This document shows positions 1-64,000 of a stretch of 64,000 nucleotides of DNA, one piece after another. Each line of letters starts with the position of its first letter. Position 1 is the first letter of the stretch. The stretch lies in contig NZ_JADBEB010000001.1 of assembly GCF_014874095.1 (NCBI RefSeq), forward strand, positions 5,642,001 to 5,706,000. Reading direction: 5' to 3'. Made by a program: the position numbers and the translations under genes. Source of the DNA: Plantactinospora soyae (GTDB lineage Bacteria > Actinomycetota > Actinomycetes > Mycobacteriales > Micromonosporaceae). The notes beneath the pieces were generated by a model. The model ran no database searches. It was not told the origin of the DNA and saw only the letters and a list, made by a program, of their open reading frames with translations.

Positions 1-143
1 AACAGGTCGGTCAGCACCGTCCGGTCGACCCGGTGCTCGAACGCGAGTCGCAGCAGGCCGACCTTCCCCGGCGCGGCACTGGCCAGCTGGGCCGGCTCGT
101 CCTGGTAGGGCGCCAGCTCGGGCGCGCTTCCCAGCCAGCTCAT
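1..143 (-). CDS. ureD: Urease accessory protein UreD, N-terminal part (cut by window edge)
   Basis: The 47 visible codons start at an ATG that overlaps the ureG stop as ATGA, so the gene is translationally coupled to ureG. The peptide opens [20 protein letters not shown] and continues with a GKVGLLRL strand like the first beta strand of UreD/UreH. UreD is the scaffold that holds UreF and UreG on apo-urease during nickel delivery. The call rests mainly on position as last gene of an otherwise complete ure operon, plus this short N-terminal match. The rest of the gene lies outside the window. Confidence 0.8.
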
Positions 144-877
144 GCGGGTACGTCCAGCGCGTCCTCTCGTCGCGGGCCGGCCGGAGCCCCGAGGTCGGCC
201 GAAGCCCCGAGATCGACCGAAGTTTCGAGATCGGCCGGGGGTTGGAGATCGGCCGGCGGGCTCAGGTCGAACAGTGCGTTGTGCCGGACGAGCGCGATCA
301 GTTCGTCGATTCCCGCGCCGGACTTGCAGTTGGTGAAGACGAACGGTTTGCCGTCGCGCATCCGTGTCGCATCGTGGGCCATGACGTCCAGGTCGGCGCC
401 GACGTGCGGTGCGAGATCCGTTTTGTTGATCACGAGGATGTCCGACCGGGAGATACCCGGGCCGTTCTTCCGTGGGATCTTGTCCCCGGCGGCCACGTCG
501 ATCACGTAGATGAAGTAGTCGACCAGGGCCGGGCTGAAGGTGAGGGTCAGGTTGTCCCCGCCGCTCTCGATGAGCAGCAGGTCGCTGTCCGGGAAGCGTG
601 CCTCCATGTCCTCCACCGCGGCCAGGTTCATGCTCGGGTCCTCCCGGACCGCGGTGTGTGGGCAGGCGCCGGTCTCCACCCCGATGATCCGCTCGGCCAG
701 CAGCACGCCGGTCAGGGCCCGCCGGACGTGCGCGGCGTCCTCGGTGGTGACCACGTCGTTGGTGACCACGAGCACCCGCAACCCGCTCTCGACCAGCTTG
801 GGCACGATCGCCTCGATGATCGCCGTCTTGCCGCTGCCGACCGGGCCCCCGACACCGATCCGGCTGACTGTCTTCAT
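140..877 (-). CDS. ureG: Urease accessory GTPase UreG with repetitive C-terminal tail
   Basis: UreG hydrolyses GTP to drive nickel transfer into the urease active site. The P-loop GPVGSGKTA is at residues 12-20, the nickel-binding CPH motif ([11 protein letters not shown]) is in the middle, and the base-recognition NKTD ([12 protein letters not shown]) follows. At 245 residues it is longer than the usual 200-225. The extra length is a C-terminal tail of hexapeptide repeats ([30 protein letters not shown]) encoded by four imperfect 18-base repeats at 190-261. The N-terminal His-rich stretch of some actinobacterial UreG proteins is absent. It lies 22 bases after ureF and overlaps ureD by 4 bases. 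Confidence 0.97.
190..261. repeat. Four imperfect 18-base tandem repeats inside ureG
   Basis: Units run 190-207, 208-225, 226-243 and 244-261 and share the core cgagatcggccg. The unit length is a multiple of three, so on the minus strand each unit encodes one hexapeptide of the ADL type and copy-number changes would keep the ureG frame. Confidence 0.85.
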
Positions 878-899
878 GATCTCTCCCAGAACTCTGCCG

Positions 900-1601
900 T
901 CAATTCATGAACATGCGGACGTGCGCGTGGACGTGGGTCGCCGCCAGTACGTCGATCACCGGCCCGAAGGTGGCCATGTCATCGAGGCCCGCGCCCGCCG
1001 CCCGCCGGTACTCCTCGGCGGCGGTCGCGTTCACCGCGTACAGGATCGCCTGGGTGTCGAGGTGGTCCACCCGCATCAGCCGGATGGCCGCGCTGAGCAC
1101 CATCACCGCGACGCCGTACTGGTGGGCGGCGAAGGCGTCCTCCTCGGACAGCCCCAGACCGGCGAAGAGCGCACCGAACGCGACCGGATAGGTGACCGGG
1201 ACAGGGTCTGCGGCGGCGTCCCGGAACCGTTTGTCGAGCATGGAGTCACCGAGGATGTGCGTCGCCGCCTCGGCCAGTTTGCGCCCCATCCGGACGGTCA
1301 TCGTCCGGGCCTCCTCCGACAGCTTGCGGAGGTGGACCGCCTCGTCGGCCCGACGGATCAGGTCCAGGTCGCCCGCGACGGCGCCGCGATGCCCGGCCAG
1401 CAGCGCCACGCCGTCGCCGGTGGCGGCCAGATGGCTCACGGTACGGGTGAACTCCTCCAGGGTCGCCCGATCCCGGACCACCCCCTGTTGTACCGCCGTC
1501 TCCAGCCCTCCGGAGAAGGTGAAGGCGCCGACGGGGAACAGCGAGTCGCCGAACTGCAGGAGCTTCAGGGTCGCCGGAATGGTCGGCCTGGTCGGCGTCA
1601 T
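900..1601 (-). CDS. ureF: Urease accessory protein UreF
   Basis: UreF bridges UreD and UreG in the urease activation complex and helps control UreG GTPase activity. The 233-residue helical protein carries the family signature near its N-terminus ([21 protein letters not shown]) and the conserved C-terminal region around [16 protein letters not shown]. Its ATG overlaps the ureE stop as ATGA, so ureE and ureF are coupled. Length is normal for the family, and operon position supports the call. Confidence 0.96.
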
Positions 1602-2164
1602 CGGCCGACGAGGTCGGACACGTGTGAGTGCGGCGTCTGGTCGGCACCGCCGAACAGGCGGCGGGCCTCGTGCGGTGCGAGGTACGCGATGATCTCGGTG
1701 CCGGGCACGAAGTCGTACGAGATGCCGGCGAAGTCGTGGGTCCGCATCACCGAGTCCATCACCCGGCGGTCGACGGTGAGCGGCACGTACAGCCGGGTCC
1801 CCTTCACCACCGCGGGCCAGTGCTGATTGCCGATCGCGTGCCCCAGTTCGACCGCCGAGCGCAGGCCCAGCCCCGCCGGCTCGTTCTCCAGCTCCCGCAG
1901 GTCCACGACCATCACCTCGCCGAGTTGGACCCGGGCCACGATCGCGGTGGCCGCCCGCTCGTCCCAGCAGAGGACGTCCCCGTCGCGCAGCCGCGTTCCT
2001 CGGCCCAGGGACAGCGCCACCTCGACACCGCCAAGGGTTCGTTTACGCAGCCGGTTCTTCTGCGCCTCCCACTGGTCCAGCGCGAGACTGTCCACCCGTG
2101 CCGTCCTGAGCCGGGCGTCCCAGCCGGGCTCGGTCTCGTTGCCCAGTACCGATTCCACCAGCAT
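1598..2164 (-). CDS. ureE: Urease accessory nickel metallochaperone UreE, His-poor tail
   Basis: UreE hands nickel to UreG. I start it at the ATG preceded by AAGGAGA seven bases upstream, giving 188 residues; an upstream in-frame ATG lacks a comparable site. The N-terminal domain contains WDARLRTARVDSLALDQWEAQ, and the C-terminal domain has the YVPLTVDRRVMDSVMRTHDF region. The tail ends [13 protein letters not shown] with only two histidines, unlike His-rich UreE proteins, so nickel storage capacity should be low. It lies 96 bases after ureC and overlaps ureF by 4 bases. Confidence 0.9.
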   Translation of the reverse strand: MLVESVLGNETEPGWDARLRTARVDSLALDQWEAQKNRLRKRTLGGVEVALSLGRGTRLRDGDVLCWDERAATAIVARVQLGEVMVVDLRELENEPAGLGLRSAVELGHAIGNQHWPAVVKGTRLYVPLTVDRRVMDSVMRTHDFAGISYDFVPGTEIIAYLAPHEARRLFGGADQTPHSHVSDLVGR

Positions 2165-2260
2165 TGCGTCTCCTTGGCCTCTGTCTGGCTTGCCGGACAC
2201 CCCGTCGCGGCAACGGATCCGACCGGCCACGGACCTGTGCCGCTCCGGCCGCCGGAAGTT

Positions 2261-3979
2261 CTAGCTGAAGAAGTAGAGCTGGCTCAGCGGGAGGTGCCGG
2301 GCCGGCGAAACCGTCGCGTGCACGCCGTCGACCCGTACCGCGAAGGTCTCCGGATCCACCTGGATGTCCGGCAGGGCGTCGTTGCGGACCATGTCCCGCT
2401 TGGTCAGACCCCGGGTCCCGCGGACCGGAAGGATCTGCCGGCGCAGGCCGAGTTTCTCGCCGACCCCGGCCTCGTAGCCCGCCTGGGACATGAACGTCAC
2501 GCAGTTCGCGCTCAGGGCCGCCCCGTACGCGCCGAACATCGGTCGGTACGTGACCGGCTGCGGAGTGGGCACCGAGGCGTTCGGATCGCCCATGATGGAC
2601 CAGAGGATCATTCCGTTCTTGATCACCATCTTGGGTTTGGCGCCGAAGAACGCCGGCTCCCACAGCACCAGGTCGGCCATCTTGCCGGGCGCGATCGAGC
2701 CGAGCACGTGGGCGATGCCCAGGGTGATCGCCGGGTTGATGGTCATCTTGGCCACGTACCGCAGCACCCGGAAGTTGTCGTTCGCCGGTGCGTCCTCCGG
2801 CAGCCTGCCCCGGGCCACCTTCATCGCGCTGGCGAGCTGTACGCTGCGCAGCCAGTTCTCCCCGATCCGACCCATCGCCTGCGAGTCGCTGGACATCATC
2901 GAGATGGCGCCCAGGTCGTGCAGCACGTCCTCGGCGGCGATCGTCTCCGGGCGTACCCGGCTCTCCACGAGCGCCACGTCGGAGGGGACCTTCGGGTTGA
3001 AGTTGTGGGTGACCATGGTCATGTCGAACAGCTCAGCCTGGCTGTTGATGCCGTACGGGTTGGTCGGCGTGGTGGAGCTGGGCAGGCAGTTCATCTGGCC
3101 GGCCACCTTGATGATGTCCGGCGCGTGGCCGCCGCCGGCTCCCTCGGTGTGATAGGTGTGGATGGTCCGGCCCTCGAACGCGGCGATGCTGTCCTCCACG
3201 TAGCCGCTCTCGTTGAACGTGTCGGTGTGGACGGCCACCTGGATGTCGAAGCGTTCGGCGGCGGTCAGCACCGACCGGATCGCCTGCGGCGTCGCACCCC
3301 AGTCCTCGTGGAGCTTGTAGCCGGCGGCACCGGCGCGCGCCTGCTCCGCGAGTGGCTCCAGGCCGGAACTGTTGCCCTTGGCGATCAGGCCGACGTTGAC
3401 CGGAATGCCCTCGATGGCGCGCATCATCGCGTGCAGGTTCCATGGCCCGGGTGTGGCGTTCACCCCGTTCGAGCTGTCGCTCGGCCCGGTGCCGCCGCCC
3501 CAGATGGTGGTCACGCCGTTGCTCAGCGCCGCGTACGCCTGCTGCGGCGCGATGAGGTGTACGTGCGAGTCGATCCCGCCGGCGGTCAGGATGAGATGCT
3601 CACCGGCGATGGCGTCGCTGCCCGGACCGACCACCAGCCCGGGGGTGACCCCGGCCATGACGTCCGGGTTGCCGGCCTTGCCGATCCCGACGATCCTGCC
3701 CTCCTTGATCCCCACGTCGGCCTTCAGCACGCCGAGTTGGGCGTCGAGGATTGTCACGTTCGTGATGACCAGGTCCAGGACTCCGCTGGAGTTGGTGAGG
3801 TCGACGTTGGCGCCCATGCCGTCGCGCAGGGTCTTGCCACCGCCGTAGACGGCTTCGTCGCCAAGGGTGCGCAGGTCCTGTTCGATCTCGATGTAGAGAT
3901 CCGAATCGCCCAGCCGGATCTTGTCACCGGTGGTCGGGCCGTACAGTCCGGCGTACTCCTGCCGGGAGATCTGACTCAT
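2261..3979 (-). CDS. ureC: Urease alpha subunit UreC with Cys-to-Thr change in the flap
   Basis: This catalytic subunit hydrolyses urea at a two-nickel centre. Nickel ligands are visible: H139 and H141 (SHVHLIAPQ), carbamylated K222 ([11 protein letters not shown]), H251, H277 ([13 protein letters not shown]) and D365 (SSDSQAMGR). The mobile flap normally reads VCHH; here it is VTHN (residues 323-326), so the flap cysteine is threonine while the catalytic histidine H325 remains. Length (572 residues) is normal. An AGGAG site sits 7 bases before the ATG. The gene lies between ureB and ureE in one operon. I regard it as a probable active urease of a divergent subtype. Confidence 0.97.
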
Positions 3980-4030
3980 CGCTGCGCTCCTGGGGCCGCC
4001 GTCGGCACCCGTCGGGCCAGCCGTCCGGCG

Positions 4031-4459
4031 TCACTGCCCGCCATCGTTCCGGCCGGATGTGGACTTGAAACCCCTGATCCGGGAGCGGCGGGCGGCTTCG
4101 GCGCGATCCGGCTGGTACCCGAGTGGCTCGCCGCCGGTCCAGCCGTTCACCAGGCCGTTGAACCCGTACACCCGTTGTCGGCCCGCGTACGGGACGAGGG
4201 CGACCGTCTTCCGGTCGCCCGGCTCGAAGCGGATCGAGGTGGCGGCGGGTATGTCGAGTCGGCAGCCGAAGGACGCCTCCCGGTCGAACTCCAGGCTCCG
4301 GTTCGTCTCGTAGAAGTGGAAGTGTGACCCCACCTGGATCGGCCGGTCCCCGGTGTTGTGGACCTCGATCCGGACGACGGGGCGCCCGGCGTTGAGTTCC
4401 AGCGGGTCGCCGCGCAGGACGTATCCGCCCACCGGTGTCGGGGGCTCGGAATCGGCCAT
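4031..4459 (-). CDS. ureB: Urease beta subunit UreB
   Basis: A small structural subunit that packs against UreC. The conserved core [51 protein letters not shown] and [11 protein letters not shown] is intact. At 142 residues it is about 40 longer than the common 100-residue form. The extra part is a basic C-terminal tail (from about residue 108) rich in Arg and Gly, without recognisable motif. It is separate from ureA, as in enterobacterial and actinobacterial three-subunit ureases. Confidence 0.97.
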
Positions 4460-4504
4460 CGTTGCCTCGCGTTCGTTCGGCGGCGCTCTGCGGGCCGCTG
4501 GCGG

Positions 4505-4807
4505 CTACTGGATCGGCGTGTGTACGGTGACCAGCCGGCTGCCGTCGGTGAACACCGCCTCGACCTGGATCATCGGCACCATGTCGGCGACGCCCTCCAT
4601 GACGTCGTCCCTGGTGAGTACGGAGCGCGCCGCGTGCATCACCTCCTCGACGGTTTTCCCCTCGCGGGCTCCCTCCAGCGCCGCCGCCGCGACCACGGCG
4701 ACCGCTTCGGGATGGTTGAGCTTGAGCCCTCTGCCCCGGCGCGCCGAGGCGATCTGGGCCATCGAGAGGATGACCAGCTTGTCGAACTCCCTTGGAGTGA
4801 GGTGCAC
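4505..4807 (-). CDS. ureA: Urease gamma subunit UreA
   Basis: The smallest structural urease subunit (100 residues), first gene of the operon. It begins with a GTG six bases after AAGGA. The sequence has the family marks [39 protein letters not shown] and [23 protein letters not shown]. The 191-base gap upstream contains a TATAGA on the minus strand (4968-4973) that could be a -10 element, but no convincing -35 accompanies it. Confidence 0.97.
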
Positions 4808-4998
4808 AGCTCGTCCTTCCGTGGTCGATCGCTGCCGGCAGGCAGACGACGGACCCCACGGCGGGATTCGACGAGCGTGAAGGCGAACTGCGACCGGTCA
4901 GCGGCCAGTGGAGATCCGTTGATCCGCCGTTCGGACGGCGTGGCTCCACGATAAACGAACGAACCGCTCTATAGCCGGCAAATCACCCAGAAGCCCGG

Positions 4999-6264
4999 TC
5001 AGACACCGGCCAGCCCCTGCGGGCTGTTGTACGGGATGCTCACGCTGGTGATCTCCTCGAGCGAACCGTCCGGCTGGATCTCGTAGCCCACGAGCTTCGA
5101 GGCGTTCCCGTAGATCTGGTAGAGATAGGCGCCGTCCGGTGAGACCCAGTTGTCGCTCGGACCGCTGCTCACGGTCCCGTTGAGCGCCCGGAAGCTGCCA
5201 TCGCCCGGGACCCTCGGGCAGGCCGGATCCTTCGCGACGACCGGCGCGCCGCCGTCGAGTTGGAAGCTGCTGATGTTGCTGTACCCGAAGTTCGTGGCGA
5301 ACACCGTCCGGTCGTCCGGCGAGACGGAGAGCCAGCAGAGTTCGGAGGGCTTGCCCGCACTGGTGTTGATCGGGGTGAGTGGGCCGAAGCTGACCATCCC
5401 GTCGGCGTCGATCCGACCCATGACGATCCCGTCGCCGACGGCGTACCCGACGACGAAGGTGTCCGGACGACCGTGCAGGAAGGCGATGTAGAACGGCGAA
5501 CCGCCGCCGGCATCGTGGAACGAGGGAGCGCCGAGGGTCCCGTCGGCGGCCACCGGGAAGACGATGAGACCGTCCGGATCCGGCTCGTTCGACGCGATCG
5601 ACTTCGGCTGGCCGTCCCGTTCGACCCAGAGGATCGCCGAGCCGTCCGGGTTCGCGGTGGGCGGCTCGTCGAACGTGGTGCCGACGAAGAGGAACCTTCC
5701 GTCGGGGGAGAGGGCCACCATGGTGGCGACTCGGTGGGGCTTGTCGGGCGTGTTCACCGAGTAGCGTTCCAGGCGCAGCGAGAGCCGGCCCTCGCCGTCG
5801 ACCGACATCAGGCGGACGTGGTCGGGACCGAACGAGTGCAGCACGAAGAGCGTCTCACTGGCGGGGGCGTAGGCCAGCGACTTCGCGGTGCCGCTGCGTC
5901 CGGTGACGGCGTTTCCGGTCGGCTTGACGTCCAGCAGCGCGAGGCCTCCGTCCTCGGACACCCTGAAACTGGAGACCGAGTTGTCGCCGCCGTTCGTGGC
6001 GAACAGGAACCGCCGATCCGGCGAGAGGATCACGCTGGCCGCTCCCTCGAAGGCGTTCGGCGCGCTGGGCTGCCCGCTGATCGGCTTGAAGGTCCCGGAT
6101 CCGGCGCCGCCGGTGGGGATGCGTCCGAGTTCGGTGATCATGCCGTCCGGCGACCGGAGGTAGTGGACGACGGAGTTGACCGGCTCGTTCGTCTGCATGT
6201 ACAGATGTCCGCCGTGCCGTCCGTCCTGTGTGGCCGGTGGTGGCATCGCCCGCTCGCTCGACAT
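4999..6264 (-). CDS. Lactonase-type beta-propeller protein, no signal peptide
   Basis: A 421-residue protein built of repeated blades of the YncE/6-phosphogluconolactonase-like fold: ILSPDRRFLFATNGGDNSVSSF, VALSPDGRFLFVGTTF, LSVSPDDRTVFATNFGYSNISSF and NWVSPDGAYLYQIYG. The N-terminus (MSSERAMPPPATQDGRHGG) shows no signal peptide, so it appears cytoplasmic as drawn. An upstream RBS-like GGGGGGACAGAGT precedes the ATG. The divergent neighbour at 6581 is a secreted relative starting its propeller with a near-identical MQTNEP/VQTNKP motif. Substrate is unknown; many such proteins are catalytically uncharacterised. Confidence 0.8.
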   Translation of the reverse strand: MSSERAMPPPATQDGRHGGHLYMQTNEPVNSVVHYLRSPDGMITELGRIPTGGAGSGTFKPISGQPSAPNAFEGAASVILSPDRRFLFATNGGDNSVSSFRVSEDGGLALLDVKPTGNAVTGRSGTAKSLAYAPASETLFVLHSFGPDHVRLMSVDGEGRLSLRLERYSVNTPDKPHRVATMVALSPDGRFLFVGTTFDEPPTANPDGSAILWVERDGQPKSIASNEPDPDGLIVFPVAADGTLGAPSFHDAGGGSPFYIAFLHGRPDTFVVGYAVGDGIVMGRIDADGMVSFGPLTPINTSAGKPSELCWLSVSPDDRTVFATNFGYSNISSFQLDGGAPVVAKDPACPRVPGDGSFRALNGTVSSGPSDNWVSPDGAYLYQIYGNASKLVGYEIQPDGSLEEITSVSIPYNSPQGLAGV

Positions 6265-6580
6265 ACTCTGTCCCCCCGCCGTCGCCTCCGCCTCAGATCC
6301 CCTGGTGAAGCGGTAGCCGGTCCAACCTGAGACTACTTCGCCCGGACCGTGCCGGGAGCGGATACGCCGATCCGTCGGCCCGCTGAGGTTCCGGCCCCCG
6401 CTGTCCTTCCGGACCCCTCGGTCGTGCTGTTCGGACGCGGGGGCCTCCGGGGGGTGAAGGGCCGGCTTCGGGTCATCCCGCTCTCTTTCGGTGAAGCACC
6501 CTCGATGCGGTCACCGGCCGCCATACCCTCGAACAGGAAAATTCCTCTTATTAGTGCTTCAAGCAGCGTAAGGGTGAACC
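6265..6580. promoter_or_regulatory. Divergent intergenic region between the two beta-propeller genes
   Basis: These 316 bases must carry both promoters. An A/T-richer patch lies at about 6530-6560 next to the rightward gene, and an AAGGGTGAACC ribosome site precedes the ATG at 6581. I see no confident -35/-10 pair, palindrome or coding sequence. Confidence 0.45.
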
Positions 6581-7729
6581 ATGCGTCGGAAAAGGCTCGC
6601 AACAGCGGTTTTCCTCGCCTCCCTGGTCGGGGCGACCATCGCCTCGGGACCGGTCGTCGCCGACGACGACCGGTGGGACCACGGCGGCGGGAGCGAACGC
6701 GAGGGTCTGGTCTTCGTCCAGACCAACAAGCCGCTCGGCAACACGATCAAGGTGTACGAGCGCGGCCGGAACGGCCATCTCACGGCGGCCGGCGAGTTCG
6801 AGACGGGCGGTCTCGGGGGTGCCACGGTCGGACCGCCGGTCGACGCCCTGGCGTCCCAGGACTCGCTGCGGTACGAGGACGGACTGCTCTTCGCGGTGAA
6901 TGCCGGAAGCAACACGGTGACCGTCTTCCGGGTCCACGACGACGGACTGGAGCGGACCGACGTGATCTGGTCCGGTGGGCTGCTGCCGGTCAGCATCGGG
7001 GTACACGACGACCTGGTCTACGTGCTGAACGCCGGCGGCGACGGTTCCGTCCAGGGCTACCGACTGGATCATGGACGGCTCGAACCGATCCGGGGGGCCC
7101 ACCGGTCGCTGGACCTGGGCAACGCCAATCCGCCGGCGTTCGGCGACGCGCCGGCCCAGCTGAGCGTCACCCCGGACGGCCGGTTCGTGCTGGTGAGCAC
7201 GAAGAGCCACAACACGGTCGAGGCGTACGAGATCGAGGACGACGGCCAGCTCGCGGAGCCGGTCAGCAACCCCGCCGAGGGCGCACCGTTCGGGTTCACC
7301 TTCGACGACAACCGGGGCGTCCTGGTCACCGAGTCCGGAACCAACGCGTTGGCCCGGTACCGGCTCGACCAGCACGGCAAACTGAGCCAGGTGGGTCCGG
7401 CGGTGCCGAACGGTCAGATGGCGCCGTGCTGGGTCCAGCGGGTGGGGGACTACTTCTACGTCGCCAACGCGGGAAGTTCCACCATCAGCGCCTACCGGAT
7501 CGGCGACGACGGGCACCTGGTCCTGGTCGCGGCCGTCGCGGTGAACACCGGGGGCGGTTCGATCGACATGACCGCGAGCGGCGGATTCCTCTACGTGCAG
7601 AACGCCGCCGCCGGCAACGTGCAGGGCTACGCGGTGGGGGAGGACGGATCGCTGACTCTCGTCACCACGGTGGACGGACTGCCCGTCTTCGAGAACGGGA
7701 TCGGCATGGAGGGCATCGCCGCCTCCTGA
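6581..7729 (+). CDS. Secreted lactonase-type beta-propeller protein
   Basis: The 382-residue product has a signal peptide (MRRKRLATAVFLASLVGATI, cleavage near VVADDD) followed by a His/Gly/Asp-rich linker and a seven-bladed YncE-like propeller. Blade motifs include LLFAVNAGSNTVTVFRV, LVYVLNAGGDGSVQGYRL, LSVTPDGRFVLVSTKSHNTVEAYEI and YFYVANAGSSTISAYRI. It is probably extracellular. It is a paralogue of the divergent gene at 4999-6264. Enzymatic role is not shown by the sequence. Confidence 0.85.
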   Translation: MRRKRLATAVFLASLVGATIASGPVVADDDRWDHGGGSEREGLVFVQTNKPLGNTIKVYERGRNGHLTAAGEFETGGLGGATVGPPVDALASQDSLRYEDGLLFAVNAGSNTVTVFRVHDDGLERTDVIWSGGLLPVSIGVHDDLVYVLNAGGDGSVQGYRLDHGRLEPIRGAHRSLDLGNANPPAFGDAPAQLSVTPDGRFVLVSTKSHNTVEAYEIEDDGQLAEPVSNPAEGAPFGFTFDDNRGVLVTESGTNALARYRLDQHGKLSQVGPAVPNGQMAPCWVQRVGDYFYVANAGSSTISAYRIGDDGHLVLVAAVAVNTGGGSIDMTASGGFLYVQNAAAGNVQGYAVGEDGSLTLVTTVDGLPVFENGIGMEGIAAS

Positions 7730-7762
7730 GCGTGACAGCAGCGTCGCCACCGGGGCTGACCT

Positions 7763-7812
7763 GCTTCCGGCCGGACCAACCGCGAAAGGGTGCGGATGGT
7801 CCGGCCGGAAGC
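7763..7812. terminator. Bidirectional terminator hairpin, 16-bp perfect stem
   Basis: Arms 7763-7778 and 7797-7812 are perfect complements (GCTTCCGGCCGGACCA and partner) around an 18-base loop. The hairpin lies between the converging beta-propeller and M23 peptidase genes. There is no T-tract, as is common in high-GC actinomycetes. Confidence 0.8.
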
Positions 7813-7843
7813 CGTCCAACCCGGCCCGACCCTCACGGGTGGG

Positions 7844-8515
7844 TCAGGCGGCGCAGTTGTTGCTGGTCCGCTTGACGGTGTACTCGCGGTCGTCGTGGGT
7901 GATGCCCGACGGTGCGCCGTCGAAGTGGGCCTCGACCTTCTGCCAGCCCTGGCGCTGCTCGTAGTGCAGGTGCGGAGCGCCGGAGTTGCCGGTGCTGCCG
8001 ACCCGGCCGATCTGGTCGCCCTGTTCCACCCGCTGACCGACCCGGACCAGTGGCGGTTCCAGCATGTGGAGGTACTGCGTCTCCCAGCTGCCGCCGTGGT
8101 CGATCTTCACCCAGTACCCGCCGCCACGGCCGCGTGGGCCGTCCGGGTTGTCCGGGGTACGGCCGCCCAGCGAGCCGTTGATCCCGGCCACGGTGACCTC
8201 ACCACCCCAGGACGCGAGCACCGGGCGCCCCCACGCCTCGCCCTCGGCCGGGAACAGGTCGACGTCGTAGTCGTCGTGGCCGGGATAGGTGCCGAGCTGC
8301 CAGGTCTCGCCGCAGGCGACGGGAAGTTGGAATGCCGGACGTGGACCGGCTCCCCGCAGTAGCGGCACGGCGACGACGGCGACCACCGCGAGAACGCCGG
8401 TGGCCGCGACGGCGGCGAGCACGAGAAGGACCCTGGTGGTGCGGCTCCGGATGCGGCGGTGGGCGCGGGGTCTGGTCGGCTGGCCGGTCGTCACCGTCCC
8501 GAGGATGTCAGACAC
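7844..8515 (-). CDS. Membrane-anchored M23-family metallopeptidase
   Basis: M23 (LytM-type) enzymes cut peptidoglycan cross-bridges. The protein has a basic N-terminus (RPRAHRRIRSRTTR), one membrane helix (about residues 22-44, VLLVLAAVAATGVLAVVAVV) and an extracellular domain with the zinc signatures HDDYDVD and HLH (GAPHLHYEQR), plus the Gly-rich GYWVKIDHGGSWETQYLHM. About 223 residues from the GTG chosen at 8515; a second GTG at 8494 is possible, and neither has a strong ribosome site. All metal ligands appear present, so it may be active. Confidence 0.8.
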   Translation of the reverse strand: MSDILGTVTTGQPTRPRAHRRIRSRTTRVLLVLAAVAATGVLAVVAVVAVPLLRGAGPRPAFQLPVACGETWQLGTYPGHDDYDVDLFPAEGEAWGRPVLASWGGEVTVAGINGSLGGRTPDNPDGPRGRGGGYWVKIDHGGSWETQYLHMLEPPLVRVGQRVEQGDQIGRVGSTGNSGAPHLHYEQRQGWQKVEAHFDGAPSGITHDDREYTVKRTSNNCAA

Positions 8516-8537
8516 CGGCAAGACGGCGGATCCCGGG

Positions 8538-8657
8538 TCAGGGAGGCGTCCGGCGGCCGGCCAGGCCGACGAGGTCGTCGGGCTTGGCGTCCGGCACGTC
8601 CCGGTCGAAGTGGGCCAGCACCGGCAGGCGCAGCGAGACGACGACCAGTACGCCCAT
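8538..8657 (-). CDS. Possible small membrane protein (39 residues)
   Basis: An ATG-started reading frame lies between the GNAT stop and the peptidase start. The peptide begins MGVLVVVSLRLPVLAHFDRD and ends with a charged, Pro-rich tail. The first 15 residues could form a short membrane segment. No ribosome site was found, so it may be a chance frame or the remnant of a longer gene. Confidence 0.3.
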   Translation of the reverse strand: MGVLVVVSLRLPVLAHFDRDVPDAKPDDLVGLAGRRTPP

Positions 8658-8699
8658 CGCCAGCCCGCACAGCAGGCGGCTGCCACCGAACCGGGGCGG

Positions 8700-9341
8700 T
8701 TACGGCCGCCAGACCATCGTCTGCTGGTGGAGCTGCCGGCCGCCCTGCCGAGCGCCGGGAACCAGCGCGGTCCGACCGTGCCGGGCGAAACCCACGCGTT
8801 CGAAGAACCGCACCGCACGGGTGTTCTCGGCCACGGTCTGCAGGTAGCACCCGGGTGAGCCGGTCTTGACGAGCCGATCGAACCACCGGCTCATCAGGCC
8901 GTCGGCGGCGCCGGTTCCCCGGGCCAGGGGTGCCACGTTGATGTGCAGGTGCGCCGGCCAGCGGGCATCGTCGAAGGCTCCGGCGGTAGGCACTCGCCGG
9001 ATCGCCGCCGACGCCAGGTCGACCATCCCACGGGCGAGAAAGGCCGCCGGCCTGGGCCGGAGAATCAGCCGATACTTCGCGATCGCCCTCTCCATCCGCT
9101 CTCTCTCGCTGGGAAACGTCGAGCTGTCGAGGCACCCCGCGAGGTAGCCGACGACATCACCCCGGACCACGGCGACGAAGAACGAGTCCGGTTCCTGCCC
9201 CATGTACGGCTCCAGGTACATGGCCGCTTCCGACTCCTCGTGCCCCCACAGCGACGAGGACGGCGAGCCCGCGCCGGCCCGGCGGAACAGCCCACGCAGC
9301 TCGGTGCGGTCAGTCTCCGCGAAGCTACGAATTTCGATCAT
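8700..9341 (-). CDS. GNAT-family N-acetyltransferase
   Basis: Transfers an acetyl group from acetyl-CoA to an unidentified amine. The 213-residue protein opens with IEIRSFAETDRTELRGLF and contains the CoA-binding motif A (HLHINVAPLARGTGAADGLM) and the C-terminal motif B (TRAVRFFERVGFARHG). An insert of about 60 residues between the first strands and motif A (PSERERMERAIAKYRLILRP) is typical of a GNAT subgroup found in fungi and bacteria. No operon partner suggests a substrate. Confidence 0.85.
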   Translation of the reverse strand: MIEIRSFAETDRTELRGLFRRAGAGSPSSSLWGHEESEAAMYLEPYMGQEPDSFFVAVVRGDVVGYLAGCLDSSTFPSERERMERAIAKYRLILRPRPAAFLARGMVDLASAAIRRVPTAGAFDDARWPAHLHINVAPLARGTGAADGLMSRWFDRLVKTGSPGCYLQTVAENTRAVRFFERVGFARHGRTALVPGARQGGRQLHQQTMVWRP

Positions 9342-9473
9342 CCCGAGCCACTCCCCGCCGCCACCCCACCCGATCAGAACAGTCTGCCACGTCTCTGACC
9401 AGGGGTTTCCGGCGGCGATCCGGCGCCGGACGAGGGGCGCGGCGTATCCGGGCCCCAGTCGGAGGGCTCCCGG

Positions 9474-12065
9474 TCAGAGGCTGCGGGCCAGTTCGGTGCG
9501 GGACCGGACGCCCAGCCGGCTGAAGATGTTGCGGAGATGGTGGTCGACGGTGCGGGTCGACAGGTTCAGCTGGGCGGCCACCTCGCGGTTGGTGGCGCCG
9601 GCCGCGACCAGCTCCGCGATGCGCCGCTGCTGCGCCGTTAGCGCGGGTCCGGTCGGCGCGGGCAGGTCGCCGGCTTCTCCGGCCGCCCGGAGTTCGGCGG
9701 TCGCCGCCGCCACCCACACCGGCATGTCGACCAGGGCGAAGCCCTCCGCCGCGCGGTGCAGGTGCGGACGCGCGTCCCGGGGGCGGCGGCTGCGGCGCAG
9801 CTCGCGGCCGAGCAGCAATGCGGTGCGGGCACGCTCGAACTCGCTGCCGTCCGGTGGATGCAGGTCGAGGGCGGCTCCGAACTCCGCGAGCGCCGCCGGG
9901 CTCCCCCGGGGCAGCAGCAGGGCGCGGCACCGGGCGGCCAGCGCCTGCCGGGTGCCGTCGCCGGTCGCGGCCGCCCAGCGCTCGAACACCGACGCCGCGG
10001 TCGCCGCGACCGACGGGTCGCCGGCACCCGCTGCCGCCTCGACCAGGAACGGGGCGGCGGTCATCTGGATCAGCACGTTCCCGCTGCCGGTCGACGGATC
10101 GGCCATCGTGGACAGTCGACGGAGAGCGTCGCCGTGGCGGCCGGCGATCAGGTCGAGCACGGCGAGGGCCCACTGGACCAGCGCCCGGGGACGGCTGGCG
10201 TGTGAACCCGCGTGCAGTTCGCGCATCCAGCACAGGCAGCCGGCCCGGTCGCCGCGTACCGCCGCCAGCAGCGCCAGCAGTCCGACGAGGTTGCCGGCTC
10301 CGGCCGCCTGTCCGCAGGACCGGGCGACCACCAGCCCTTCCCGGGCGCTCGCCGTGGCGGTCTCGTAGGAGCCGGTCCAGTACTCCACGAACGTGCGCAG
10401 CTCCAGCGCCCGGGGAAGCAGCGCGACCGCGCCGGCGGAGTGCGCCGCCCCGATGCCCCGCTCCAGCGCCCGGTGCGTCGCCGCGTCGTCGCCGAGCAGC
10501 AGGCCGGCCGTTGCCGCCGAGACCAGCGACTCGGGATCGTCGACGCGCTCGGCCTGGGCCAGCACCGAGCGCAGCGCCGGCCGGGCCCGCACGTGGTCGC
10601 CACGCAGCACCGCCGCCAGGCCGGCGACCTGCGCCGACGGCAGCGGGGCGGTCCCCGCCGACCGGCGCAGTCGGGCGGCGCGGCGGACCACCTCGCCGTA
10701 CCGGACGTGGTTGCCGTCGAGGCAGACCGCCTCGCCCGCCCGGACCAGGGCCCGCCAGGCCAGGTCGGGACGGCTGCCGGCGAGCGCGTCGGCAGCGGCG
10801 ACGAAGTGGTCGAGGGCGGCGGAGGCGGTACCCGCGTGCAGGGACATCTCGCCCCGGAGAAGGTGACGCTCGCCGCTCGCCGCGTCGGCCGGCTGGTCGG
10901 TCGCCAGCCGGCAGGCGCGCTGGGGGTCGCCGGCAAGCCAGGCGTACCGCGCCGCCGCGACGCGCCGCTCGGCCGCGCGGGCCGGCTCGGGTGTCAGCTC
11001 CGCGGCGCGGGCCAACGCCGCCGAGGCGAGTGCGCAGTCCCCGGCCGCGTCGACCGCGTGCGCGATCTCGTCGGCCAGCCGGGCGTTCGGCGGCGCCGTC
11101 ACGGCGGCGAGGTGGACCAGGCGGTGCATCCCGGTCAACACCCGCGCCAGCGTGCGATGCGCGTGCTGCCGGTCGGCGAGCGTGGCGTCGTCGCGGATCA
11201 CCTCGCGCACCACGGGATGCGGGAACCCGACGCCGATCCGTACCAGCCCGATCCGCTCGGCCGGCGCGAGCGCGTCGGCGCCCAGCCGCGCCAGGACACC
11301 CGGATCCAGGCTCGCGTCGAGCGCGGCCATCAGCAGGACCCGCCGGGTGGCCGGCGGCAGGGTCCGCAGCCGCACGTGGTACGCCCGGTGCAGGGCGCCG
11401 TCCACCGGCAGGCGCGTGGGCGGCGGCTGCCCCGGCGCGGCCCGGACCAGGTCGAGCAGCGCGGCCGGGTTGCCGGCGGCCAGTTCGACCAGCGGCGCGG
11501 CAATGTCGCCCGTGATCCCGTGGTCGGCGAGCACCTCGCGCGCCGCCGTCGGCTCCAGCGGGGCGAGCCGGAGGACGGAGCCGCCGACCGGCGGTCCGGA
11601 GCCGCCGGCGAAGAGCATCGCGACCCGGTGGTGCCGGGCCCGGCGGGCGACGAACGTGAGGGCCTCGAGCGACGGCGGATCGACCCACTCGACGTCGTCG
11701 ACGGTGCAGAGCACCGGCCGTTCCCGGCTCATCGCCACGACCGCGTCGAGCACCGACGCGCAGAGCGCCAGCCGCTGGTCGGTGGTGCGTGGCCGCCGGC
11801 CCCGTGGCCCGATGCCGAGGCGGTGCAGCGCGGCCAGGGGCAGGTCGTCCTCGCCGAGCAGGCCGTCAGTGGAGAGTCGGGTGAACGTCGCCGCCTGCCG
11901 TGCGGCGTAGCCGAGCAGCGCGCTCCGACCGGTCCCCGGTGCGCCCTCGATCATCAGCGCGCCGCCGGCACCCTCGGCGGTGCGCCGGAGCAGTCCGGTG
12001 ATCGCGGCCTGTTGCCGGGCGCGACCGCGCAGTACAGGAATCTGCACTGCTGGTGCAACAACCAT
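9474..12065 (-). CDS. LAL-type LuxR-family transcriptional regulator with N-terminal ATPase
   Basis: A large (863-residue) ATP-binding LuxR regulator. Walker A is GAPGTGRSALL (residues 41-51), and a Walker B-like VLCTVDDVEWVD follows in the AAA-type domain. A long TPR-like helical middle and a C-terminal GerE/LuxR helix-turn-helix complete it (LTAQQRRIAELVAAGATNRE to VDHHLRNIFSRLGVRSRTEL). The frame is open further upstream, but that would run into the hydrolase gene; the ATG at 12065, just after a terminator, fits best. LAL proteins usually activate local genes for secondary metabolism or sugar use. The target is unknown; the polyester hydrolase next door is the obvious candidate. Confidence 0.88.
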   Translation of the reverse strand: MVVAPAVQIPVLRGRARQQAAITGLLRRTAEGAGGALMIEGAPGTGRSALLGYAARQAATFTRLSTDGLLGEDDLPLAALHRLGIGPRGRRPRTTDQRLALCASVLDAVVAMSRERPVLCTVDDVEWVDPPSLEALTFVARRARHHRVAMLFAGGSGPPVGGSVLRLAPLEPTAAREVLADHGITGDIAAPLVELAAGNPAALLDLVRAAPGQPPPTRLPVDGALHRAYHVRLRTLPPATRRVLLMAALDASLDPGVLARLGADALAPAERIGLVRIGVGFPHPVVREVIRDDATLADRQHAHRTLARVLTGMHRLVHLAAVTAPPNARLADEIAHAVDAAGDCALASAALARAAELTPEPARAAERRVAAARYAWLAGDPQRACRLATDQPADAASGERHLLRGEMSLHAGTASAALDHFVAAADALAGSRPDLAWRALVRAGEAVCLDGNHVRYGEVVRRAARLRRSAGTAPLPSAQVAGLAAVLRGDHVRARPALRSVLAQAERVDDPESLVSAATAGLLLGDDAATHRALERGIGAAHSAGAVALLPRALELRTFVEYWTGSYETATASAREGLVVARSCGQAAGAGNLVGLLALLAAVRGDRAGCLCWMRELHAGSHASRPRALVQWALAVLDLIAGRHGDALRRLSTMADPSTGSGNVLIQMTAAPFLVEAAAGAGDPSVAATAASVFERWAAATGDGTRQALAARCRALLLPRGSPAALAEFGAALDLHPPDGSEFERARTALLLGRELRRSRRPRDARPHLHRAAEGFALVDMPVWVAAATAELRAAGEAGDLPAPTGPALTAQQRRIAELVAAGATNREVAAQLNLSTRTVDHHLRNIFSRLGVRSRTELARSL

Positions 12066-12101
12066 GTTGCCAGTGTCGCCTATTCGAAAGATCCCCGCAA
12101 C

Positions 12102-12132
12102 AAAGGCGCCCATCGATCGGACGGGCGCCTTT
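12102..12132 (-). terminator. Rho-independent terminator after the polyester hydrolase gene
   Basis: Arms 12102-12111 and 12123-12132 pair perfectly (AAAGGCGCCC with GGGCGCCTTT on the minus strand) around an 11-base loop, followed by TTTGTTG in the minus direction. It separates the hydrolase gene from the downstream LAL regulator. Confidence 0.85.
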
Positions 12133-12151
12133 GTGCTGGCCGGTGCGGTGA

Positions 12152-13012
12152 TCAGGCGCTCGGGCAGGTGTTGCGGTACTCCTCGACCGCGCTGCCGCTC
12201 GGGCCCGGGCAGAGGAACTGCTCGTAGCGGGTGTCGTCGTCGACGAAGCGCTTGAGCCAGGCGACCATCTGCCGGCCGGTCGGCGTGTTGACGCTCTGCG
12301 GGAAGAAGTGGCTGGCCCCGTTGAGTTCCAGGTACGCCTTCTCGGACGAGGCCGGAATCGTGGAGTAGAACGGAACCGCGTGGGAGGAGACCGGGGCGAC
12401 CGAGTCGTTCTCGCCACCGATGATCAGCGTCGGCACCCGGATCCCGGACCAGGTCTTGGTCGAGTTCCACGGCGCGATCGGGATGGCGGCCTGCAGGGAC
12501 GGCCGGTCGCGCGACGCCTCCAGGCTTCCGCCGCCGCCCATGGAGTGACCGGCAACCGCCAACCGACCGGCATCGACGCGGCTGCGGACGGAACTTCCCT
12601 CGACGAGGTAGTCGAGCGCCGCGAGGAGTTGACGGCCACGGCTGTCGGGCTGGTCCAGCCGGCTGTTGGTCTCGATGCCGATCACCACGAAGCCGTGCGA
12701 GGCGATCCGTGGGCCGAGCCAGCTGATGCTCGACCAGGCTGCGGTGTAACCCGGCGAGATCGCGATCGCGCCGAACGTACCCTCGCTGGTGCTCGTCGGG
12801 TAGTAGATGACGCCGCCGCCGAAGCCGGAGACGAGCGACGAGACGCTCACCTGTGCGGTGGCGAACGGGCCACGGCTGGCGTCGAGGATCGCGGAGGTCG
12901 GGTCGGGGCCGCGCTCGTACGGGCTGTCGGCAGCCTGGGCGGGCGGGCTCGCGCCCACCAGGGCGAGCAGGACGGCGGTGGCTGCGGTGCTGAGGCGGAT
13001 GGCGGTCTTCAC
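12152..13012 (-). CDS. Secreted polyester hydrolase (cutinase / PET-hydrolase-like)
   Basis: A 286-residue alpha/beta hydrolase with signal peptide (cut near residue 27, SPPAQA). From memory it aligns almost end to end with Thermobifida cutinase TfCut2 and less closely with Ideonella PETase. Visible are the mature start SPYERGPDPTSAILDASRGP, nucleophile S157 in GHSMGG, acid D203 (ENDSVAP), H235 (GASHFFP), oxyanion/aromatic residues Y89 (SPGYT) and W182 (IAPWN), and the C-terminal disulfide pair C268/C283 (LCPG, NTCP). The cysteines of PETase's extra disulfide are absent. Positions equivalent to PETase S214/I218 are H211/F215, as in cutinases. GTG start after AGGGAG. Natural substrates would be cutin-like polyesters. 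Confidence 0.93.
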   Translation of the reverse strand: MKTAIRLSTAATAVLLALVGASPPAQAADSPYERGPDPTSAILDASRGPFATAQVSVSSLVSGFGGGVIYYPTSTSEGTFGAIAISPGYTAAWSSISWLGPRIASHGFVVIGIETNSRLDQPDSRGRQLLAALDYLVEGSSVRSRVDAGRLAVAGHSMGGGGSLEASRDRPSLQAAIPIAPWNSTKTWSGIRVPTLIIGGENDSVAPVSSHAVPFYSTIPASSEKAYLELNGASHFFPQSVNTPTGRQMVAWLKRFVDDDTRYEQFLCPGPSGSAVEEYRNTCPSA

Positions 13013-13217
13013 GTCGGGGGCTCCCTGGTCCGTCGGGACATCGACGTGGACCAGTGTTTGCCGCCCCGGGCGGGTACGCATCGGCGAAATCACCAGCGGC
13101 GGGCAGCGTCCCGACCGCACGGGTGGGTGACGAACGACCACCACGCGTCGCCGACGGGATGGGCGAAAATCGTCGTACGACGGTGTCGGACGTCGTCTAG
13201 TCGTACCGGAGGTGTCC

Positions 13218-14663
13218 ATGCTGTTTCGTCCTCCTGGGACTGTCGCCACCGGGGCGGCCGGGCAGGATCTCGGTCCGCGGCTGGCGACGTACCGGGCCTG
13301 GCGTACCGATCCGTTCACGGCGGTCTGGATCGCGGTCGGCGCCGCGGTCGTACTCGCGGTGCTGTCGTTCCTGGTCGGACTGCCGGCGGTCGGCGTCGCG
13401 CTCGTTCCCGTGGCCGCGCTCGGTGCGGCGGCGTACGCGGGACTTCTTCCACCGGCCGGGGGCCGCCGCTGGCTGGTGGTCCACGAGCGGGGATTCGTCG
13501 ACGCCGTCGACGGCGTCCCGCCGCTGGTGGCCAGGTGGGAATGGGTGAGTGGCCCGGTGCGGCCCGGACCGGACGGGAGCCGGGCGATCAGCGTCCACCC
13601 GGTCGGGGCGGCCGAGCCCACGCGGGTCGTCCTCGACGGCCTGGCGCCGCTGGCCGACCTGGTGGCGGCGGTCGAGCTGGGCGTCGGGCCCGTCATCGTG
13701 TCCCGTGCCCTGGCGGCGGCGCGTGCCGGCGAGCGGGTGGAGTTCGGCCCGCTCGCCGTGACGGCCGACGGGGTGGAGCGGGTGGCCGATGGGGACCGCC
13801 TGCCGTGGGAACTGGTCGACTCGGTCCGGCTCGTGGCGGGAGAGCGGATCGTTCTCGGCCGGGCCGGCGAGGTGCGGGCCTGGTTCAGCGGGCAGGTGCC
13901 GGAGGCGGCGGTCGCGATCGGGCTGATCGCCGCGCTCCGACCTGCGACGGCACCCGGGCAGCCGGATACCGCGATCTTCGTCCCCGCCGCCGTCTCGGCC
14001 GCCGGACGCGCCCGGGACCGCCGCCGCCGGTACCTCGTCTCGGTCGCCGGGCTGGTGGTGCTCGCGTTGCTTCCCGGCGTCGCCTACGCGGCGATCGACC
14101 AGCCGGACGACCAGGCCCGGCCGGCCGCCACGAAACCCGTGCTCCGGGTGGCGCCGACGCCGTCGCCCACCCGGCCGAGCCCCACCCCCACCCCCACCCC
14201 CTCACTCGTCCCACCGCCGCTGCCGCGGTTGCCGGAGACCATCTACGGGTACTCGCCGGTCTGCGACGGCCAGGGTTTCGCCGGAGCCGCGCGGTACGGC
14301 GGCCGCGCGCCGCACCCGGTCCATGTCGACGAGAACTTCGTCCGTGGACCCGGGCGGTGGTACTCGGACAACCCGGCGAAGATCCAGATCGTCGCCTGCG
14401 TCCAGTTGCAGAAGGGCCGGGTACTCAAGAAGTGCCGCTACTTCGGCGGCGGCAAGGACGTCGTCCAGAACATGGTCCTCGGGCGGTACACGCTCGTCAT
14501 CCGGGAGGCGCGTACGGCGAAGATCATCGGACGGACCCGGATCGACGGTGCCGACGCCGACTGCCTGTTCCTGCTCTACGGCGCACGGGAGCCCGACGAG
14601 CAGCAGGTAAGCGTGCCGACCGAGGCGCAGATCCGGACCGCGTTGCGCCGCTACGTCGAGTAG
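13218..14663 (+). CDS. Membrane protein of unknown function with Pro/Thr linker and C-terminal extracellular domain
   Basis: I do not recognise a family. The protein (about 481 residues) starts at an ATG five bases after GGAGG. It has two N-terminal membrane helices (about residues 34-80, including AVVLAVLSFLVGLPAVGVAL), then a soluble region of about 180 residues rich in short beta strands (WLVVHERGFVDAVDG resembles PH-like bacterial domains). A third helix follows (YLVSVAGLVVLALLPGVAYA), then a linker of TPTPSPTRPSPT type and a C-terminal domain with paired cysteines (SPVCDGQ, IVACVQLQ, LKKCRYF, ADCLFLL). It lies head-on against the sigma-fusion gene, with only 25 bases between stops. Confidence 0.6.
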   Translation: MLFRPPGTVATGAAGQDLGPRLATYRAWRTDPFTAVWIAVGAAVVLAVLSFLVGLPAVGVALVPVAALGAAAYAGLLPPAGGRRWLVVHERGFVDAVDGVPPLVARWEWVSGPVRPGPDGSRAISVHPVGAAEPTRVVLDGLAPLADLVAAVELGVGPVIVSRALAAARAGERVEFGPLAVTADGVERVADGDRLPWELVDSVRLVAGERIVLGRAGEVRAWFSGQVPEAAVAIGLIAALRPATAPGQPDTAIFVPAAVSAAGRARDRRRRYLVSVAGLVVLALLPGVAYAAIDQPDDQARPAATKPVLRVAPTPSPTRPSPTPTPTPSLVPPPLPRLPETIYGYSPVCDGQGFAGAARYGGRAPHPVHVDENFVRGPGRWYSDNPAKIQIVACVQLQKGRVLKKCRYFGGGKDVVQNMVLGRYTLVIREARTAKIIGRTRIDGADADCLFLLYGAREPDEQQVSVPTEAQIRTALRRYVE

Positions 14664-14688
14664 GACCGAGCCGACTCCGTCACGTCGG

Positions 14689-16842
14689 CTACCGGCCCAT
14701 GGCAGCGCCGATGCGATCGTCCCTGGTGTTGGTCAGAAAGGTGGTCGGCGGCAGACCACCGCCCGGTGGTCTCGGCGCCAGTGTGGAGCCCGGATCGGTG
14801 GTGTGCAGCTCCGCGCCGCTCCAGCCGTCCTGGTTCCAGGAGTTGTCCGCCGCGTCCACGCCGGCACCGAGCTGCCACTCGCGGGCGTTGCCGATCGACA
14901 GGTTCTGGCGCAGCAGCGATGTTGATCGCTCGAAGGCGAAGCCGGTCTTGCCGTTGCGGAACGCCGTGTTGCTGCGCACCGTCAGCGTGCCGGCGTTCCC
15001 GCTCTCGGTGAACCCGTACCCGGCGTTGTCCCACGCCGCGCTGCCGGTGACCACGTGATCCACGGAAGCGGGTCGGGTACCGCCGCCGAGCTTGAAGCCG
15101 TAGCCGTCGCCGTCGAAGGGAGCGATGCCCCAACGGTTCACACCGTTGCCGAACGACCAGGTGCGTTCGATGGTGACCGGACCGGTGAACTCGTGCAGGC
15201 CCAGGCCGTCGTCGGCGTTCTCGTACAGCCGGCAGTTCCGGACGACGTTTCCGGTGCCGGAGCCGTACTCGATGCCCAGGCCGTCGGCGTACTCCCCGTT
15301 GGTGGCGGTGTCGTGGTTGCGGAAGAAGTCGCTGTCGACGACCAGGTTGCCGGTGGTGTTCGGGTCCCGGAGCAGCAGTCCGGTCTGCCCGTTGTCGTGG
15401 AACGACAGTCCCCGGAAGACGCTGTACGCGCATGACCGGCAGACGTACGCGCTCCCGGGGGCGCCGTGGACCTGAAGACCCTGCACGGTCCAGTAGCTCG
15501 CCCGCTGGCTGACGTACGGCGCGTCGGCCGGGATCTGCGAGGCGTCGATGGTCGGAATCTCGTTCCGGTAGTTGCTCAGCACGATGCGCCGGTCCGCCGT
15601 ACCGCTGGTGGTGATCTCCACCGGTCGGGTGGGCCGGTAGACCCCGCCGCGCAGGGCGATGTTCTGACCCGGCCGGACCACCGATGTCGCCCGGTCGAGG
15701 GTGGCGAAGGGGAGGTCGAGACTTCCGGGGTTGGTGTCGCTGCCGTCGGGGGCGACGTAGTAGGAGGCGGTGGTGACGCCGTTGACGCCGCCCGCCGGTC
15801 GCGGGGCCGGAGCGGGCGTACTCCCCGGGCCGGCCGTCGGCGCGGCGGATGGCGCCTCGGCGGTCGCCGCCACCGACGGTTCCGCGAGTTCCGGACCGCC
15901 GTCCTGGTACGCCGGGTAGTGCACCGCGAGGACGAACGCGCCGGCCGTACCGACCGCGACGAGTCCGCCGACCGGCAGGAACTTCGCCATCAGGTACCTG
16001 GCGGCCCGCTGGAGCGGATCCCACAGGCCCCAGACGGGTGCGGCAACCCCGCCGGCGGTGGCCGCCGCGCCGGCCAACCCGGCGAGGACGGGCGCGAGGT
16101 TGGCGCCCGCGATCAGGTGTTCCGCCGGGATGAGCTCCCGCTCGTGGGCGAGACAGACCTCGCAGCGCCGGACGTGCCGACCGAGCCGCTTCAACCAGCG
16201 AGGATCCGACGGCCCGCTGAGTTTCTGGGCCGCCTCGGTCAGTTCGGCACAGCGCGGGATCGCGTGCCAGGCTCGCAGCAGCGTCCGGGCGAGCGCGAGC
16301 TGCGCCTTCACCCGCTGCACCCGGACCGCCGCGTGCGCGGGGGTGAGCCCGAGCCCGGTGGCGAGGTCGGCGCGGGTGAGCAGACCAGCCGACTCCTGCC
16401 ACCACAGCCTCAGCACGCGCTGGTCCTCGACGCTCAGCCAGCGGCTGGCCTCGTAGGTCTCCCGGCGTTCGCCGGAGAGGTGGAGCCGGAACATGGTCGA
16501 GTCGACGAAGTCGCCGGCCGGGTCGGGCCATTGCGACACGTCGCCGACGAGCGGCCCCAGTGCGGTCGCGACTCGGATCGAGCGGCCGCGATCCTGCATC
16601 TGACGGTAGGCGATCGAGATCACCCAGGCCCGGAAGCGGTCCGGATCCTTGAGCCCGGCAATCCCTCGTACGACCCGGAGCATGGTTTCCTGGACCACGT
16701 CGTCGACGTCGGAGCTGCCGTGCAGGGCCTTGCCCACCACGTTGTACACCAGCGGCATGGCCTCGGCCACCAGGGTCGCCATGGCCTGCTCGTCCCCGCC
16801 GCGAGCCGCGATGACGAGCGCGGGGTCGACCGCTGTCCGCAC
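14689..16842 (-). CDS. ECF sigma factor fused to zinc finger, membrane helix and extracellular beta-helix domain
   Basis: One open frame of about 717 codons joins domains that are normally separate. Sigma region 2 is at about 25-85 (SDVDDVVQETMLRVVRGIAG, FRAWVISIAYRQMQD) and region 4 at about 130-190 (LSVEDQRVLRLWWQESAG, LGLTPAHAAVRVQRVKAQL). A zinc-finger anti-sigma-like H223-x3-C227-x2-C230 follows, then a membrane helix at about 287-307, a Pro/Ala linker, and a right-handed parallel beta-helix (about 360-717; YYVAPDGSDTNPGSLDLPFA start, repeated GL-L-N--A turns). The topology places the beta-helix outside the cell. GTG at 16842 follows AGGGGG; an ATG at 16872 is the alternative. It is divergent from a pectate lyase, which it may control. 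Confidence 0.9.
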   Translation of the reverse strand: MRTAVDPALVIAARGGDEQAMATLVAEAMPLVYNVVGKALHGSSDVDDVVQETMLRVVRGIAGLKDPDRFRAWVISIAYRQMQDRGRSIRVATALGPLVGDVSQWPDPAGDFVDSTMFRLHLSGERRETYEASRWLSVEDQRVLRLWWQESAGLLTRADLATGLGLTPAHAAVRVQRVKAQLALARTLLRAWHAIPRCAELTEAAQKLSGPSDPRWLKRLGRHVRRCEVCLAHERELIPAEHLIAGANLAPVLAGLAGAAATAGGVAAPVWGLWDPLQRAARYLMAKFLPVGGLVAVGTAGAFVLAVHYPAYQDGGPELAEPSVAATAEAPSAAPTAGPGSTPAPAPRPAGGVNGVTTASYYVAPDGSDTNPGSLDLPFATLDRATSVVRPGQNIALRGGVYRPTRPVEITTSGTADRRIVLSNYRNEIPTIDASQIPADAPYVSQRASYWTVQGLQVHGAPGSAYVCRSCAYSVFRGLSFHDNGQTGLLLRDPNTTGNLVVDSDFFRNHDTATNGEYADGLGIEYGSGTGNVVRNCRLYENADDGLGLHEFTGPVTIERTWSFGNGVNRWGIAPFDGDGYGFKLGGGTRPASVDHVVTGSAAWDNAGYGFTESGNAGTLTVRSNTAFRNGKTGFAFERSTSLLRQNLSIGNAREWQLGAGVDAADNSWNQDGWSGAELHTTDPGSTLAPRPPGGGLPPTTFLTNTRDDRIGAAMGR

Positions 16843-17140
16843 GTTGACCCCCTCTCCGTCCGTGATCGTCATATTTGCATGGTTCGACCTCCCGGTCGGT
16901 GGTGACCCGGGCGTGGCCCACCTTCGTTGACGCGGGACCGGGTCGCCGGATAACAGCAATCGAAGCCCGGCCGCACGGGGCGGCAAGATTCCAGACCCGA
17001 TCTTGCAAGGGGTACGGGAACGCGCTTTCCTGACCCAGGCTCCCGACGCTGCCGACCCCGGTGGCGACTGCTCCCGGGCGCCGTACGCCGTGCGCCGCAT
17101 GTGCGTGGACCCCACTCCGTCCCGCCCCTGGAGGTTCCCC
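16843..17140. promoter_or_regulatory. Divergent promoter region between sigma-fusion gene and pectate lyase gene
   Basis: About 300 bases separate the two starts. The rightward gene has GGAGG six bases before its ATG; the leftward gene has a GGAGAGGGGG site before the GTG. I could not fix a -35/-10 pair; an ECF-type promoter recognised by the fusion itself would be the thing to look for here. Confidence 0.4.
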
Positions 17141-18514
17141 ATGATCTCTGCGCTCCTGGACCGCCGACGATGGCGTCGGTGGTCAACGGTCACCGGTGCC
17201 GTCGCGGTGCTGGTCGTCGGTGCCATCGGCTTCAGCCACACCGCACAGGCCGCAGCACTGTTCGGTGACGACTTCGAGGACGGCGACACCGGCGGCTGGT
17301 CCAAGTCCGGCGGTACCTGGGCGGTCACCGCCGACGGTTCCCAGACGGTGCGGCAGTCCAACGCCGGCAGTGAGAACGCCCGCCTGTTCGCCGGTACGAC
17401 CAGTTGGACCTCCTACGCCGTCCAGGCCCGGGTCAAGCCGCTGAGCTTCGGCTCAGGCGGCCAGGTCGGACTGCTGGCCCGGGCGGCCGGGTCCACGACC
17501 TTCTACCGGCTGGCCCTGCTCCCCGGCAACCAGGTGCAGCTACAGGCCGTCAAGGGCAGCACCGTCACCGTTCTCGGCGGCGCCTCCCGTACGGTCGCCA
17601 CCGGCAGCTGGTACACGCTCGCGATCGAGGTCAACGGCTCGACGGTACGCGGAACCGTGGACGGTTCCCAGGCCGCGCAGGGCACCAGTTCGGTCTCCGG
17701 CACCGGCCGGATCGGCCTACAGACGGTGTACGCGTCCGCCGCGTTCGACGACGTCTCCGTGACGACGTCGGGAACCACCCCGCCGACGGCGAGTCCGACG
17801 ACACCGAACAACCCGCCCACCACCACGCCGCCGCCCACGACCACTCCGCCCTCGACGACCTGGCCGACCCCGACCGGCAACGCGCCGGTCAACAACGGCA
17901 CGATCCAGGTCACCGGCACCTTCGACGGTGGGATGCGCCGCTACTGCTGCATCGGCGACGGCGGGCAGGGCGAGAGCCAGGACCCGGTCTTCGAACTCGC
18001 CGCCGGAGCCACCATCCAGAACGTCATCCTCGGTGCGCCCGCCGGTGACGGCATCCACTGCGAGGGCAACTGCACCATCCGCAACGTCTGGTGGGAGGAC
18101 GTGGGCGAGGATGCCGCGACCTTCCGGGGCGGCACCACCTACAACGTCATCGGCGGCGGCGCCCGATCCGCCTCGGACAAGGTGTTCCAGCACAACGGTT
18201 CCGGCACGGTGCACATCTCCGGCTTCTACGCCGAGAACATCGGCAAGCTCTACCGGGCCTGCGGCAACTGCTCCAGCTCGTACCAGCGGCACGTCGTGAT
18301 GGACAACGTGACCGTCCGCAACGCCGATGCCATCGCCGGCATCAACACCAACTGGGGCGACACGGCCCGCTTCACCCGGATCACCATCTACGGCGACGCC
18401 ACGGTCTGCCAGAAGTACCGTGGCGTGTCCAGCGGAAACGAGCCGGAACTGATCGGTGAGGGCGCGGACGGCGTCAACTGCATCTACAGCAGCTCCGACA
18501 TCACCTACCGCTGA
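17141..18514 (+). CDS. Secreted pectate lyase, polysaccharide lyase family 3, with N-terminal carbohydrate-binding-type domain
   Basis: The enzyme cleaves polygalacturonate by beta-elimination. The 457-residue protein has a signal peptide (MISALLDRRRWRRWSTVTGA, cut near HTAQA), then a jelly-roll domain of about 170 residues (LFGDDFEDGDTGGWSKSGGT to FDDVSVT), a Pro/Thr linker, and a C-terminal PL3 beta-helix. The PL3 hallmarks CCIGDGGQGESQDPVFELA, NVILGAPAGDGIHCEGNCTI and VWWEDVGEDAATFRG are clear, with the many cysteines typical of the family. Start chosen for GGAGG six bases upstream. It is divergent from the sigma-factor fusion gene. Confidence 0.93.
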   Translation: MISALLDRRRWRRWSTVTGAVAVLVVGAIGFSHTAQAAALFGDDFEDGDTGGWSKSGGTWAVTADGSQTVRQSNAGSENARLFAGTTSWTSYAVQARVKPLSFGSGGQVGLLARAAGSTTFYRLALLPGNQVQLQAVKGSTVTVLGGASRTVATGSWYTLAIEVNGSTVRGTVDGSQAAQGTSSVSGTGRIGLQTVYASAAFDDVSVTTSGTTPPTASPTTPNNPPTTTPPPTTTPPSTTWPTPTGNAPVNNGTIQVTGTFDGGMRRYCCIGDGGQGESQDPVFELAAGATIQNVILGAPAGDGIHCEGNCTIRNVWWEDVGEDAATFRGGTTYNVIGGGARSASDKVFQHNGSGTVHISGFYAENIGKLYRACGNCSSSYQRHVVMDNVTVRNADAIAGINTNWGDTARFTRITIYGDATVCQKYRGVSSGNEPELIGEGADGVNCIYSSSDITYR

Positions 18515-18532
18515 CCGACGCTCAGCTGAGGA

Positions 18533-18570
18533 CGGTGGCCCGTTCCCGCGCTGGCGGCGACGGGCCACCG
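18533..18570 (+). terminator. Terminator hairpin after the pectate lyase gene
   Basis: Arms 18533-18543 and 18560-18570 form an 11-bp perfect stem (CGGTGGCCCGT with ACGGGCCACCG) with a 16-base loop, 18 bases after the stop codon. Confidence 0.7.
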
Positions 18571-18707
18571 CCACTTCTGTCCGAACCGACCGTTCGGCCG
18601 GCTGTACTCCACCGGACCAGCCGATGTCGGCCGGGGCGGCGCCGAGTGGTGGCCCTTGGGCGGTCCCGGTGGCATGCTTGGCGTCGGGCAGAACCCGGAG
18701 GTGCGGG

Positions 18708-19607
18708 ATGAGCGGATCACCGCAGCAGGACGGGCCCGGCGACGGGCCCACAGCCGTACGGACACTGTTGGGTGCCCAGCTACGGCGGTTGCGCGAGGAA
18801 CGGGGCTTGACCAGGGCGGAGGCCGGTGAGCCGATCCGCGCCTCGGAGTCGAAGATCAGTCGGATGGAGCTGGGACGGGTCGGCTTCAAGGAGCGCGACG
18901 TACTGGACCTGCTGTCGCTCTACGGCGTACAGGACGAACGGGACCGGGCGGCGTTGATGGCGCGGGTACGGGAAGCCAACGCCCCGGGCTGGTGGCATCC
19001 GTACAGCGACGTCACGCCGAACTGGTTCCAGCGCTACCTGGGGCTGGAGGCGACCGCGACCCTGATCCGGAGCTACGAGGTCCAGTTCGTCCCCGGGCTG
19101 CTGCAGACCGAGGACTACGCGCGGGCGGTCGTACGCCTCGGCCACGGCGCGGCGCGGGAGGACGAGGTCGCGCGCCGGGTCGGGCTGCGACTGGAGCGGC
19201 AACAGGTGCTCAACCGGCCGGATCCGCCGAGGCTCTGGGCGGTGGTCGACGAAGCCGCGCTACGGCGTCCGGTCGGCGGCCAGCGGGTGATGCGGGACCA
19301 GCTCGAGGCGCTGATCTGCATCGTCACGAAGATGCCCCACGTACGGCTCCAGGTGGTTCCGCTCGTCGCCGGTGGACATGCCGCCGCCGGTGGCGCCTTC
19401 AGCATCCTGCGCTTCCCCCAACAGGATCTGCCCGACCTGGTCTACATCGAACAGCTCACCAGCGCGCTGTATCTGGACAAGCGTGAGGACGTCGACTGCT
19501 ACTTCGAGGCGGTGAACCGCCTGTTCGTCGAGGCCGCGCCGTTGGAGGACACGGTCGGGATCCTGGAGCGGATCATCCACGACCTCGACGGGACGGCGAC
19601 CCGCTGA
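18708..19607 (+). CDS. XRE-family regulator with DUF5753 (Scr1-type)
   Basis: A 299-residue DNA-binding protein. The N-terminal helix-turn-helix spans about residues 19-70 (LLGAQLRRLREERGLTRAEA through SESKISRMELGR), followed by the DUF5753 domain (YEVQFVPGLLQTEDYARAVV, LWAVVDEAALRRPVGG, VYIEQLTSALYLDKREDVD). Such regulators abound in Streptomyces and Micromonosporaceae and often sit next to small DUF397 genes; none is present here. The ATG lies six bases after GGAGG. A methyltransferase gene follows 54 bases downstream on the same strand. Confidence 0.92.
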   Translation: MSGSPQQDGPGDGPTAVRTLLGAQLRRLREERGLTRAEAGEPIRASESKISRMELGRVGFKERDVLDLLSLYGVQDERDRAALMARVREANAPGWWHPYSDVTPNWFQRYLGLEATATLIRSYEVQFVPGLLQTEDYARAVVRLGHGAAREDEVARRVGLRLERQQVLNRPDPPRLWAVVDEAALRRPVGGQRVMRDQLEALICIVTKMPHVRLQVVPLVAGGHAAAGGAFSILRFPQQDLPDLVYIEQLTSALYLDKREDVDCYFEAVNRLFVEAAPLEDTVGILERIIHDLDGTATR

Positions 19608-19661
19608 CCGACGGTACCCTGAGCTCGTCAATGGACGGTGGCGGACCGGAGGGTGTTGCTG

Positions 19662-20492
19662 GTGACCGAGGAGACGTTTCAGTCCACGAAGGACCCGGCG
19701 GCCGGACCCGGGATCGACAGCAGCGTTCCGCAGACGGCCCGGGTCTGGAACTACTGGCTCGGTGGCAGGGACAACTACGCCGTGGACCGCGCCCTCGGCG
19801 ACGAGATCGCGCAGGCCTATCCGATCATCGTGGACATCGCCCGTGCCGACCGCGCCGTGCTCAACCGGGCCGTGCGATACCTGGCCGGTGAGGCCGGCGT
19901 CACGCAGTTCCTGGACGTCGGCGCCGGCCTGCCCACCACCAACAACACCCACGAGGTGGTCCAGGCGGTGGCTCCGACGGCCCGCATCGTCTACGTCGAC
20001 TACGACCCACTCGTCCTCGTGCACGCCCGGGCCCTGCTGAGCAGTGGACCCGAGGGCGCCACGGACTACGTCGACGCCGACCTGCGGGACACCGGGACGA
20101 TCCTGCGGGAGGCGGGACGCACGCTGGATCTCACCCGGCCGGTCGCGCTCATGCTCTCCGGGATCCTGGCCCACCTGCCGACCGTCGACGAGGCCCGATC
20201 GGTCGTACGACGGCTGATGGACTCCCTGGCCGTCGGTAGCCATCTGGTGGTCGTCGACGGCACCAACACCAACCAGGAACTCAACGACGTGATGAGGATC
20301 TGGAACGAGTCGGCCAACCCGCCGTACGCGATGCGCAGTCCCGACGAGATCGCCAGCTATTTCGATGGTCTGGAACTGGTCGAGCCCGGCCTGGTGGACG
20401 TCACCCGGTGGCGACCCGATCCCGATCCCGCCGGCCCGGCGCGCCCGCTGGACAATCTCGTCGGCGTGGCCCGCAAACCCGCGCGGCCCTGA
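19662..20492 (+). CDS. SAM-dependent methyltransferase of the actinomycete DUF574 / Methyltransf_19 type
   Basis: Begins at a GTG eight bases after GGAGGG; an earlier in-frame GTG at 19638 has no good ribosome site. The 276-residue product carries family marks SVPQTARVWNYWLGGRDNYA at the N-terminus, the SAM-binding FLDVGAGLPTTNNTHEV, and the acidic VYVDYDPLVLVHARALL. The family is large in actinomycetes and its substrates are mostly unknown. It probably shares a transcript with the upstream XRE regulator, an arrangement seen often in this group. Confidence 0.9.
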   Translation: MTEETFQSTKDPAAGPGIDSSVPQTARVWNYWLGGRDNYAVDRALGDEIAQAYPIIVDIARADRAVLNRAVRYLAGEAGVTQFLDVGAGLPTTNNTHEVVQAVAPTARIVYVDYDPLVLVHARALLSSGPEGATDYVDADLRDTGTILREAGRTLDLTRPVALMLSGILAHLPTVDEARSVVRRLMDSLAVGSHLVVVDGTNTNQELNDVMRIWNESANPPYAMRSPDEIASYFDGLELVEPGLVDVTRWRPDPDPAGPARPLDNLVGVARKPARP

Positions 20493-20540
20493 CCACACCG
20501 GCCACCCGGCTCGGCGGCCGGTACCCGTCCCCCTGCTGCC

Positions 20541-20573
20541 GAGGGCGTCCCCCGGAACACGGGGGACGCCCTC
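20541..20573. terminator. Bidirectional terminator, 13-bp perfect stem
   Basis: Arms 20541-20553 and 20561-20573 (GAGGGCGTCCCCC and complement) enclose a 7-base loop. It lies between the converging methyltransferase and secreted hydrolase genes. Confidence 0.85.
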
Positions 20574-20602
20574 AACGTCGTGCGGCGGTACGGCGGTTCA
20601 GC

Positions 20603-22960
20603 TCAGGCGTCGTCGTCCTGGACGGTCAACTGGCCGTAGGCGTCACCCACGGACACACCCTGGACCGACTTGACCGCCACGAGGTACGTCCGGCCGTCTC
20701 CGGGCTGGGTGTTGCCGGTCACCGCGATCGGGATGGCGATGCTGGTGCTGCCGGACGGGACGGTCACGACGCTGGCCGTGGCCACCCCGGTGACGGGGTC
20801 CACGACGAACACCCGTACCTGGCCGGTGCCGGTGCCGGAGACCTGGGCCGGCACCTGGTAGGTGACGGTTCCGGAGTTGCCCTCGGAGACCGTCCGCTCG
20901 CCGAGGTCGAGCCGGGGCCGCGCCACCGGCTGCGGCGCCGGGGTGCCGGGCCGCCAGCCCCAGGCGTCGATCAGCCAGATCCTGGCCCAGGTCTCACCGG
21001 CGCGCGGCACCACCTCCAGCGTCGCGATCTGGTTGAGATTCAGCCCGGCCGAGGTGGCGTTGGTCAGCGGCATCCGCACCTCCTGGGCCCACTCGGACGA
21101 CGTCTGGGTCGGGCCGGGCCACGGGTCGAGGGTGGTCGTGCCGAGGGTGGCCCGACGGCCTGCGGAGTCCGTGATCGCGACGTCGAACTGGGTCCCCGGT
21201 GAGCCCGGCGGTACGACGGCCCGCAGCGCCACCGACTGCGCGCCGGAGAGCGAGACCGGTGCCGGCGGCCGGAGACCTGCCGGCGTACCCGGCGCCGTCC
21301 AGGTGACCAGGACCGCGTACCGGCCGGCCTCGGGGCTGACCGGATCGAACGCGGCGAAGTGCGGCGAGTTCGGGTTGCCGCAGGCGGTGGGTGAGCCGGG
21401 GGCGCCGATCTGCTCGCAGAGCCGGCCGTTGGTGCCGCTCACCACGGTCGAGGCGTCGGGCACGATCAGCCGCGTCCGGTTGCCGCCCACCGCGTGGCTG
21501 AACACCGTCGCCGGGTCCGCCGAGGGTGCCCGGAAGCCCGAGCCGTCCAGCAACGGGCGTACCTGGTCGTTGCCGGCCACGAAGGTGGCGGCGGCCGCGG
21601 CCACGTAGGTGGCACCGACGTTCTGTTGCTGGACCGGGGTCAGCCGGGTGGGTGCGACCGACCGGCAGACCGGGTCGTGCGGGCTGGGGTAGTCGTCCCA
21701 GGACTTCGCGGCGGACAGGCCGGGAGTCCACTCGGTGTTGAAGTAGTTGTGGTTGGCGCCGAGCACGTAGACGGCGCCGTGCAGGGCGAAGCCACGGCCG
21801 ACGCCACGGGTCGCGTCCAGGTACAACTCGCCTTCCAGGTCGGACAGGTCACCGTCACAGCTCGGCAGGATGGTCACCGACGGTACGTCGGGAAGGGGGT
21901 TGTGGCTGTAGATCGACGGGGCGATCAGCGCCAGCCCACGGATCTGCCAGCGCACCGTACCCGGATATCCGTCCTGACCGGCGGGCGGCCGGTTGAGGCT
22001 GTCGAGGGCAGCCCGGCTGACGCCCTCACCACCTCGGGAGTGGCCGACCAGCAGGACGTTGGACATGTTCGGTACCGGTGCGTTGCGCACCACGTCGGGG
22101 GCGGTGGGGCGGGCCGTGCCGGCCCAGTCCGCCCAGCGGCCCAGGTGCAGCCGGACCAGTGACGACCGGGCCTGCGCACCGGCGTCCCGGGGCGGGAGGC
22201 CGGCGCCGTCCTGCGCGTTGATGCCGTTGGCGGAGACGGACACGGTCACGTACCCCTGCGAGGCCAGCACCTGCTGGATCCGCTCGTACCCACGGTGGCT
22301 CGGCAGCGCCGTCCAGCCGCTCGGGCAGGGCCAGGCCGTGGTCGGCTCGGCCGTGCCCTGGTAGCAGGTGGGGTGCCGGCCGTGCAGGATCAGCACCAGG
22401 GGGCGCTGGCCGGACGTACCCTGCGGTGCGACGACGTAGCCGCGCATCTCCACCGGCACCGCGAAGCCGGGCAACTGCACGTCGGGCAGCGCGTACTCGC
22501 CGGAGATCGTCGAGTATGGACCGGGCAGGCCCGGGTCGACCGGGTTGGGCGGCAGTGGGGCTGCCGCGAGCGTCGGTGGTGCGGCGGCCGGGCGGGGGAC
22601 GGTCGGATCCACCGCGTCGAGGCGCCGCCCGCTGGCCCGCACCTGCAGGTCGGTCAGGCCCTGGGCGGTGACGCCGTCGATGGCGAGGTGGAAGCCGCGT
22701 TGGTCCGGCGTTGCCCCGGGCCGGCCGATCATCCGGTCTCCGACGTAGAACTCGACCGCCGCGTCGCCGGTCCGGACCAGCTGCTCCGGATGCCAGCTGA
22801 GTTCGTACCCGGACGCCGTCCTCTTCAGGTCCCAACCGTCCGGCAACGTGGCCGGGGAGTTCGGGTCCGGGTCACCGGGATCCGCCCAGGCCGCACCACC
22901 GCCGCCGATCGCCAAGGTGAGTGTTACCGCAGCCGTCATCACGGCTCTGCCGACGCGCAT
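20603..22960 (-). CDS. Secreted alpha/beta hydrolase with C-terminal Calx-beta-like domain
   Basis: The 785-residue protein starts at an ATG seven bases after GGGGAG and has a signal peptide (cut after AAWA). After an N-terminal region of about 150 residues comes an alpha/beta hydrolase domain (LVLILHGRHPTCYQG, YVTVSVSANGINAQD, nucleophile elbow GHSRGGEG, IAPSIYSHNPLPDVPSVTIL). A beta-rich segment (about residues 500-680) and a C-terminal Calx-beta-like repeat (LDLGERTVSEGNSGTVTYQV to YLVAVKSVQG) follow. Lipase, esterase or peptidase activity cannot be told apart by eye. It appears monocistronic, ending at a strong terminator. Confidence 0.8.
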   Translation of the reverse strand: MRVGRAVMTAAVTLTLAIGGGGAAWADPGDPDPNSPATLPDGWDLKRTASGYELSWHPEQLVRTGDAAVEFYVGDRMIGRPGATPDQRGFHLAIDGVTAQGLTDLQVRASGRRLDAVDPTVPRPAAAPPTLAAAPLPPNPVDPGLPGPYSTISGEYALPDVQLPGFAVPVEMRGYVVAPQGTSGQRPLVLILHGRHPTCYQGTAEPTTAWPCPSGWTALPSHRGYERIQQVLASQGYVTVSVSANGINAQDGAGLPPRDAGAQARSSLVRLHLGRWADWAGTARPTAPDVVRNAPVPNMSNVLLVGHSRGGEGVSRAALDSLNRPPAGQDGYPGTVRWQIRGLALIAPSIYSHNPLPDVPSVTILPSCDGDLSDLEGELYLDATRGVGRGFALHGAVYVLGANHNYFNTEWTPGLSAAKSWDDYPSPHDPVCRSVAPTRLTPVQQQNVGATYVAAAAATFVAGNDQVRPLLDGSGFRAPSADPATVFSHAVGGNRTRLIVPDASTVVSGTNGRLCEQIGAPGSPTACGNPNSPHFAAFDPVSPEAGRYAVLVTWTAPGTPAGLRPPAPVSLSGAQSVALRAVVPPGSPGTQFDVAITDSAGRRATLGTTTLDPWPGPTQTSSEWAQEVRMPLTNATSAGLNLNQIATLEVVPRAGETWARIWLIDAWGWRPGTPAPQPVARPRLDLGERTVSEGNSGTVTYQVPAQVSGTGTGQVRVFVVDPVTGVATASVVTVPSGSTSIAIPIAVTGNTQPGDGRTYLVAVKSVQGVSVGDAYGQLTVQDDDA

Positions 22961-23242
22961 AGACGTACTCCCCGTTTGTTCCGTTGTCGGCGGAAGCGCC
23001 ACCATTCCGGGAGCGCTCCCATGTCCGATGCGTCGCCATCCTAGATCGGCCGGACGACCGTGATCAATGCGTGTTCGACTGCCTACTTGAGACGGTGGCG
23101 GGGTCAGCCGGCGTGCGGACGGACCGGACCGCAGGTCACGGGCGACTCTGTTCATCACGTGTTGCGGTGGGTGTCATGTCGGCCGGTTGGGATGATCGAG
23201 AACAACGGCAAAATCCGACCGCAGTCCGGAAGGCACCCCGCC

Positions 23243-24823
23243 ATGTCGCAGTCTCCGTCGACGTTGCCCCGTCGTCATTTCCTCGCCCTGGGCGGTATCG
23301 CCGCGGGCGCCTCGATCCTCGCCGCCGAACCCGCCTCGGCGACGTCCGCCGTCTCGAACGACCGGGTCACCCTGCCCGGCTACGCGTTCACGCTCGGCGT
23401 CGCGTCCGGCGACCCGGCGCCCGACGGCGTCGTGCTCTGGACCCGCCTGGCACCGGACCCGCTCGCCCTCGACGGGCTCGGCGGCATGCCCGACCGCGCC
23501 GTCGACGTGCGGTGGGAGGTGGCGGAGGACGAGCGGTTCCGCCGGGTGGTGCGCCGTGGCGTCCAACGGGCCACGGCGAGGTGGGGGCACTCGGTGCACG
23601 CCGAGGTGCACGGCCTGCGGCCGGACCGCGGGTACTGGTACCGGTTCCGGGTCGGGGACCAGGTCAGCCCGGTGGGGCGTACCCGCACGGCACCGCGCCC
23701 CGGGACCAGCCTGAAGTCGCTGACCTTCGCGTTCGCGAGCTGCCAGGCCTACACCGACGGCTACTTCACCGCGTTCGAGCACATGGCCCGCGAGGACCTG
23801 GACCTGGTCGTCCACCTCGGCGACTACATCTACGAGGGCGGCGGCGCCGGCTCGATCGGGCGCCCGCACCTTCCGGCCGTGGAGACGTTCTCCCTGACGG
23901 ACTACCGGATCCGGTACGCCCAGTACAAGCTCGACCCGGCGCTGCGGGCGGCGCACGCGGCCGCGCCCTGGGTGGTCGCCCCCGACGACCACGACGTGGA
24001 GAACAACTGGGCCGGTGACCACTCGCAGCCGGACACCGAGCCGGACCAGGACCCCGCCGTCTTCCGGCTCCGCAGGGCCGCCGCCTACCAGGCGTACTAC
24101 GAGAACCTGCCGCTGCGGGCGTCGTCGATGCCCCGTGGTCCGGAGATGCAGGTGTACCGACGGCTGCGGTTCGGCGATCTGCTCCAACTCGACGTGCTCG
24201 ACACCCGGCGGTTCCGGGACCAGCAGCTCACCGACCCGTCACTGCGCTGGGACCCGAACCGGCAGATGCTCGGCGCCAAGCAGGAGGCCTGGCTGCTGGC
24301 CGGGCTCCGCGCCTCCACCGCACGGTGGAACGTGCTCGGCAACCAGATCTTCGCGATGGAGGCCGACCACACCGACGGCGCGCCGGAGACGTTCGGCATG
24401 GACACCTGGGACGGGTACGCGGCCGCCCGCCAGCGGCTCTTCGAGGGCGTGGCGGCGCGACGCGTCGAGAACTTCGTCATCATCACCGGCGACGCCCACC
24501 GCAGCGTGGCCGCCGACCTCAAGCTGGACTTCGCCGACCCGGGCTCGCGCACGGTAGGTACCGAGTTCCTCGGCACGTCGATCAGCTCGGGCGGCAACGG
24601 AACCGACATGGATCCGCTCGGCGTGACCTGGCTGGCCGAGAACCCGCACATGAGGTTCCACAACTCCCAGCGCGGGTACCAGCTGTGCCACCTCGGCCGG
24701 GGCGAGATGCGTACCGACTACCGCGTGGTGCCGTTCGTCAACGCCCCCGGCGCCCCGGTCGCGACCCGGGCCAGCGTCTACGTGCAGAGCGGGCGGCCCG
24801 GGGTGGCACACGTGTCGGACTGA
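23243..24823 (+). CDS. phoD: PhoD-family alkaline phosphatase, Tat-exported
   Basis: Releases phosphate from phosphate mono- and diesters outside the cell, using calcium and iron. The Tat signal (PRRHFLALGGIAAGASILAA) precedes the PhoD N-terminal domain (FTLGVASGDPAPDGVVLWTRL, VHGLRPDRGYWYRFRVG) and the metallophosphatase core with FASCQAYTDGYFTAFEHMA, LVVHLGDYIYEGG, VVAPDDHDVENNWAG and FVIITGDAHRSVAADLK. Length (526 residues) is normal. GGAAGG lies about 9 bases before the ATG. No PHO box was identified by eye. It is monocistronic and faces gnd. Confidence 0.93.
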   Translation: MSQSPSTLPRRHFLALGGIAAGASILAAEPASATSAVSNDRVTLPGYAFTLGVASGDPAPDGVVLWTRLAPDPLALDGLGGMPDRAVDVRWEVAEDERFRRVVRRGVQRATARWGHSVHAEVHGLRPDRGYWYRFRVGDQVSPVGRTRTAPRPGTSLKSLTFAFASCQAYTDGYFTAFEHMAREDLDLVVHLGDYIYEGGGAGSIGRPHLPAVETFSLTDYRIRYAQYKLDPALRAAHAAAPWVVAPDDHDVENNWAGDHSQPDTEPDQDPAVFRLRRAAAYQAYYENLPLRASSMPRGPEMQVYRRLRFGDLLQLDVLDTRRFRDQQLTDPSLRWDPNRQMLGAKQEAWLLAGLRASTARWNVLGNQIFAMEADHTDGAPETFGMDTWDGYAAARQRLFEGVAARRVENFVIITGDAHRSVAADLKLDFADPGSRTVGTEFLGTSISSGGNGTDMDPLGVTWLAENPHMRFHNSQRGYQLCHLGRGEMRTDYRVVPFVNAPGAPVATRASVYVQSGRPGVAHVSD

Positions 24824-24866
24824 CATCGACCCCGCCCCCTGGCGCCGCTGCGGTCGAGGGCCGCGG

Positions 24867-24938
24867 CGCCGGAGTCCGCCACCAGCGGCCGGGCCCTGAA
24901 GGTCTCCCGGGCGCGGCAACGGTGGACGGACTCCGGCG
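24867..24938. terminator. Long inverted repeat between convergent phoD and gnd
   Basis: Arms 24867-24878 and 24927-24938 pair over 12 bp (CGCCGGAGTCCG with CGGACTCCGGCG) and, past one bulged base, over five more. The 37-base loop is GC-rich. Position between converging stops suggests a bidirectional terminator. Confidence 0.65.
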
Positions 24939-24955
24939 TCGCGGCAGTGCTGCGG

Positions 24956-26407
24956 TCAGTCAGCCACTTCGGACCGGTCGCCGGCCCACAGGGTGTGGAA
25001 GGATCCCGGCCGGTCGACCCGCTGGTAGGTGTGCGCCCCGAAGTTGTCCCGGAGCCCCTGGATCAACGCGGCGGGCAGTCGGTCCCGGCGCAGCGCGTCG
25101 AAGTAGGCCAGCGACGAGGAGAACGCCGGGGTGGGCACCCCGGCCCGGGCGGCGTCGGCCACCACCCTCCGCCAACTCGGTACGCCGTCACCGATCGCCT
25201 TGGCGAAGTACGGCGCCACCAGCAGCGTCGGCAGGTCCGGCTGGTCGTCGTACGCCTCGCGGATCCGGTCCAGGAAGCGGGCCCGGATGATGCAGCCGCC
25301 CCGGAAGATGCTGGCCACCGCACCCCGGTCGATCTGCCAGCCGTACTCCTGGCTGCCGGCCTGGATGTGGTCGAAGCCCTGCGCGTAGGCGACGATCTTC
25401 GAGGCGAGGAGTGCCTTGCGGACGTCCTCGATGAACGCGTCCCGATCCTCCACCTGCCAGACCGGGGTGTCGGGGAAGGCGCGGGCGGCGGCGGCCCGTT
25501 GATCGGCGTGCCCGGACAGCGACCGGGCGAAGGTGGCCTCGGCGATGCCGGTGATCGGGATGCCCAGGTCGAGCGCGCTCTGCACCGTCCAACGGCCGGT
25601 GCCCTTCTGCTCGGCCTGGTCCAGCACCACGTCGACGAACGGCTGACCGGTGGCGTCGGTGTGGGCCAGTACGTCGGCGGTGATCTCGATCAGGAACGAC
25701 TCCAGCTCGCCCGAGTTCCAGCCGCGGAAGATCTCGGCGATCTCGGCCGGGCTGATGGACAGGCCGGCCCGCAGCAGGTCGTACGCCTCGGCGATGAGCT
25801 GCATGTCGGCGTACTCGATGCCGTTGTGCACCATCTTGACGAAGTGCCCGGCACCGTCCGGGCCGACGTGTATGCAGCACGGCACCCCGTCGACCTGCGC
25901 GGCGATCGACTCGAACATCGGCCCGAGCTTGGCGTACGACTCGGCCGACCCGCCCGGCATGATGCTCGGGCCGAGCAGCGCGCCCTCCTCGCCGCCGGAG
26001 ACACCGGTGCCGACGAAGTGCAGGCCGTGCTCGCGCAGCGCCTCCTCGCGTCGGCGGGTGTCGGCGAAGTGGGCGTTGCCGCAGTCGACGACGATGTCGC
26101 CGGCGTCCAGCAGCGGCACCAACTCCTCGATCACCGCGTCCGTCGGTCCGCCCGCCTTGACCATCACGATGACCGCACGCGGCCGCTCCAGCGAGTTGAC
26201 GAAGTCGGCCAGGGACTCGCCGGGCACGAAGGTCCCCTCGTCGCCATGCTCGGCGACCAGCCGGCGGGTGCGCTCGGGCGAACGGTTGTGCACGGCCACG
26301 GAGAACCCGTGCCGGGCCAGGTTGCGGGCCAGGTTTCGGCCCATGACCGCCAGCCCGGTCACCCCGATCTGAGCGCCCGTCCGCGGCGCGGTTGCTTCTT
26401 CGGTCAT
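24956..26407 (-). CDS. gnd: 6-phosphogluconate dehydrogenase, decarboxylating
   Basis: Oxidises 6-phosphogluconate to ribulose 5-phosphate with NADP in the pentose phosphate pathway. The 483-residue protein has the Rossmann motif GVTGLAVMGRNLARNLARHG (about 14-33), the substrate signature SGGEEGALLGPSIMPGG, and the catalytic KMVHNGIEYADMQLIAEAYD. The helical C-terminal domain (GRWTVQSALDLGIPITGIAEA, GGCIIRARFLDRI) is complete. This length matches the long homodimeric class. Start taken at MTEEATAPRTG; in-frame ATGs further upstream are less likely. It is a housekeeping gene among accessory loci. Confidence 0.95.
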   Translation of the reverse strand: MTEEATAPRTGAQIGVTGLAVMGRNLARNLARHGFSVAVHNRSPERTRRLVAEHGDEGTFVPGESLADFVNSLERPRAVIVMVKAGGPTDAVIEELVPLLDAGDIVVDCGNAHFADTRRREEALREHGLHFVGTGVSGGEEGALLGPSIMPGGSAESYAKLGPMFESIAAQVDGVPCCIHVGPDGAGHFVKMVHNGIEYADMQLIAEAYDLLRAGLSISPAEIAEIFRGWNSGELESFLIEITADVLAHTDATGQPFVDVVLDQAEQKGTGRWTVQSALDLGIPITGIAEATFARSLSGHADQRAAAARAFPDTPVWQVEDRDAFIEDVRKALLASKIVAYAQGFDHIQAGSQEYGWQIDRGAVASIFRGGCIIRARFLDRIREAYDDQPDLPTLLVAPYFAKAIGDGVPSWRRVVADAARAGVPTPAFSSSLAYFDALRRDRLPAALIQGLRDNFGAHTYQRVDRPGSFHTLWAGDRSEVAD

Positions 26408-26771
26408 CCTGACCGTCCACCTTTCCTCGGCAGCACCGTTTGGCATCGTGCCTTCGTGACCGTATCGCGCCGGCCACCCGTGCCGACGCCATCGGTGGCC
26501 CGTTCCCACGCCGTACCCGTTGGGTCGCGGTTGACCTGGGATCTTGTCGCCGGCCGGCGGGCGGTGCCGGATGGCTCGCCGACGCGATCGTGATCGCCGT
26601 CCGGCGATGATGTCGCTACTGTCGGTCAGGTTGATCCGCCGAGGGTGCCCGGACGGTGGAACGGCGCCGGCACCGAGGCGTACGCCGAGGCCCCCGGGCG
26701 GGACCGTGCGCCGGGTCCGGTGTTCGAGGGCCGGGCGAGGTGGGCGCCCGGCCCCGGTGGTCACCGGTGGC
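26408..26771. other. Intergenic region between gnd start and mannanase stop
   Basis: These 364 bases hold the presumed gnd promoter (not identified by eye) and a minus-strand hairpin for the mannanase gene at 26728-26754. A separate perfect 14-base palindrome CCGGTGGTCACCGG lies next to that hairpin at about 26755-26768. No supported reading frame was seen. Confidence 0.5.
26728..26754 (-). terminator. Terminator hairpin after the GH5 mannanase gene
   Basis: Arms 26728-26737 and 26745-26754 form a 10-bp GC stem with the 7-base loop AGGTGGG, shortly after the stop codon on the minus strand. There is no T-tract. Confidence 0.6.
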
Positions 26772-28142
26772 TCAGCTGGCGGTGCAGGACAGGCTCGGTG
26801 CGCCGTTGCTGCCGTTCCACGAGCCGATGAAGCCGAACGTGGTGCCGGCTCCGGCGCCGAGGCTGCCGTTGTAGCTCACGTTGCGGGCGGTGACGGTGGA
26901 TCCACTGGAGGTCACGGTGGCGTTCCAGGCCTGGCTGACGGTCTGGCCGTTGGGGAAGGTCAGTGTGACCGTCCAGCCGCTGATGGCGGTGCCGCCGGCG
27001 GTGACCCGTACGTCGCCCTGGAAGCCGCCGGACCACTGGCCCACGGCCGAGTACGTGGCGGTGCAGGCCCGGTTGCCGCCGGGTGGCGTGGTCGTGGGCG
27101 TCGCCGGCGGTGTTGTCGGCCGTGGCGTGCTGGTCGGCGTGCTGGTCGGCCCCGTGGTGGGCGTCCCGCCGCCGTAGATCGTGGCCTCCCGGGCGGTGGG
27201 CCTGATCCCGTTGGCGCCGTTGAAGATCCGCTCACCCCAGGTGGTGAGCTGGTCGGGGTCGAAGTTGACCGTCATGTCGAGGATCGGGTCGGTGTTGCCG
27301 CTCCAGGACCAGGCGAGATAGCCGAGGCCGCGCGCGTTCGCCTCGGCCAGGATCGTCTCGTGGTCCACCTCGTTGGCGTTGAACCGCCAGCCGAACTCGC
27401 CGATCACGAGCGGCCAGCCGTTGGTCCGGAAGCGGTTGAGGTAGTCGGTGATGCTGGCGGCGGTGTTGAACACGGCGTACATGTGGATCGACAGCACGGT
27501 GTTGCGGTTGGTGTCGGCGTTCAGGATCGTCTGCGCGTTGTCCCGCATGACGTACTGCCAGTCCTGACCCCAGTTCGGCGCGTCGACCATGAGCAGATGT
27601 TCGAAGCCGTTGCTGCGCATCTTTCCGATTGCGCTGGTGGTGGCGTTGATCCATTGGCTGGCGTTGGTGTTCCCGATCGGCTCGTTGCCGATGTTGATGA
27701 CGACGTAGTTCTCCTGGCCGACCAGTGCGCTCTTCTGGCTGACCCAGTAGTTGACCGCCTCGTCGAGGCTGGCGGCCGCGCCCTCCTCGCCGTACCCGGT
27801 GGTGTCGTGCACCTCCAGGACGCAGATCAGCCGGTTCTGCTTGCACAGCGAGATGACGTTGGCGACGTCGGTGGACGGGCCCCACCGCTTGCCGCTGCCC
27901 AGCACCACCCGCACCGTGTTGGCGCCCAGCGCCTTGATGTCGGCGAACGCGCTGGTCTGACCGGTGTACCAGACGTGCGGGTGGTTGACCCCCCGCATCA
28001 CGAACCGTTGCCCGTTGGCCTCGACGATGTTCGTGCCGCTGACCCGTAGGCCGACGGCGGCGTCGGCGGGGCGTACGAACGTCAGGATGGATGCCACGGC
28101 GACGAGCAGGGTGACGCCGAGGACGGTGAGTTGTCTCTTCAT
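26772..28142 (-). CDS. Secreted GH5 endo-beta-mannanase with C-terminal CBM2
   Basis: A 456-residue enzyme expected to cut beta-1,4-mannan chains. Signal peptide (residues 1-28, RPADAA end), GH5 barrel at about 30-320 with acid/base E154 (INIGNEPIG) and nucleophile E249 (VIGEFGW), a Thr/Pro linker (about 327-355), and a family 2 carbohydrate-binding module (about 358-456) with paired cysteines and surface tryptophans (GQWSGGFQGDVRV, ISGWTVTLTFPNGQ). The opening MRGVNHPHVWYTGQTSAFAD resembles actinomycete subfamily 8 mannanases; a cellulase is the alternative. It is divergent from an alpha-galactosidase across a LacI-type operator, which supports galactomannan as substrate. Confidence 0.9.
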   Translation of the reverse strand: MKRQLTVLGVTLLVAVASILTFVRPADAAVGLRVSGTNIVEANGQRFVMRGVNHPHVWYTGQTSAFADIKALGANTVRVVLGSGKRWGPSTDVANVISLCKQNRLICVLEVHDTTGYGEEGAAASLDEAVNYWVSQKSALVGQENYVVINIGNEPIGNTNASQWINATTSAIGKMRSNGFEHLLMVDAPNWGQDWQYVMRDNAQTILNADTNRNTVLSIHMYAVFNTAASITDYLNRFRTNGWPLVIGEFGWRFNANEVDHETILAEANARGLGYLAWSWSGNTDPILDMTVNFDPDQLTTWGERIFNGANGIRPTAREATIYGGGTPTTGPTSTPTSTPRPTTPPATPTTTPPGGNRACTATYSAVGQWSGGFQGDVRVTAGGTAISGWTVTLTFPNGQTVSQAWNATVTSSGSTVTARNVSYNGSLGAGAGTTFGFIGSWNGSNGAPSLSCTAS

Positions 28143-28464
28143 GACCTACCTCAGATGGAAGGCCCCGGAGCCGGGGCAGGGTGAGTCCACCTCGTGGACC
28201 CGCTGTTCCTTTGCCCGGCTTCCAGCGGCAATTACCGTAGATCAATGTCTGGCCCGGATGCAACCTGCCCGAAGTGTTGCCCGTGCGCCCGTTGCGGAGC
28301 GGTTGTCGATGCGATGTCCGCCCCTCTTGACAAGGAAGATGTTAGCGCTAACACTCGCTTTTGGCGAGTTACCACCGTAAATGGCTGCTCAGCGGGTCCG
28401 GCCTGCGCCGACCACCGGGTCGACGCGCTGCCGCTCCCGAAGGCACGTCTGGAAGGGCGAACCC
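28143..28464. promoter_or_regulatory. Shared control region of the mannanase / alpha-galactosidase pair
   Basis: This 322-base divergent region holds a palindromic operator (28340-28353) and a TTGACA -35 element (28327-28332) pointing right, with a weak -10 such as TAACAC at 28349-28354. The mannanase start has a long 5' region; I see no clear leftward promoter. Confidence 0.7.
28340..28353. promoter_or_regulatory. LacI-family operator, perfect 14-base palindrome
   Basis: TGTTAGCGCTAACA is fully palindromic with the central CG step typical of LacI-family sites. It fills the spacer and touches the -10 of the rightward promoter, so a bound repressor would block polymerase. No lacI-type gene is present in the window. 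Confidence 0.8.
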
Positions 28465-30285
28465 ATGCGGCTGCACGTCCGGCGGTACACAGGCGCGGTG
28501 TTGGTGCTCGGCATGCTGTCGGCACCCCTGGGGGAGGTTCCGATGGAGCGGGCGTCGGCGGCCAGCGCACTGCCCAACGGCGTCGCGACCACGCCGCCGA
28601 TGGGCTGGAACAGCTACGACTCGTACAACTGGAATGTCACCGAGGCGCAGGTCAAGGCCAACGCCGACTACATGAGCACCAACCTGAGACAGCACGGTTG
28701 GCAGTACGTCGTCGTCGACTGGGCCTGGTACTACCCGGGCAGCGGCACCGGAAGCCCGAACCAGGACGCCAACCTCCAGCCACGGCTGCGGATGGACGCC
28801 AACGGACGGCTGTTGCCGGACACCACCCGGTTCCCGTCCGCGACCGGGACGAACGGCTTCAAGCCCCTGGCCGACCACATCCACGCCGCCGGCCTGAAGT
28901 TCGGCATCCACCTGATGCGGGGAATCCCACGCCAGGCGGTCGCCGAGAACACCCCCGTCCTTGGCACGAGCTATCGGGCGAACCAGATCGACAACACCAC
29001 CACCGCGGCCTGGCTCAACCTCATGTGGGGGCTGGAGATGGGCCACCCCGGGGCCCAGGCGTACCTGGACTCGCTGTTCCAGCTCTACGCGAGCTGGGGG
29101 GTGGACTACGTGAAGGTCGACGACATCGCGGCTCCGACGTACCGGCAGGCGGAGGTGGAGGGGTACCGGCTGGCCATCGAGCGCAGTGGCCGTCCGATGG
29201 TCCTGAGCCTGTCTCCGGGCCCGACACCGACGGCGAGCGGCAGCCACGTGGCCGCCAACGCCCACATGTGGCGGGTGGTCAACGACCTGTGGGACAACTG
29301 GGCCAGCGTGGACGCCCTGTTCGACAAGCTGCGGGACTGGACACCGTACCGGGCGAGCGGCGCCTGGCCGGACCCCGACATGATCCCCATCGGGCGACTG
29401 TCGAAGCAGGGGCCCGTCGGCTCGCCCCGCTACTCCAACCTGACCCCGGACGAACAGCGCACCCTGATGACGCTCTGGTCCATCACCCGGTCACCACTGA
29501 TGTGGGGCGGCAACCTGGTCGAGAACCGCGCGTCGGAGCTGGCCCTGATGACCAACCCGGCCGTGCTCGCCGTCGACCAGAACAGCACGGCGAACCGTGA
29601 GCTGTACGGCGGAACCAACCGGGTGTGGACCGCGGACGTTCCGGGCACCGACCACAGATACGTCGCCCTGTTCAACCGGGGTACCGCGACGGGCAACGTC
29701 TCGGTCACGCTGGCGGACCTGGGCATCGGCTCGGCCAGCGTCACCGACCTGTGGTCCGGGGCGAACCTCGGCACCGCCACCGAGGTTCTCACCCGCTCGC
29801 TGCCCGCGCACGGCTCCGGGCTCTACCGGCTGGTTCCGCAGTCGACGGTGCCGGTGCCCCCGGCGTACACCCTGGCCGTCCGGCACAGCGGCAAGGTCGC
29901 CGACGTCTTCAACGGCTCGACCGCCGACGGCGCCGACGTCGTGCAGTGGACGGCCAACGGGCAGACGAACCAGCAGTGGCGGTTCCGGGACGCGGGCGGC
30001 GGCTACTCCCAGATCGTCAGCGCGAACAGCGGCAAGTGCCTCGACGTGTACGGCGGAGCCGGTGCCACGGCGGACGGTGTCCGGGTCACGCAGTGGACCT
30101 GTGGCACGGGTACCAACCAGCAGTGGCGGATCCAGGACCTCGGTACGGGCTACCTCCAGCTCGTCGCCCGGCACAGCGGCAGGTGCCTCGACGTGTTGGA
30201 CGCCGCGTCGACCGACGGCGCCCAGTTGGTGCAGTGGACCTGCGGCTCGGGTACCAACCAGCAGTGGCGGCGCGGCCAGGTGTAG
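28465..30285 (+). CDS. Secreted GH27 alpha-galactosidase with C-terminal ricin-type CBM13
   Basis: Removes alpha-1,6-galactose from galactomannan and related oligosaccharides. From the ATG eight bases after GGAAGG the protein has 606 residues: signal peptide ending near ASAASA, GH27 catalytic domain ([20 protein letters not shown], nucleophile Asp in DYVKVDD, acid/base Asp in [12 protein letters not shown]), a C-terminal beta-sandwich, and a ricin B-like module (about 475-606) with three repeats ending in TNQQWR. It should act together with the divergent mannanase, both under the palindromic operator between them. Confidence 0.94.
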
Positions 30286-30390
30286 CGGCGCACCGCGACC
30301 CCGGCGACTCCGCATAACCGAACTCGCGTTTCTCCGGTCGCACCGCCCGCCGTTTTGCTCAATGCGCGGCAATGACTTATGGTTCTTAAT

Positions 30391-30432
30391 CGATGTAGCC
30401 GACTCCTTCCCCCGTGGGAGCCGGCTACATCG
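30391..30432 (+). terminator. Probable terminator hairpin after the alpha-galactosidase gene
   Basis: Arms 30391-30401 and 30422-30432 (CGATGTAGCCG with CGGCTACATCG) give an 11-bp stem, extended by a few pairs after one mismatch. It lies about 105 bases after the stop in an unusually A/T-rich patch. Confidence 0.5.
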
Positions 30433-30553
30433 CTTTCCGGACTCTTGTGCCCCACCCGGCCATGAGGTTCGTGGTGGTCCTGCTCTTCCTCGGTGCCGAG
30501 CCTCCCGAGGGGTTCGCACGACTGGCGAGGGCCGGGGATGGGGGCGGGGGAAC

Positions 30554-31012
30554 GTGGGCACACACGAGGCGGCGCCCGCCCGGCCGCAGGTGTCGGCCGG
30601 GGCGGTCTTCTTCGACGACGACGACCGGGTGCTGCTGGTGGACCCGACCTACAAGAAGTTCTGGAACCTGCCGGGCGGTGCCGTCGACGTCGGCGAGACA
30701 CCTCGGGCGGCCTGTGTCAGAGAGGTGCGGGAGGAACTGGGCCTCGACCCGTCGATCGGGCCGCTGCTCGTGGTCGCCTGGACGGCGAACGGTCCGGACG
30801 GGAAGCTCTTCTTCGTCTTCGACGGCGGGGTGCTTCCGCCGGACCGGCGGGCGGCGATCGTACCGGCGCCCGGGGAACTCGCCGAGTATGCGTTCGTTCC
30901 GGTCGAGCGGGCCCGGCGGCTGCTGTCCGAGCCGCAGTGGATCCTGCTGACCGAGGTGCTGGCCGCCCGTGCCGACGGTGTGACTCGGTACGTCGAGTCG
31001 GGCCAGGTCTAG
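30554..31012 (+). CDS. NUDIX hydrolase
   Basis: Hydrolyses a nucleoside diphosphate linked to another group; the substrate is unknown. The 152-residue protein has a complete Nudix box at residues 42-64 (G-x5-E48-x7-REVREELGL), preceded by [20 protein letters not shown]. It begins at a GTG after a run of five G bases. The C-terminal part ([18 protein letters not shown]) is typical. It is a short free-standing domain with no fused partner. Confidence 0.88.
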
Positions 31013-31117
31013 ACACCGCTGCCCGGACCCGAGGGGTGGTGGTCGCCCTCGTCGTGGTCTGCCGCGGGGTGGCGGATCCGGAGGTCGGCATGCCGGGGCG
31101 GCTGGCAGGATGGTGGG

Positions 31118-31708
31118 GTGTCAGTCCTCCAGAAGTCCGGCCTGCGTCCCGGCTACCCGGTCCGGACCGAGCGCCTGCTGCTGCGTCCGCTCACCGTCAG
31201 CGATGTCGACGCACTGTTCGCCTACCGAAGCCGGCCCGATGTCTGCCGATACGTACCCTTCGAGCCGATGACCCGTGAGGTTCTGCACGAACGGCTCGCC
31301 TCGTCCTGGGCGAACACCGACCTCACGGACGAGGGTCAGGCCCTGACCCTCGGCATCGAAGTCGCCGGGACGGGTCGACTGGTCGGTGACGTGGTGCTGT
31401 TCTGGCACAGCCGGGAGCATGGTGGCGGCGAGATCGGCTACGTCGTGAATCCCGACTTCAGCGGAGACGGGTACGCCACCGAGGCGGCCCGCGCGCTGCT
31501 CCAGCTGGGCTTCGACGATCTCGGCCTGCACCGCATCGTCGCGCGGATCGACGAACGCAACGAGCCCTCGGCGAAGGTCGCGCGACGGCTGGGAATGCGA
31601 CAGGAAGCCCGACTGGTGCGCAACGAGCTTTTCAAGGGGGAGTGGAGCACGGAACTCGACTTCGCGATGCTCGACGAGGAGTGGCCGGCGTACCGCACTC
31701 CGCGCTGA
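31118..31708 (+). CDS. RimJ/RimL-type GNAT acetyltransferase
   Basis: A 196-residue acetyltransferase of the ribosomal-protein/alanine N-acetyltransferase type. Clear marks are the N-terminal VRTERLLLRPLTVSDVDALF, motif A IGYVVNPDFSGDGYATEAAR, and HRIVARIDERNEPSAKVARR with LGMRQEARLVRNELFKGEW. The GTG start overlaps a G-rich stretch. It may share a transcript with the upstream NUDIX gene (105-base gap), but nothing ties their functions together. Confidence 0.88.
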   Translation: MSVLQKSGLRPGYPVRTERLLLRPLTVSDVDALFAYRSRPDVCRYVPFEPMTREVLHERLASSWANTDLTDEGQALTLGIEVAGTGRLVGDVVLFWHSREHGGGEIGYVVNPDFSGDGYATEAARALLQLGFDDLGLHRIVARIDERNEPSAKVARRLGMRQEARLVRNELFKGEWSTELDFAMLDEEWPAYRTPR

Positions 31709-31788
31709 CCGCTGGTTCCGCGGGGCGGGGGTGGCCGGCTGTTCACCCGCGCGAACCTCGCCGAGGTGCTCGGGCCAGACTGGACGGC

Positions 31789-32493
31789 GTGAACCGCTCG
31801 GAACGTCGGCCCACGCTGGTGATCAGCCACGGGGCGTGGCACCAGCCATCGAGTTGGGCCGCTACCTGTGCCGCGCTCGCCGAGCGCGGTTACCAGACGC
31901 GGGTGCCCGCTCTGCCGAGTGCCGGAAACCCCACCCCGACCGGGTCGATGTACGACGACGCCGACGTCATCGCGCGGGCGGTGACCGAGATCGACGGGCC
32001 GGTCGTCGTACTCGCGCACTCGTACGGCGGCATGCCGGCCACCCAGGGGGCCACGGGCCTGACCCAGGTCTCCCACCTCGTCTACGTGACCGCCTACCTG
32101 TTGGACGAGGGCGAGTCCGTGTTCAGCTTCCACGGCCGGAGTACGCCGAGCGACACCGGCGGCATCCTCCGACTGCTGAAGAACCCACGGGTGGCGCTCT
32201 ACAACGACATCGCCGACGAGCCGGCGGGCCGGGCCCTCGACGAGCTCGTCAACCAGAGTCGGCGGTCGTTCACGGACAGGCTGACGAGTGCCGCCTGGCG
32301 CGACATCCCGTCGACGTACGTCCTCTGCGAGGACGACCGGGCAATACCCCTCGCGATGCAGGAGAGGATGGCCACCCGAGCCACGGCCAGTCGCTGGATC
32401 GCCGGAGGACATTCGCCCTATCTGGCGGCACCGCACCGGTTCGCCACGGTGATCGACGAGATCCTCCGGTCCACGCCCGACGCCACGCGCTGA
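31789..32493 (+). CDS. Alpha/beta hydrolase
   Basis: A 234-residue soluble esterase-like protein starting at GTG (VNRSERRPTLVISHGAWHQP). The catalytic set is visible: nucleophile Ser in LAHSYGGMPATQ, Asp in CEDDRAIPLAMQ, and His in AGGHSPYLAAP. The HGAWH oxyanion region and the short cap are typical of the salicylate-esterase/pyrethroid-hydrolase-like subgroup. No signal peptide is present, so it is cytoplasmic. Confidence 0.85.
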   Translation: MNRSERRPTLVISHGAWHQPSSWAATCAALAERGYQTRVPALPSAGNPTPTGSMYDDADVIARAVTEIDGPVVVLAHSYGGMPATQGATGLTQVSHLVYVTAYLLDEGESVFSFHGRSTPSDTGGILRLLKNPRVALYNDIADEPAGRALDELVNQSRRSFTDRLTSAAWRDIPSTYVLCEDDRAIPLAMQERMATRATASRWIAGGHSPYLAAPHRFATVIDEILRSTPDATR

Positions 32494-32501
32494 CCGCCCT
32501 G

Positions 32502-32555
32502 CGTGGCAGCCGTACGGCCCTCGTGCGGCCGGACCCGTGGCAGCCGTACGGCCCT
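32502..32555. repeat. Two 20-base direct repeats after the hydrolase gene
   Basis: CGTGGCAGCCGTACGGCCCT occurs at 32502-32521 and 32536-32555. Each copy contains the palindrome GCCGTACGGC, so each could form a small hairpin between the converging genes. Confidence 0.75.
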
Positions 32556-32579
32556 TGGAAGACAGCAGCCGGCGCGGGC

Positions 32580-33293
32580 TCAGCCGAGCAGGGCCGGTCT
32601 CATCTCCGCGCCGAGATTGATCGCGCTGACCACCCGGTGACCGGTCGGGTCGTAGACGTCGATGCTGTTGTTGGTCCGCATCAGCTCCCGGGCCGGGGGC
32701 GGCAGCGGTGGAGGATCGTCCATGGCCGCGCGGATCTGTCGGGCGCTGGCGATCAGCCGATTGGCCAGGGAGGCGGCGTCGGTGTCCACCCGGACCCGGC
32801 CGTACTCCCAACCGGCGGTGGTGAGGTCGAACACCTCGAAGACGTGGGTCAGCAGCGGGTTCGGGTCGATCGCCCGGACGACCCGGGTCGCCCGGCTGCC
32901 GACGACCGTGGCGGCTGCGGCCACCTGCACGTACGGATGGAAGCCGCACGGCAACGCGAAGAGTGGCCAGCGCAACTCCGGTGCGGCCGACCGCCACAGC
33001 GGCCGATAGTTCCGGCGGTCCACCACGAGCCGGCGGCCGGTCCGCCGGTGCAGATCGAAGGCCTGGCCGAGGAAATCCGTGTGAGCCTCGTCGGCGACCT
33101 CGCGCAGGACCCTGGCCGCCACGGACAGGCCGTCGTCGCCGTCCAGCAACCGGACGATCGCATCGACCTGCTCGGGGAACTGGACCTGTACGCGGGCACC
33201 GAACCGCTGCCGTACGTCCTGGAGCAGTTCCTCCTGCCGCCCCGGATCGTGCTGGACCTGCCTCTTACCCAGCAGGAGCCGGAACCACCGCAT
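32580..33293 (-). CDS. Hypothetical protein, 237 residues
   Basis: I do not recognise this protein. It starts MRWFRLLLGKRQVQHDPGRQ and has no signal peptide or membrane helix. The first half is helical and rich in Arg and Gln; the second half has beta-strand-like stretches (LFALPCGFHPYVQVAAAATV, VFEVFDLTTAGWEYGRVRVD). Codon use is like its neighbours and the frame is open over its full length, so it is probably a real gene. It converges on the alpha/beta hydrolase gene. No partner suggests a role. Confidence 0.55.
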   Translation of the reverse strand: MRWFRLLLGKRQVQHDPGRQEELLQDVRQRFGARVQVQFPEQVDAIVRLLDGDDGLSVAARVLREVADEAHTDFLGQAFDLHRRTGRRLVVDRRNYRPLWRSAAPELRWPLFALPCGFHPYVQVAAAATVVGSRATRVVRAIDPNPLLTHVFEVFDLTTAGWEYGRVRVDTDAASLANRLIASARQIRAAMDDPPPLPPPARELMRTNNSIDVYDPTGHRVVSAINLGAEMRPALLG

Positions 33294-33519
33294 GTCGCCT
33301 CGTCTCAGCAGCTGCCTCAGAACTCGGCAATGCTAGCGGAGATCCCTGCGAATGCTGACCAGCGACGCCCTCGGTATGACGGCCGCTACGGTGCGGCGTC
33401 GACTCGGGGGGGGTGTGGCCAGCGCCGCCATGTTCTCGACCGTCCACAAGCGCTGCTGCAGGAGAGGTCCTGGGCAACGGCGCCCTGGTGTCACCGGCCG
33501 ATCCGCGGACCGGGTCTGC

Positions 33520-34152
33520 TCAGGCCGGGCCACCATCGGCGTCGGCACCGGGATCCTCCGGTCGGGCGACGATGACCTGCACGAGGTCCCGCAGGTGCCG
33601 GCCGAGCGGGGCCGGGTCCGCCGCGCTCAGCCCGTCCGTGCCGATGACCTTGCGCATCAGCCACACCCCGGCGAGCAGGGACAGCAGCAGCTCGGCACGT
33701 TGGGCGGCGTCCGGACCGGGTAGCAGGTCGGTCAGGTGTCGGCCGAGACGGTTCCGGACTCCGGCCCGGATGATCTCGGCGGCCCGCGGATTGGCCGCCG
33801 ATCGCAGCACCAGCAGGAACGGGTCCGGGTCGTCGGCTTCCGGAGCGGTGCGGGCGACCAGCGTGGCCGCCAGCTGCTCGCTCAGCGTGGCAGGATCGTC
33901 GCCGACCACCGTACGGGGCGCGAAGGCCCGGTCGACGGCCTCGGCGAAGAGTTGCTCCTTCGACCCGAAGTAGCGGTTGACCAGCATCGCGGTCACTCCC
34001 GCGCCCCCGGCAACCTCGCGTACTCCGGCGCCGTCGTATCCGGCCCGGGTGAACGCGGCCACCGCCGAGTTCAGGATCGCCTCCCGGGTGGCGCTGGCGT
34101 TCCGCCGTCGCGGAGGTGGACCGCCGACGTCATCCGCCGCGCCCCCGGTCAT
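33520..34152 (-). CDS. TetR-family transcriptional regulator
   Basis: A 210-residue repressor-type protein. The N-terminal helix-turn-helix (about 20-66) reads ATREAILNSAVAAFTRAGYD, VREVAGGAGVTAMLVNRYFG, KEQLFAEAVDRAF. The C-terminal ligand domain has the ELLLSLLAGVWLMRKVIGTD helix. A perfect 18-base palindrome begins on the last base of its start codon, so self-repression is likely. No obvious efflux or enzyme gene is divergently placed next to it. Confidence 0.93.
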   Translation of the reverse strand: MTGGAADDVGGPPPRRRNASATREAILNSAVAAFTRAGYDGAGVREVAGGAGVTAMLVNRYFGSKEQLFAEAVDRAFAPRTVVGDDPATLSEQLAATLVARTAPEADDPDPFLLVLRSAANPRAAEIIRAGVRNRLGRHLTDLLPGPDAAQRAELLLSLLAGVWLMRKVIGTDGLSAADPAPLGRHLRDLVQVIVARPEDPGADADGGPA

Positions 34153-34169
34153 GTCTACGATCGTAGACA
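34152..34169. promoter_or_regulatory. Putative TetR operator, perfect 18-base palindrome at the start codon
   Basis: TGTCTACGATCGTAGACA is fully self-complementary and overlaps the first base of the TetR gene's start codon. This location would give tight autoregulation. Confidence 0.8.
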
Positions 34170-34184
34170 GCCCGGTCGCAGGAG

Positions 34185-34200
34185 GTCTACGAACGTGGAC
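34185..34200. promoter_or_regulatory. Second, imperfect copy of the TetR-type operator
   Basis: GTCTACGAACGTGGAC keeps the left half-site of the neighbouring palindrome and most of the right. Centre-to-centre distance from the perfect site is about 32 bases, close to three helical turns. Confidence 0.55.
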
Positions 34201-34344
34201 ATGACGAGACCCGAGTGGCCGAACAGGGGGCGGATCCGGCGTCAGCGTGCGGCGCGGCCGGGTCGACCCTGGCTGGTCGCGGAGCGCCGGTGGCCGACGC
34301 GAGGTGCCCGTACCACGGGGGAGTTACCGGATGCCGGGCGGTAG
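34195..34344 (+). CDS. Possible short ORF divergent from TetR (49 residues), perhaps a relic
   Basis: A GTG ten bases after AGGAGG opens a 49-codon frame (VDMTRPEWPNRGRIRRQRAA onward) that overlaps the 3' end of the repeat-protein gene on the other strand. The peptide is Arg-rich with no motif. It sits exactly where a TetR-controlled target gene would start, so it may be the stub of a lost gene; it may equally be noncoding. Confidence 0.25.
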   Translation: MDMTRPEWPNRGRIRRQRAARPGRPWLVAERRWPTRGARTTGELPDAGR

Positions 34345-35150
34345 TCGCGCGCCGCGTCGGCCACGGTTTCGTCGGAATCGCGTCCGAGGGCCTGCCGGAT
34401 GTGCGGCGGAACGAGGTCGGAGGTCGCCATCGCCAGTCGGACCTGCACCGACCGGTCGTCGACCAGGCGTTCCAGGTCCGCCTCGGCCAACTCGACGGTG
34501 CGGACGAGTGCGGCCCGGACGTCGACCACGGGATCCTGGGCGAGCGCGCTCCGCTGTTCGGCGGTGGTCCGGGGGTTCCGGGCGACCCCCTTGCGTACCC
34601 GGGCGGTGCGGTCGGCCATCAGGGCGGTGATCACGTCGGGATCGTGGGTGTGGGTGGCGAGGCGTTCCCGTACCTCCGGGGAGACGTCGTCGATCAGCCG
34701 GGCGGCCAGGTCGGGCTCCAGGTCGCGCCGCTCGGCGAGGAGACCACGAAGTTCCTTGTCGGGTGCCTCGGACATCACCCGGCGAACCGACTCGTCGCAA
34801 CCCGGGTTGCCGGCGACCGCCCAGCGGATCCACCGGTCGGCGTCCTTAACCAGACGCAGCAGGTTGCCGACGGACGTCGAGGGATTCCTCGCCACCGCCT
34901 CCCGAACCTGACGATCATGGTCCCGGGTCAGTGGTCGCAGTGCCTGCGCGGGGGCGTCGGTCCGGGCCGCGACCGCCTTGCGGACCGCGGCCGACGGGTC
35001 GGACGCCAGGTCGAAGAGGGTCATTTGTGGCGTTGCGGGATCCTGCGCGAGGGCGAGCCGTGCGTCGGAACTCGTCTCCGTCGCACGCTGGGCGGTGGCA
35101 CTCGACCCGGTGTGACGGTCGGACCCGCCGACGTCCTGCTGCTTCCCCAT
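34242..35150 (-). CDS. Leucine-rich-variant / HEAT-like repeat protein
   Basis: About 302 residues made of helical repeats of the form VR-AVA-NP--T. Examples are AVRKAVAARTDAPAQALRPL, QVREAVARNPSTSVGNLLRL, WIRWAVAGNPGCDESVRRVM, RVRKGVARNPRTTAEQRSAL and DVRAALVRTVELAEADLERL. At least eight units are countable. Such alpha-solenoids bind proteins or RNA; the partner is unknown. I use the ATG giving MGKQQDVGG; an ATG four codons upstream is also possible, and neither has a clear ribosome site. It is divergent from the ECF sigma gene. Confidence 0.75.
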   Translation of the reverse strand: MGKQQDVGGSDRHTGSSATAQRATETSSDARLALAQDPATPQMTLFDLASDPSAAVRKAVAARTDAPAQALRPLTRDHDRQVREAVARNPSTSVGNLLRLVKDADRWIRWAVAGNPGCDESVRRVMSEAPDKELRGLLAERRDLEPDLAARLIDDVSPEVRERLATHTHDPDVITALMADRTARVRKGVARNPRTTAEQRSALAQDPVVDVRAALVRTVELAEADLERLVDDRSVQVRLAMATSDLVPPHIRQALGRDSDETVADAARDYRPASGNSPVVRAPRVGHRRSATSQGRPGRAAR

Positions 35151-35418
35151 GGGCGCAATCATGTCATGCGCCGATCGGGGCGGTGCGAGCCTGACCAGCG
35201 CGACCGGACCGCACCGCCGCGCCGACAGGTGCGACAGAACCCCCGCAAGGCGGTCGAGAAGCCCCTGATCTCCCGCGAACCGGATCGGGTCGGCGCGCAT
35301 CCCTGACGGCTGCGCGACAGAAGGCAAGCCCAGCGGCTCCGGCCGCAACCGATCGCGATCACGACACGTGTTAGAGGCACTTCCCGGCCGACGACCGGGA
35401 TCTCCTGGGGGAGGGATC

Positions 35419-35970
35419 GTGCAATTGTCAACGCCGCCACGGCTGGACGAGTCGCCACCGCCGAGCTCGGGCCGTGAGGTACCGGAGATCAACTTCGACG
35501 AGTTCTACCAGATCCACTTCCGAACGTTGACAGTGCAGCTCTGCGCATACACCGGTGACATGGGACACGCACAGGACCTGGTGCAGGAGGCCTTCTGCCG
35601 GGCGTTCGCCCGCTGGCAGAAGATCGTCCGGTACGAGGATCCGGTGGCGTGGGTCCGCAGGGTCGCCTGGAATCTGGCCACCAGCCGGTGGCGGCGACTG
35701 CGTACCGCCCAGCTCTTCCTGCGCAGGCAGCGGGAGGAGCACGTGCCGGGACCCGGCCCGGATCGGGTCGCCCTGGAGGCCGCCCTCGCGCTCCTGCCTC
35801 CCAAACAACGCCGGGCCGTGGTCCTGCATCACCTGGCCGACATGCCCATCTCGGAGATCGCCCGTCAGGAAGGCGTGGCCGAGGGAACCGTCAAGTCCTG
35901 GCTCCACCGCGGTCGCGCCGCGCTGGCCGCACACCTGACCGAACGCAACGAGGAGACCCGCCGTGACTAA
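35419..35970 (+). CDS. ECF sigma factor, SigE-like actinomycete family
   Basis: A 183-residue sigma-70 factor of the extracytoplasmic-function class. Region 2 includes FDEFYQIHFRTLTVQLCAYT, GHAQDLVQEAFCRAFARWQ and AWVRRVAWNLATSRWRR. Region 4 includes ALALLPPKQRRAVVLHHLAD and ISEIARQEGVAEGTVKSWLH. GTG start after GGGGGAGGG. Its last eight bases overlap the start of the next gene, a single-pass membrane protein probably acting as its regulator. Confidence 0.93.
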   Translation: MQLSTPPRLDESPPPSSGREVPEINFDEFYQIHFRTLTVQLCAYTGDMGHAQDLVQEAFCRAFARWQKIVRYEDPVAWVRRVAWNLATSRWRRLRTAQLFLRRQREEHVPGPGPDRVALEAALALLPPKQRRAVVLHHLADMPISEIARQEGVAEGTVKSWLHRGRAALAAHLTERNEETRRD

Positions 35971-37156
35971 CGGGGACAACTTCCTGGACATCCAGTTCGC
36001 CGCCTACCGCAACGAGCGGTTGGCCGAGGTCAGGCCGGCCGGCTCGGCGGCGGTACGCGCCACGGTCGGACACCGCCGCCGGGTCGCGATGACGGCCGGC
36101 GCGGCGGCCGCGGTGGCACTCATCGCCGGTCCGGCGGCCGGGTACGCCGCGCTCGAGCGAGGGCCGGCGCCTCCCGGGCCGGTCATCTCGACCGAGCCGA
36201 CGCCGGAGCCGACTTCTCCGGCGCCGGTGAGCCCGTCACCGACCGGGACGGCCCCCAGGGCACCCGCCACGGCGGATGGCCACATCGCCCGGACGGACCT
36301 GCTCGGCGCCCGACTCGATCTGCCGCCGTGGTGGGGCGACGCGCCCTGCCAGGGGGAGGGCCGGCTGGCCGGCGACAAGCCCTCGGAGGAGGGCAACTGG
36401 CTGGAGAGCGTCGACTACGCGGACGTGGACCGGGACGGCGCCGAAGAGACGGTGGCCATGCTCGGCTGCAAGTTCAACCACAAGGTCATCCAGACCCAGG
36501 TGGCGGTCTTCGAACGGGACCCGACCGGTAAGATCATCGTCGCGGGTCAGGTGCTGACGAGCCGGCCGATCGGCTGGATCTTCCAGGTCGACGCGCGGCC
36601 GGACGGCTCGATCCGGATCGAGGTCGGCGACCGGGAGCCGGTGGGCGAACGCGACGAGAACCTGGTGGTCCGGCAGTGGCGGACGTACGGCTGGACCGGC
36701 CAGAAGTTCGCGCAGACCGCCGGCCCGAGGAGCTTCCCCGCCAAGCCGAACCTGGCCGACCTGCGGGTGACCGCCACCGATATCGCCTACGGTGCGCCGC
36801 AGGACGGGTCCCGGCACGGGACCACCACCGTCCGGATCCACAACGCGGGGCCGGCCGACGCGGACTACGTCTTCCTGTCGTTGGAACTCGGCGACAACGT
36901 GCGGCACGAGGGCAAGGGCTGGTCGGGCTGTGCGGAGGCGAACACCAACGCGGGATCCTCGCCCCCGAACCTCGGCTGCCTGCTGGGCCGGTTGCCGGCC
37001 GGCGAGACCCGAACACTCGTGCTCGGGGTGGCCAGTAGCGGCGCGGAACTGAGCCAGGTTTCGGCCAGGGCCCACGTGATGCGCCTGGACCGGCAGCGGG
37101 ACCCCGTACCGGACGCCAAGACGGCGGACAACGAGTTCCACTTCGACCAGGGTTAG
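35963..37156 (+). CDS. Single-pass membrane protein coupled to the ECF sigma factor; putative anti-sigma/sensor
   Basis: The 397-residue protein starts at GTG inside the sigma gene (8-base overlap). A cytoplasmic stretch of about 43 residues (MTNGDNFLDIQFAAYRNERL) leads to one membrane helix (about 43-62, VAMTAGAAAAVALIAGPAAGYAA), a Pro/Thr/Ser linker and a large extracellular part with about 180 residues of beta structure and a C-terminal DUF11/CARDB-like module (TTTVRIHNAGPADADYVFLS). There is no HxxxCxxC zinc finger, so any anti-sigma role is inferred from coupling and topology only. Confidence 0.7.
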   Translation: MTNGDNFLDIQFAAYRNERLAEVRPAGSAAVRATVGHRRRVAMTAGAAAAVALIAGPAAGYAALERGPAPPGPVISTEPTPEPTSPAPVSPSPTGTAPRAPATADGHIARTDLLGARLDLPPWWGDAPCQGEGRLAGDKPSEEGNWLESVDYADVDRDGAEETVAMLGCKFNHKVIQTQVAVFERDPTGKIIVAGQVLTSRPIGWIFQVDARPDGSIRIEVGDREPVGERDENLVVRQWRTYGWTGQKFAQTAGPRSFPAKPNLADLRVTATDIAYGAPQDGSRHGTTTVRIHNAGPADADYVFLSLELGDNVRHEGKGWSGCAEANTNAGSSPPNLGCLLGRLPAGETRTLVLGVASSGAELSQVSARAHVMRLDRQRDPVPDAKTADNEFHFDQG

Positions 37157-37174
37157 TACCGCAACCGCAACAGC

Positions 37175-37221
37175 CGAACGGGTGGGTACCCGGCGTGCGT
37201 CGCCGCGTACCCACCCGTTCG
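37175..37221. terminator. Bidirectional terminator, 15-bp perfect stem
   Basis: Arms 37175-37189 and 37207-37221 (CGAACGGGTGGGTAC and complement) are perfect. After one mismatch an inner 5-bp stem (CGGCG/CGCCG) closes a 5-base loop. It lies between the convergent membrane-protein and GH95 genes. Confidence 0.85.
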
Positions 37222-37231
37222 GGATGGGTGC

Positions 37232-40200
37232 TCAGCCGAAGGCGCGGGCCTGCCAGGTGCCGACCTGGTCGGCGGGGAGCGCCTCGGGCAGGATGGCCAT
37301 CCGGTCGACCTCACCGGTGAGCCGCTGGCCGCCGTCCTGGTCCGCGGCGAACCGCAGTTCCCTCGTGGCACAGCCGACGATGCCACCGTCCGGCACCTTC
37401 GCCGTACCGGCCCGCTGACCGTCGACGTAGACGACGATGTCGCCGTTGTCGTCCATCGTGATCACCAGGTCGATCCAGCGGTTGACCGGCAGGGTCGCGG
37501 TGCTGGTCACCCCGGTGCCGGAGCCGATGAACCGCACCTGGTTGCCCGGGGTGAGGTCGATCAGGACGCCGTCCGTTCCGGGGTCACCGCCGGGCTGGAA
37601 ATCGAACAGCCGCCGATAGCTGCCGCTGGTGGTCACCTTGACCTCGGCGGCGAAGGTGGCGGTCTCCAGGAAGCCCAGCGTGGTCGGGGCGGTACGCAGG
37701 AACCGCGTGCCGTCCAGCACCAGCGCGCTGCCGCTCGGCCCGTCGGCGACGTACCCGGCACCGCTCTGCACCGTGGCCGTGCGCCCGTACGGCGACCGGT
37801 CGGCCACGGTGTCCCCGGACGTCGGATCCCAGGCGACGAGCGGGTTCGCCGGGTCCGGCCGGTCACACGGCGGCGGGATCGGCAACTGGATCGCGGTGCT
37901 GCCGGAGGCCCGCCAGTCGTCGTGGACCAGCCGCGCCTCGATCCGGTTCCGGCCCGGCGCGGCCTCCCGGCTGGGCGTGACGGTGAACCGGTAGACCTGG
38001 GAGTCGCCGGGCCGCAGTCGGGGTACCTGCAACTGTCCCGGCCGGCCGGTCCAGCCGGTCGGCAGGACCAGCTTCACCCGGGAGGCCGGCACGGTGGCCC
38101 CGCCGGAGGCCCGGACCGTCACCGAGACCGTGCCGGACTGGCCGGCCTCCAGCGTCGCCGGTGCGTCGATCTCGAAGCTCACGCCGGCGGTGGCGACGTA
38201 CCGGTGGCCCTTGCGGGCGGTGAAGGTGGCCCGGTCGCCGTTGCCGTCCGGGTTGACCCGCTTGCCGGTCGTCGCGTCGACCAGCCGGTACGGGCCGGCG
38301 AAGAGCGGGCTGCGCAGCGTGACCGGGCCGTCCCGGCCGGCGGTGACGGCGACCTCGGTGGCGGCGCCGCCGGACCAACTGGTGTCGACGGTCAGGTCAC
38401 CCCGGGCGCGCAGCCCGGAGACCGAGCCGGTGGGCCAGGCGCTCGGCAACGCCGGCAGGATCTGCACCTCGCCGGTCTGGCTCTGTAGCAGCATCTCGGC
38501 GATTCCGGAGGTGGCGCCGAAGTTGCCGTCGATCTGGAACGGCGGGTGGGTGTCCCAGAGGTTGGCCAGGGTGCTCTGCCGGAGCTGCTCGGTCAGCATC
38601 TTGTGCGCGTGGTCGCCGTCCAGCAGCCGGGACCAGAAATTGATCTTCCAGGCCTTGCTCCAGCCGGTACCGCCGTCGCCACGTGCGTTCAGCGAGACCT
38701 TCGCGGCGGCCGCCAGCTCCGGGTCCTTCAGCGCGGAGATCTGCGCCCCCGGATGCAGCGCGAACAGGTGCGACACGTGCCGGTGCTGGTCGCCCGGGTT
38801 GTCCAGGTCCTCCTTCCACTCCTGGAGCTGCCCCCAGGAGCCGACCCGGATGCCGGGGTCCAGCTTGTCCAGCGCGGCCCGGACCTCCTGACGGAACGCG
38901 GCGTCGCCGCCGACGATCCCGGCCGCCTCGACCGTGTTGGTGAAGAGCTCCCAGACGATCTGCTGGGACATCGACGCGCCGGCGGTGAAGTCGCCGTTCT
39001 CCGGCGAGTAGCTGGGGGAGACCACCAGCTTGCCGTCGCGCGGATCGACGACCAGTTCGTCGAGCCAGAAGAGCGCCAACTGCTTCATGACCGGGTACGC
39101 CCGGTCCCGCAGGAACCTCTCGTCCCGGGTGAACCGGTAGTGCTCGTAGTAGTGCTGCGCCAGCCAGGCGCCGGCCTCGGGGAACCAGAACGACTGCGGG
39201 TAGCTGTGCAGGCCGGTGAAGCCGTAGATGTTGGTCTCGTTGTTGACCACCCAGCCCCGGTTGCCGTAGACCTGCTCCGCCGTCACCTGCCCGGGCGGCA
39301 CCATCGAGTCCACGTAGTCGAACAGCGGCGCGGTGGTCTCGGACAGGTTGGTGATCTCGGCCGGCCAGTAGTTCATCTGGAGGTTGATGTTGACGTGGTA
39401 GTCGGCGTCCCAGGGCGGGTTGGTGACGTTGTTCCACACGCCCTGGAGGTTCGCCGGCAGCGAGCCGGCCCGGGACGACGCGACCAGCAGATAGCGGCCG
39501 TACTGGAAGAAGAGCGCCTCCAGCGCGCGGTCCGCCGCCGAGTCGCCGCCCCGGTAGGCGCGGAGCAGGTCGTCGGTCGGGATGTTCGGCATCGCCTGGC
39601 CGATGTTCAGCCGTACCCGGTCGAAGAGGGCCCGGTGGTCGGCGGTGTGCGCCGCGACCAGATCGGCGTACGACTTCGCGGCGGCCCGGTCGACGGCGGC
39701 GGTGACCGCCGGATGCGGGTCCGGTCCCCGGTACGTCGGATAGGTGTCGGCGTAGTTCGTGCCGGCGCCGAGGACGACGGTGGCCGAGTCGGCGCCGGCC
39801 ACGGTGACCGTGCCGTCGGTGCCGTCGGCGACCGTACCGCCCTCGGCGGTCACCTGGATCTGTGACTCGTACTTCAGTTTGTTGTCGTTGAGCGTGCCGG
39901 CGAAGGTGATCCGGCCGCCGCTGGCGGTGGTGCTCTTCGACCGGTTGTTCGGCGCGGTCACCCCGGTGGTGAACCCGACCCGGCCGGGCTGGTCGGCGCT
40001 GAGCCGGACCACGAGCACGTTGTCGGGGTTGCTGGCGAAGTACTCCCGGGTGTAGCGCACACCGTCGTCGGAGTAGCTGACCCGGGCGATGGCCCGGCCG
40101 ATGTTCAGTTCACGGCGGTAGTCCTGGACGGTGCCGGGATCCTCGGAGAGCCGCAGCGTCAGGTCACCGAAGGTGTTGTACGACCCGAACCCGCTCTTCG

Positions 40201-40627
40201 GCTGGCCGAGCCGGTTCGCCACCTCCTGTGGACTCAGCCGCCCCCGCTCGTTGATCAGTTGTTGGACCTCGGCGATCGCGTTCGGGCGCGGCGAGGTCCA
40301 GTTGCCGAAGTTGTAGCCACCGGCCGAGCCGGGCCCGCCGGTCCAGAGGCTCTTCTCGTTGAACTGCACGGTTTCGGCGCCGACCCGGCCGAAGACCATC
40401 CCGCCCAGTGCGCCGTTGCCGATCGGCAGCGCCTGGGTCTCCCAGTCGGCGGCGGGTTCGTCGTACCAGAGGGTCAGGGCGTCATCGGCCGAGGCGGCCG
40501 GTACGGCGCCCGGGGCCGCCGAGGCGGGCATGGTGGTGGACCAGGTGGGCAGCAGGGCGGTCAGCGCGGTCGCCAGGCCGGCGGCCGTCCACCGGCGCAG
40601 CGTGCGGCGCCGGACAGGGTCATCCAT
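37232..40627 (-). CDS. Secreted GH95 alpha-L-fucosidase-like enzyme with C-terminal NEW3 and LamG-type domains
   Basis: A 1131-residue enzyme from the ATG eight bases after GGAG. The signal region is Tat-like (VRRRTLRRWTAAGLATALTA). The GH95 N-terminal beta domain begins LWYDEPAADWETQALPIGNG, and the (alpha/alpha)6 domain carries NINLQMNYWPAEITN, PSYSPENGDF and FQIDGNFGATSGIAEMLLQS, matching the known Asn, Glu and Asp active-site motifs. An NPCBM-associated NEW3 domain follows (about 800-890), then a concanavalin-like LamG domain (about 930-1131). GH95 enzymes act on alpha-1,2-fucose or, in some cases, alpha-L-galactose of xyloglucan and mucins. Confidence 0.92.
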   Translation of the reverse strand: MDDPVRRRTLRRWTAAGLATALTALLPTWSTTMPASAAPGAVPAASADDALTLWYDEPAADWETQALPIGNGALGGMVFGRVGAETVQFNEKSLWTGGPGSAGGYNFGNWTSPRPNAIAEVQQLINERGRLSPQEVANRLGQPKSGFGSYNTFGDLTLRLSEDPGTVQDYRRELNIGRAIARVSYSDDGVRYTREYFASNPDNVLVVRLSADQPGRVGFTTGVTAPNNRSKSTTASGGRITFAGTLNDNKLKYESQIQVTAEGGTVADGTDGTVTVAGADSATVVLGAGTNYADTYPTYRGPDPHPAVTAAVDRAAAKSYADLVAAHTADHRALFDRVRLNIGQAMPNIPTDDLLRAYRGGDSAADRALEALFFQYGRYLLVASSRAGSLPANLQGVWNNVTNPPWDADYHVNINLQMNYWPAEITNLSETTAPLFDYVDSMVPPGQVTAEQVYGNRGWVVNNETNIYGFTGLHSYPQSFWFPEAGAWLAQHYYEHYRFTRDERFLRDRAYPVMKQLALFWLDELVVDPRDGKLVVSPSYSPENGDFTAGASMSQQIVWELFTNTVEAAGIVGGDAAFRQEVRAALDKLDPGIRVGSWGQLQEWKEDLDNPGDQHRHVSHLFALHPGAQISALKDPELAAAAKVSLNARGDGGTGWSKAWKINFWSRLLDGDHAHKMLTEQLRQSTLANLWDTHPPFQIDGNFGATSGIAEMLLQSQTGEVQILPALPSAWPTGSVSGLRARGDLTVDTSWSGGAATEVAVTAGRDGPVTLRSPLFAGPYRLVDATTGKRVNPDGNGDRATFTARKGHRYVATAGVSFEIDAPATLEAGQSGTVSVTVRASGGATVPASRVKLVLPTGWTGRPGQLQVPRLRPGDSQVYRFTVTPSREAAPGRNRIEARLVHDDWRASGSTAIQLPIPPPCDRPDPANPLVAWDPTSGDTVADRSPYGRTATVQSGAGYVADGPSGSALVLDGTRFLRTAPTTLGFLETATFAAEVKVTTSGSYRRLFDFQPGGDPGTDGVLIDLTPGNQVRFIGSGTGVTSTATLPVNRWIDLVITMDDNGDIVVYVDGQRAGTAKVPDGGIVGCATRELRFAADQDGGQRLTGEVDRMAILPEALPADQVGTWQARAFG

Positions 40628-40964
40628 CAGTATCTCCGGTCGTCGGATGTGGGGCGGGCAGGGCTCTGGCGAGCCGGACGACCGCACCGCCGATCGCGGG
40701 TTCGACACGCCTCCGATGTTTGGCCACGAGGTTACAAAGGACACCGTTGAGAAACAAGGGTGGTGAGCCATGGTGAACCGATCGAATCTCTGCTGACGGC
40801 GGTGTTGGGCCACTAGACATCCGATGTATTGGAGTGCCGGTGGGTGCGTGGCATCCCAGCCCTTCGGGCCGACGGGCCGGCCTCCGGCGACGGGGTAGGA
40901 GCAGCCCGGCCGGACGAACATCGAGTGAGGAGCGAGTTGAGAGCCGGGACCTGGCGCCGCGGTC
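40628..40964. promoter_or_regulatory. Intergenic region upstream of GH95, with a small palindrome
   Basis: These 337 bases lie between the Hsp70-like gene's stop and the GH95 start, both on the minus strand. The palindrome ACATCCGATGT (40817-40827, single-base centre) could be an operator for the GH95 gene. No -35/-10 pair and no supported small gene were found. Confidence 0.4.
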
Positions 40965-42515
40965 CTATTCGCGGGGTCGGGCGGGCAGCAGCGCGCCGAC
41001 GGCGAGCATGATGGCGACCGTGACCGCGGTCGCCGGGGGGATCGTGCTGCGGCCCATGTGCCGGAACAACAGCACGACGGCGGGTACCGCCACCAGGGTG
41101 GTCGAGACGATCAGGACGACGTGTCCCCAGCCCGGTCGGGGAATCCGGCGGGTTCGGAGCGACGCCCATCCGATGGTCGTGACCATCTGTACGCCGAGCA
41201 GGAAGACCATGCCCGCCGGCCCCTGCTTCACCAGGAGCACGCCGCCGAGCGCGATGTCGGTCGGCATCAGCAGCACCAGGGCCGCCGCGGCGGCGGCGAC
41301 CGCCGGACTTCTCCGGTGGACGCGGAAGGCGGGCGGGTCCGGGTCGGTGCGCTCGGGCGGCTCCGCCGGCCCGGCTCCGGTGGCGGCGGGTCGGGGTCCG
41401 GGCTCCGCCGCCGCTACCGGATCCGGCGCGGTGCCCCCGGCCGGACCGAGGTGGAGACTGCCGGTGGCCACCGCCAGCTCCGGTTGTTCGATCACGGTCG
41501 GCGCCAGCCCGAGGGTACGGTGCAGCAGGCTCGCCACGAGCGGAACGCGGCTGGAGCCGCCGACGAGGAACAGCCCGGCCAGTGCCTCGCGGGTCACGCC
41601 GGCCCGGCGCAGGGTCGTCAGCGCGACCTCGACGCTGCGTTCCAGTAGCGGGTGGGCCGCCCGTTCGAACTCCTCCCGGGTCAGTCGCACTGTCACGTCG
41701 ACGAGCGGGACGTAGAGGTCCGCGGCGGCATGGCGGGACAGCTGCTCCTTGACCGCCCGGGCGCCGTCCCAGAGGGTTCTGCGGGCCCGCTGGTCGTCGG
41801 GCGCCCGGGGCCAGTCCAACCGCCCCCACGCGTCGACGGCCGCGTCCCTGGTCAGTTGCCGGGCGTGTGCTACCACGAGGTGATCCAGGTCGACCCCGCC
41901 GAGATCGGCCAGGCCGGCGGCGGCGAGCGTGTCGAACCCGGTGCCGTGGCGGCGCAGCACACTGGTGTCGAAGGTGCCGGCGCCCAGGTCGTAGACCGAC
42001 ACCGCATGACCTTCCGGCAGTTCACGACCGAGCACGGTGCTGAAGTACGCGGCCGCCGCGATCGGCTCGGGCACCAGCGTCACCTCGCCCAGCCCGGCCC
42101 GCCGCGCCGCGTCGCCCAGCACATCCGTCCGGGCCCGGCCCCACGTCGCCGGGTGCGTCAGCACCACCGTCGCCGGGGCCGCGCCGACGACCCGGCGCGC
42201 CTCCCGCTCCACCCGGGCCAGCACCGCCGCGATCAGATCCAGCACCGGGATCTCCCGCTCGCCCAGCCACACGGTGCCCTCGTCGATGCGCCGCTTCGGG
42301 TGCGGCTCGAACCCGCCCGGATGCGCCAACCCCGCCCGGTAGGCGTCCGCACCGGTCAGCACCTCGGTGTCCGGCCCGGCGAACACCCCGGAACCCAGCA
42401 ACGGCGAGGCGTCGAACAACAGCGGGGTCACCGCCCCGGCCCCGTTCCGGAGTACCGCCACCGTGCTCGTGGTGCCGAAGTCGATTCCGAGCCGGACCCC
42501 CATGGCGGTCAGCAT
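40965..42515 (-). CDS. Hsp70-like ATPase with C-terminal membrane helices
   Basis: The 516-residue protein has a DnaK-type nucleotide-binding domain: phosphate-1 loop LGIDFGTTSTVAVLRNG, connect-1 LVPEPIAAAAYFSTVL, phosphate-2 VYDLGAGTFDTSVLRR, adenosine motif LFLVGGSSRVPLVASLL. There is no substrate-binding domain. Instead a Pro/Ala linker leads to about four hydrophobic helices (from about residue 408: AVAAAAAALVLLMPTDIALG, VFLLGVQMVTTI, HVVLIVSTTLVAVPAVVLLF, ATAVTVAIMLAVGALL). It probably tethers an Hsp70-like switch to the membrane; such actinomycete proteins are poorly understood. Start chosen at the ATG after CAGGG. Confidence 0.85.
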   Translation of the reverse strand: MLTAMGVRLGIDFGTTSTVAVLRNGAGAVTPLLFDASPLLGSGVFAGPDTEVLTGADAYRAGLAHPGGFEPHPKRRIDEGTVWLGEREIPVLDLIAAVLARVEREARRVVGAAPATVVLTHPATWGRARTDVLGDAARRAGLGEVTLVPEPIAAAAYFSTVLGRELPEGHAVSVYDLGAGTFDTSVLRRHGTGFDTLAAAGLADLGGVDLDHLVVAHARQLTRDAAVDAWGRLDWPRAPDDQRARRTLWDGARAVKEQLSRHAAADLYVPLVDVTVRLTREEFERAAHPLLERSVEVALTTLRRAGVTREALAGLFLVGGSSRVPLVASLLHRTLGLAPTVIEQPELAVATGSLHLGPAGGTAPDPVAAAEPGPRPAATGAGPAEPPERTDPDPPAFRVHRRSPAVAAAAAALVLLMPTDIALGGVLLVKQGPAGMVFLLGVQMVTTIGWASLRTRRIPRPGWGHVVLIVSTTLVAVPAVVLLFRHMGRSTIPPATAVTVAIMLAVGALLPARPRE

Positions 42516-42577
42516 CGTGCCCTGGACCTCGCCCGGCGGGCCGACCAGACCGGCGACGCGGCCCGGCGGCGGTCAGG

Positions 42578-42598
42578 CCCGGCGGTAACTCCGCCGGG
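42578..42598 (-). terminator. Hairpin after the tandem P-loop gene
   Basis: CCCGGCGG (42578-42585) pairs with CCGCCGGG (42591-42598) around TAACT, on the path from the P-loop gene into the Hsp70-like gene. It could end or attenuate transcription. Confidence 0.5.
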
Positions 42599-42728
42599 AC
42601 TGCGATGATTCGGCCCGCGCTGCCCCGGACAGGGATCGATCGGCACGGTGACACCGTATCCCGCCATCGGAGTCGGTCGCTGCCTCGGCTGTGCCGCACC
42701 ACCCCGGCTCGACCCGACGCGGTCCCAC

Positions 42729-43964
42729 CTACGTCGTGCTCGGCCAGATCAGGTCGCCGGAGATGCCGGATCGGACGGGGGAGTGCGGCCCCGTCGCCTG
42801 TCGTTGCCGGTCCGGCCATCCGATCCGGGCGACCACCGCGTCGGTGATGTCCTCGACCGCCTGGCCATCGGTGTCGATCCGGTGGCCGATCCCGGCCCGT
42901 TCCAGGGTCTCGGCCTCGCGCGCCGCCCGGTCGGCGACCTGGCGCAGGTACGGGACGGGCCTGCCCAGCAGCGGATCGCCGGGTTGTGACCAGTTGCCAC
43001 GACCCTGGCCACGAAGCATGATCCGGCTGGTCAGCTGGTCCCGTCCGGCGTGCAGGCGGCACACGGTCACCGTCGATGCGGCCAGCGCGTCGGCGTACCC
43101 GGCGAGGGCGGATCCGTCTTCGGCAGGGCCGACCATGACCAGCGCCTGTGCTCCGGCATCACGGTAGACCCGCCACACGGCCGCGAGGTTCTGCGCCTTC
43201 ACGCGATGACCGGCCGGCGTGGGGCCGCAGAAGCCGAGCTGGTCCAGGTCGACGTACGCGGCGGTCAGCCCGGCGCCGAGGACCTTCAGGTAGACCTGGA
43301 AGCCCACGGTGGACTTGCCGACACCGGTCGCGCCACAGAGCCACAGGACGTACCCGGCGGGGTCCGCGTCGGCTCCCGCGCCTTTCGGGACAGTGTGGCC
43401 GTGGGCGGCTGGTTCGGGCGCGGACGGAGGTCCGGGTGGGTCGCTGCGCACCGGCCAGCCATCGACGCGGTCGCGTACCCGGCGCGCCACCTCCGGCACC
43501 GTCAGTCCGCTGGTGTCCACGCAGACCTCGGCGACGGCCCCGGCATCCAGCCGTGCGGCCTCCAGCAACGCGTTCGTCAGTCCCTTCTCGTGTCCCTGCC
43601 GGCCGACGAACCGCCGCTTCAGCTCCTCCTCGCCAGCGCGTAACCGGCAGACCGTCAACGTCAGGTGGGTCAGTTCGTCGCGGTGCACGCCATGGTCGGC
43701 GTCGACAACGCCGGAGACCACGACACACCGGGCCCCGGCCGCGCGGTAGCCGGCGACGACGCCATCGAGATTGCGTGCCTTCATCCGGTGTCGAGCGGGA
43801 TCGCCGGCCGCCTCCGGGTAGCACATGCCGAGCTGGTCGATGTCGACGTAGCCGGTCTGGACCCCGGACCGGACCAGCTCCGAGTAGATCTCCCAGCCCA
43901 CCGCGGTCTTCCCGACCCCCGGAGGGCCGCACAACCACAGCACCGGAATCGCGTCGCCGGTCAC
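42729..43964 (-). CDS. Tandem P-loop NTPase, internally duplicated
   Basis: The 411-residue protein contains two homologous kinase-like halves. Half one has VLWLCGPPGVGKTAVGWEIY and YVDIDQLGMCYPEA; half two has VLWLCGATGVGKSTVGFQVY and AYVDLDQLGFCGPT. Both keep Walker A, a YVD-DQLG motif, an HR-KAQNL/HRMKARNL motif and a TLTVCRL/STVTVCRL strand. A Pro-rich linker (about residues 185-215) joins them. The fold resembles small-molecule kinases or zeta-toxin-like P-loop proteins, but the substrate is unknown. GTG start chosen because GAGGGG precedes it; longer forms would invade the divergent VOC gene. Confidence 0.75.
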   Translation of the reverse strand: MTGDAIPVLWLCGPPGVGKTAVGWEIYSELVRSGVQTGYVDIDQLGMCYPEAAGDPARHRMKARNLDGVVAGYRAAGARCVVVSGVVDADHGVHRDELTHLTLTVCRLRAGEEELKRRFVGRQGHEKGLTNALLEAARLDAGAVAEVCVDTSGLTVPEVARRVRDRVDGWPVRSDPPGPPSAPEPAAHGHTVPKGAGADADPAGYVLWLCGATGVGKSTVGFQVYLKVLGAGLTAAYVDLDQLGFCGPTPAGHRVKAQNLAAVWRVYRDAGAQALVMVGPAEDGSALAGYADALAASTVTVCRLHAGRDQLTSRIMLRGQGRGNWSQPGDPLLGRPVPYLRQVADRAAREAETLERAGIGHRIDTDGQAVEDITDAVVARIGWPDRQRQATGPHSPVRSGISGDLIWPSTT

Positions 43965-44164
43965 CACCGGGAACCCCTCGGCGGACAAGGGGCGACATCG
44001 GGGCGCGACGCCTCGCCCCGTCCGACCGTTGCCCAGACCATGACCGACGATTCTCGCGTCCGTGGTCCGGCGCGTCGAGTCCATTCCCGTGGGCGGCGGC
44101 CCGGTGCACCGGACGAGGCACCATCGACGGTGAACTATGGTGATCGCGAATGGGAGGTCCGACC

Positions 44165-44518
44165 GTGATTCACCACGTGCAGCTCGCCTGCCCACCCGAC
44201 AGCGAAGACGCCCTGCGTGCCTTCTACGTCGGCGTGCTGGGCCTGGCGGAGATTCCGAAGCCTCCGGTGCTGGCCGCCCGTGGTGGGTGCTGGTTCCGTG
44301 GTCACGGCCTCGAGCTGCACCTCGGCGTCGAGCAGGACTTCCGGCCGGCCCGCAAGGCGCACCCGGGCCTACTGGTCGACGATCTCGATGCCTGGGCGAC
44401 TCGACTGCGGACGGCCGGATACGGCGTCGAGTTCGACGATGACTTCCCCGGCATGCGCCGCTTCTACAGCAACGACTGCCATGGCAACCGACTGGAGTTC
44501 CTGCAGCCGCTCGCCTGA
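44165..44518 (+). CDS. VOC-superfamily (glyoxalase/bleomycin-resistance-like) protein
   Basis: A 117-residue single vicinal-oxygen-chelate unit beginning VIHHVQLACPPDSEDALRAF, with FYVGVLGLAEIPKPP, LHLGVEQDFRPARKAHPGLL and FYSNDCHGNRLEFLQPLA. The His near the N-terminus and the C-terminal Glu (NRLEF) are plausible metal ligands. Start taken at the GTG seven bases after GGAGG rather than the ATG at 44150. Function could be a glyoxalase-like isomerase or a drug-binding resistance protein. Confidence 0.85.
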   Translation: MIHHVQLACPPDSEDALRAFYVGVLGLAEIPKPPVLAARGGCWFRGHGLELHLGVEQDFRPARKAHPGLLVDDLDAWATRLRTAGYGVEFDDDFPGMRRFYSNDCHGNRLEFLQPLA

Positions 44519-44540
44519 GCCGGGGCGGGGCCGCGGCTCG

Positions 44541-44556
44541 CCGAAAAGGCTTTCGG
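44541..44556. promoter_or_regulatory. Operator-like palindrome 1
   Basis: CCGAAAAGGCTTTCGG: six-base half-sites CCGAAA/TTTCGG with a 4-base centre. It is the most distal site, about 320 bases upstream of the predicted transcription start and 23 bases after the VOC stop. Confidence 0.6.
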
Positions 44557-44760
44557 AGGAATGCGGCCCCCGTCCCGGCGCCAGTCGGGTACGTCTACGC
44601 CCTCCGCGAACCCGGCCGACATCTCGATCACCGTCGACGGCGTGGTGGCGGGCGACTCGCGATCGCACACCTGCTGGCGGGTGGCCGGTGCACCATGGCC
44701 AACCCCCACCGCACCCCTCGGCCGAAGACCCACCGGTCGCGCCGGTGCCCCTTCCCGCGG

Positions 44761-44774
44761 CCGAAAGATTTCGG
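44761..44774. promoter_or_regulatory. Operator-like palindrome 2
   Basis: CCGAAAGATTTCGG: the same half-sites with a 2-base centre, about 72 bases upstream of the -35 element. Confidence 0.6.
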
Positions 44775-44845
44775 CGACGCCGCCGTGGCCGCCGGGCACC
44801 GATGATGCTGTTCGATGAACCACGGACGGACGTCGAAACCAACTG

Positions 44846-44874
44846 TTGACAGGGCCGTAACGGGCGGCCAGAAT
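44846..44874 (+). promoter_or_regulatory. Sigma-70-type promoter of the arabinoside operon
   Basis: TTGACA (44846-44851) and CAGAAT (44869-44874) are separated by exactly 17 bases. Transcription would begin near 44881, within operator 3. Confidence 0.7.
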
Positions 44875-44877
44875 CCT

Positions 44878-44893
44878 CCGAAAAGGTTTTCGG
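44878..44893. promoter_or_regulatory. Operator-like palindrome 3, on the transcription start
   Basis: CCGAAAAGGTTTTCGG has seven-base half-sites around GG and lies 4-19 bases after the -10 element. A LacI-type repressor here would block initiation directly. Confidence 0.75.
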
Positions 44894-44942
44894 TACTTTC
44901 AACATCGCGGTTGGTCGGAAAAGCTCTCGCGGGCTTCCCGAC

Positions 44943-45038
44943 ATGTCGGGTGTGGAGCTGCTCATGGTCGACGCCGCGACCGACCACCGGTCGTTCGCCA
45001 ACCAGCTGCGTTGGGACAACGGCTACCACGGGCTGTAG
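44943..45038 (+). CDS. Possible leader ORF of 31 codons upstream of the transport operon
   Basis: An ATG opens a 31-codon frame within the predicted 5' leader, beginning MSGVELLMVDAATDHRSFAN and ending NGYHGL. No good ribosome site precedes it. It may be chance, a regulatory leader, or the tail of a decayed gene; the same frame is open back to 44850. Confidence 0.25.
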   Translation: MSGVELLMVDAATDHRSFANQLRWDNGYHGL

Positions 45039-45101
45039 TCGCACCTCGTACTGCAACAACAGGGAGAACGGCTCTTATCTCAGACAGACCCGAGGAGAAT
45101 C

Positions 45102-46403
45102 ATGAGAAGAACATCGGGCCGACGGACCGCTCTGCGGTCGTTGGCCGGAGTCCTTGCGGTGACGCTGGTGCTCAGCGTGGCGGCCTGCGGTGACGACAGC
45201 CCGGGGGACCAGGGCGGCGCGGCTCAGGCCGGCCCCAACGGAGTGGACGACGGCAGCGAGCTGACGCTGTGGACCCGGGCCCCGCTGGAGAAGCAGGCGA
45301 AGCTTCTCGTCGAGGCGTACAACGCAGGCCACAAGAACAAGGTCAAGCTGACCGTCGTCCCCAACGACGACTACGTCGCGAAGGTGGGCGCGGCGGCGGG
45401 CTCCGACAGCCTGCCGGACCTCTTCGCCGCGGACATCGTCTACGTGCCGAACTGGGTCAACCAGGGACTGTTCCAGGATCTCAGCTCGAACATCGACGGA
45501 CTCAGCTTCAAGGACTCCGTCAACAAGGGCCACCTCGCGGCCGGTACGCAGGACGGCAGGAAGCACGTGCTGCCGTTCGTACTCGACCTGTCGATGCTGT
45601 TCTGGAACAAGCAGCTGTTCAAGGATGCCGGGCTGGACCCGGAGAAGGCGCCCGCGAGCATGGTGGAGTACGCCGCGGCGGCCAAGGCGGTCCAGGCGAT
45701 GAAGAAGGACGGCGTCTACGGCACGGCGGCCGGTCTGAACTGCGGCGGTTGCCTGGTCTTCACGTGGTTCCCCTCCATCTGGGCCGCCGGCAACGAGGTG
45801 CTCAGTGAGGATGGCAGGGAGTCCAAGCTGGCCGACGACACCGCCAAGAAGGTGTACGACATCTGGGCCGACCTGTGGCGGTCGGGTGCCGTCCTGCCGG
45901 CCTCGTCCGGAGAGACGGGACCGACCTGGACGGCGGCGTTCACCGAGGGCAAGGTCGGCCTGATGCTCTACCCCGCGACGCTGCTCTCTTCCACGCCGTT
46001 CGATGCCGGCGTCGCCGGTATCCCCGGCCCCGACGGTGGTGCGTCGACCTTCGTCGGCGGCGACGGCATCGGCGTGTCGAAGGACTCGAAGAAGGCCACC
46101 CAGGCCTGGAACTTCCTCAGCTGGATGATGTCCGAGGAGGCCCAGGTGGAGGTGCTGGCGAAGAACAAGGACGTGGTGTCCCGCTCCGACCTGGCGAAGA
46201 ACAAGTACGCCACCGCGGACCCGCGCCTGGTCACCATCAACGAGGTGGCCGGCAAGGGTGACACCCCGGTCGCGATGAACTTCCAGCAGGCGTTCAACGC
46301 ACCGAACAGTCCCTGGCTGACCCTCGTGCGCAACCAGGTGCTCAACGCCAGCGGCGACACCCAGAAGGACAACAGCGAGATCACCGCCGTACTCAAGCAG
46401 TAG
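45102..46403 (+). CDS. Sugar ABC transporter substrate-binding lipoprotein
   Basis: Captures an oligosaccharide, here probably an arabinoside, outside the membrane. The 433-residue protein has a lipoprotein signal with lipobox VAAC (C29), and a family 1 (maltose/multiple-sugar type) binding fold: SELTLWTRAPLEKQAKLLVE, DLFAADIVYVPNWVNQGLFQ, VLPFVLDLSMLFWNKQLFKD, FTEGKVGLMLYPATLL, WNFLSWMMSEEAQVEVLAK. GAGGAG lies four bases before the ATG. It is the first gene of an eight-gene plus-strand cluster. Confidence 0.94.
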   Translation: MRRTSGRRTALRSLAGVLAVTLVLSVAACGDDSPGDQGGAAQAGPNGVDDGSELTLWTRAPLEKQAKLLVEAYNAGHKNKVKLTVVPNDDYVAKVGAAAGSDSLPDLFAADIVYVPNWVNQGLFQDLSSNIDGLSFKDSVNKGHLAAGTQDGRKHVLPFVLDLSMLFWNKQLFKDAGLDPEKAPASMVEYAAAAKAVQAMKKDGVYGTAAGLNCGGCLVFTWFPSIWAAGNEVLSEDGRESKLADDTAKKVYDIWADLWRSGAVLPASSGETGPTWTAAFTEGKVGLMLYPATLLSSTPFDAGVAGIPGPDGGASTFVGGDGIGVSKDSKKATQAWNFLSWMMSEEAQVEVLAKNKDVVSRSDLAKNKYATADPRLVTINEVAGKGDTPVAMNFQQAFNAPNSPWLTLVRNQVLNASGDTQKDNSEITAVLKQ

Positions 46404-46414
46404 CCCTGATCGTC

Positions 46415-46461
46415 GCGGGCGTATGCCGGCAGCCGGACCCGTCGGACCGGCATGCGCCCGC
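46415..46461 (+). terminator. Intergenic stem-loop between binding protein and permease genes
   Basis: Arms 46415-46429 and 46447-46461 pair over 15 bp with one G-T wobble, around a 17-base loop. There is no T-tract. Such structures often keep binding-protein mRNA more abundant than permease mRNA. Confidence 0.7.
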
Positions 46462-46520
46462 CTCGCGGCACCGGAACGGGTGACCGGTCCGGCCCATCGC
46501 CGATGGAACGAGGAGTTGTC

Positions 46521-47438
46521 ATGAATGTCGACGCACCGTCGCGCACATCCAGTGCGACGACGCGGGGCGGCTTCCGTCCCAGCCGCCGCCAGGCCCTGCT
46601 CGGCTGGATCTACGCCACGCCGACCGCGGTGTTCGTGGTGGCGCTGTTCCTGGTGCCCCTGCTACTCGTCATCAAGATGTCGCTGTCGAGATGGCCGCTT
46701 CTCAGCGGCGACCAGGGACCCAACGCGCCGGACAACTTCACCAAGGCGATCGACCACCGCTTCTTCACCGACTCGGTGGTCTTCACGATCAAGTACACGG
46801 TGATCGCGACCGTGCTGCTGCTGCTCCTCGGCCTGGGGATGGCGCTGCTCGTCCAGGAGTCCAGCCGGTGGAACAACCTGCTCCGGGCGTCGTTCCTGGT
46901 TCCCAGCGCACTCGGGTTGGCCTCGGCGTCCCTGCTGTTCTACGTGCTCTACTCGCCCTATGCGAGCCCGTTCGCGCCGGTGATGGAGAGCCTCGGCATC
47001 ACCTTCCTCGGCTCGCCGAACGCGGCGCTCTTCTCGACCGTGTTCCTCATCGTCTGGCGCTACGCCGGCTTCTACATGGTGCTCATGCTGGTCGGGCTGC
47101 AGAGCATCCCGGCGGACGTGTTCGAGGCGGCGCGCTCGGACGGCGCGACCCGCTGGCAGACCTTCCGGAGCATCACCCTGCCGCTGCTCCGTCCGACGCT
47201 GGCGCTGACGACCGTGCTCTGCGTGACCGGATCCCTGCTCGCCTTCGAGCAGTTCTACATCCTCACCAAGGGCGGCCCGGACAACAGCACCATCACCGTG
47301 GTGCAGCTCATCTACATGATCGCGTTCCAGGGCCAGAACGACCTCGGCGTCGCCGCGGCGCTCTCGGTCATCGTGCTGGCGGCTCTGGTCCTCATCAACG
47401 CGCTGCAACTGCGCGCCTTCCGGTCCGAGGAGAACTGA
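46521..47438 (+). CDS. Sugar ABC transporter permease (MalF-like)
   Basis: One half of the transport channel. The 305-residue membrane protein has six predicted helices, the first at about 34-54 (ATPTAVFVVALFLVPLLLVI). The cytoplasmic EAA loop contacting the ATPase reads VFEAARSDGATRWQTFRSITLPLLRPT. ATG five bases after GAGGAG. It is followed after three bases by the second permease. Confidence 0.94.
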   Translation: MNVDAPSRTSSATTRGGFRPSRRQALLGWIYATPTAVFVVALFLVPLLLVIKMSLSRWPLLSGDQGPNAPDNFTKAIDHRFFTDSVVFTIKYTVIATVLLLLLGLGMALLVQESSRWNNLLRASFLVPSALGLASASLLFYVLYSPYASPFAPVMESLGITFLGSPNAALFSTVFLIVWRYAGFYMVLMLVGLQSIPADVFEAARSDGATRWQTFRSITLPLLRPTLALTTVLCVTGSLLAFEQFYILTKGGPDNSTITVVQLIYMIAFQGQNDLGVAAALSVIVLAALVLINALQLRAFRSEEN

Positions 47439-47441
47439 TCC

Positions 47442-48359
47442 ATGACCGTGGACTCCAGCCCCACCAGTGCGGCTGTCGCCGGGTCGCCCCGGCGCCCACC
47501 GAGGATGCCGAGCGGACCGGGGAGGCAACGCGGCCTCACCATCGCCGGTGTCGCGTTCCGTACGCCGTACTGGGTCTTCACCGGAGCGGTGGCAGTGGTG
47601 TTCCTCTTTCCACTGGTGTGGACCGCCGTCGCCTCGGTCTCCCCGCAGGCGGGCACCAACCAGGTGACCGGTTGGGGGTTCGGCAACTACGCCACCCTCG
47701 CCGACTACCAGGCCGGCATCTGGCGGTACCTCGCCAACTCGGCCTTCGTCTCACTCCTGACGGTCGCGCTCACGCTGCTGATCTCCTTTCTCGGTGGCTA
47801 CGCGTTCGCGCGGTTCCGCTTCCCCGGCAGGAACCTGCTGTTCCTGCTCACCCTGGCCATCCTCATGGTGCCGTACGCGACGCTGCTCATCCCGCTCTAT
47901 GTCCTGCTCAACGAGGTGGGTCTGCAGAACTCGCTGGTCGGTGTCGCCCTGGTGCTCACCATGTTCCAGCTGCCGTTCTCGACCTTCCTGATGCGCATCT
48001 CCTTCGAGGCGGTGCCGCGCGAACTCGACGAGGCGGCGATGGTCGACGGCTGCTCGTCGTTCAGCGCGCTGTGGCGGGTACTCGTCCCCGCGGTCAAGCC
48101 GGGTCTGATCACCGTGGGGCTGTTCGCGTTCCTCGCCGCGTGGAACGACTTCATGGCGCCGCTGATCCTCATCAACGACTCCGAGCGCATGACGCTGCCG
48201 CTGGCCGTGTCCAACCTGCGTGGCCAGGTCCAGGGGGTGGTCGACTACGGCGCGACCGAAGCGGGCGTCGTCGTCCTCGCGCTGCCGTGCATCGTGCTGT
48301 TCCTGCTGCTCCAACGACACTACGTGCGCGGCTTCATGTCCGGCGCACTGAAGGGATGA
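47442..48359 (+). CDS. Sugar ABC transporter permease (MalG-like)
   Basis: The second permease, also 305 residues with six helices. The EAA loop is LDEAAMVDGCSSFSALWRVLVPAVKPG. The N-terminal 30 residues are Pro/Arg/Ser-rich and cytoplasmic. No ATP-binding subunit gene occurs in the operon, so a shared MsiK-type ATPase encoded elsewhere is likely. Its stop overlaps or abuts the start of the GH127 gene. Confidence 0.94.
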   Translation: MTVDSSPTSAAVAGSPRRPPRMPSGPGRQRGLTIAGVAFRTPYWVFTGAVAVVFLFPLVWTAVASVSPQAGTNQVTGWGFGNYATLADYQAGIWRYLANSAFVSLLTVALTLLISFLGGYAFARFRFPGRNLLFLLTLAILMVPYATLLIPLYVLLNEVGLQNSLVGVALVLTMFQLPFSTFLMRISFEAVPRELDEAAMVDGCSSFSALWRVLVPAVKPGLITVGLFAFLAAWNDFMAPLILINDSERMTLPLAVSNLRGQVQGVVDYGATEAGVVVLALPCIVLFLLLQRHYVRGFMSGALKG

Positions 48360-48361
48360 CC

Positions 48362-50281
48362 ATGGCACCCAGCGCGCCCACGGCGGCACCCGTCCTGCCG
48401 AGCCGAGGCCGGCTCCAGCCGCTCGGACTGGACGAGGTACGGATCACCGGCGGCTTCTGGGCCGAACGTCAGTCCGTCAACGCGGAGGCCACTCTCGAGC
48501 ACATCGGGCACTGGCTCGAGCGGGAGGGCTGGATTCGCAACTTCGACCTGGTGGACACCGGCGACCTGACCCGCGAGCGCCGGGGGCGCGAGTTCTCCGA
48601 CTCGGAGGTGTACAAGTATCTCGAGGCGATGGCGTGGGAGATCGGCCGGACCGGTGACCCGGAGCTGGAGTCGCGGTTTCGTGCCGTCGTGACCAGGGTG
48701 GCCCGGGCCCAGGACGCCGATGGCTACCTCAACACCAAGTTCGGTCATTCCGGGCAGCCACCGCGCTGGTCCGATCTCCAGTGGGGCCACGAGTTGTACT
48801 GCGTCGGCCATCTCCTCCAGGCGGCCGTCGCCCGCGCCCGTACCCGACCGGAGGCGGACGACGGGCTGGTGGCGATCGCCCGGCGGGCCGCCGACAACGT
48901 CTGCGCGACCTTCGGACCGGACGGTATCGACGGGCTCTGCGGCCATCCGGAGATCGAGACCGCGCTCGTGGAGTTCGCCCGCGCCACCGGTGACGACCGC
49001 TACCTGCACCAGGGGGCGCTCTTCGTCGAGCGGCGCGGCACGGGCCGGCTGGGCGACGTGGAGTGGGGGAGGGAGTACTTCCAGGACGAGACGCCGGTAC
49101 GTGAGGCGACGGTGCTGCGGGGGCACGCGGTACGGGCGAACTACCTCGCCGCCGGGGCGGTCGACGTCGCCGCCGAGACGGACGACCCCGACCTGATGAA
49201 AGCGGTCCGTGACCAGTGGCGGAACACGGTGGCGCGACGCACGTACGTCACCGGCGGGCAGGGCTCCCGGCACCAGGACGAGGCGTTCGGCGAGGACTGG
49301 GGGCTGCCGCCCGATCGCGCCTACTCCGAGACCTGCGCCGGAGTGGGATCAGTGATGCTGGCCTGGCGGCTGCTGCTCGCCTCCGGTGACTCCGGCTACG
49401 CCGACCTCATCGAGCGGACCCTCTTCAACGTGGTGTCGACGTCGCCCGGGGCCGACGGAAGGCAGTTCTTCTACACCAACACCCTGCACCGCCGGGAACT
49501 CGGCACCGTACCGGACGGCGACCGACCCAGCATCCGCGCCGCCGCCGCCCAGCGGGCGCCGTGGTACGAGGTGTCGTGCTGCCCGACCAACGTGGCGCGC
49601 ACGCTGGCCAGCCTCGCGGCCTACGTCGCCACCACCGACGACGAGGGCCTCCAGATCCACCAGTACGTGCCCGGGACGATCGCGCACCGCCCGGTGGACG
49701 GCACCGATCGCCGACTGACCCTCACCACCGGCTACCCGGCCGACGGGCAGATCCGGGTCCGGATCGACAGCGACGACGACCGCCCCTGGACGCTGTCGCT
49801 GCGGGTGCCGGGCTGGGCGGACCGGGGTGCGACGCTGACCGTCGACGGGGAGGTCCGGCCGGTGCGCGCCGGTTACGTCACCGAGCGACGGACGTGGCGA
49901 CGCGGCGACGAGGTCGTCCTGAGCCTGCCCATGGCGCCCCGGTTCACCCACCCGGACGCGCGCATCGACGCGGTCCGCGGCTGCGTCGCCGTGGAGCGGG
50001 GCCCGCTGGTGTTCGCGGTGGAGTCCGTGGACCTGTCGGGGGGCGAGAACGTCGACGAACTCCTCGTCGACACCAGCCAGCCGCCGATGTTGGCCGGTGG
50101 CCGGGTGGTGGTGTGTTGCCGGCGCCTCGACCCGGCCGACCACCACTGGCCGTACGGCGGGGGCGAGGCGGCGTCGACGACCACGCCCCGGGGGGACCTG
50201 CTCGAGGTTCCGTTGATCGCGTACCACGCCTGGGCCAACCGGGGTCCATCCACGATGCGGGTCTGGCTCCCGACGATCTGA
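48362..50281 (+). CDS. GH127 beta-L-arabinofuranosidase
   Basis: Cleaves beta-L-arabinofuranosyl residues such as those on hydroxyproline-rich glycoproteins. The 639-residue protein has the (alpha/alpha)6 domain (VRITGGFWAERQSVNAEATL, YKYLEAMAWEIGRTGDPELE) with catalytic Glu and zinc Cys in AYSETCAGVGSVMLAWRLL, and the cysteine nucleophile pair C406/C407 in EVSCCPTNVARTLASLAAYV. There is no signal peptide, so it acts inside the cell on imported sugars. GAAGGG lies six bases before this ATG; an ATG at 48356 overlapping the permease stop (ATGA) is possible. Confidence 0.94.
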   Translation: MAPSAPTAAPVLPSRGRLQPLGLDEVRITGGFWAERQSVNAEATLEHIGHWLEREGWIRNFDLVDTGDLTRERRGREFSDSEVYKYLEAMAWEIGRTGDPELESRFRAVVTRVARAQDADGYLNTKFGHSGQPPRWSDLQWGHELYCVGHLLQAAVARARTRPEADDGLVAIARRAADNVCATFGPDGIDGLCGHPEIETALVEFARATGDDRYLHQGALFVERRGTGRLGDVEWGREYFQDETPVREATVLRGHAVRANYLAAGAVDVAAETDDPDLMKAVRDQWRNTVARRTYVTGGQGSRHQDEAFGEDWGLPPDRAYSETCAGVGSVMLAWRLLLASGDSGYADLIERTLFNVVSTSPGADGRQFFYTNTLHRRELGTVPDGDRPSIRAAAAQRAPWYEVSCCPTNVARTLASLAAYVATTDDEGLQIHQYVPGTIAHRPVDGTDRRLTLTTGYPADGQIRVRIDSDDDRPWTLSLRVPGWADRGATLTVDGEVRPVRAGYVTERRTWRRGDEVVLSLPMAPRFTHPDARIDAVRGCVAVERGPLVFAVESVDLSGGENVDELLVDTSQPPMLAGGRVVVCCRRLDPADHHWPYGGGEAASTTTPRGDLLEVPLIAYHAWANRGPSTMRVWLPTI

Positions 50282-50432
50282 GCCACCGGAAGCCGGACAT
50301 CCCGGGCCGCGAGGGCGGCGCCAACCAGGTGACCGAGGCAGACCACCGCCTCGGCCGCGACCCCGTCATGCCCCGAGTGCGCCATCCGACCGAAGTCTGA
50401 CCTTCACCCCCACCGCCACCAGGAGGAACAAG

Positions 50433-53400
50433 ATGAGTATTAGACGCGTCAGGAGAGCGTCCACGTGGGCGGCTCTCGCCGCCCTCGTGGCGGGCGGGGT
50501 GGTCGGCCTGCCGTCGCCCGCCCACGCCGCCAGCCCGGTCCTTCCGGGCAACGAGGGCGACGTGGGTGTCTACACCGACGGGCAGAGCCACGTCATGGAG
50601 ATCGGGGATCCTGCCTACGGCAACGTCGCGGAGGTGGCCGAACAGCTCAAGCCCGGCGTGCCGTTCACCGCGTCGAGCATGCACCAGTCCATTTTCGACA
50701 AGGATCTCGCGGCCGGCGGCACGGACTACTACCTCGACCGCGTCCTGGGCGTTCGCGGCACCCTCGGCGCGGCGGTGCTGATGACCAGGGGCCGGTCGCT
50801 GTACATGCGCGGCGCCAGCAACAACAACTTCGCCGTCATGGGCTTCGCCGGCAGCACCTTCGTCGGCGGGCCCAACAACCTCGGCAACCTCTACACCGTG
50901 ACGGTGCCCGGCCAGACGGTCACGGAGGTCGGCGCGAACCGGTTCAACGCACCGAGTCACGCCAAGGGCCGGTACACGATCGGCAGCACCGGTGTCACCG
51001 CCGACCTGACGAAGTTCATCACCTACGACAACGTCGCGGTCACCGCCGTCGACCTGCGCAACCCGGGCGGGGAGGCGGCGACCTTCACCGTCCGCGCCGC
51101 GTCGCCGCTGGCGACGCAGGCCGGCGAGGGCGCCGCCGAGCTCACCGGTACCCGCACCATCACCAGCGGCTCCAACAACGGGCTCGTCGACACGGCGTGG
51201 AACACGATCAGGGTCGGCCTCACCGGCTCCGGTTTCACCCGCAGCGGCAGCAACCTCGACCGGGAGGTCACCGTGCCGGCCGGCGGCACGGTGTCGCTCT
51301 CCGTCGTCGGTGCCGTCTCCTCGGCCACCCTGCCGGAGACCGTGCAGAGCTACCAGCAGTACACCGGCCAGGCGCCGGGCGAGGCGGTCCGGACCGGCAT
51401 CACCGAGTTCAACCGGCGCTGGGCGCAGGACGTCCCGTACATCGACGTCCCCGATCCCGCCCTGGAGAAGGCCATCGTCTACCGGTGGTGGGGCGAGCGG
51501 TACAACAGCCTCGACGCCAACGCGCCGGGTCACGTGTACCAGTACCCGACGACGATCGAGGGGGTGAACCTCTACCAGAACTCCGTGGCGCTGACCCAGC
51601 CGATGCATCTCCAGGACACCAAGTGGCTGCGTACGCCGTACCTGCCGTACGGGCAGATCCTCAACATCGGCGAGCTCTCCGGCTCCTCGGCCTTCCTCGA
51701 CAGCCCCGGTCACACGAGTTGGAACAACCACTACTCGCAGTACCTCGGCACGGCCGGACTCGAGGCATACAACGTGCACGGCGGTGGTAAGGAGATCGCC
51801 CGGAAGTTCGCCGGCTACTTCGAGGGCGACGGCGTCGGGCAGCTCGAGCACTACGACGGCAACGACGACAAGCTGATCGCCTACGACACCAACTACATGC
51901 CGGGCAACGACTCCGACGCGATTTCCTTCGGTTTTCCGAAGACCAACGCCGGGGCACCCGGGGCGCGGACGATCGAACGTCCCGAGTCGGCGTACGTCTG
52001 GGGCGCGTTGGACGCGGCCCGGCAGCTCTACCAGATCGCCGGCGCCGACCAGGCCAAGGTCGACCAGTTGGCGGCCGGCGCCGACGGCGTCCGCGCCGCG
52101 GTCCTCGACCGGCTGTGGAGCCCGGACATGCGGATGTTCCTGGCCGGTACGTCGCACGGGGCCACCAGTGCGGCCAGCTCCAACGGCAGGGCCAACCCGC
52201 TGCCCGAATCGGCCCGCGACCTGATCCCGGCCAAGGAGTCGAACCTCTACGACGTCTACGCCGAGAACCTCATCCCGTTCGACCAGGCACAGAAGTACGT
52301 CGACGGGTTCCGCTTCCTCACCTACGGCGACAACTTCCCGATCTTCCCGTTCTACACCGCCAACCAGTACGACAAGACGGCCTACGGGGTCGGCGGCTCG
52401 AACAACTTCTCCAACATCAACTTTACGGTGCAGTACCGGGGTGTCCGGTCGGCGCTGCGCCACTACGACCCGGCGCAGAAGTACATCACTCCGGAGTACG
52501 CCAAGCGCCTGCTGGACTGGATGGCCTGGAGCATCTACCCGAACGCGGATGTCCGGGTGCCGAACCAGGCCGAGTACTACTCGAACTGGAACCCGACCGC
52601 TAAGACCTACAACCGGAACAACCCGAACCACGTGATGCTCGGGAACATGAGCTACATCTTCGTCGAGGACATGGCCGGCCTCCAGCCGCGCTCCGACGAC
52701 AAGATCGAGTTGTGGCCGATCAAGTTCGGCTACGACCACTTCATGGTCAACAACCTGCGCTACCACGGGCAGGACGTCACGGTCGTCTGGGACCCCGACG
52801 GCAGCAAGTACGGCCTGGGCGCCGGCTACAGCCTGTTCCTGAACGGCGAGAAGAAGGTCAGCACCGACAAGCTCGGCAAGCTCACCTACGACCCGAACAC
52901 CAACCAGGTGCAGGCCGAGGAGGGCGTGGCCGTCACCTTCACCGCCACGACCGGGACCGACTTCCCGAGCGCGGTGGACACCCCGGTCGCCGACGACCGG
53001 GTCGTCAACTACCTCAAGACGGCCGGCATCGACCTCACCGAGAACGCGCCGAACCTGGCGGCGGGGGCCGAGCTCAGCTCGTCGTACACCCAGCAGGGCG
53101 TGCGGCCGGCGCCGTGGCGGCAGTTCCACACGCCCGGCTGGAGCAGCACCTCGATGAACCACACTCCCGGGGCGATCAAGGAAACCGAGCGGCCGGTGTC
53201 GCTGGCCGCCGTGACCGACGGCGTCACCGCCAATGAGCCGTACTGGGGCAACTACGGCAGCACGGACAAGAACGGCTATGTCGAGCTCGATCTGGGGTCG
53301 GCCAGGTCGTTCGACAACGTCAAGGCGTTCTTCGTCAGCGACCGGCAGGCCGGTGGCTACCGGGAACCCGCTCGCTGGTGGATCCAGGTGCCCGACGGCG

Positions 53401-55172
53401 ACGGCGGCTGGAAGGAGGTGCCGGGCCAGTTCAAGAACCCGACCGTACCCTCGGCGAAGTTCAACGAGGCGCTCTTCGAGAAGGTGACGTCGAACAAGCT
53501 GCGCATCGCGTTCACGAACAACCCGACGTTCTTCACCGCGATCTCGGAGATCCAGGTGTTCGACTCGGGCCGGGACGTACCGGAGGTCTCCAACCAGGGG
53601 CCGGTCGTCACCGCCACCCGCGACGGCTCGGCGGACGGGAACCTGTCCACCAGGCTGGTCGGCACGGCATCCGACGACGGCATCCCGTACGACAGCGAAC
53701 TCACCTTCGGCTGGGAGACCGTCTCCGCGCCGCAGGGCGCGGGCGTCATCTTCGCCGACCCGAAGGCATCGGCGACCCGGGTGACCGGCACGGTTGCCGG
53801 TGACTACGTGTTCCGGTTCTTCGCCAGCGACGGCGAGAAGCGGTCGGAGGCGACCGTGGCGGTGACCCTCGCCAAGCGGGACGTCGTCGCGGAGTTCGGC
53901 TCGTCGGCGGCGATCACCACCAGCGGTACCTCGTCGTGGGAGAACCACCAGCGGGTCAACGAGGCCACCACCCCGACCAGCTCGAACGCGGGTGCCGGGA
54001 CCGGCTGGGGCAACTGGGGCCAGCCACAGAACGGCACCAGCACCGAGCGGGAGGCGTGGATCTCCTACCGGTGGACCTCACCGGTCCGGCTCTCCTCGAC
54101 CGACATCTACTGGTACGACGACAACGGTGGCACCCGCCGCCCCACGGCCACGACGTACGCCGTCGAGTCCTCCAGCGACGGCACGACCTGGACTCCGGTG
54201 ACCCTCACCGGCGGATCGACGTACGCCGACGCCCTGGCCACCAACGCCTACAACCGCCTCGAATTCGCCCCGATCACGGCCAGCCAGTTGCGGATCAGGA
54301 TCTGGGGCGTCCAGGGTGCCGGCGCGGGCACCGGTGTGCTGCGGTGGCGGGCCAACGGCGAGACCGTCGACTCGGTGCGTTCGCCGGTGCTTCTCCGGAC
54401 CACCGTGGGCCAGCTGCCCACCCTGCCGAGTGCGCTCGACGGGGTCTACTCCAGCGGTGCCCGGGGCAGCATCGGTTTCACCTGGCAGGAGATCACCCCG
54501 GCGATGGTCGCCGAGACCAACGTCGAGCCGTTCGTGGTCTACGGCACGAACGACGCCTACGGCCTGATCGCCGAGGCCCGGGTCTACGTGCGTCCCGAGA
54601 CGTCCCAGGGCGGCATCTCGATCCAGGGCGCCGAGTCGTTCCAGCAGACCGTCGAGGTGGGCGAGCAGCCGTACCTGCCGGGGAAGGTGGAGGTCTCCTA
54701 CAACGACGGATCCCGGGACAACCAGGCGATCGGCGTCGACTGGGACTTCGACGAGAATCTCGTCAACACTCCCGGTCGGTACACCGTCATCGGTAATTTG
54801 ATCCTGCCCGACTACGTCAGCGAGGCCGGCACCACCCGGACCACGCTGACCCTCACGGTGGGCGACCCGCCGGAGGAACCGGCCTGGGACGTCGAGGTGC
54901 AGGCCCGCACCCAGTGCACCGGCGCCAACGCGTACGTCTCGGTCAACGTCCGCAACGCCGACGACGTACCGCTCACGATCGAGCTGGTCACGCCGTACGG
55001 CTCGCGCGCGGTGTCCGGTGTCGCGCCGGGGAAGGCCGCCTACCAGGCGTTCAACACCCGGGCGAAGACGGTGCCGGCCGGCACCGCGACGGTGAAGGTC
55101 ACCGGAGATGTCAACGGTCAACCGGTGACCGCGCAGGTCGCGGCGCCGTTCGGCGCGATCAACTGCGGCTAG
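50433..55172 (+). CDS. Giant secreted (alpha/alpha)6-type glycoside hydrolase with discoidin, Ig-like and shared C-terminal module
   Basis: The 1579-residue protein starts six bases after AGGAGG and has a signal peptide (cut after AHA). An N-terminal beta domain (about 35-330) precedes a six-hairpin domain of the MGH1/GH63-like type (about 330-880; RWWGERYNSLDANAPGHVYQ, ERPESAYVWGALDAARQLYQ, ENLIPFDQAQKYVDGFRFLT, NHVMLGNMSYIFVEDMAG). Two F5/8-type sugar-binding modules, Ig-like strands, a bacterial Ig_4-like repeat and a final module with paired Cys follow. I cannot assign a GH family. Operon context suggests an arabinan or arabinoglycoprotein substrate. Confidence 0.8.
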   Translation: MSIRRVRRASTWAALAALVAGGVVGLPSPAHAASPVLPGNEGDVGVYTDGQSHVMEIGDPAYGNVAEVAEQLKPGVPFTASSMHQSIFDKDLAAGGTDYYLDRVLGVRGTLGAAVLMTRGRSLYMRGASNNNFAVMGFAGSTFVGGPNNLGNLYTVTVPGQTVTEVGANRFNAPSHAKGRYTIGSTGVTADLTKFITYDNVAVTAVDLRNPGGEAATFTVRAASPLATQAGEGAAELTGTRTITSGSNNGLVDTAWNTIRVGLTGSGFTRSGSNLDREVTVPAGGTVSLSVVGAVSSATLPETVQSYQQYTGQAPGEAVRTGITEFNRRWAQDVPYIDVPDPALEKAIVYRWWGERYNSLDANAPGHVYQYPTTIEGVNLYQNSVALTQPMHLQDTKWLRTPYLPYGQILNIGELSGSSAFLDSPGHTSWNNHYSQYLGTAGLEAYNVHGGGKEIARKFAGYFEGDGVGQLEHYDGNDDKLIAYDTNYMPGNDSDAISFGFPKTNAGAPGARTIERPESAYVWGALDAARQLYQIAGADQAKVDQLAAGADGVRAAVLDRLWSPDMRMFLAGTSHGATSAASSNGRANPLPESARDLIPAKESNLYDVYAENLIPFDQAQKYVDGFRFLTYGDNFPIFPFYTANQYDKTAYGVGGSNNFSNINFTVQYRGVRSALRHYDPAQKYITPEYAKRLLDWMAWSIYPNADVRVPNQAEYYSNWNPTAKTYNRNNPNHVMLGNMSYIFVEDMAGLQPRSDDKIELWPIKFGYDHFMVNNLRYHGQDVTVVWDPDGSKYGLGAGYSLFLNGEKKVSTDKLGKLTYDPNTNQVQAEEGVAVTFTATTGTDFPSAVDTPVADDRVVNYLKTAGIDLTENAPNLAAGAELSSSYTQQGVRPAPWRQFHTPGWSSTSMNHTPGAIKETERPVSLAAVTDGVTANEPYWGNYGSTDKNGYVELDLGSARSFDNVKAFFVSDRQAGGYREPARWWIQVPDGDGGWKEVPGQFKNPTVPSAKFNEALFEKVTSNKLRIAFTNNPTFFTAISEIQVFDSGRDVPEVSNQGPVVTATRDGSADGNLSTRLVGTASDDGIPYDSELTFGWETVSAPQGAGVIFADPKASATRVTGTVAGDYVFRFFASDGEKRSEATVAVTLAKRDVVAEFGSSAAITTSGTSSWENHQRVNEATTPTSSNAGAGTGWGNWGQPQNGTSTEREAWISYRWTSPVRLSSTDIYWYDDNGGTRRPTATTYAVESSSDGTTWTPVTLTGGSTYADALATNAYNRLEFAPITASQLRIRIWGVQGAGAGTGVLRWRANGETVDSVRSPVLLRTTVGQLPTLPSALDGVYSSGARGSIGFTWQEITPAMVAETNVEPFVVYGTNDAYGLIAEARVYVRPETSQGGISIQGAESFQQTVEVGEQPYLPGKVEVSYNDGSRDNQAIGVDWDFDENLVNTPGRYTVIGNLILPDYVSEAGTTRTTLTLTVGDPPEEPAWDVEVQARTQCTGANAYVSVNVRNADDVPLTIELVTPYGSRAVSGVAPGKAAYQAFNTRAKTVPAGTATVKVTGDVNGQPVTAQVAAPFGAINCG

Positions 55173-55181
55173 TCCCTCAGC

Positions 55182-55211
55182 GGTGGCGGCGCCGTTCCCG
55201 GCGCCGCCACC
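55182..55211 (+). terminator. Perfect 13-bp intergenic hairpin between the two large glycosidase genes
   Basis: GGTGGCGGCGCCG (55182-55194) pairs with 55199-55211 around the tetraloop TTCC. It begins ten bases after the stop and ends 31 bases before the next start. Confidence 0.8.
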
Positions 55212-55241
55212 ACCCCCGCCAAGATTGAGGAGATCGACACC

Positions 55242-58200
55242 GTGAACACCACCGTGGGGCGCGGCGCCGCTCCACCACGCCCTCGGCGCTTAGGAAGACC
55301 GGTCCGGCCGAGGCCGCCGCGAGAGGCCCGTACCGGTAGGACGGTCTTCCTGGGCCGGCTCCGCGCGACAGCAGCAGCGGTGGTCGCCGGGCTCCTCGCC
55401 GGCGGCCTGGTCGGGGTCGCCCAGCCGGCCGCCGCCGCCGACTCGTACACCTTCACCAACACCCGGAACCCGATCCTCGGCGACGGCAGCTACTACTCGG
55501 CCGATCCGGCGCCGCTGGTGGTCCCGGCCGGCGCCCCCGGCAACCCCGGCGACCGCGACGAGTTGTACATCTACACCGGCCACGACGAGGCCGGGCCGTC
55601 CACCAACGACTTCATCATGAACGAGTGGGGCGCGTTCCGGACCACGGACGTCGACGCCGGCCAGTGGACCCACCATCCGTCGCTGATGCGGCCGGAACAG
55701 GTCTTCGCCTGGGCGACGCCGGGCCGTGCGTACGCCGGCCAGGTGATCCGGGGCGTTGACGGGCGCTACTACTGGTACGTCCCGATCCACGAGCGGGACA
55801 GCCCGGCGTCCGACAAGTTCGCGATCGGCGTGGCCGTCTCGGCGAGCCCGACCGGGCCGTGGACCGACCACGCGGGCGGGCCGATCATCTCCCAGCGGGT
55901 GCCGACGGCCAACACCATCCACAACATCGACCCGACGATCCTGATCGACGGCGAGGCACCGAACCAACGGGTGTACGTCTGGTGGGGTTCCTTCAGCCAG
56001 CTCCGGATGCTCGAGTTCCAGCAGGACATGAAGACCCCGATCGGCACCCCGCGCACCGTCACCGGCCTGACCGGGTTCTTCGAGGCGCCGTGGGCCTTCA
56101 AGCGCAACGGCACCTACTACTTCGCGTACGCCGGGAACAACGCCGGCCCGTCCTCGGCCTGCACCCCGGCGAACTACCACGCCTGCATCGCGTACGCGAC
56201 CGCGTCGTCGCCCGAGGGACCGTGGACCTACCGGGGAACCGTTCTCCGGCCGGTCTCCTCGACGACGAGCCATCCGGGCATCCTGGAGTTCGACGGCCAG
56301 TGGTATCTCGCCTACCACACCGCCGACGCCGTCGGCGGCGGCCACTTCCGCCGGTCGGTGGCGATCGACCGGCTCGAGTGGGACGACACGCAGACCCCAC
56401 CCCGGATGAAGCCCGTCACGCCGACCCCGGTCCGAGGACGCGACCTCACCCCCCGGGCCAACATCGCCCAGGAGGCGAAGGTCACCGTCTCCAACCAGCC
56501 CGTGCCCACCCAGTACTGGGTGAAGGCGCTCAACGACGAGATCGTCCGGTCGAACCCGCTGCCGCCGGACATGTGGGGGACCTGGACCGGCAACAACCCG
56601 CCCCAGCAGTGGGTGCAGTACACCTGGGACCAGCCGATGCGGATCTCCGGTTCGCAGATCGACTTCTGGAACGACCAGCCGCAGGGCACCGGCGTCGGCG
56701 TCGCCGCACCGGCCCGCTGGCGCATCCAGTACTGGGACCTCGCGGGCGGACGGTGGCTCGACGTACCGAACCCGAGCGGCTATCCGACCGGCACGCAGGG
56801 CCCGCAGAACACCACGTTCGACGCGGTGACCACCACACAGGTCCGGGCGACCTTCGACGCGTCGACGGGCGGCAGCACCTACTCCGCGGTGGCGGTCGAG
56901 GAGTGGAAGGTCCTCGCCGCCCCGCCGCAGTCCGTCGCCGCACCGCCGATGACGGTCGAGGTGGGGGAGACGGAACTGCCCGGCACCGTCGGGGTGTCGT
57001 TCGACGGCGAAACGCTGCGGGTGCCGGTCTTCTGGGATCCGGTGACGCCGGAACAGGTCGCGCGGCCCGGCACGTTCAGCATCGCGGGCAGCGTGCTCGG
57101 CTATGCCGCCGGCCGGGTCACCGCACAGGTCACCGTCATCTCGCCGGGCGACACCGAGGGTGACGAAACCCGGCCGACCCTGACGCTCACGCCGAGCGGC
57201 AGCGCCGGCACCGCCGGCTGGTTCCGGTCCGCGGTGGGGGTGCGGGCCGCCGGTGTCGACGACCGGGGCGGCCGGATGACCATCGAGTCGCGGGTCGACG
57301 ACGGGCAGCCGACCGTCGTCAGCGACGTGCGGTACGTCGACGTTACGGTCGCCGGGGACGGCCAGCACAGCGTCACGGCGACCGCGACCGACCGCGCCGG
57401 CAACGTCTCCACGCCGGCGACCCTCGCCGTACGCATCGACGCCACGGCGCCGGCCAGCACGGCCACCGTGGACAGCGCCACCCGGAAGGTCACCGTGACC
57501 GCGAGCGACGCCACCTCCGGGGTCGCCCGGGTCGAGTACTCCATCGACACCGGACCGTGGACCGCCTACACCGGCCCGGTCGCGGCGCCCGACGGCAACC
57601 GGCACACCGTCTCGTTCCGGGCGCTCGACGTGGCGGGAAACCCGGAGACCGCCAGGAACGTCACCATCCCGGCGGACCTGTCCGGACCACTCACCGGCAA
57701 CATCGGGCCGGTCGCGACCCCGACCGCCGCCTACACGGCGGGCTGGAACAGCGTCACCGCGCTGAACGACGGCGCCGACCCGCAGAACCCGTCCCAGGCG
57801 CAACTCTGGGGCACCTGGTCCGGCACCCGCCCGGCGACCCAGTGGATCCAGTACGACTGGGCCCGCCCGGTGCGGATCACCGGTACCGAGCTGAAGTTCT
57901 GGCGGGACTCCGAGCCCGGCACCGGCGACGGCGTCGCCGCACCCGACGGATGGGTGCTGCAGTACTGGGACGAGGCCACCTCGGCCTGGCGCGACGTTTC
58001 CGGCGCGTCCGCCTACGGCACCAGCACCACCGCGTTCAACACGGTCACCTTCGACCCGGTCACCACGCCCCGGGTCCGGGCCACGATCCGGGCCAACGGC
58101 AACGGCAGCACCTACTCCGCGGTCGCGGTCACGGAGTGGCGGGTCACCGCCGACGACCCGGGCGCCGAGCCGGCCGAGGTACCCGTCACCGTCACCGTCC

Positions 58201-58469
58201 AGCCCCGGTGCGTCGCCGGCAGGGCGTACGTCGCCGTGCAGGCCCGCAACGACCACGACGCGCCGGTACGGATCGCCCTGGAGACCGCGTACGGCGAGCG
58301 TTCCTTCGCGACCGTCGCGGTGGGCGCCAACGCCTACCAGTCGTTCGCCACCCGGACGGCCTCGGCCCGGGCGGGCTCGGTCACCGTCCGCGCCACCGGG
58401 ACCGTGGACGGTATGGAGGTCACCACTGTCCACTCCGCCGAACACGCCGGCATCGCCTGCACCAACTGA
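55242..58469 (+). CDS. Secreted GH43-family enzyme with two sugar-binding modules, Ig-like repeats and shared C-terminal module
   Basis: A 1075-residue protein from the GTG nine bases after GAGGAG. An unusually long basic N-region precedes the signal helix (cut near QPAAAA). The five-bladed GH43 domain (about 68-410) shows the three acidic residues in SADPAPLVVPAG, NIDPTILIDGE and GFFEAPWAFKRNG. Two related F5/8-like modules (about 413-560 and 830-970; both contain MWGTW/LWGTW and STYSAVAV-EW) flank Ig-like repeats. The last 100 residues resemble the end of the preceding protein. Likely an arabinofuranosidase, arabinanase or xylosidase acting outside the cell. Confidence 0.9.
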   Translation: MNTTVGRGAAPPRPRRLGRPVRPRPPREARTGRTVFLGRLRATAAAVVAGLLAGGLVGVAQPAAAADSYTFTNTRNPILGDGSYYSADPAPLVVPAGAPGNPGDRDELYIYTGHDEAGPSTNDFIMNEWGAFRTTDVDAGQWTHHPSLMRPEQVFAWATPGRAYAGQVIRGVDGRYYWYVPIHERDSPASDKFAIGVAVSASPTGPWTDHAGGPIISQRVPTANTIHNIDPTILIDGEAPNQRVYVWWGSFSQLRMLEFQQDMKTPIGTPRTVTGLTGFFEAPWAFKRNGTYYFAYAGNNAGPSSACTPANYHACIAYATASSPEGPWTYRGTVLRPVSSTTSHPGILEFDGQWYLAYHTADAVGGGHFRRSVAIDRLEWDDTQTPPRMKPVTPTPVRGRDLTPRANIAQEAKVTVSNQPVPTQYWVKALNDEIVRSNPLPPDMWGTWTGNNPPQQWVQYTWDQPMRISGSQIDFWNDQPQGTGVGVAAPARWRIQYWDLAGGRWLDVPNPSGYPTGTQGPQNTTFDAVTTTQVRATFDASTGGSTYSAVAVEEWKVLAAPPQSVAAPPMTVEVGETELPGTVGVSFDGETLRVPVFWDPVTPEQVARPGTFSIAGSVLGYAAGRVTAQVTVISPGDTEGDETRPTLTLTPSGSAGTAGWFRSAVGVRAAGVDDRGGRMTIESRVDDGQPTVVSDVRYVDVTVAGDGQHSVTATATDRAGNVSTPATLAVRIDATAPASTATVDSATRKVTVTASDATSGVARVEYSIDTGPWTAYTGPVAAPDGNRHTVSFRALDVAGNPETARNVTIPADLSGPLTGNIGPVATPTAAYTAGWNSVTALNDGADPQNPSQAQLWGTWSGTRPATQWIQYDWARPVRITGTELKFWRDSEPGTGDGVAAPDGWVLQYWDEATSAWRDVSGASAYGTSTTAFNTVTFDPVTTPRVRATIRANGNGSTYSAVAVTEWRVTADDPGAEPAEVPVTVTVQPRCVAGRAYVAVQARNDHDAPVRIALETAYGERSFATVAVGANAYQSFATRTASARAGSVTVRATGTVDGMEVTTVHSAEHAGIACTN

Positions 58470-58512
58470 GTCGCACCAACTCCACCCACCACGAATGACA
58501 ACGGAGCATCGC

Positions 58513-59142
58513 ATGAGCACACCGAATCGCAAGCGACTGGTCGCGGGTGCGGCCAGTGCCGTCCTGGCCGGGACGTTGGCGCTGCAGTCGCCGGCTGTGG
58601 CCGACCCCGGCGACAGCACCGACGTGGAGGTGACCGTCGACATCGAGGAGATCAGGGAACCGGGCGTGCTGGCCCTGTCGATCGCCGCCGACTCCGTCGC
58701 GCTGTCCGAGGACGGCTCGACCCTGCTGGTACGCCAGTTCGTCGGTACCCTGCCGACGGTTACGGTCTCCGACACCCGTACCCCCGAGGAGGTGCCCGAC
58801 GGTGCGGCGTGGGCCGTACTGGGTAGCGCCACCGACTTCGTCGGCGCCGCCGGTCAGGCACCGATCAGCGCGGGTCACCTCGGCTGGAAGCCGAAGTTGC
58901 TCGACGGCGGCGAGACCGGTCAGGTCACCGAGGGCGAGGAGGTCGTCACCGTCGTCGACGAGCCGACCCAGCCCGGCAACAACGTCGGTCTGGTCGACCA
59001 GGAGCTGCTGGTGTCGACCTTCGACTCCGAGGCCGTCGCCGGGAACTCGTACTCTGTCAACGCCGACCTGTACCTGCGTACCCCGGCGGATGTCGCCGCC
59101 GGCTCGTACGCCTCGACCCTGACCCTGTCCCTGTTCGAATGA
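58513..59142 (+). CDS. Secreted WxL-like surface protein
   Basis: A 209-residue secreted protein (signal cut near SPAVA, residue 30). The body matches the pattern of WxL-type domains: TVTVSDTRTPEEVPDGAAW with W100 followed by AVLGSATDF, then LGWKPKL (W125), and the closing YSVNADLYLRTPADVAAGSY, ASTLTLSLFE. The classic W-x-L tripeptide is relaxed to W-A-V and W-K-P-K-L. WxL domains bind peptidoglycan non-covalently in Firmicutes. GGAG lies six bases before the ATG. It is next to a DUF916-type partner gene, which supports the call. Confidence 0.75.
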   Translation: MSTPNRKRLVAGAASAVLAGTLALQSPAVADPGDSTDVEVTVDIEEIREPGVLALSIAADSVALSEDGSTLLVRQFVGTLPTVTVSDTRTPEEVPDGAAWAVLGSATDFVGAAGQAPISAGHLGWKPKLLDGGETGQVTEGEEVVTVVDEPTQPGNNVGLVDQELLVSTFDSEAVAGNSYSVNADLYLRTPADVAAGSYASTLTLSLFE

Positions 59143-59148
59143 CGCACG

Positions 59149-59178
59149 GGTGGGGGCCGCGGTGTCGCGGCCCCCACC
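59149..59178 (+). terminator. Perfect 13-bp hairpin between WxL-like gene and its partner
   Basis: GGTGGGGGCCGCG (59149-59161) pairs with 59166-59178 around GTGT, starting seven bases after the WxL-like stop and 27 bases before the next start. It could partly stop transcription, giving more WxL-like protein than anchor. Confidence 0.8.
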
Positions 59179-59204
59179 ACACCCCTGCCGCGAAGGACTC
59201 CGCC

Positions 59205-60272
59205 ATGATCCGAACCTCGCCGCGGGCCCCGCTGCGGCTGCTCGCCGTGCTGGCCGCGGTGCTCGTCACGGTGCCGATCGCGCCCGTCGGCGCGGTCGCG
59301 GAGCCGACCACGCCGACGCTGACCTGGGCGGTCCAGCCGGCGAACCAGAACGGCCCGGACGGCCGCCGGTGGATCGAGCCCACGCTCGACCCGGGGCAGG
59401 TGGTGACCGAGCACCTGGCGGTGCGGAACTTCAGTGACGGCATCGTGGTCTTCTCGCTGAAGGCGGCCGACGGCTACCTGACCGACAAGGGCCGCTTCAA
59501 CATGCTCCCGTCCCACCAGACATCGGTGGACGGCGGCACCTGGATCAAGGTGCAGCAGAAGGTCACCGTCGGGGCCAAGGCGACGAAGGTGGTGCCGTTC
59601 ACCATCACCGCGCCCTCCGGTGCCACCCCGGGAGACCATCCGGCCGGCATCGCGGCGACGGTCACCAGCACCGGGGGCACGGTGGCGGTGGAGAGCCGGG
59701 TCGGATTCCGGGTCATGACGCGGGTCACCGGTACGGTCACCGCCGCCCTGGCCGTCAGCGACCTCACCGCCACGTACCGGCAGTCGTGGAACCCCTTCTC
59801 GCCCGGCACCCTCCGGCTGCGGTACGGCAGCACGAACGCCGGCAACGTCGCGGTGACCGGCACCGGGCAGGCGACGGTCGCCGGGCCGTTCGGCCTGGCC
59901 ACCCGCGACGCCCGGGTCGAGGTCGCGGAGACGCTTCCGGACGGTGGCCGGGAGGTCGACACCCGGGTCACCGGGATCTGGGCGCTGGGACGGCTGCACA
60001 CCACTGTGGAGGTCACCCCTGCCGTCCTCGGTGGCGGTCCGGCCGGCGTCGAGACGCGGCCAGGCTCGGCGGCCGTGACGGTGTGGGCCCTGCCCTGGCC
60101 GCAGTTGGCCCTGGTGACCATCCTGGTGGCCCTGGTCCTCGCCGTCCGGACCGTCGTCCGGCGACGCCGGCAGCGGCTCGCGAAACTCCTCGCGCGCGCC
60201 CGCGACGAGGGGCGGGAGGAAGGTCGGGAGTCCGCGCTCGTCGGCAGCCCGGCCAAGGAGTCCGCCAACTGA
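59205..60272 (+). CDS. DUF916-type WxL-interacting protein, membrane-anchored
   Basis: A 355-residue protein with signal peptide (cut near GAVA), an N-terminal DUF916-like domain (LTWAVQPANQNGPDGRRWIE, LAVRNFSDGIVVFSLKAADG, WIKVQQKVTVGAKATKVVPF, GDHPAGIAATVTS), a second beta domain (SWNPFSPGTLRLRYGSTNAG), one C-terminal membrane helix (about 300-320, LALVTILVALVLAVRTVV) and a basic, charged cytoplasmic tail. In Firmicutes such proteins hold WxL proteins at the cell surface. A GAAGGA site lies eight bases before the ATG. Last gene of the cluster. Confidence 0.82.
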   Translation: MIRTSPRAPLRLLAVLAAVLVTVPIAPVGAVAEPTTPTLTWAVQPANQNGPDGRRWIEPTLDPGQVVTEHLAVRNFSDGIVVFSLKAADGYLTDKGRFNMLPSHQTSVDGGTWIKVQQKVTVGAKATKVVPFTITAPSGATPGDHPAGIAATVTSTGGTVAVESRVGFRVMTRVTGTVTAALAVSDLTATYRQSWNPFSPGTLRLRYGSTNAGNVAVTGTGQATVAGPFGLATRDARVEVAETLPDGGREVDTRVTGIWALGRLHTTVEVTPAVLGGGPAGVETRPGSAAVTVWALPWPQLALVTILVALVLAVRTVVRRRRQRLAKLLARARDEGREEGRESALVGSPAKESAN

Positions 60273-60371
60273 ACAAATCGATGTCCACTATGGTGGAACG
60301 ACCCAATCACGACCGGACGTCCTCTAGAATCGTCACCCGGACCAGGGTGGGGCATTCCGGAAGAAGGACTC

Positions 60372-60413
60372 ATGGCGGAACAGAACCGATCGACCACTGC
60401 CGGTGTCGAATGA
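60372..60413 (+). CDS. Possible 13-codon leader peptide coupled to the P450 gene
   Basis: The frame MAEQNRSTTAGVE has an AGAAGGA site just upstream of its ATG and ends in TGA that overlaps the P450 ATG as ATGA. The P450 start itself lacks a good ribosome site, so translation may arrive through this leader. It could also be a chance frame. Confidence 0.4.
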   Translation: MAEQNRSTTAGVE

Positions 60414-61753
60414 TCAGTCGTGACGTGCCGATAGGTTGCCCGCTGCACGACCGGGCGGTGCCGTTGTACGGCAAGGTGCTCGCCGGTCAGACCTGGGATC
60501 GCCTGCGGGACCGGTTCGGCCCGGTCGCGCCGATCCAGATCGAGCCCGGGGTCGCGGCCTGGCTGGTGCTCGGATACGACGAGTGTGTCGAGGTGCTGCG
60601 CAATCCGGGCGTCTTCACGCACGACTCGCGGATCTGGCGGGAGATCAGCGAAGGCCGGATGTTGCCGGACTCGCCGCTGATGCCGATCTTCGGTTACCGG
60701 CCGAACGTGCTCTACGCCGACGGCCCGGAGCACGAGCGGTTGCGGTCCACCATCGTGGACTCGTTGGCCCGGGTGCCGAAGCAGCGGCTGGAGACCGACA
60801 TCCGCAATCTCGCCGACCAGCTGATCGACCGGTTCATCGCCGACGGCCGCACCGATGCCCTCCAGCAGTACGCGCGCTGGTTGCCGATCCTGGTGATGAA
60901 CCGGATCTACGGCATGGACGACCGGCACGGCTACCTGCTGGCCGAGGTGTCCCGGGCCGTCTTCGACGCGGATCCGGACGCGGCCGGGCAGGCCAACCAG
61001 CAGCTCATCGAGTACTTCGGCGCGGTGGTGGCGGTCAAGCGGGAGCGGCCCGGTGCCGACGTTCCGTCGTGGCTGATGGAGCACGACGCCGAGCTCAACG
61101 ACGAGGAGATGGTGCATCAGCTCGCCCAGATGATGCTCGGCAACTGCGATCCCACCGCCCACCTGATCAGCAACACTCTGGCGGCGTTGCTGACCGATCG
61201 CACCTTCTGGGCGCAGTACGCGCGTTCCGAGTTGCAGGTCGAGGAGGCGGTGAACCGGGTGCTCTGGCAGGATCCGCCGGTGCCGGTGCTGCCGGCCCGC
61301 TTCGCGCGGACCGACACGCAACTGCGCGGCGTACCGGTCAAGGCCGGGGACGCGCTGCTGCTGGGCCTCGCCGCGGCACACGGCGACCCGGTGCTGGGCG
61401 ACGTCACCGGGGCGTCCCAGAGCAGCTATGTGAACCGGGCGCACCTGGCCTGGGGTGCCGGCCCGCACCGTTGTCCCGCCGAGCGACTCGCCCGGCAGAT
61501 CGCGTACATCGGCATCGGACAACTACTGCACCGGATCCCCACCATGCGACTGGCCGTACCGACCAGCGAGCTGAACTGGCGTCCGGTCATGTACCTGCGT
61601 GGGCTGAACGAGCTGCCGATCGAGTTTCCTCCGGGCGAGCCCCGGCTGCCGTCGGAGATGCCGGAGCCGACCGCGCCGCTCGCCGTCGCGAGCGAGAACG
61701 GCAAGGCCCGCGCCTGGTTCACCCGGGTCACCTCCTGGTTGCGCGGACGGTAG
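60410..61753 (+). CDS. Cytochrome P450 lacking the ExxR motif (CYP157-like)
   Basis: A heme mono-oxygenase-type protein of 447 residues. The heme-binding loop is WGAGPHRCPAERLARQ with C355. The I-helix reads GNCDPTAH (G244-T249), without the usual acid-Thr pair order. Where ExxR is expected, the sequence is NRVLW (N282-W286), so both Glu and Arg are missing. CYP157 of streptomycetes is the known group with such a change. A Pro/Ala tail with a basic end (RVTSWLRGR) extends the C-terminus. The substrate is unknown. No conservon (cvn) genes flank it. Confidence 0.88.
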   Translation: MISRDVPIGCPLHDRAVPLYGKVLAGQTWDRLRDRFGPVAPIQIEPGVAAWLVLGYDECVEVLRNPGVFTHDSRIWREISEGRMLPDSPLMPIFGYRPNVLYADGPEHERLRSTIVDSLARVPKQRLETDIRNLADQLIDRFIADGRTDALQQYARWLPILVMNRIYGMDDRHGYLLAEVSRAVFDADPDAAGQANQQLIEYFGAVVAVKRERPGADVPSWLMEHDAELNDEEMVHQLAQMMLGNCDPTAHLISNTLAALLTDRTFWAQYARSELQVEEAVNRVLWQDPPVPVLPARFARTDTQLRGVPVKAGDALLLGLAAAHGDPVLGDVTGASQSSYVNRAHLAWGAGPHRCPAERLARQIAYIGIGQLLHRIPTMRLAVPTSELNWRPVMYLRGLNELPIEFPPGEPRLPSEMPEPTAPLAVASENGKARAWFTRVTSWLRGR

Positions 61754-61978
61754 CGCTGAACGCCGTTCGACCGGCCGGGCAGAAAGCGGCGTCGATTGGA
61801 TCGTCGGTGTCCTGTTAGGATTCGCGGGCTATGTCGAGGTTGATGCGCCATGCGCCGCTATGGGGCAGAACGCCGATTGGTCGGGGTTCACCGGACGCCG
61901 GCTGACCGGTTCGCCATCCGCCTGCGGCAGGGATCGATGATCAGCTTTGGTGGGCCCACGATCAAGGGAGATCGGTCA

Positions 61979-63193
61979 ATGGACACTGGCGTGCGTACCG
62001 AGAACGCCGGGCTTGTGGTGGCCAAGGGAATCGTCCGGTACAGCGGCCACGCGCTCCGGGAACAGATCGTCCGGCAGCGGGCCACCGGCCCGGCCGACGT
62101 GCCGGTGCGGACCCGGGAGGTCAGCCAGGAATGGCTGACCGCCGTCCTGTGCGAGGGGCACCCCGGGGCGGTGGTCGAGGCGTACGAGCTGGAGGACGTC
62201 AGCAGTGGCACGTCGACCCGGTGGCGGGCCACGGTCGCGTACAACGACGCCGGTCACGCCGCCGGTCTGCCCACGGAACTCTTCGCGAAGACGAGTCTGA
62301 GCTGGACCCAGCGCCTCCTGCTGGGCATGGCCGACGTACTCACCGGCGAGCCGGGTTTCTACCAGCACATCCGGCCCCACCTGGACATCGAGGCGCCGCA
62401 CGGCTACCACGGCGCGGTCGACGCGGCGTCGGGGCGGTCGATCGCGCTGATGGAGGACATCGCGACCACCAGGCAGGTGACCTTCTGCACGCCACAGACC
62501 CCGATCTCGCGCGCCGAGATAGAGGACCTGCTCACCGGCATGGCCACCTGGCACGGCAGGTACTGGCAGAGCCCTGAGCTGGACAGGCACCCGTTCCTGC
62601 GCAAGCTGCCGGGTACCTTCGTCGGCAACCTCGCCAGGTTCGCCGGCCTGGAGAAGCGGGCCAGGGTCGGGGTGCAGCGGGCCAGGTCGGTGATGCCCGA
62701 GGCGATCCTGCCGCGACACGACGATCTCTACCGGGCGCTGTGGCGGTCGCTGGAGCTGGCCGGCCAGGGACCACTGACCTTCCTGCACGGCGACTCGCAC
62801 ATCGGCAACGTCTACAAGACCCAGGCCGGCCGGTTGGGATTCTGCGACTGGCAGGTCGTCATGCGCGGCAGCTGGGCGTACGACCTGACGTACACCATCG
62901 TGACCGCGCTGGCGGTGGCCGACCGGCGCGAGTGGGAACGCGACCTGCTGGCCTTCTACCTGGAGCGGCTCGCCGCCGCCGGCGGTACGCCACCGGACTT
63001 CGACGCCGCCTGGCTCGCCTACCGGCAACAGACGTTGTGGGCCTACTTCGGCTGGCTGCTCTCCATCGGACGCAGCGCGATCCAACCCAAGTTCCAGCCG
63101 GACTCGATCAGCCTCGGCATGCTGGAGCGCGCCTCCAACGCCATCCTGGACCTGGACACGCTCGGTGCCGTCAACGGCTCAGCCGCCGACTGA
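61979..63193 (+). CDS. APH-like phosphotransferase (aminoglycoside/ecdysteroid-kinase type)
   Basis: A 404-residue kinase-like protein from the ATG eight bases after AAGGGAG. The catalytic loop is LTFLHGDSHIGNVY with H270, D272 and N277, followed by the metal-binding Asp in GFCDWQVVMRGSWAYDL. The N-terminal lobe contains LFAKTSLSW with the expected ATP-binding Lys. The C-terminal helices (YRQQTLWAYFGWLLSIGRSA) resemble the DUF1679/ecdysteroid kinase-like group more than drug-resistance enzymes. Substrate unknown. It follows the P450 gene by 225 bases on the same strand. Confidence 0.85.
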   Translation: MDTGVRTENAGLVVAKGIVRYSGHALREQIVRQRATGPADVPVRTREVSQEWLTAVLCEGHPGAVVEAYELEDVSSGTSTRWRATVAYNDAGHAAGLPTELFAKTSLSWTQRLLLGMADVLTGEPGFYQHIRPHLDIEAPHGYHGAVDAASGRSIALMEDIATTRQVTFCTPQTPISRAEIEDLLTGMATWHGRYWQSPELDRHPFLRKLPGTFVGNLARFAGLEKRARVGVQRARSVMPEAILPRHDDLYRALWRSLELAGQGPLTFLHGDSHIGNVYKTQAGRLGFCDWQVVMRGSWAYDLTYTIVTALAVADRREWERDLLAFYLERLAAAGGTPPDFDAAWLAYRQQTLWAYFGWLLSIGRSAIQPKFQPDSISLGMLERASNAILDLDTLGAVNGSAAD

Positions 63194-63301
63194 CCGCCCG
63201 TCCGAGGAGTGCTCCGCGCCAGCCGGCGACGGGACTGCGGACTGGCGGCGCCGGGTGGCAGGATGCGTGGAGCATTCGGGGGGACGGGGAGGTATCGGCG
63301 A

Positions 63302-64000
63302 TTGAGCGCCACCGCGTCGGCTGTGGACACCCGGATCTACCACCGGCCGTCCGGCCTGGCCGGCGACCATCTCGCGCTGGCCACCTCCACGCCTGACCAG
63401 GTCCGGGAGCAGACGTTCTACTCCGGCTTCGTGCGTACGCCCCGGGTGGTCGCCGGTGGGCTCCTCGCGTTGGCCGACATCGCCGCCGCCGACTTCCGCC
63501 AGGCCCGGACCGACCCGTGGCGCGGCCGTGACCCGGTGGTGACCGGCGACGGCGAGCGGCTGCGGTTCGAGGCCCTCTCGATGTGCGGTGGGCTGTACGG
63601 TCGGCTCGACCTGGCCGCCGCCGAACTGGAAAGTGCCGTTACCGGCCGGGGTACGACGAACGTCGACATCAACCCGCCGCTGTACCAGGCGCTGACCAGA
63701 GTCGGTGGTGCCGACCCGCTGCGACTCTCCGTCGGTGCCGACGGCCTCACGGTCGCGACGCTCGACGGCGGCATCGTCGAGAAGAAGGTGCCGCTGCCCA
63801 CCGCCTGGCTGCGCGGGCTGGCCGAGGTGGCGGCGCGGGCGCTGCCGCTGGATCCGCGGCTGGAGATCCCGGCGGGCCGGGCCGTGGCGCTGCTCGCGGA
63901 GATGTCGGCGCGCTCGGGCCGACGGGTCCGCTGGCTGCTCCCCGCCGGCTCGGCGGTACGGGCCACCGCCGGTCCGGCACCCGGCGCCGTCTGCGTGGCC
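63302..64000 (+). CDS. Protein of unknown function, probably SWIM-cluster associated (cut by window edge)
   Basis: A frame of 233 codons starts at TTG nine bases after GGAGG and runs to the edge without a stop. It begins MSATASAVDTRIYHRPSGLA (initiator TTG) and includes FYSGFVRTPRVVAGGLLALA, TTNVDINPPLYQALTRVGG, VEKKVPLPTAWLRGLAEVAA. Similar proteins, as I recall, sit in clusters with SWIM zinc-finger and MoxR-type ATPase genes in Micromonosporaceae, but that context lies outside the window. No enzymatic motif is visible. Codon use supports it as a real gene. Confidence 0.6.
   Translation, partial: MSATASAVDTRIYHRPSGLAGDHLALATSTPDQVREQTFYSGFVRTPRVVAGGLLALADIAAADFRQARTDPWRGRDPVVTGDGERLRFEALSMCGGLYGRLDLAAAELESAVTGRGTTNVDINPPLYQALTRVGGADPLRLSVGADGLTVATLDGGIVEKKVPLPTAWLRGLAEVAARALPLDPRLEIPAGRAVALLAEMSARSGRRVRWLLPAGSAVRATAGPAPGAVCVA

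What the first reader, a model, noticed from the sequence alone, without database searches (positions are those of the whole stretch)
14689..17140. One-protein signalling device: ECF sigma factor, zinc finger, membrane helix and external beta-helix, divergent from a pectate lyase
Seen: a single open frame of about 717 codons with sigma regions 2 and 4, an H-x3-C-x2-C zinc finger, one membrane helix, a Pro/Ala linker and a beta-helix of the pectin-binding/lyase type, facing a PL3 pectate lyase gene across about 300 bases. Known: ECF factors with C-terminal zinc-finger and carbohydrate-binding extensions have been reported in actinobacteria. Inferred: the beta-helix senses a pectic ligand outside and the tethered sigma is released, perhaps by proteolysis, to switch on the lyase. 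The match between sensor fold and target enzyme substrate is what makes this pair unusual.
Basis: partly seen in the sequence, partly recalled or inferred. Interest (0 to 1): 0.85.

Follow-up and report, generated by a model that had tools for sequence, protein, structure and literature searches.

The report
Sigma factor with pectate-lyase sensor
A soil-type actinobacterium makes a single membrane protein that joins a gene-switching sigma factor to a pectate-lyase-like outer domain whose active site is damaged in most relatives, and it probably senses pectin and switches on itself and pectin-degrading genes.

Summary
The fusion is real. Window 14689-16872 (-) is one open frame: ECF sigma domain, zinc anti-sigma finger, one membrane helix, Pro/Ala linker, and a PL9 (Pel9A)-type beta-helix. 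The fusion is in 39 of 150 sampled family genomes. Pectin genes (PL1, CE8, PL3, PL9) lie within two genes in 35 of 42 loci; 12 loci with the same chassis and another outer domain have none, though two of four further ones do. Secreted PL9 enzymes keep five active-site residues in 20 of 20 cases, sensors in 6 of 41; the window's lost one calcium ligand. An ECF-type promoter, GTTATC-N16-CRTCWAC, faces PL1/CE8/PL3 genes in relatives. In the window's 9.7-Mb genome the exact form occurs twice: before the fusion itself and before a secreted PL9 lyase. None faces the adjacent PL3 gene, so the device is supported but direct control of its neighbour is not. Two fusion-negative genomes also have such sites before PL3/PL9-like genes. 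The kind is known (ECF52/ECF53-like); the decayed-PL9 sensor with its promoter circuit is a new variant. Sensing, ligand and release are inferred.

The parts
14689..16872 (-). Fusion gene: ECF sigma + zinc anti-sigma finger + TM helix + PL9-like beta-helix, 727 aa from ATG (717 aa from GTG 16842)
16582..16773 (-). Sigma-70 region 2 (residues 34-97)
   Evidence: Pfam PF04542
16264..16491 (-). Sigma region 4 helices (about residues 128-203)
   Evidence: NCBIfam sigma70-ECF 30-193; helices in the model
16153..16251 (-). Zinc anti-sigma (ZAS-like) finger, C208...H233-x3-C237-x2-C240
   Evidence: invariant columns; regular expression 36 of 37; zinc binding itself inferred
15922..15978 (-). Single membrane helix, residues 299-317
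   Evidence: mean hydropathy 2.03; 37 of 37 members have a hydrophobic window after the finger
15790..15921 (-). Pro/Ala-rich linker, residues 318-361
   Evidence: low confidence in the model; alignment
14731..15783 (-). PL9 (Pel9A)-like beta-helix, residues 364-714; Pel9A D209/D233/D234/D237/K273 correspond to D530/D554/D555/G558/K594
16926..16954 (-). Predicted ECF-type promoter GTTATC-N16-CGTCAAC facing the fusion gene (autoregulation)
   Evidence: top site of the 64-kb window also with a matrix built without the window clade; kept with 15-base spacing in L173 and L177
17017..17030 (.). Palindrome GGAACGCGCTTTCC before PL3, kept in L049 and L050; LacI-operator-like (resemblance recalled)
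17141..18514 (+). PL3 pectate lyase gene with N-terminal LamG/3-keto-disaccharide-hydrolase-like domain
   Evidence: Pfam PF03211 E 4.2e-76

Best explanation
The protein is a membrane-tethered ECF sigma factor carrying its own anti-sigma domain and its own receptor. Outside the cell, a beta-helix descended from a PL9 pectate lyase, with a changed active site in most members, binds pectic chains or fragments. Binding is passed through the linker and single helix, most likely by stepwise proteolysis, and frees the sigma domain from the adjoining zinc anti-sigma domain. The freed sigma recognises GTTATC-N16-CRTCWAC promoters. In most relatives these stand before PL1 lyase / CE8 methylesterase (sometimes PL3) genes beside the sensor. 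In the window's genome they stand before the sensor gene itself and before a secreted PL9 lyase. Shown here: domain anatomy, conservation of the fusion, co-location with pectin genes, promoter placement, change of active-site residues. Inferred: pectin binding, outward topology, proteolytic release, and that this sigma reads this promoter.
For: Fusion in 39 of 150 family genomes, 14 of 44 genera. Pectin gene within two genes in 35 of 42 loci; none among 122 called genes of 12 loci with other outer domains. Held-out named loci: 28 of 32; 24 of 32 if four loci with only a PL9-like hit are set aside. Promoter: 27 regex sites in 757 kb, 0 inside called genes; 17 face PL1/CE8-cluster genes, 2 a PL1-like gene, 3 the fusion, 5 another gene or none. 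In L021, L055, L056, L058, L062-L065 and L069 the lyase is not divergent from the fusion, and a site still faces the lyase. Held-out loci: 7 matrix hits, 0 with each of five column-shuffled matrices, 6 of 7 facing CE8 or PL3. Own genome: two exact sites. Fusion-facing site also kept in the 70% relatives L173 and L177. Family: exact site in 18 of 39 fusion-positive and 10 of 111 fusion-negative genomes. Away from the fusion, the exact sites in G000 and G137 face PL9 enzymes. Active site: 20 of 20 enzymes intact, 6 of 41 sensors; sensors and enzymes lie on two sides of one branch with 100/100 support.
Against: No site faces the adjacent PL3 gene in the window, L049 or L050. The pattern was derived from loci of the same genomes: leaving out the 17 sites beside a fusion, exact sites remain in 7 of 39 fusion-positive and 10 of 111 fusion-negative genomes. 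Two fusion-negative genomes, G006 and G129, have exact sites before a PL3 and a PL9-like gene though no full-length PL9 fusion was found in them at E 1e-20, so the promoter may also be read by another sigma or be a relic. Six loci of one genus group (L022, L076, L079-L082) have no pectin gene within three genes; where a site was found there it faces a dinB-like gene. L020's best site faces no called gene. 26 of 33 held-out loci gave no matrix hit above 15, partly because of spacing and -35 variants. Two of four other-cartridge loci left out have a pectin gene: L236 (its own outer domain is PL1) and L240. Six sensors (two of them identical) keep all five active-site residues, and the window's keeps the catalytic lysine. 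No ligand, protease or expression data.
Confidence: 0.72

Rival explanations
1. The beta-helix is a working membrane-anchored lyase that degrades pectin at the cell surface, with sensing secondary or coupled to its own catalysis.
For: Catalytic lysine and three of four aspartates are kept in the window's protein; 6 of 41 sensors keep all five residues. The GH128-like outer domain of paralogue L004 keeps motifs that look catalytic (read by eye).
Against: 35 of 41 sensors have lost at least one residue that 20 of 20 secreted enzymes keep, in different ways in different branches. The window clade lost the D237 ligand, named as a calcium site in PMC10992409.
Confidence: 0.15
2. The conserved GTTATC-N16-CRTC element is read by another regulator of pectin genes (another sigma factor or an operator-binding protein); the fusion has another regulon and is merely linked.
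For: Two fusion-negative genomes carry the exact element before PL3/PL9-like genes. LacI-like palindromes lie in the same intergenic regions, so other regulators act there. A few elements face dinB-like genes or none. Recognition by this sigma was not tested.
Against: Two half-sites at near-fixed spacing, oriented, mostly about 40-250 bases before called starts, not palindromic; a CRTC -10 is typical of ECF promoters (recalled). It faces the fusion gene itself in the window, L049, L050, L173 and L177, as expected of an autoregulated ECF factor. More frequent in fusion-positive genomes, with the caveat that the pattern came from them.
Confidence: 0.18
3. The sigma is not released by proteolysis: ligand binding changes the anti-sigma contact and the sigma works while tethered.
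For: No protease or cleavage site was identified here. In SCO4117 (ECF52) release by a protease is only suggested (passages of PMC5826349).
Against: For fused ECF groups with ZAS and TM, and for IutY, proteolysis is the reviewed model (passages of PMC8999054).
Confidence: 0.25
4. Two genes joined by a sequencing error.
For: None found.
Against: 41 of 42 loci have one open frame; full-length relatives at 70-82% identity.
Confidence: 0.01

Closest known systems
ECF52 sigma factors (SCO4117, Streptomyces coelicolor)
   Same: Sigma domain, zinc finger, TM, Pro-rich linker and carbohydrate-binding domain in one actinobacterial protein; proteolytic release proposed; a putative motif before its own gene suggests autoregulation (passages of PMC5826349)
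   Different: SCO4117's outer domain is a smart00776 carbohydrate-binding module, and its described role is development and antibiotics; here a PL9-type beta-helix tied to pectin genes
ECF53 / ECF48 sigma factors
   Same: ZAS-like zinc finger plus one or two TM helices and long extensions; some ECF52/53 have predicted glycosyl hydrolase or carbohydrate-binding domains (passages of PMC8999054 and PMC10766802)
   Different: Nothing I saw describes a PL9 beta-helix, a decayed active site or a target promoter for them; group assignment not tested
Clostridium thermocellum sigma-I6/RsgI6 and sigma-I3/RsgI3
   Same: Outer domain taken from an enzyme: RsgI6 GH10 has very low activity but still binds; RsgI3 binds pectin and sigma-I3 drives pl11 and ce12; autoregulation (passages of PMC4711584)
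   Different: Sigma-I family rather than ECF; sigma and anti-sigma are two proteins; GH10 or PA14 rather than PL9; Clostridia
IutY (ECF243, Pseudomonas putida)
   Same: Sigma and anti-sigma in one protein, activated by proteolysis (passages of PMC8999054)
   Different: Responds to a siderophore (aerobactin) in an iron-starvation cell-surface signalling system
Pel9A (1RU4), PL9 pectate lyase
   Same: Same fold and homologous sequence over 364-714
   Different: A pectate lyase with the full active site; here fused to a sigma factor with one calcium ligand replaced by glycine

Membership tests
ECF sigma factor | Sigma-70 regions 2 and 4, no region 3 | tested here: met
   Region 2 by Pfam, 37 of 37 relatives; TIGR02937 over 30-193 above its cut-off; helices in the model
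ECF52/ECF53-type (fused anti-sigma, actinobacterial) | C-terminal zinc finger and one or two TM helices | tested here: met
ECF52/ECF53-type | Long extracytoplasmic extension with carbohydrate-related domain | tested here: met
   PL9-like beta-helix; outward side inferred, not assayed
ECF52/ECF53-type | Restricted to Actinobacteria | tested here: inconclusive
ECF53 (or ECF52) as a formal group | Assignment by the group's own HMM | not testable with these tools
   Group models not held; only passages of reviews seen
PL9 polysaccharide lyase | Fold and sequence homology to Pel9A | tested here: met
PL9 polysaccharide lyase (active enzyme) | Calcium ligands D209, D233, D237 and base K273 | tested here: not met
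   Window D530, D554, G558, K594: the D237 equivalent is lost
Sigma-I/RsgI | Separate sigma-I and RsgI proteins; promoters with A-tract -35 and CG-type -10 | tested here: not met
   One protein, ECF-type sigma, promoter GTTATC-N16-CRTC; sigma-I features from passages

The most novel reading that the evidence does not exclude
A pectate lyase was captured once as the outer half of a sigma factor and turned into a receptor: its active site has since decayed in different ways in different lineages, while the sigma half kept its own promoter code. In the window's genome the receptor controls a working enzyme of the same family (PL9). The same sigma/anti-sigma/TM chassis also carries PL1, GH128-like and AbfB domains, so it would be a plug-in set of polysaccharide receptors built from enzymes and their modules.
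Probability: 0.5. Interest if true: 0.76.

Novelty: new variant of a known kind. Interest (0 to 1): 0.6.

Why it matters
Fused ECF sigma factors with carbohydrate domains have been listed for years; a 2024 review says experimental validation of their predicted carbohydrate domains has yet to be done (passage of PMC10766802), and in the passages I read the only target motif was a putative one for SCO4117. Here both halves become testable: a candidate ligand class (pectate), a named promoter with two exact sites in one genome, and natural variants with intact or changed active sites. If right, it shows how an enzyme becomes a receptor, and gives a compact one-protein pectin sensor.

Tried and rejected
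Sequencing join: rejected. PL3 as direct target in this genome: looked for and not found. LacI-like palindrome as a family-wide element: the searched forms only in WIN, L049, L050 among 41 scanned upstream regions; a related GAGCGCTCC block is common in 18 chosen held-out loci, mostly Actinoplanes and kin. CTTTACA / GTGCCACGAT elements before some fusion genes were seen and not pursued. The two-mismatch genome search gave 203 sites, too loose to use; only the first 100 or so are listed. Of the seven looser sites in the own genome five were treated as chance: one (L091) lies inside a called gene, one (L088) is 0.9 kb before a ricin-lectin-like gene, the rest face no pectin enzyme that I recognised. 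PL9 enzymes elsewhere: of 20 a strong site only for L151 (this genome) and a variant for L152; G137's PL9 site came.

Rows dropped before counts: two partial matches (G105:C148, G080:C26) were not fetched; L083 was left out of residue counts because of its internal TGA; L225 has no called fusion and was left out of the 32. The 12 control loci left out L015, L236, L240 and L242 of the same chassis; one search added them: L015 and L242 none by these queries (though L015 has PL11- and PcRGLX-type genes), L236 and L240 one each. In one search a C-terminal piece of L083 was listed among enzymes by mistake; it was not used. L051 and L052 are identical rows. D234 as a fifth residue is recalled; D209, D233, D237 and K273 are from PMC10992409, and with those four alone the count is still 6 of 41. 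The matrix and regex were built from the 42 loci themselves; only and the leave-clade-out run are held-out.

Literature: listings, 73 of an open-access library showed no paper on a sigma-PL9 fusion. Huang 2015, Pinto 2019 and the 2021 ECF reclassification were not seen and may list beta-helix members. Of PMC8999054, PMC10766802, PMC5826349, PMC6627557, PMC10992409, PMC6056542, PMC4711584 and PMC12203970 I saw passages only; all other papers only as search listings.

Full report
What is there. The minus strand of window 14689-16872 holds one open frame of 727 codons from ATG 16872, or 717 from the GTG at 16842 that matches the start in relatives. In order it encodes: sigma-70 region 2 (34-97) and the rest of an ECF sigma domain to about 203; a zinc anti-sigma-like finger with C208, H233, C237 and C240 invariant in 37 aligned sequences; one membrane helix at 299-317; a Pro/Ala-rich linker; and a right-handed beta-helix at 364-714. 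The beta-helix is specifically of the PL9 pectate lyase type: PF22842 E 3.8e-17, Pel9A 1ru4 E 2.4e-40 by sequence and the top Foldseek hit with target TM 0.78. The AlphaFold model has confidence mostly 95-98 across the beta-helix, high confidence for the sigma helices and low confidence from 257 to 361. A lysine before the helix (K297) is nearly invariant, which fits the sigma side being inside; topology was not assayed.

It is a family. A protein search of 150 genomes of the family found the fusion in 39, in 14 of 44 genera, at E 1e-90; the six other same-genus genomes searched had no match at that level. Of 44 matches two were partial and not fetched, so 42 loci, the window included, were studied; all but L083, which has one internal stop, are single open frames. 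A scan of named genomes listed 77 loci, many of them Micromonosporaceae, with further full fusions in Streptomyces and Saccharothrix; the later rows match only the sigma half.

Neighbourhood. Catalytic parts of PL1, CE8, PL3 and PL9 were used as queries against called neighbour genes. A pectin gene lies within two genes of the fusion in 35 of 42 loci, directly adjacent in 33. The common arrangement is a ricin-lectin plus PL1 enzyme and a CE8 methylesterase in tandem (Pfam for examples). Twelve loci with the same chassis but other outer domains had no such gene among 122 called genes. Four more loci of that chassis were looked at later: two have none by these queries, L236 (outer domain PL1) has a PL9-like neighbour and L240 a PL1-like one. 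In 33 named loci outside the first set, 28 of the 32 with a called fusion have a pectin gene within two genes; for L173, L177, L191 and L195 that gene is only PL9-like. The exceptions in the first set are six loci of one genus group that share a dinB-like neighbour (name read by eye).

Promoter. Regions upstream of the fusions share a two-part element, GTTATC-N16-CRTC[AT]. In 757 kb it occurs 27 times, never inside a called gene (24 with spacing 16, three with 15). Seventeen sites face PL1/CE8-cluster genes, two face a PL1-like gene, three face the fusion itself (window, L049, L050), and five face another gene or none. Where the lyase is not divergent from the fusion, a site still faces the lyase. 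In held-out loci a matrix from 22 unique sites gave 7 hits against 0 for each of five column-shuffled matrices, and 6 of the 7 face CE8 or PL3 starts at 28-225 bases; 26 of the 33 loci had no hit. Part of that shortfall is variation: L173 and L177, about 70% identical to the window protein, have the fusion-facing site with spacing 15, and 15 of 18 chosen loci, mostly Actinoplanes and kin, share a TGTC / TCTA form. In the window the site is at 16954-16926, 53 bases before ATG 16872. It remains the best site of the whole 64 kb when the matrix is built without the window clade (21.4 against 5.6 for the next).

Predicted regulon here. In the 9.7-Mb genome the exact form GTTATC-N16-CRTCWAC occurs twice: before the fusion, and before a secreted CBM2-PL9 lyase about 0.88 Mb away. 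Across 150 genomes exact sites occur in 18 of 39 fusion-positive and 10 of 111 fusion-negative genomes; 17 of 35 sites lie beside a fusion, and without those the figures are 7 of 39 and 10 of 111. I read the surroundings of 17 of the 18 remaining sites: in fusion-positive genomes those of G000 and G137 face PL9 enzymes; in fusion-negative genomes those of G006 and G129 face a PL3 and a PL9-like gene, and no full-length PL9 fusion was found there at E 1e-20. So the element is tied to pectin genes more widely than to the fusion. The adjacent PL3 gene has no site on its strand in the window, L049 or L050.

A decayed lyase. Pel9A calcium sites D209, D233, D237 and base K273 are given in PMC10992409; D234 was added from memory. 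Twenty secreted-type PL9 enzymes from the same family keep all five; only 6 of 41 sensors do, two of them identical, and the window's has G in place of D237. Sensors and enzymes fall on two sides of one fully supported branch, and the losses differ between sensor clades, so they happened more than once (reading). This resembles RsgI6 of C. thermocellum, whose GH10 domain has very low activity but still binds (passages of PMC4711584).

A shared chassis. The same genome holds two paralogues: one with a Glyco_hydro_cc domain, and one with an AbfB domain next to PL11 and PcRGLX-type rhamnogalacturonan lyase genes. Elsewhere a sigma half is fused to a PL1 domain (L236).

What is known. ECF48, ECF52 and ECF53 factors with zinc finger, TM helices and extensions, and proposed proteolytic activation, are described; SCO4117 is the studied case (passages). 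The present protein meets the described architecture, but formal group assignment could not be run. The open-access listings I searched showed no description of a PL9 sensor or of this promoter, with the caveat that the main classification papers were not available to me.

Judgement. The most likely mechanism is pectin sensing by a decayed PL9 domain with release of a self-inhibited sigma that activates its own gene and pectin enzymes. Sensor descent, neighbourhood and promoter placement rest on sequence evidence; ligand, topology, release and recognition of the promoter by this sigma are inference.

Noticed in passing
L015:9109-15880 (G000:C1 about 7.533-7.540 Mb): Paralogue: sigma + TM + AbfB domain, next to PL11 and PcRGLX-type rhamnogalacturonan lyase genes; looks like a second pectin (RG-I side-chain) sensor in the same genome.
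   Followed up: partly
L236:1002-2963: Sigma half fused to a PL1 pectate lyase domain in a Micromonosporaceae MAG, with a PL9-like neighbour: a separate recruitment of a pectate lyase.
   Followed up: partly
L238, L245; L252: Same sigma chassis with an outer domain that no Pfam model recognises in L238 and L245; L252 of G129 looks alike by eye.
   Followed up: no
L144 (G006) and L141 (G129): Genomes without the PL9 fusion carry the exact promoter before a PL3 and a PL9-like gene; G129 also has a short sigma frame L256, 48% identical over 17-262, that may be a remnant.
   Followed up: partly
L022, L076, L079-L082: Fusion subclade with heavily changed active site (mostly SGDNA) kept beside a dinB-like gene (name by eye) instead of pectin genes; promoter spacing 15 where the regex found it.
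   Followed up: partly
L203, L212 and other loci: GGGAGCGCTCCC palindrome downstream of the promoter element before CE8 genes: a LacI-type operator (recalled resemblance) may add repression.
   Followed up: no
window 45159-58469: Sugar ABC transporter genes (binding protein by Pfam) followed by GH127 beta-L-arabinofuranosidase, a 1561-aa F5/8-type-C protein and a GH43 protein: an arabinoside-use cluster.
   Followed up: no
window 12152-13081 (-): PETase-like hydrolase, just below NCBIfam's cut-off for BHET hydrolase BdeA (473.6 of 520 bits for the longer frame).
   Followed up: no
window 3531-3825 (+): Rfam 5_ureB_sRNA (64.3 bits), antisense to the frame 2261-3979 (-), a urease alpha subunit by eye.
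   Followed up: no
window 13218-14663 (+): 481-codon gene convergent with the fusion, no Pfam match to the slightly longer frame; its C-terminal part looks like that of L071_3 (by eye).
   Followed up: no
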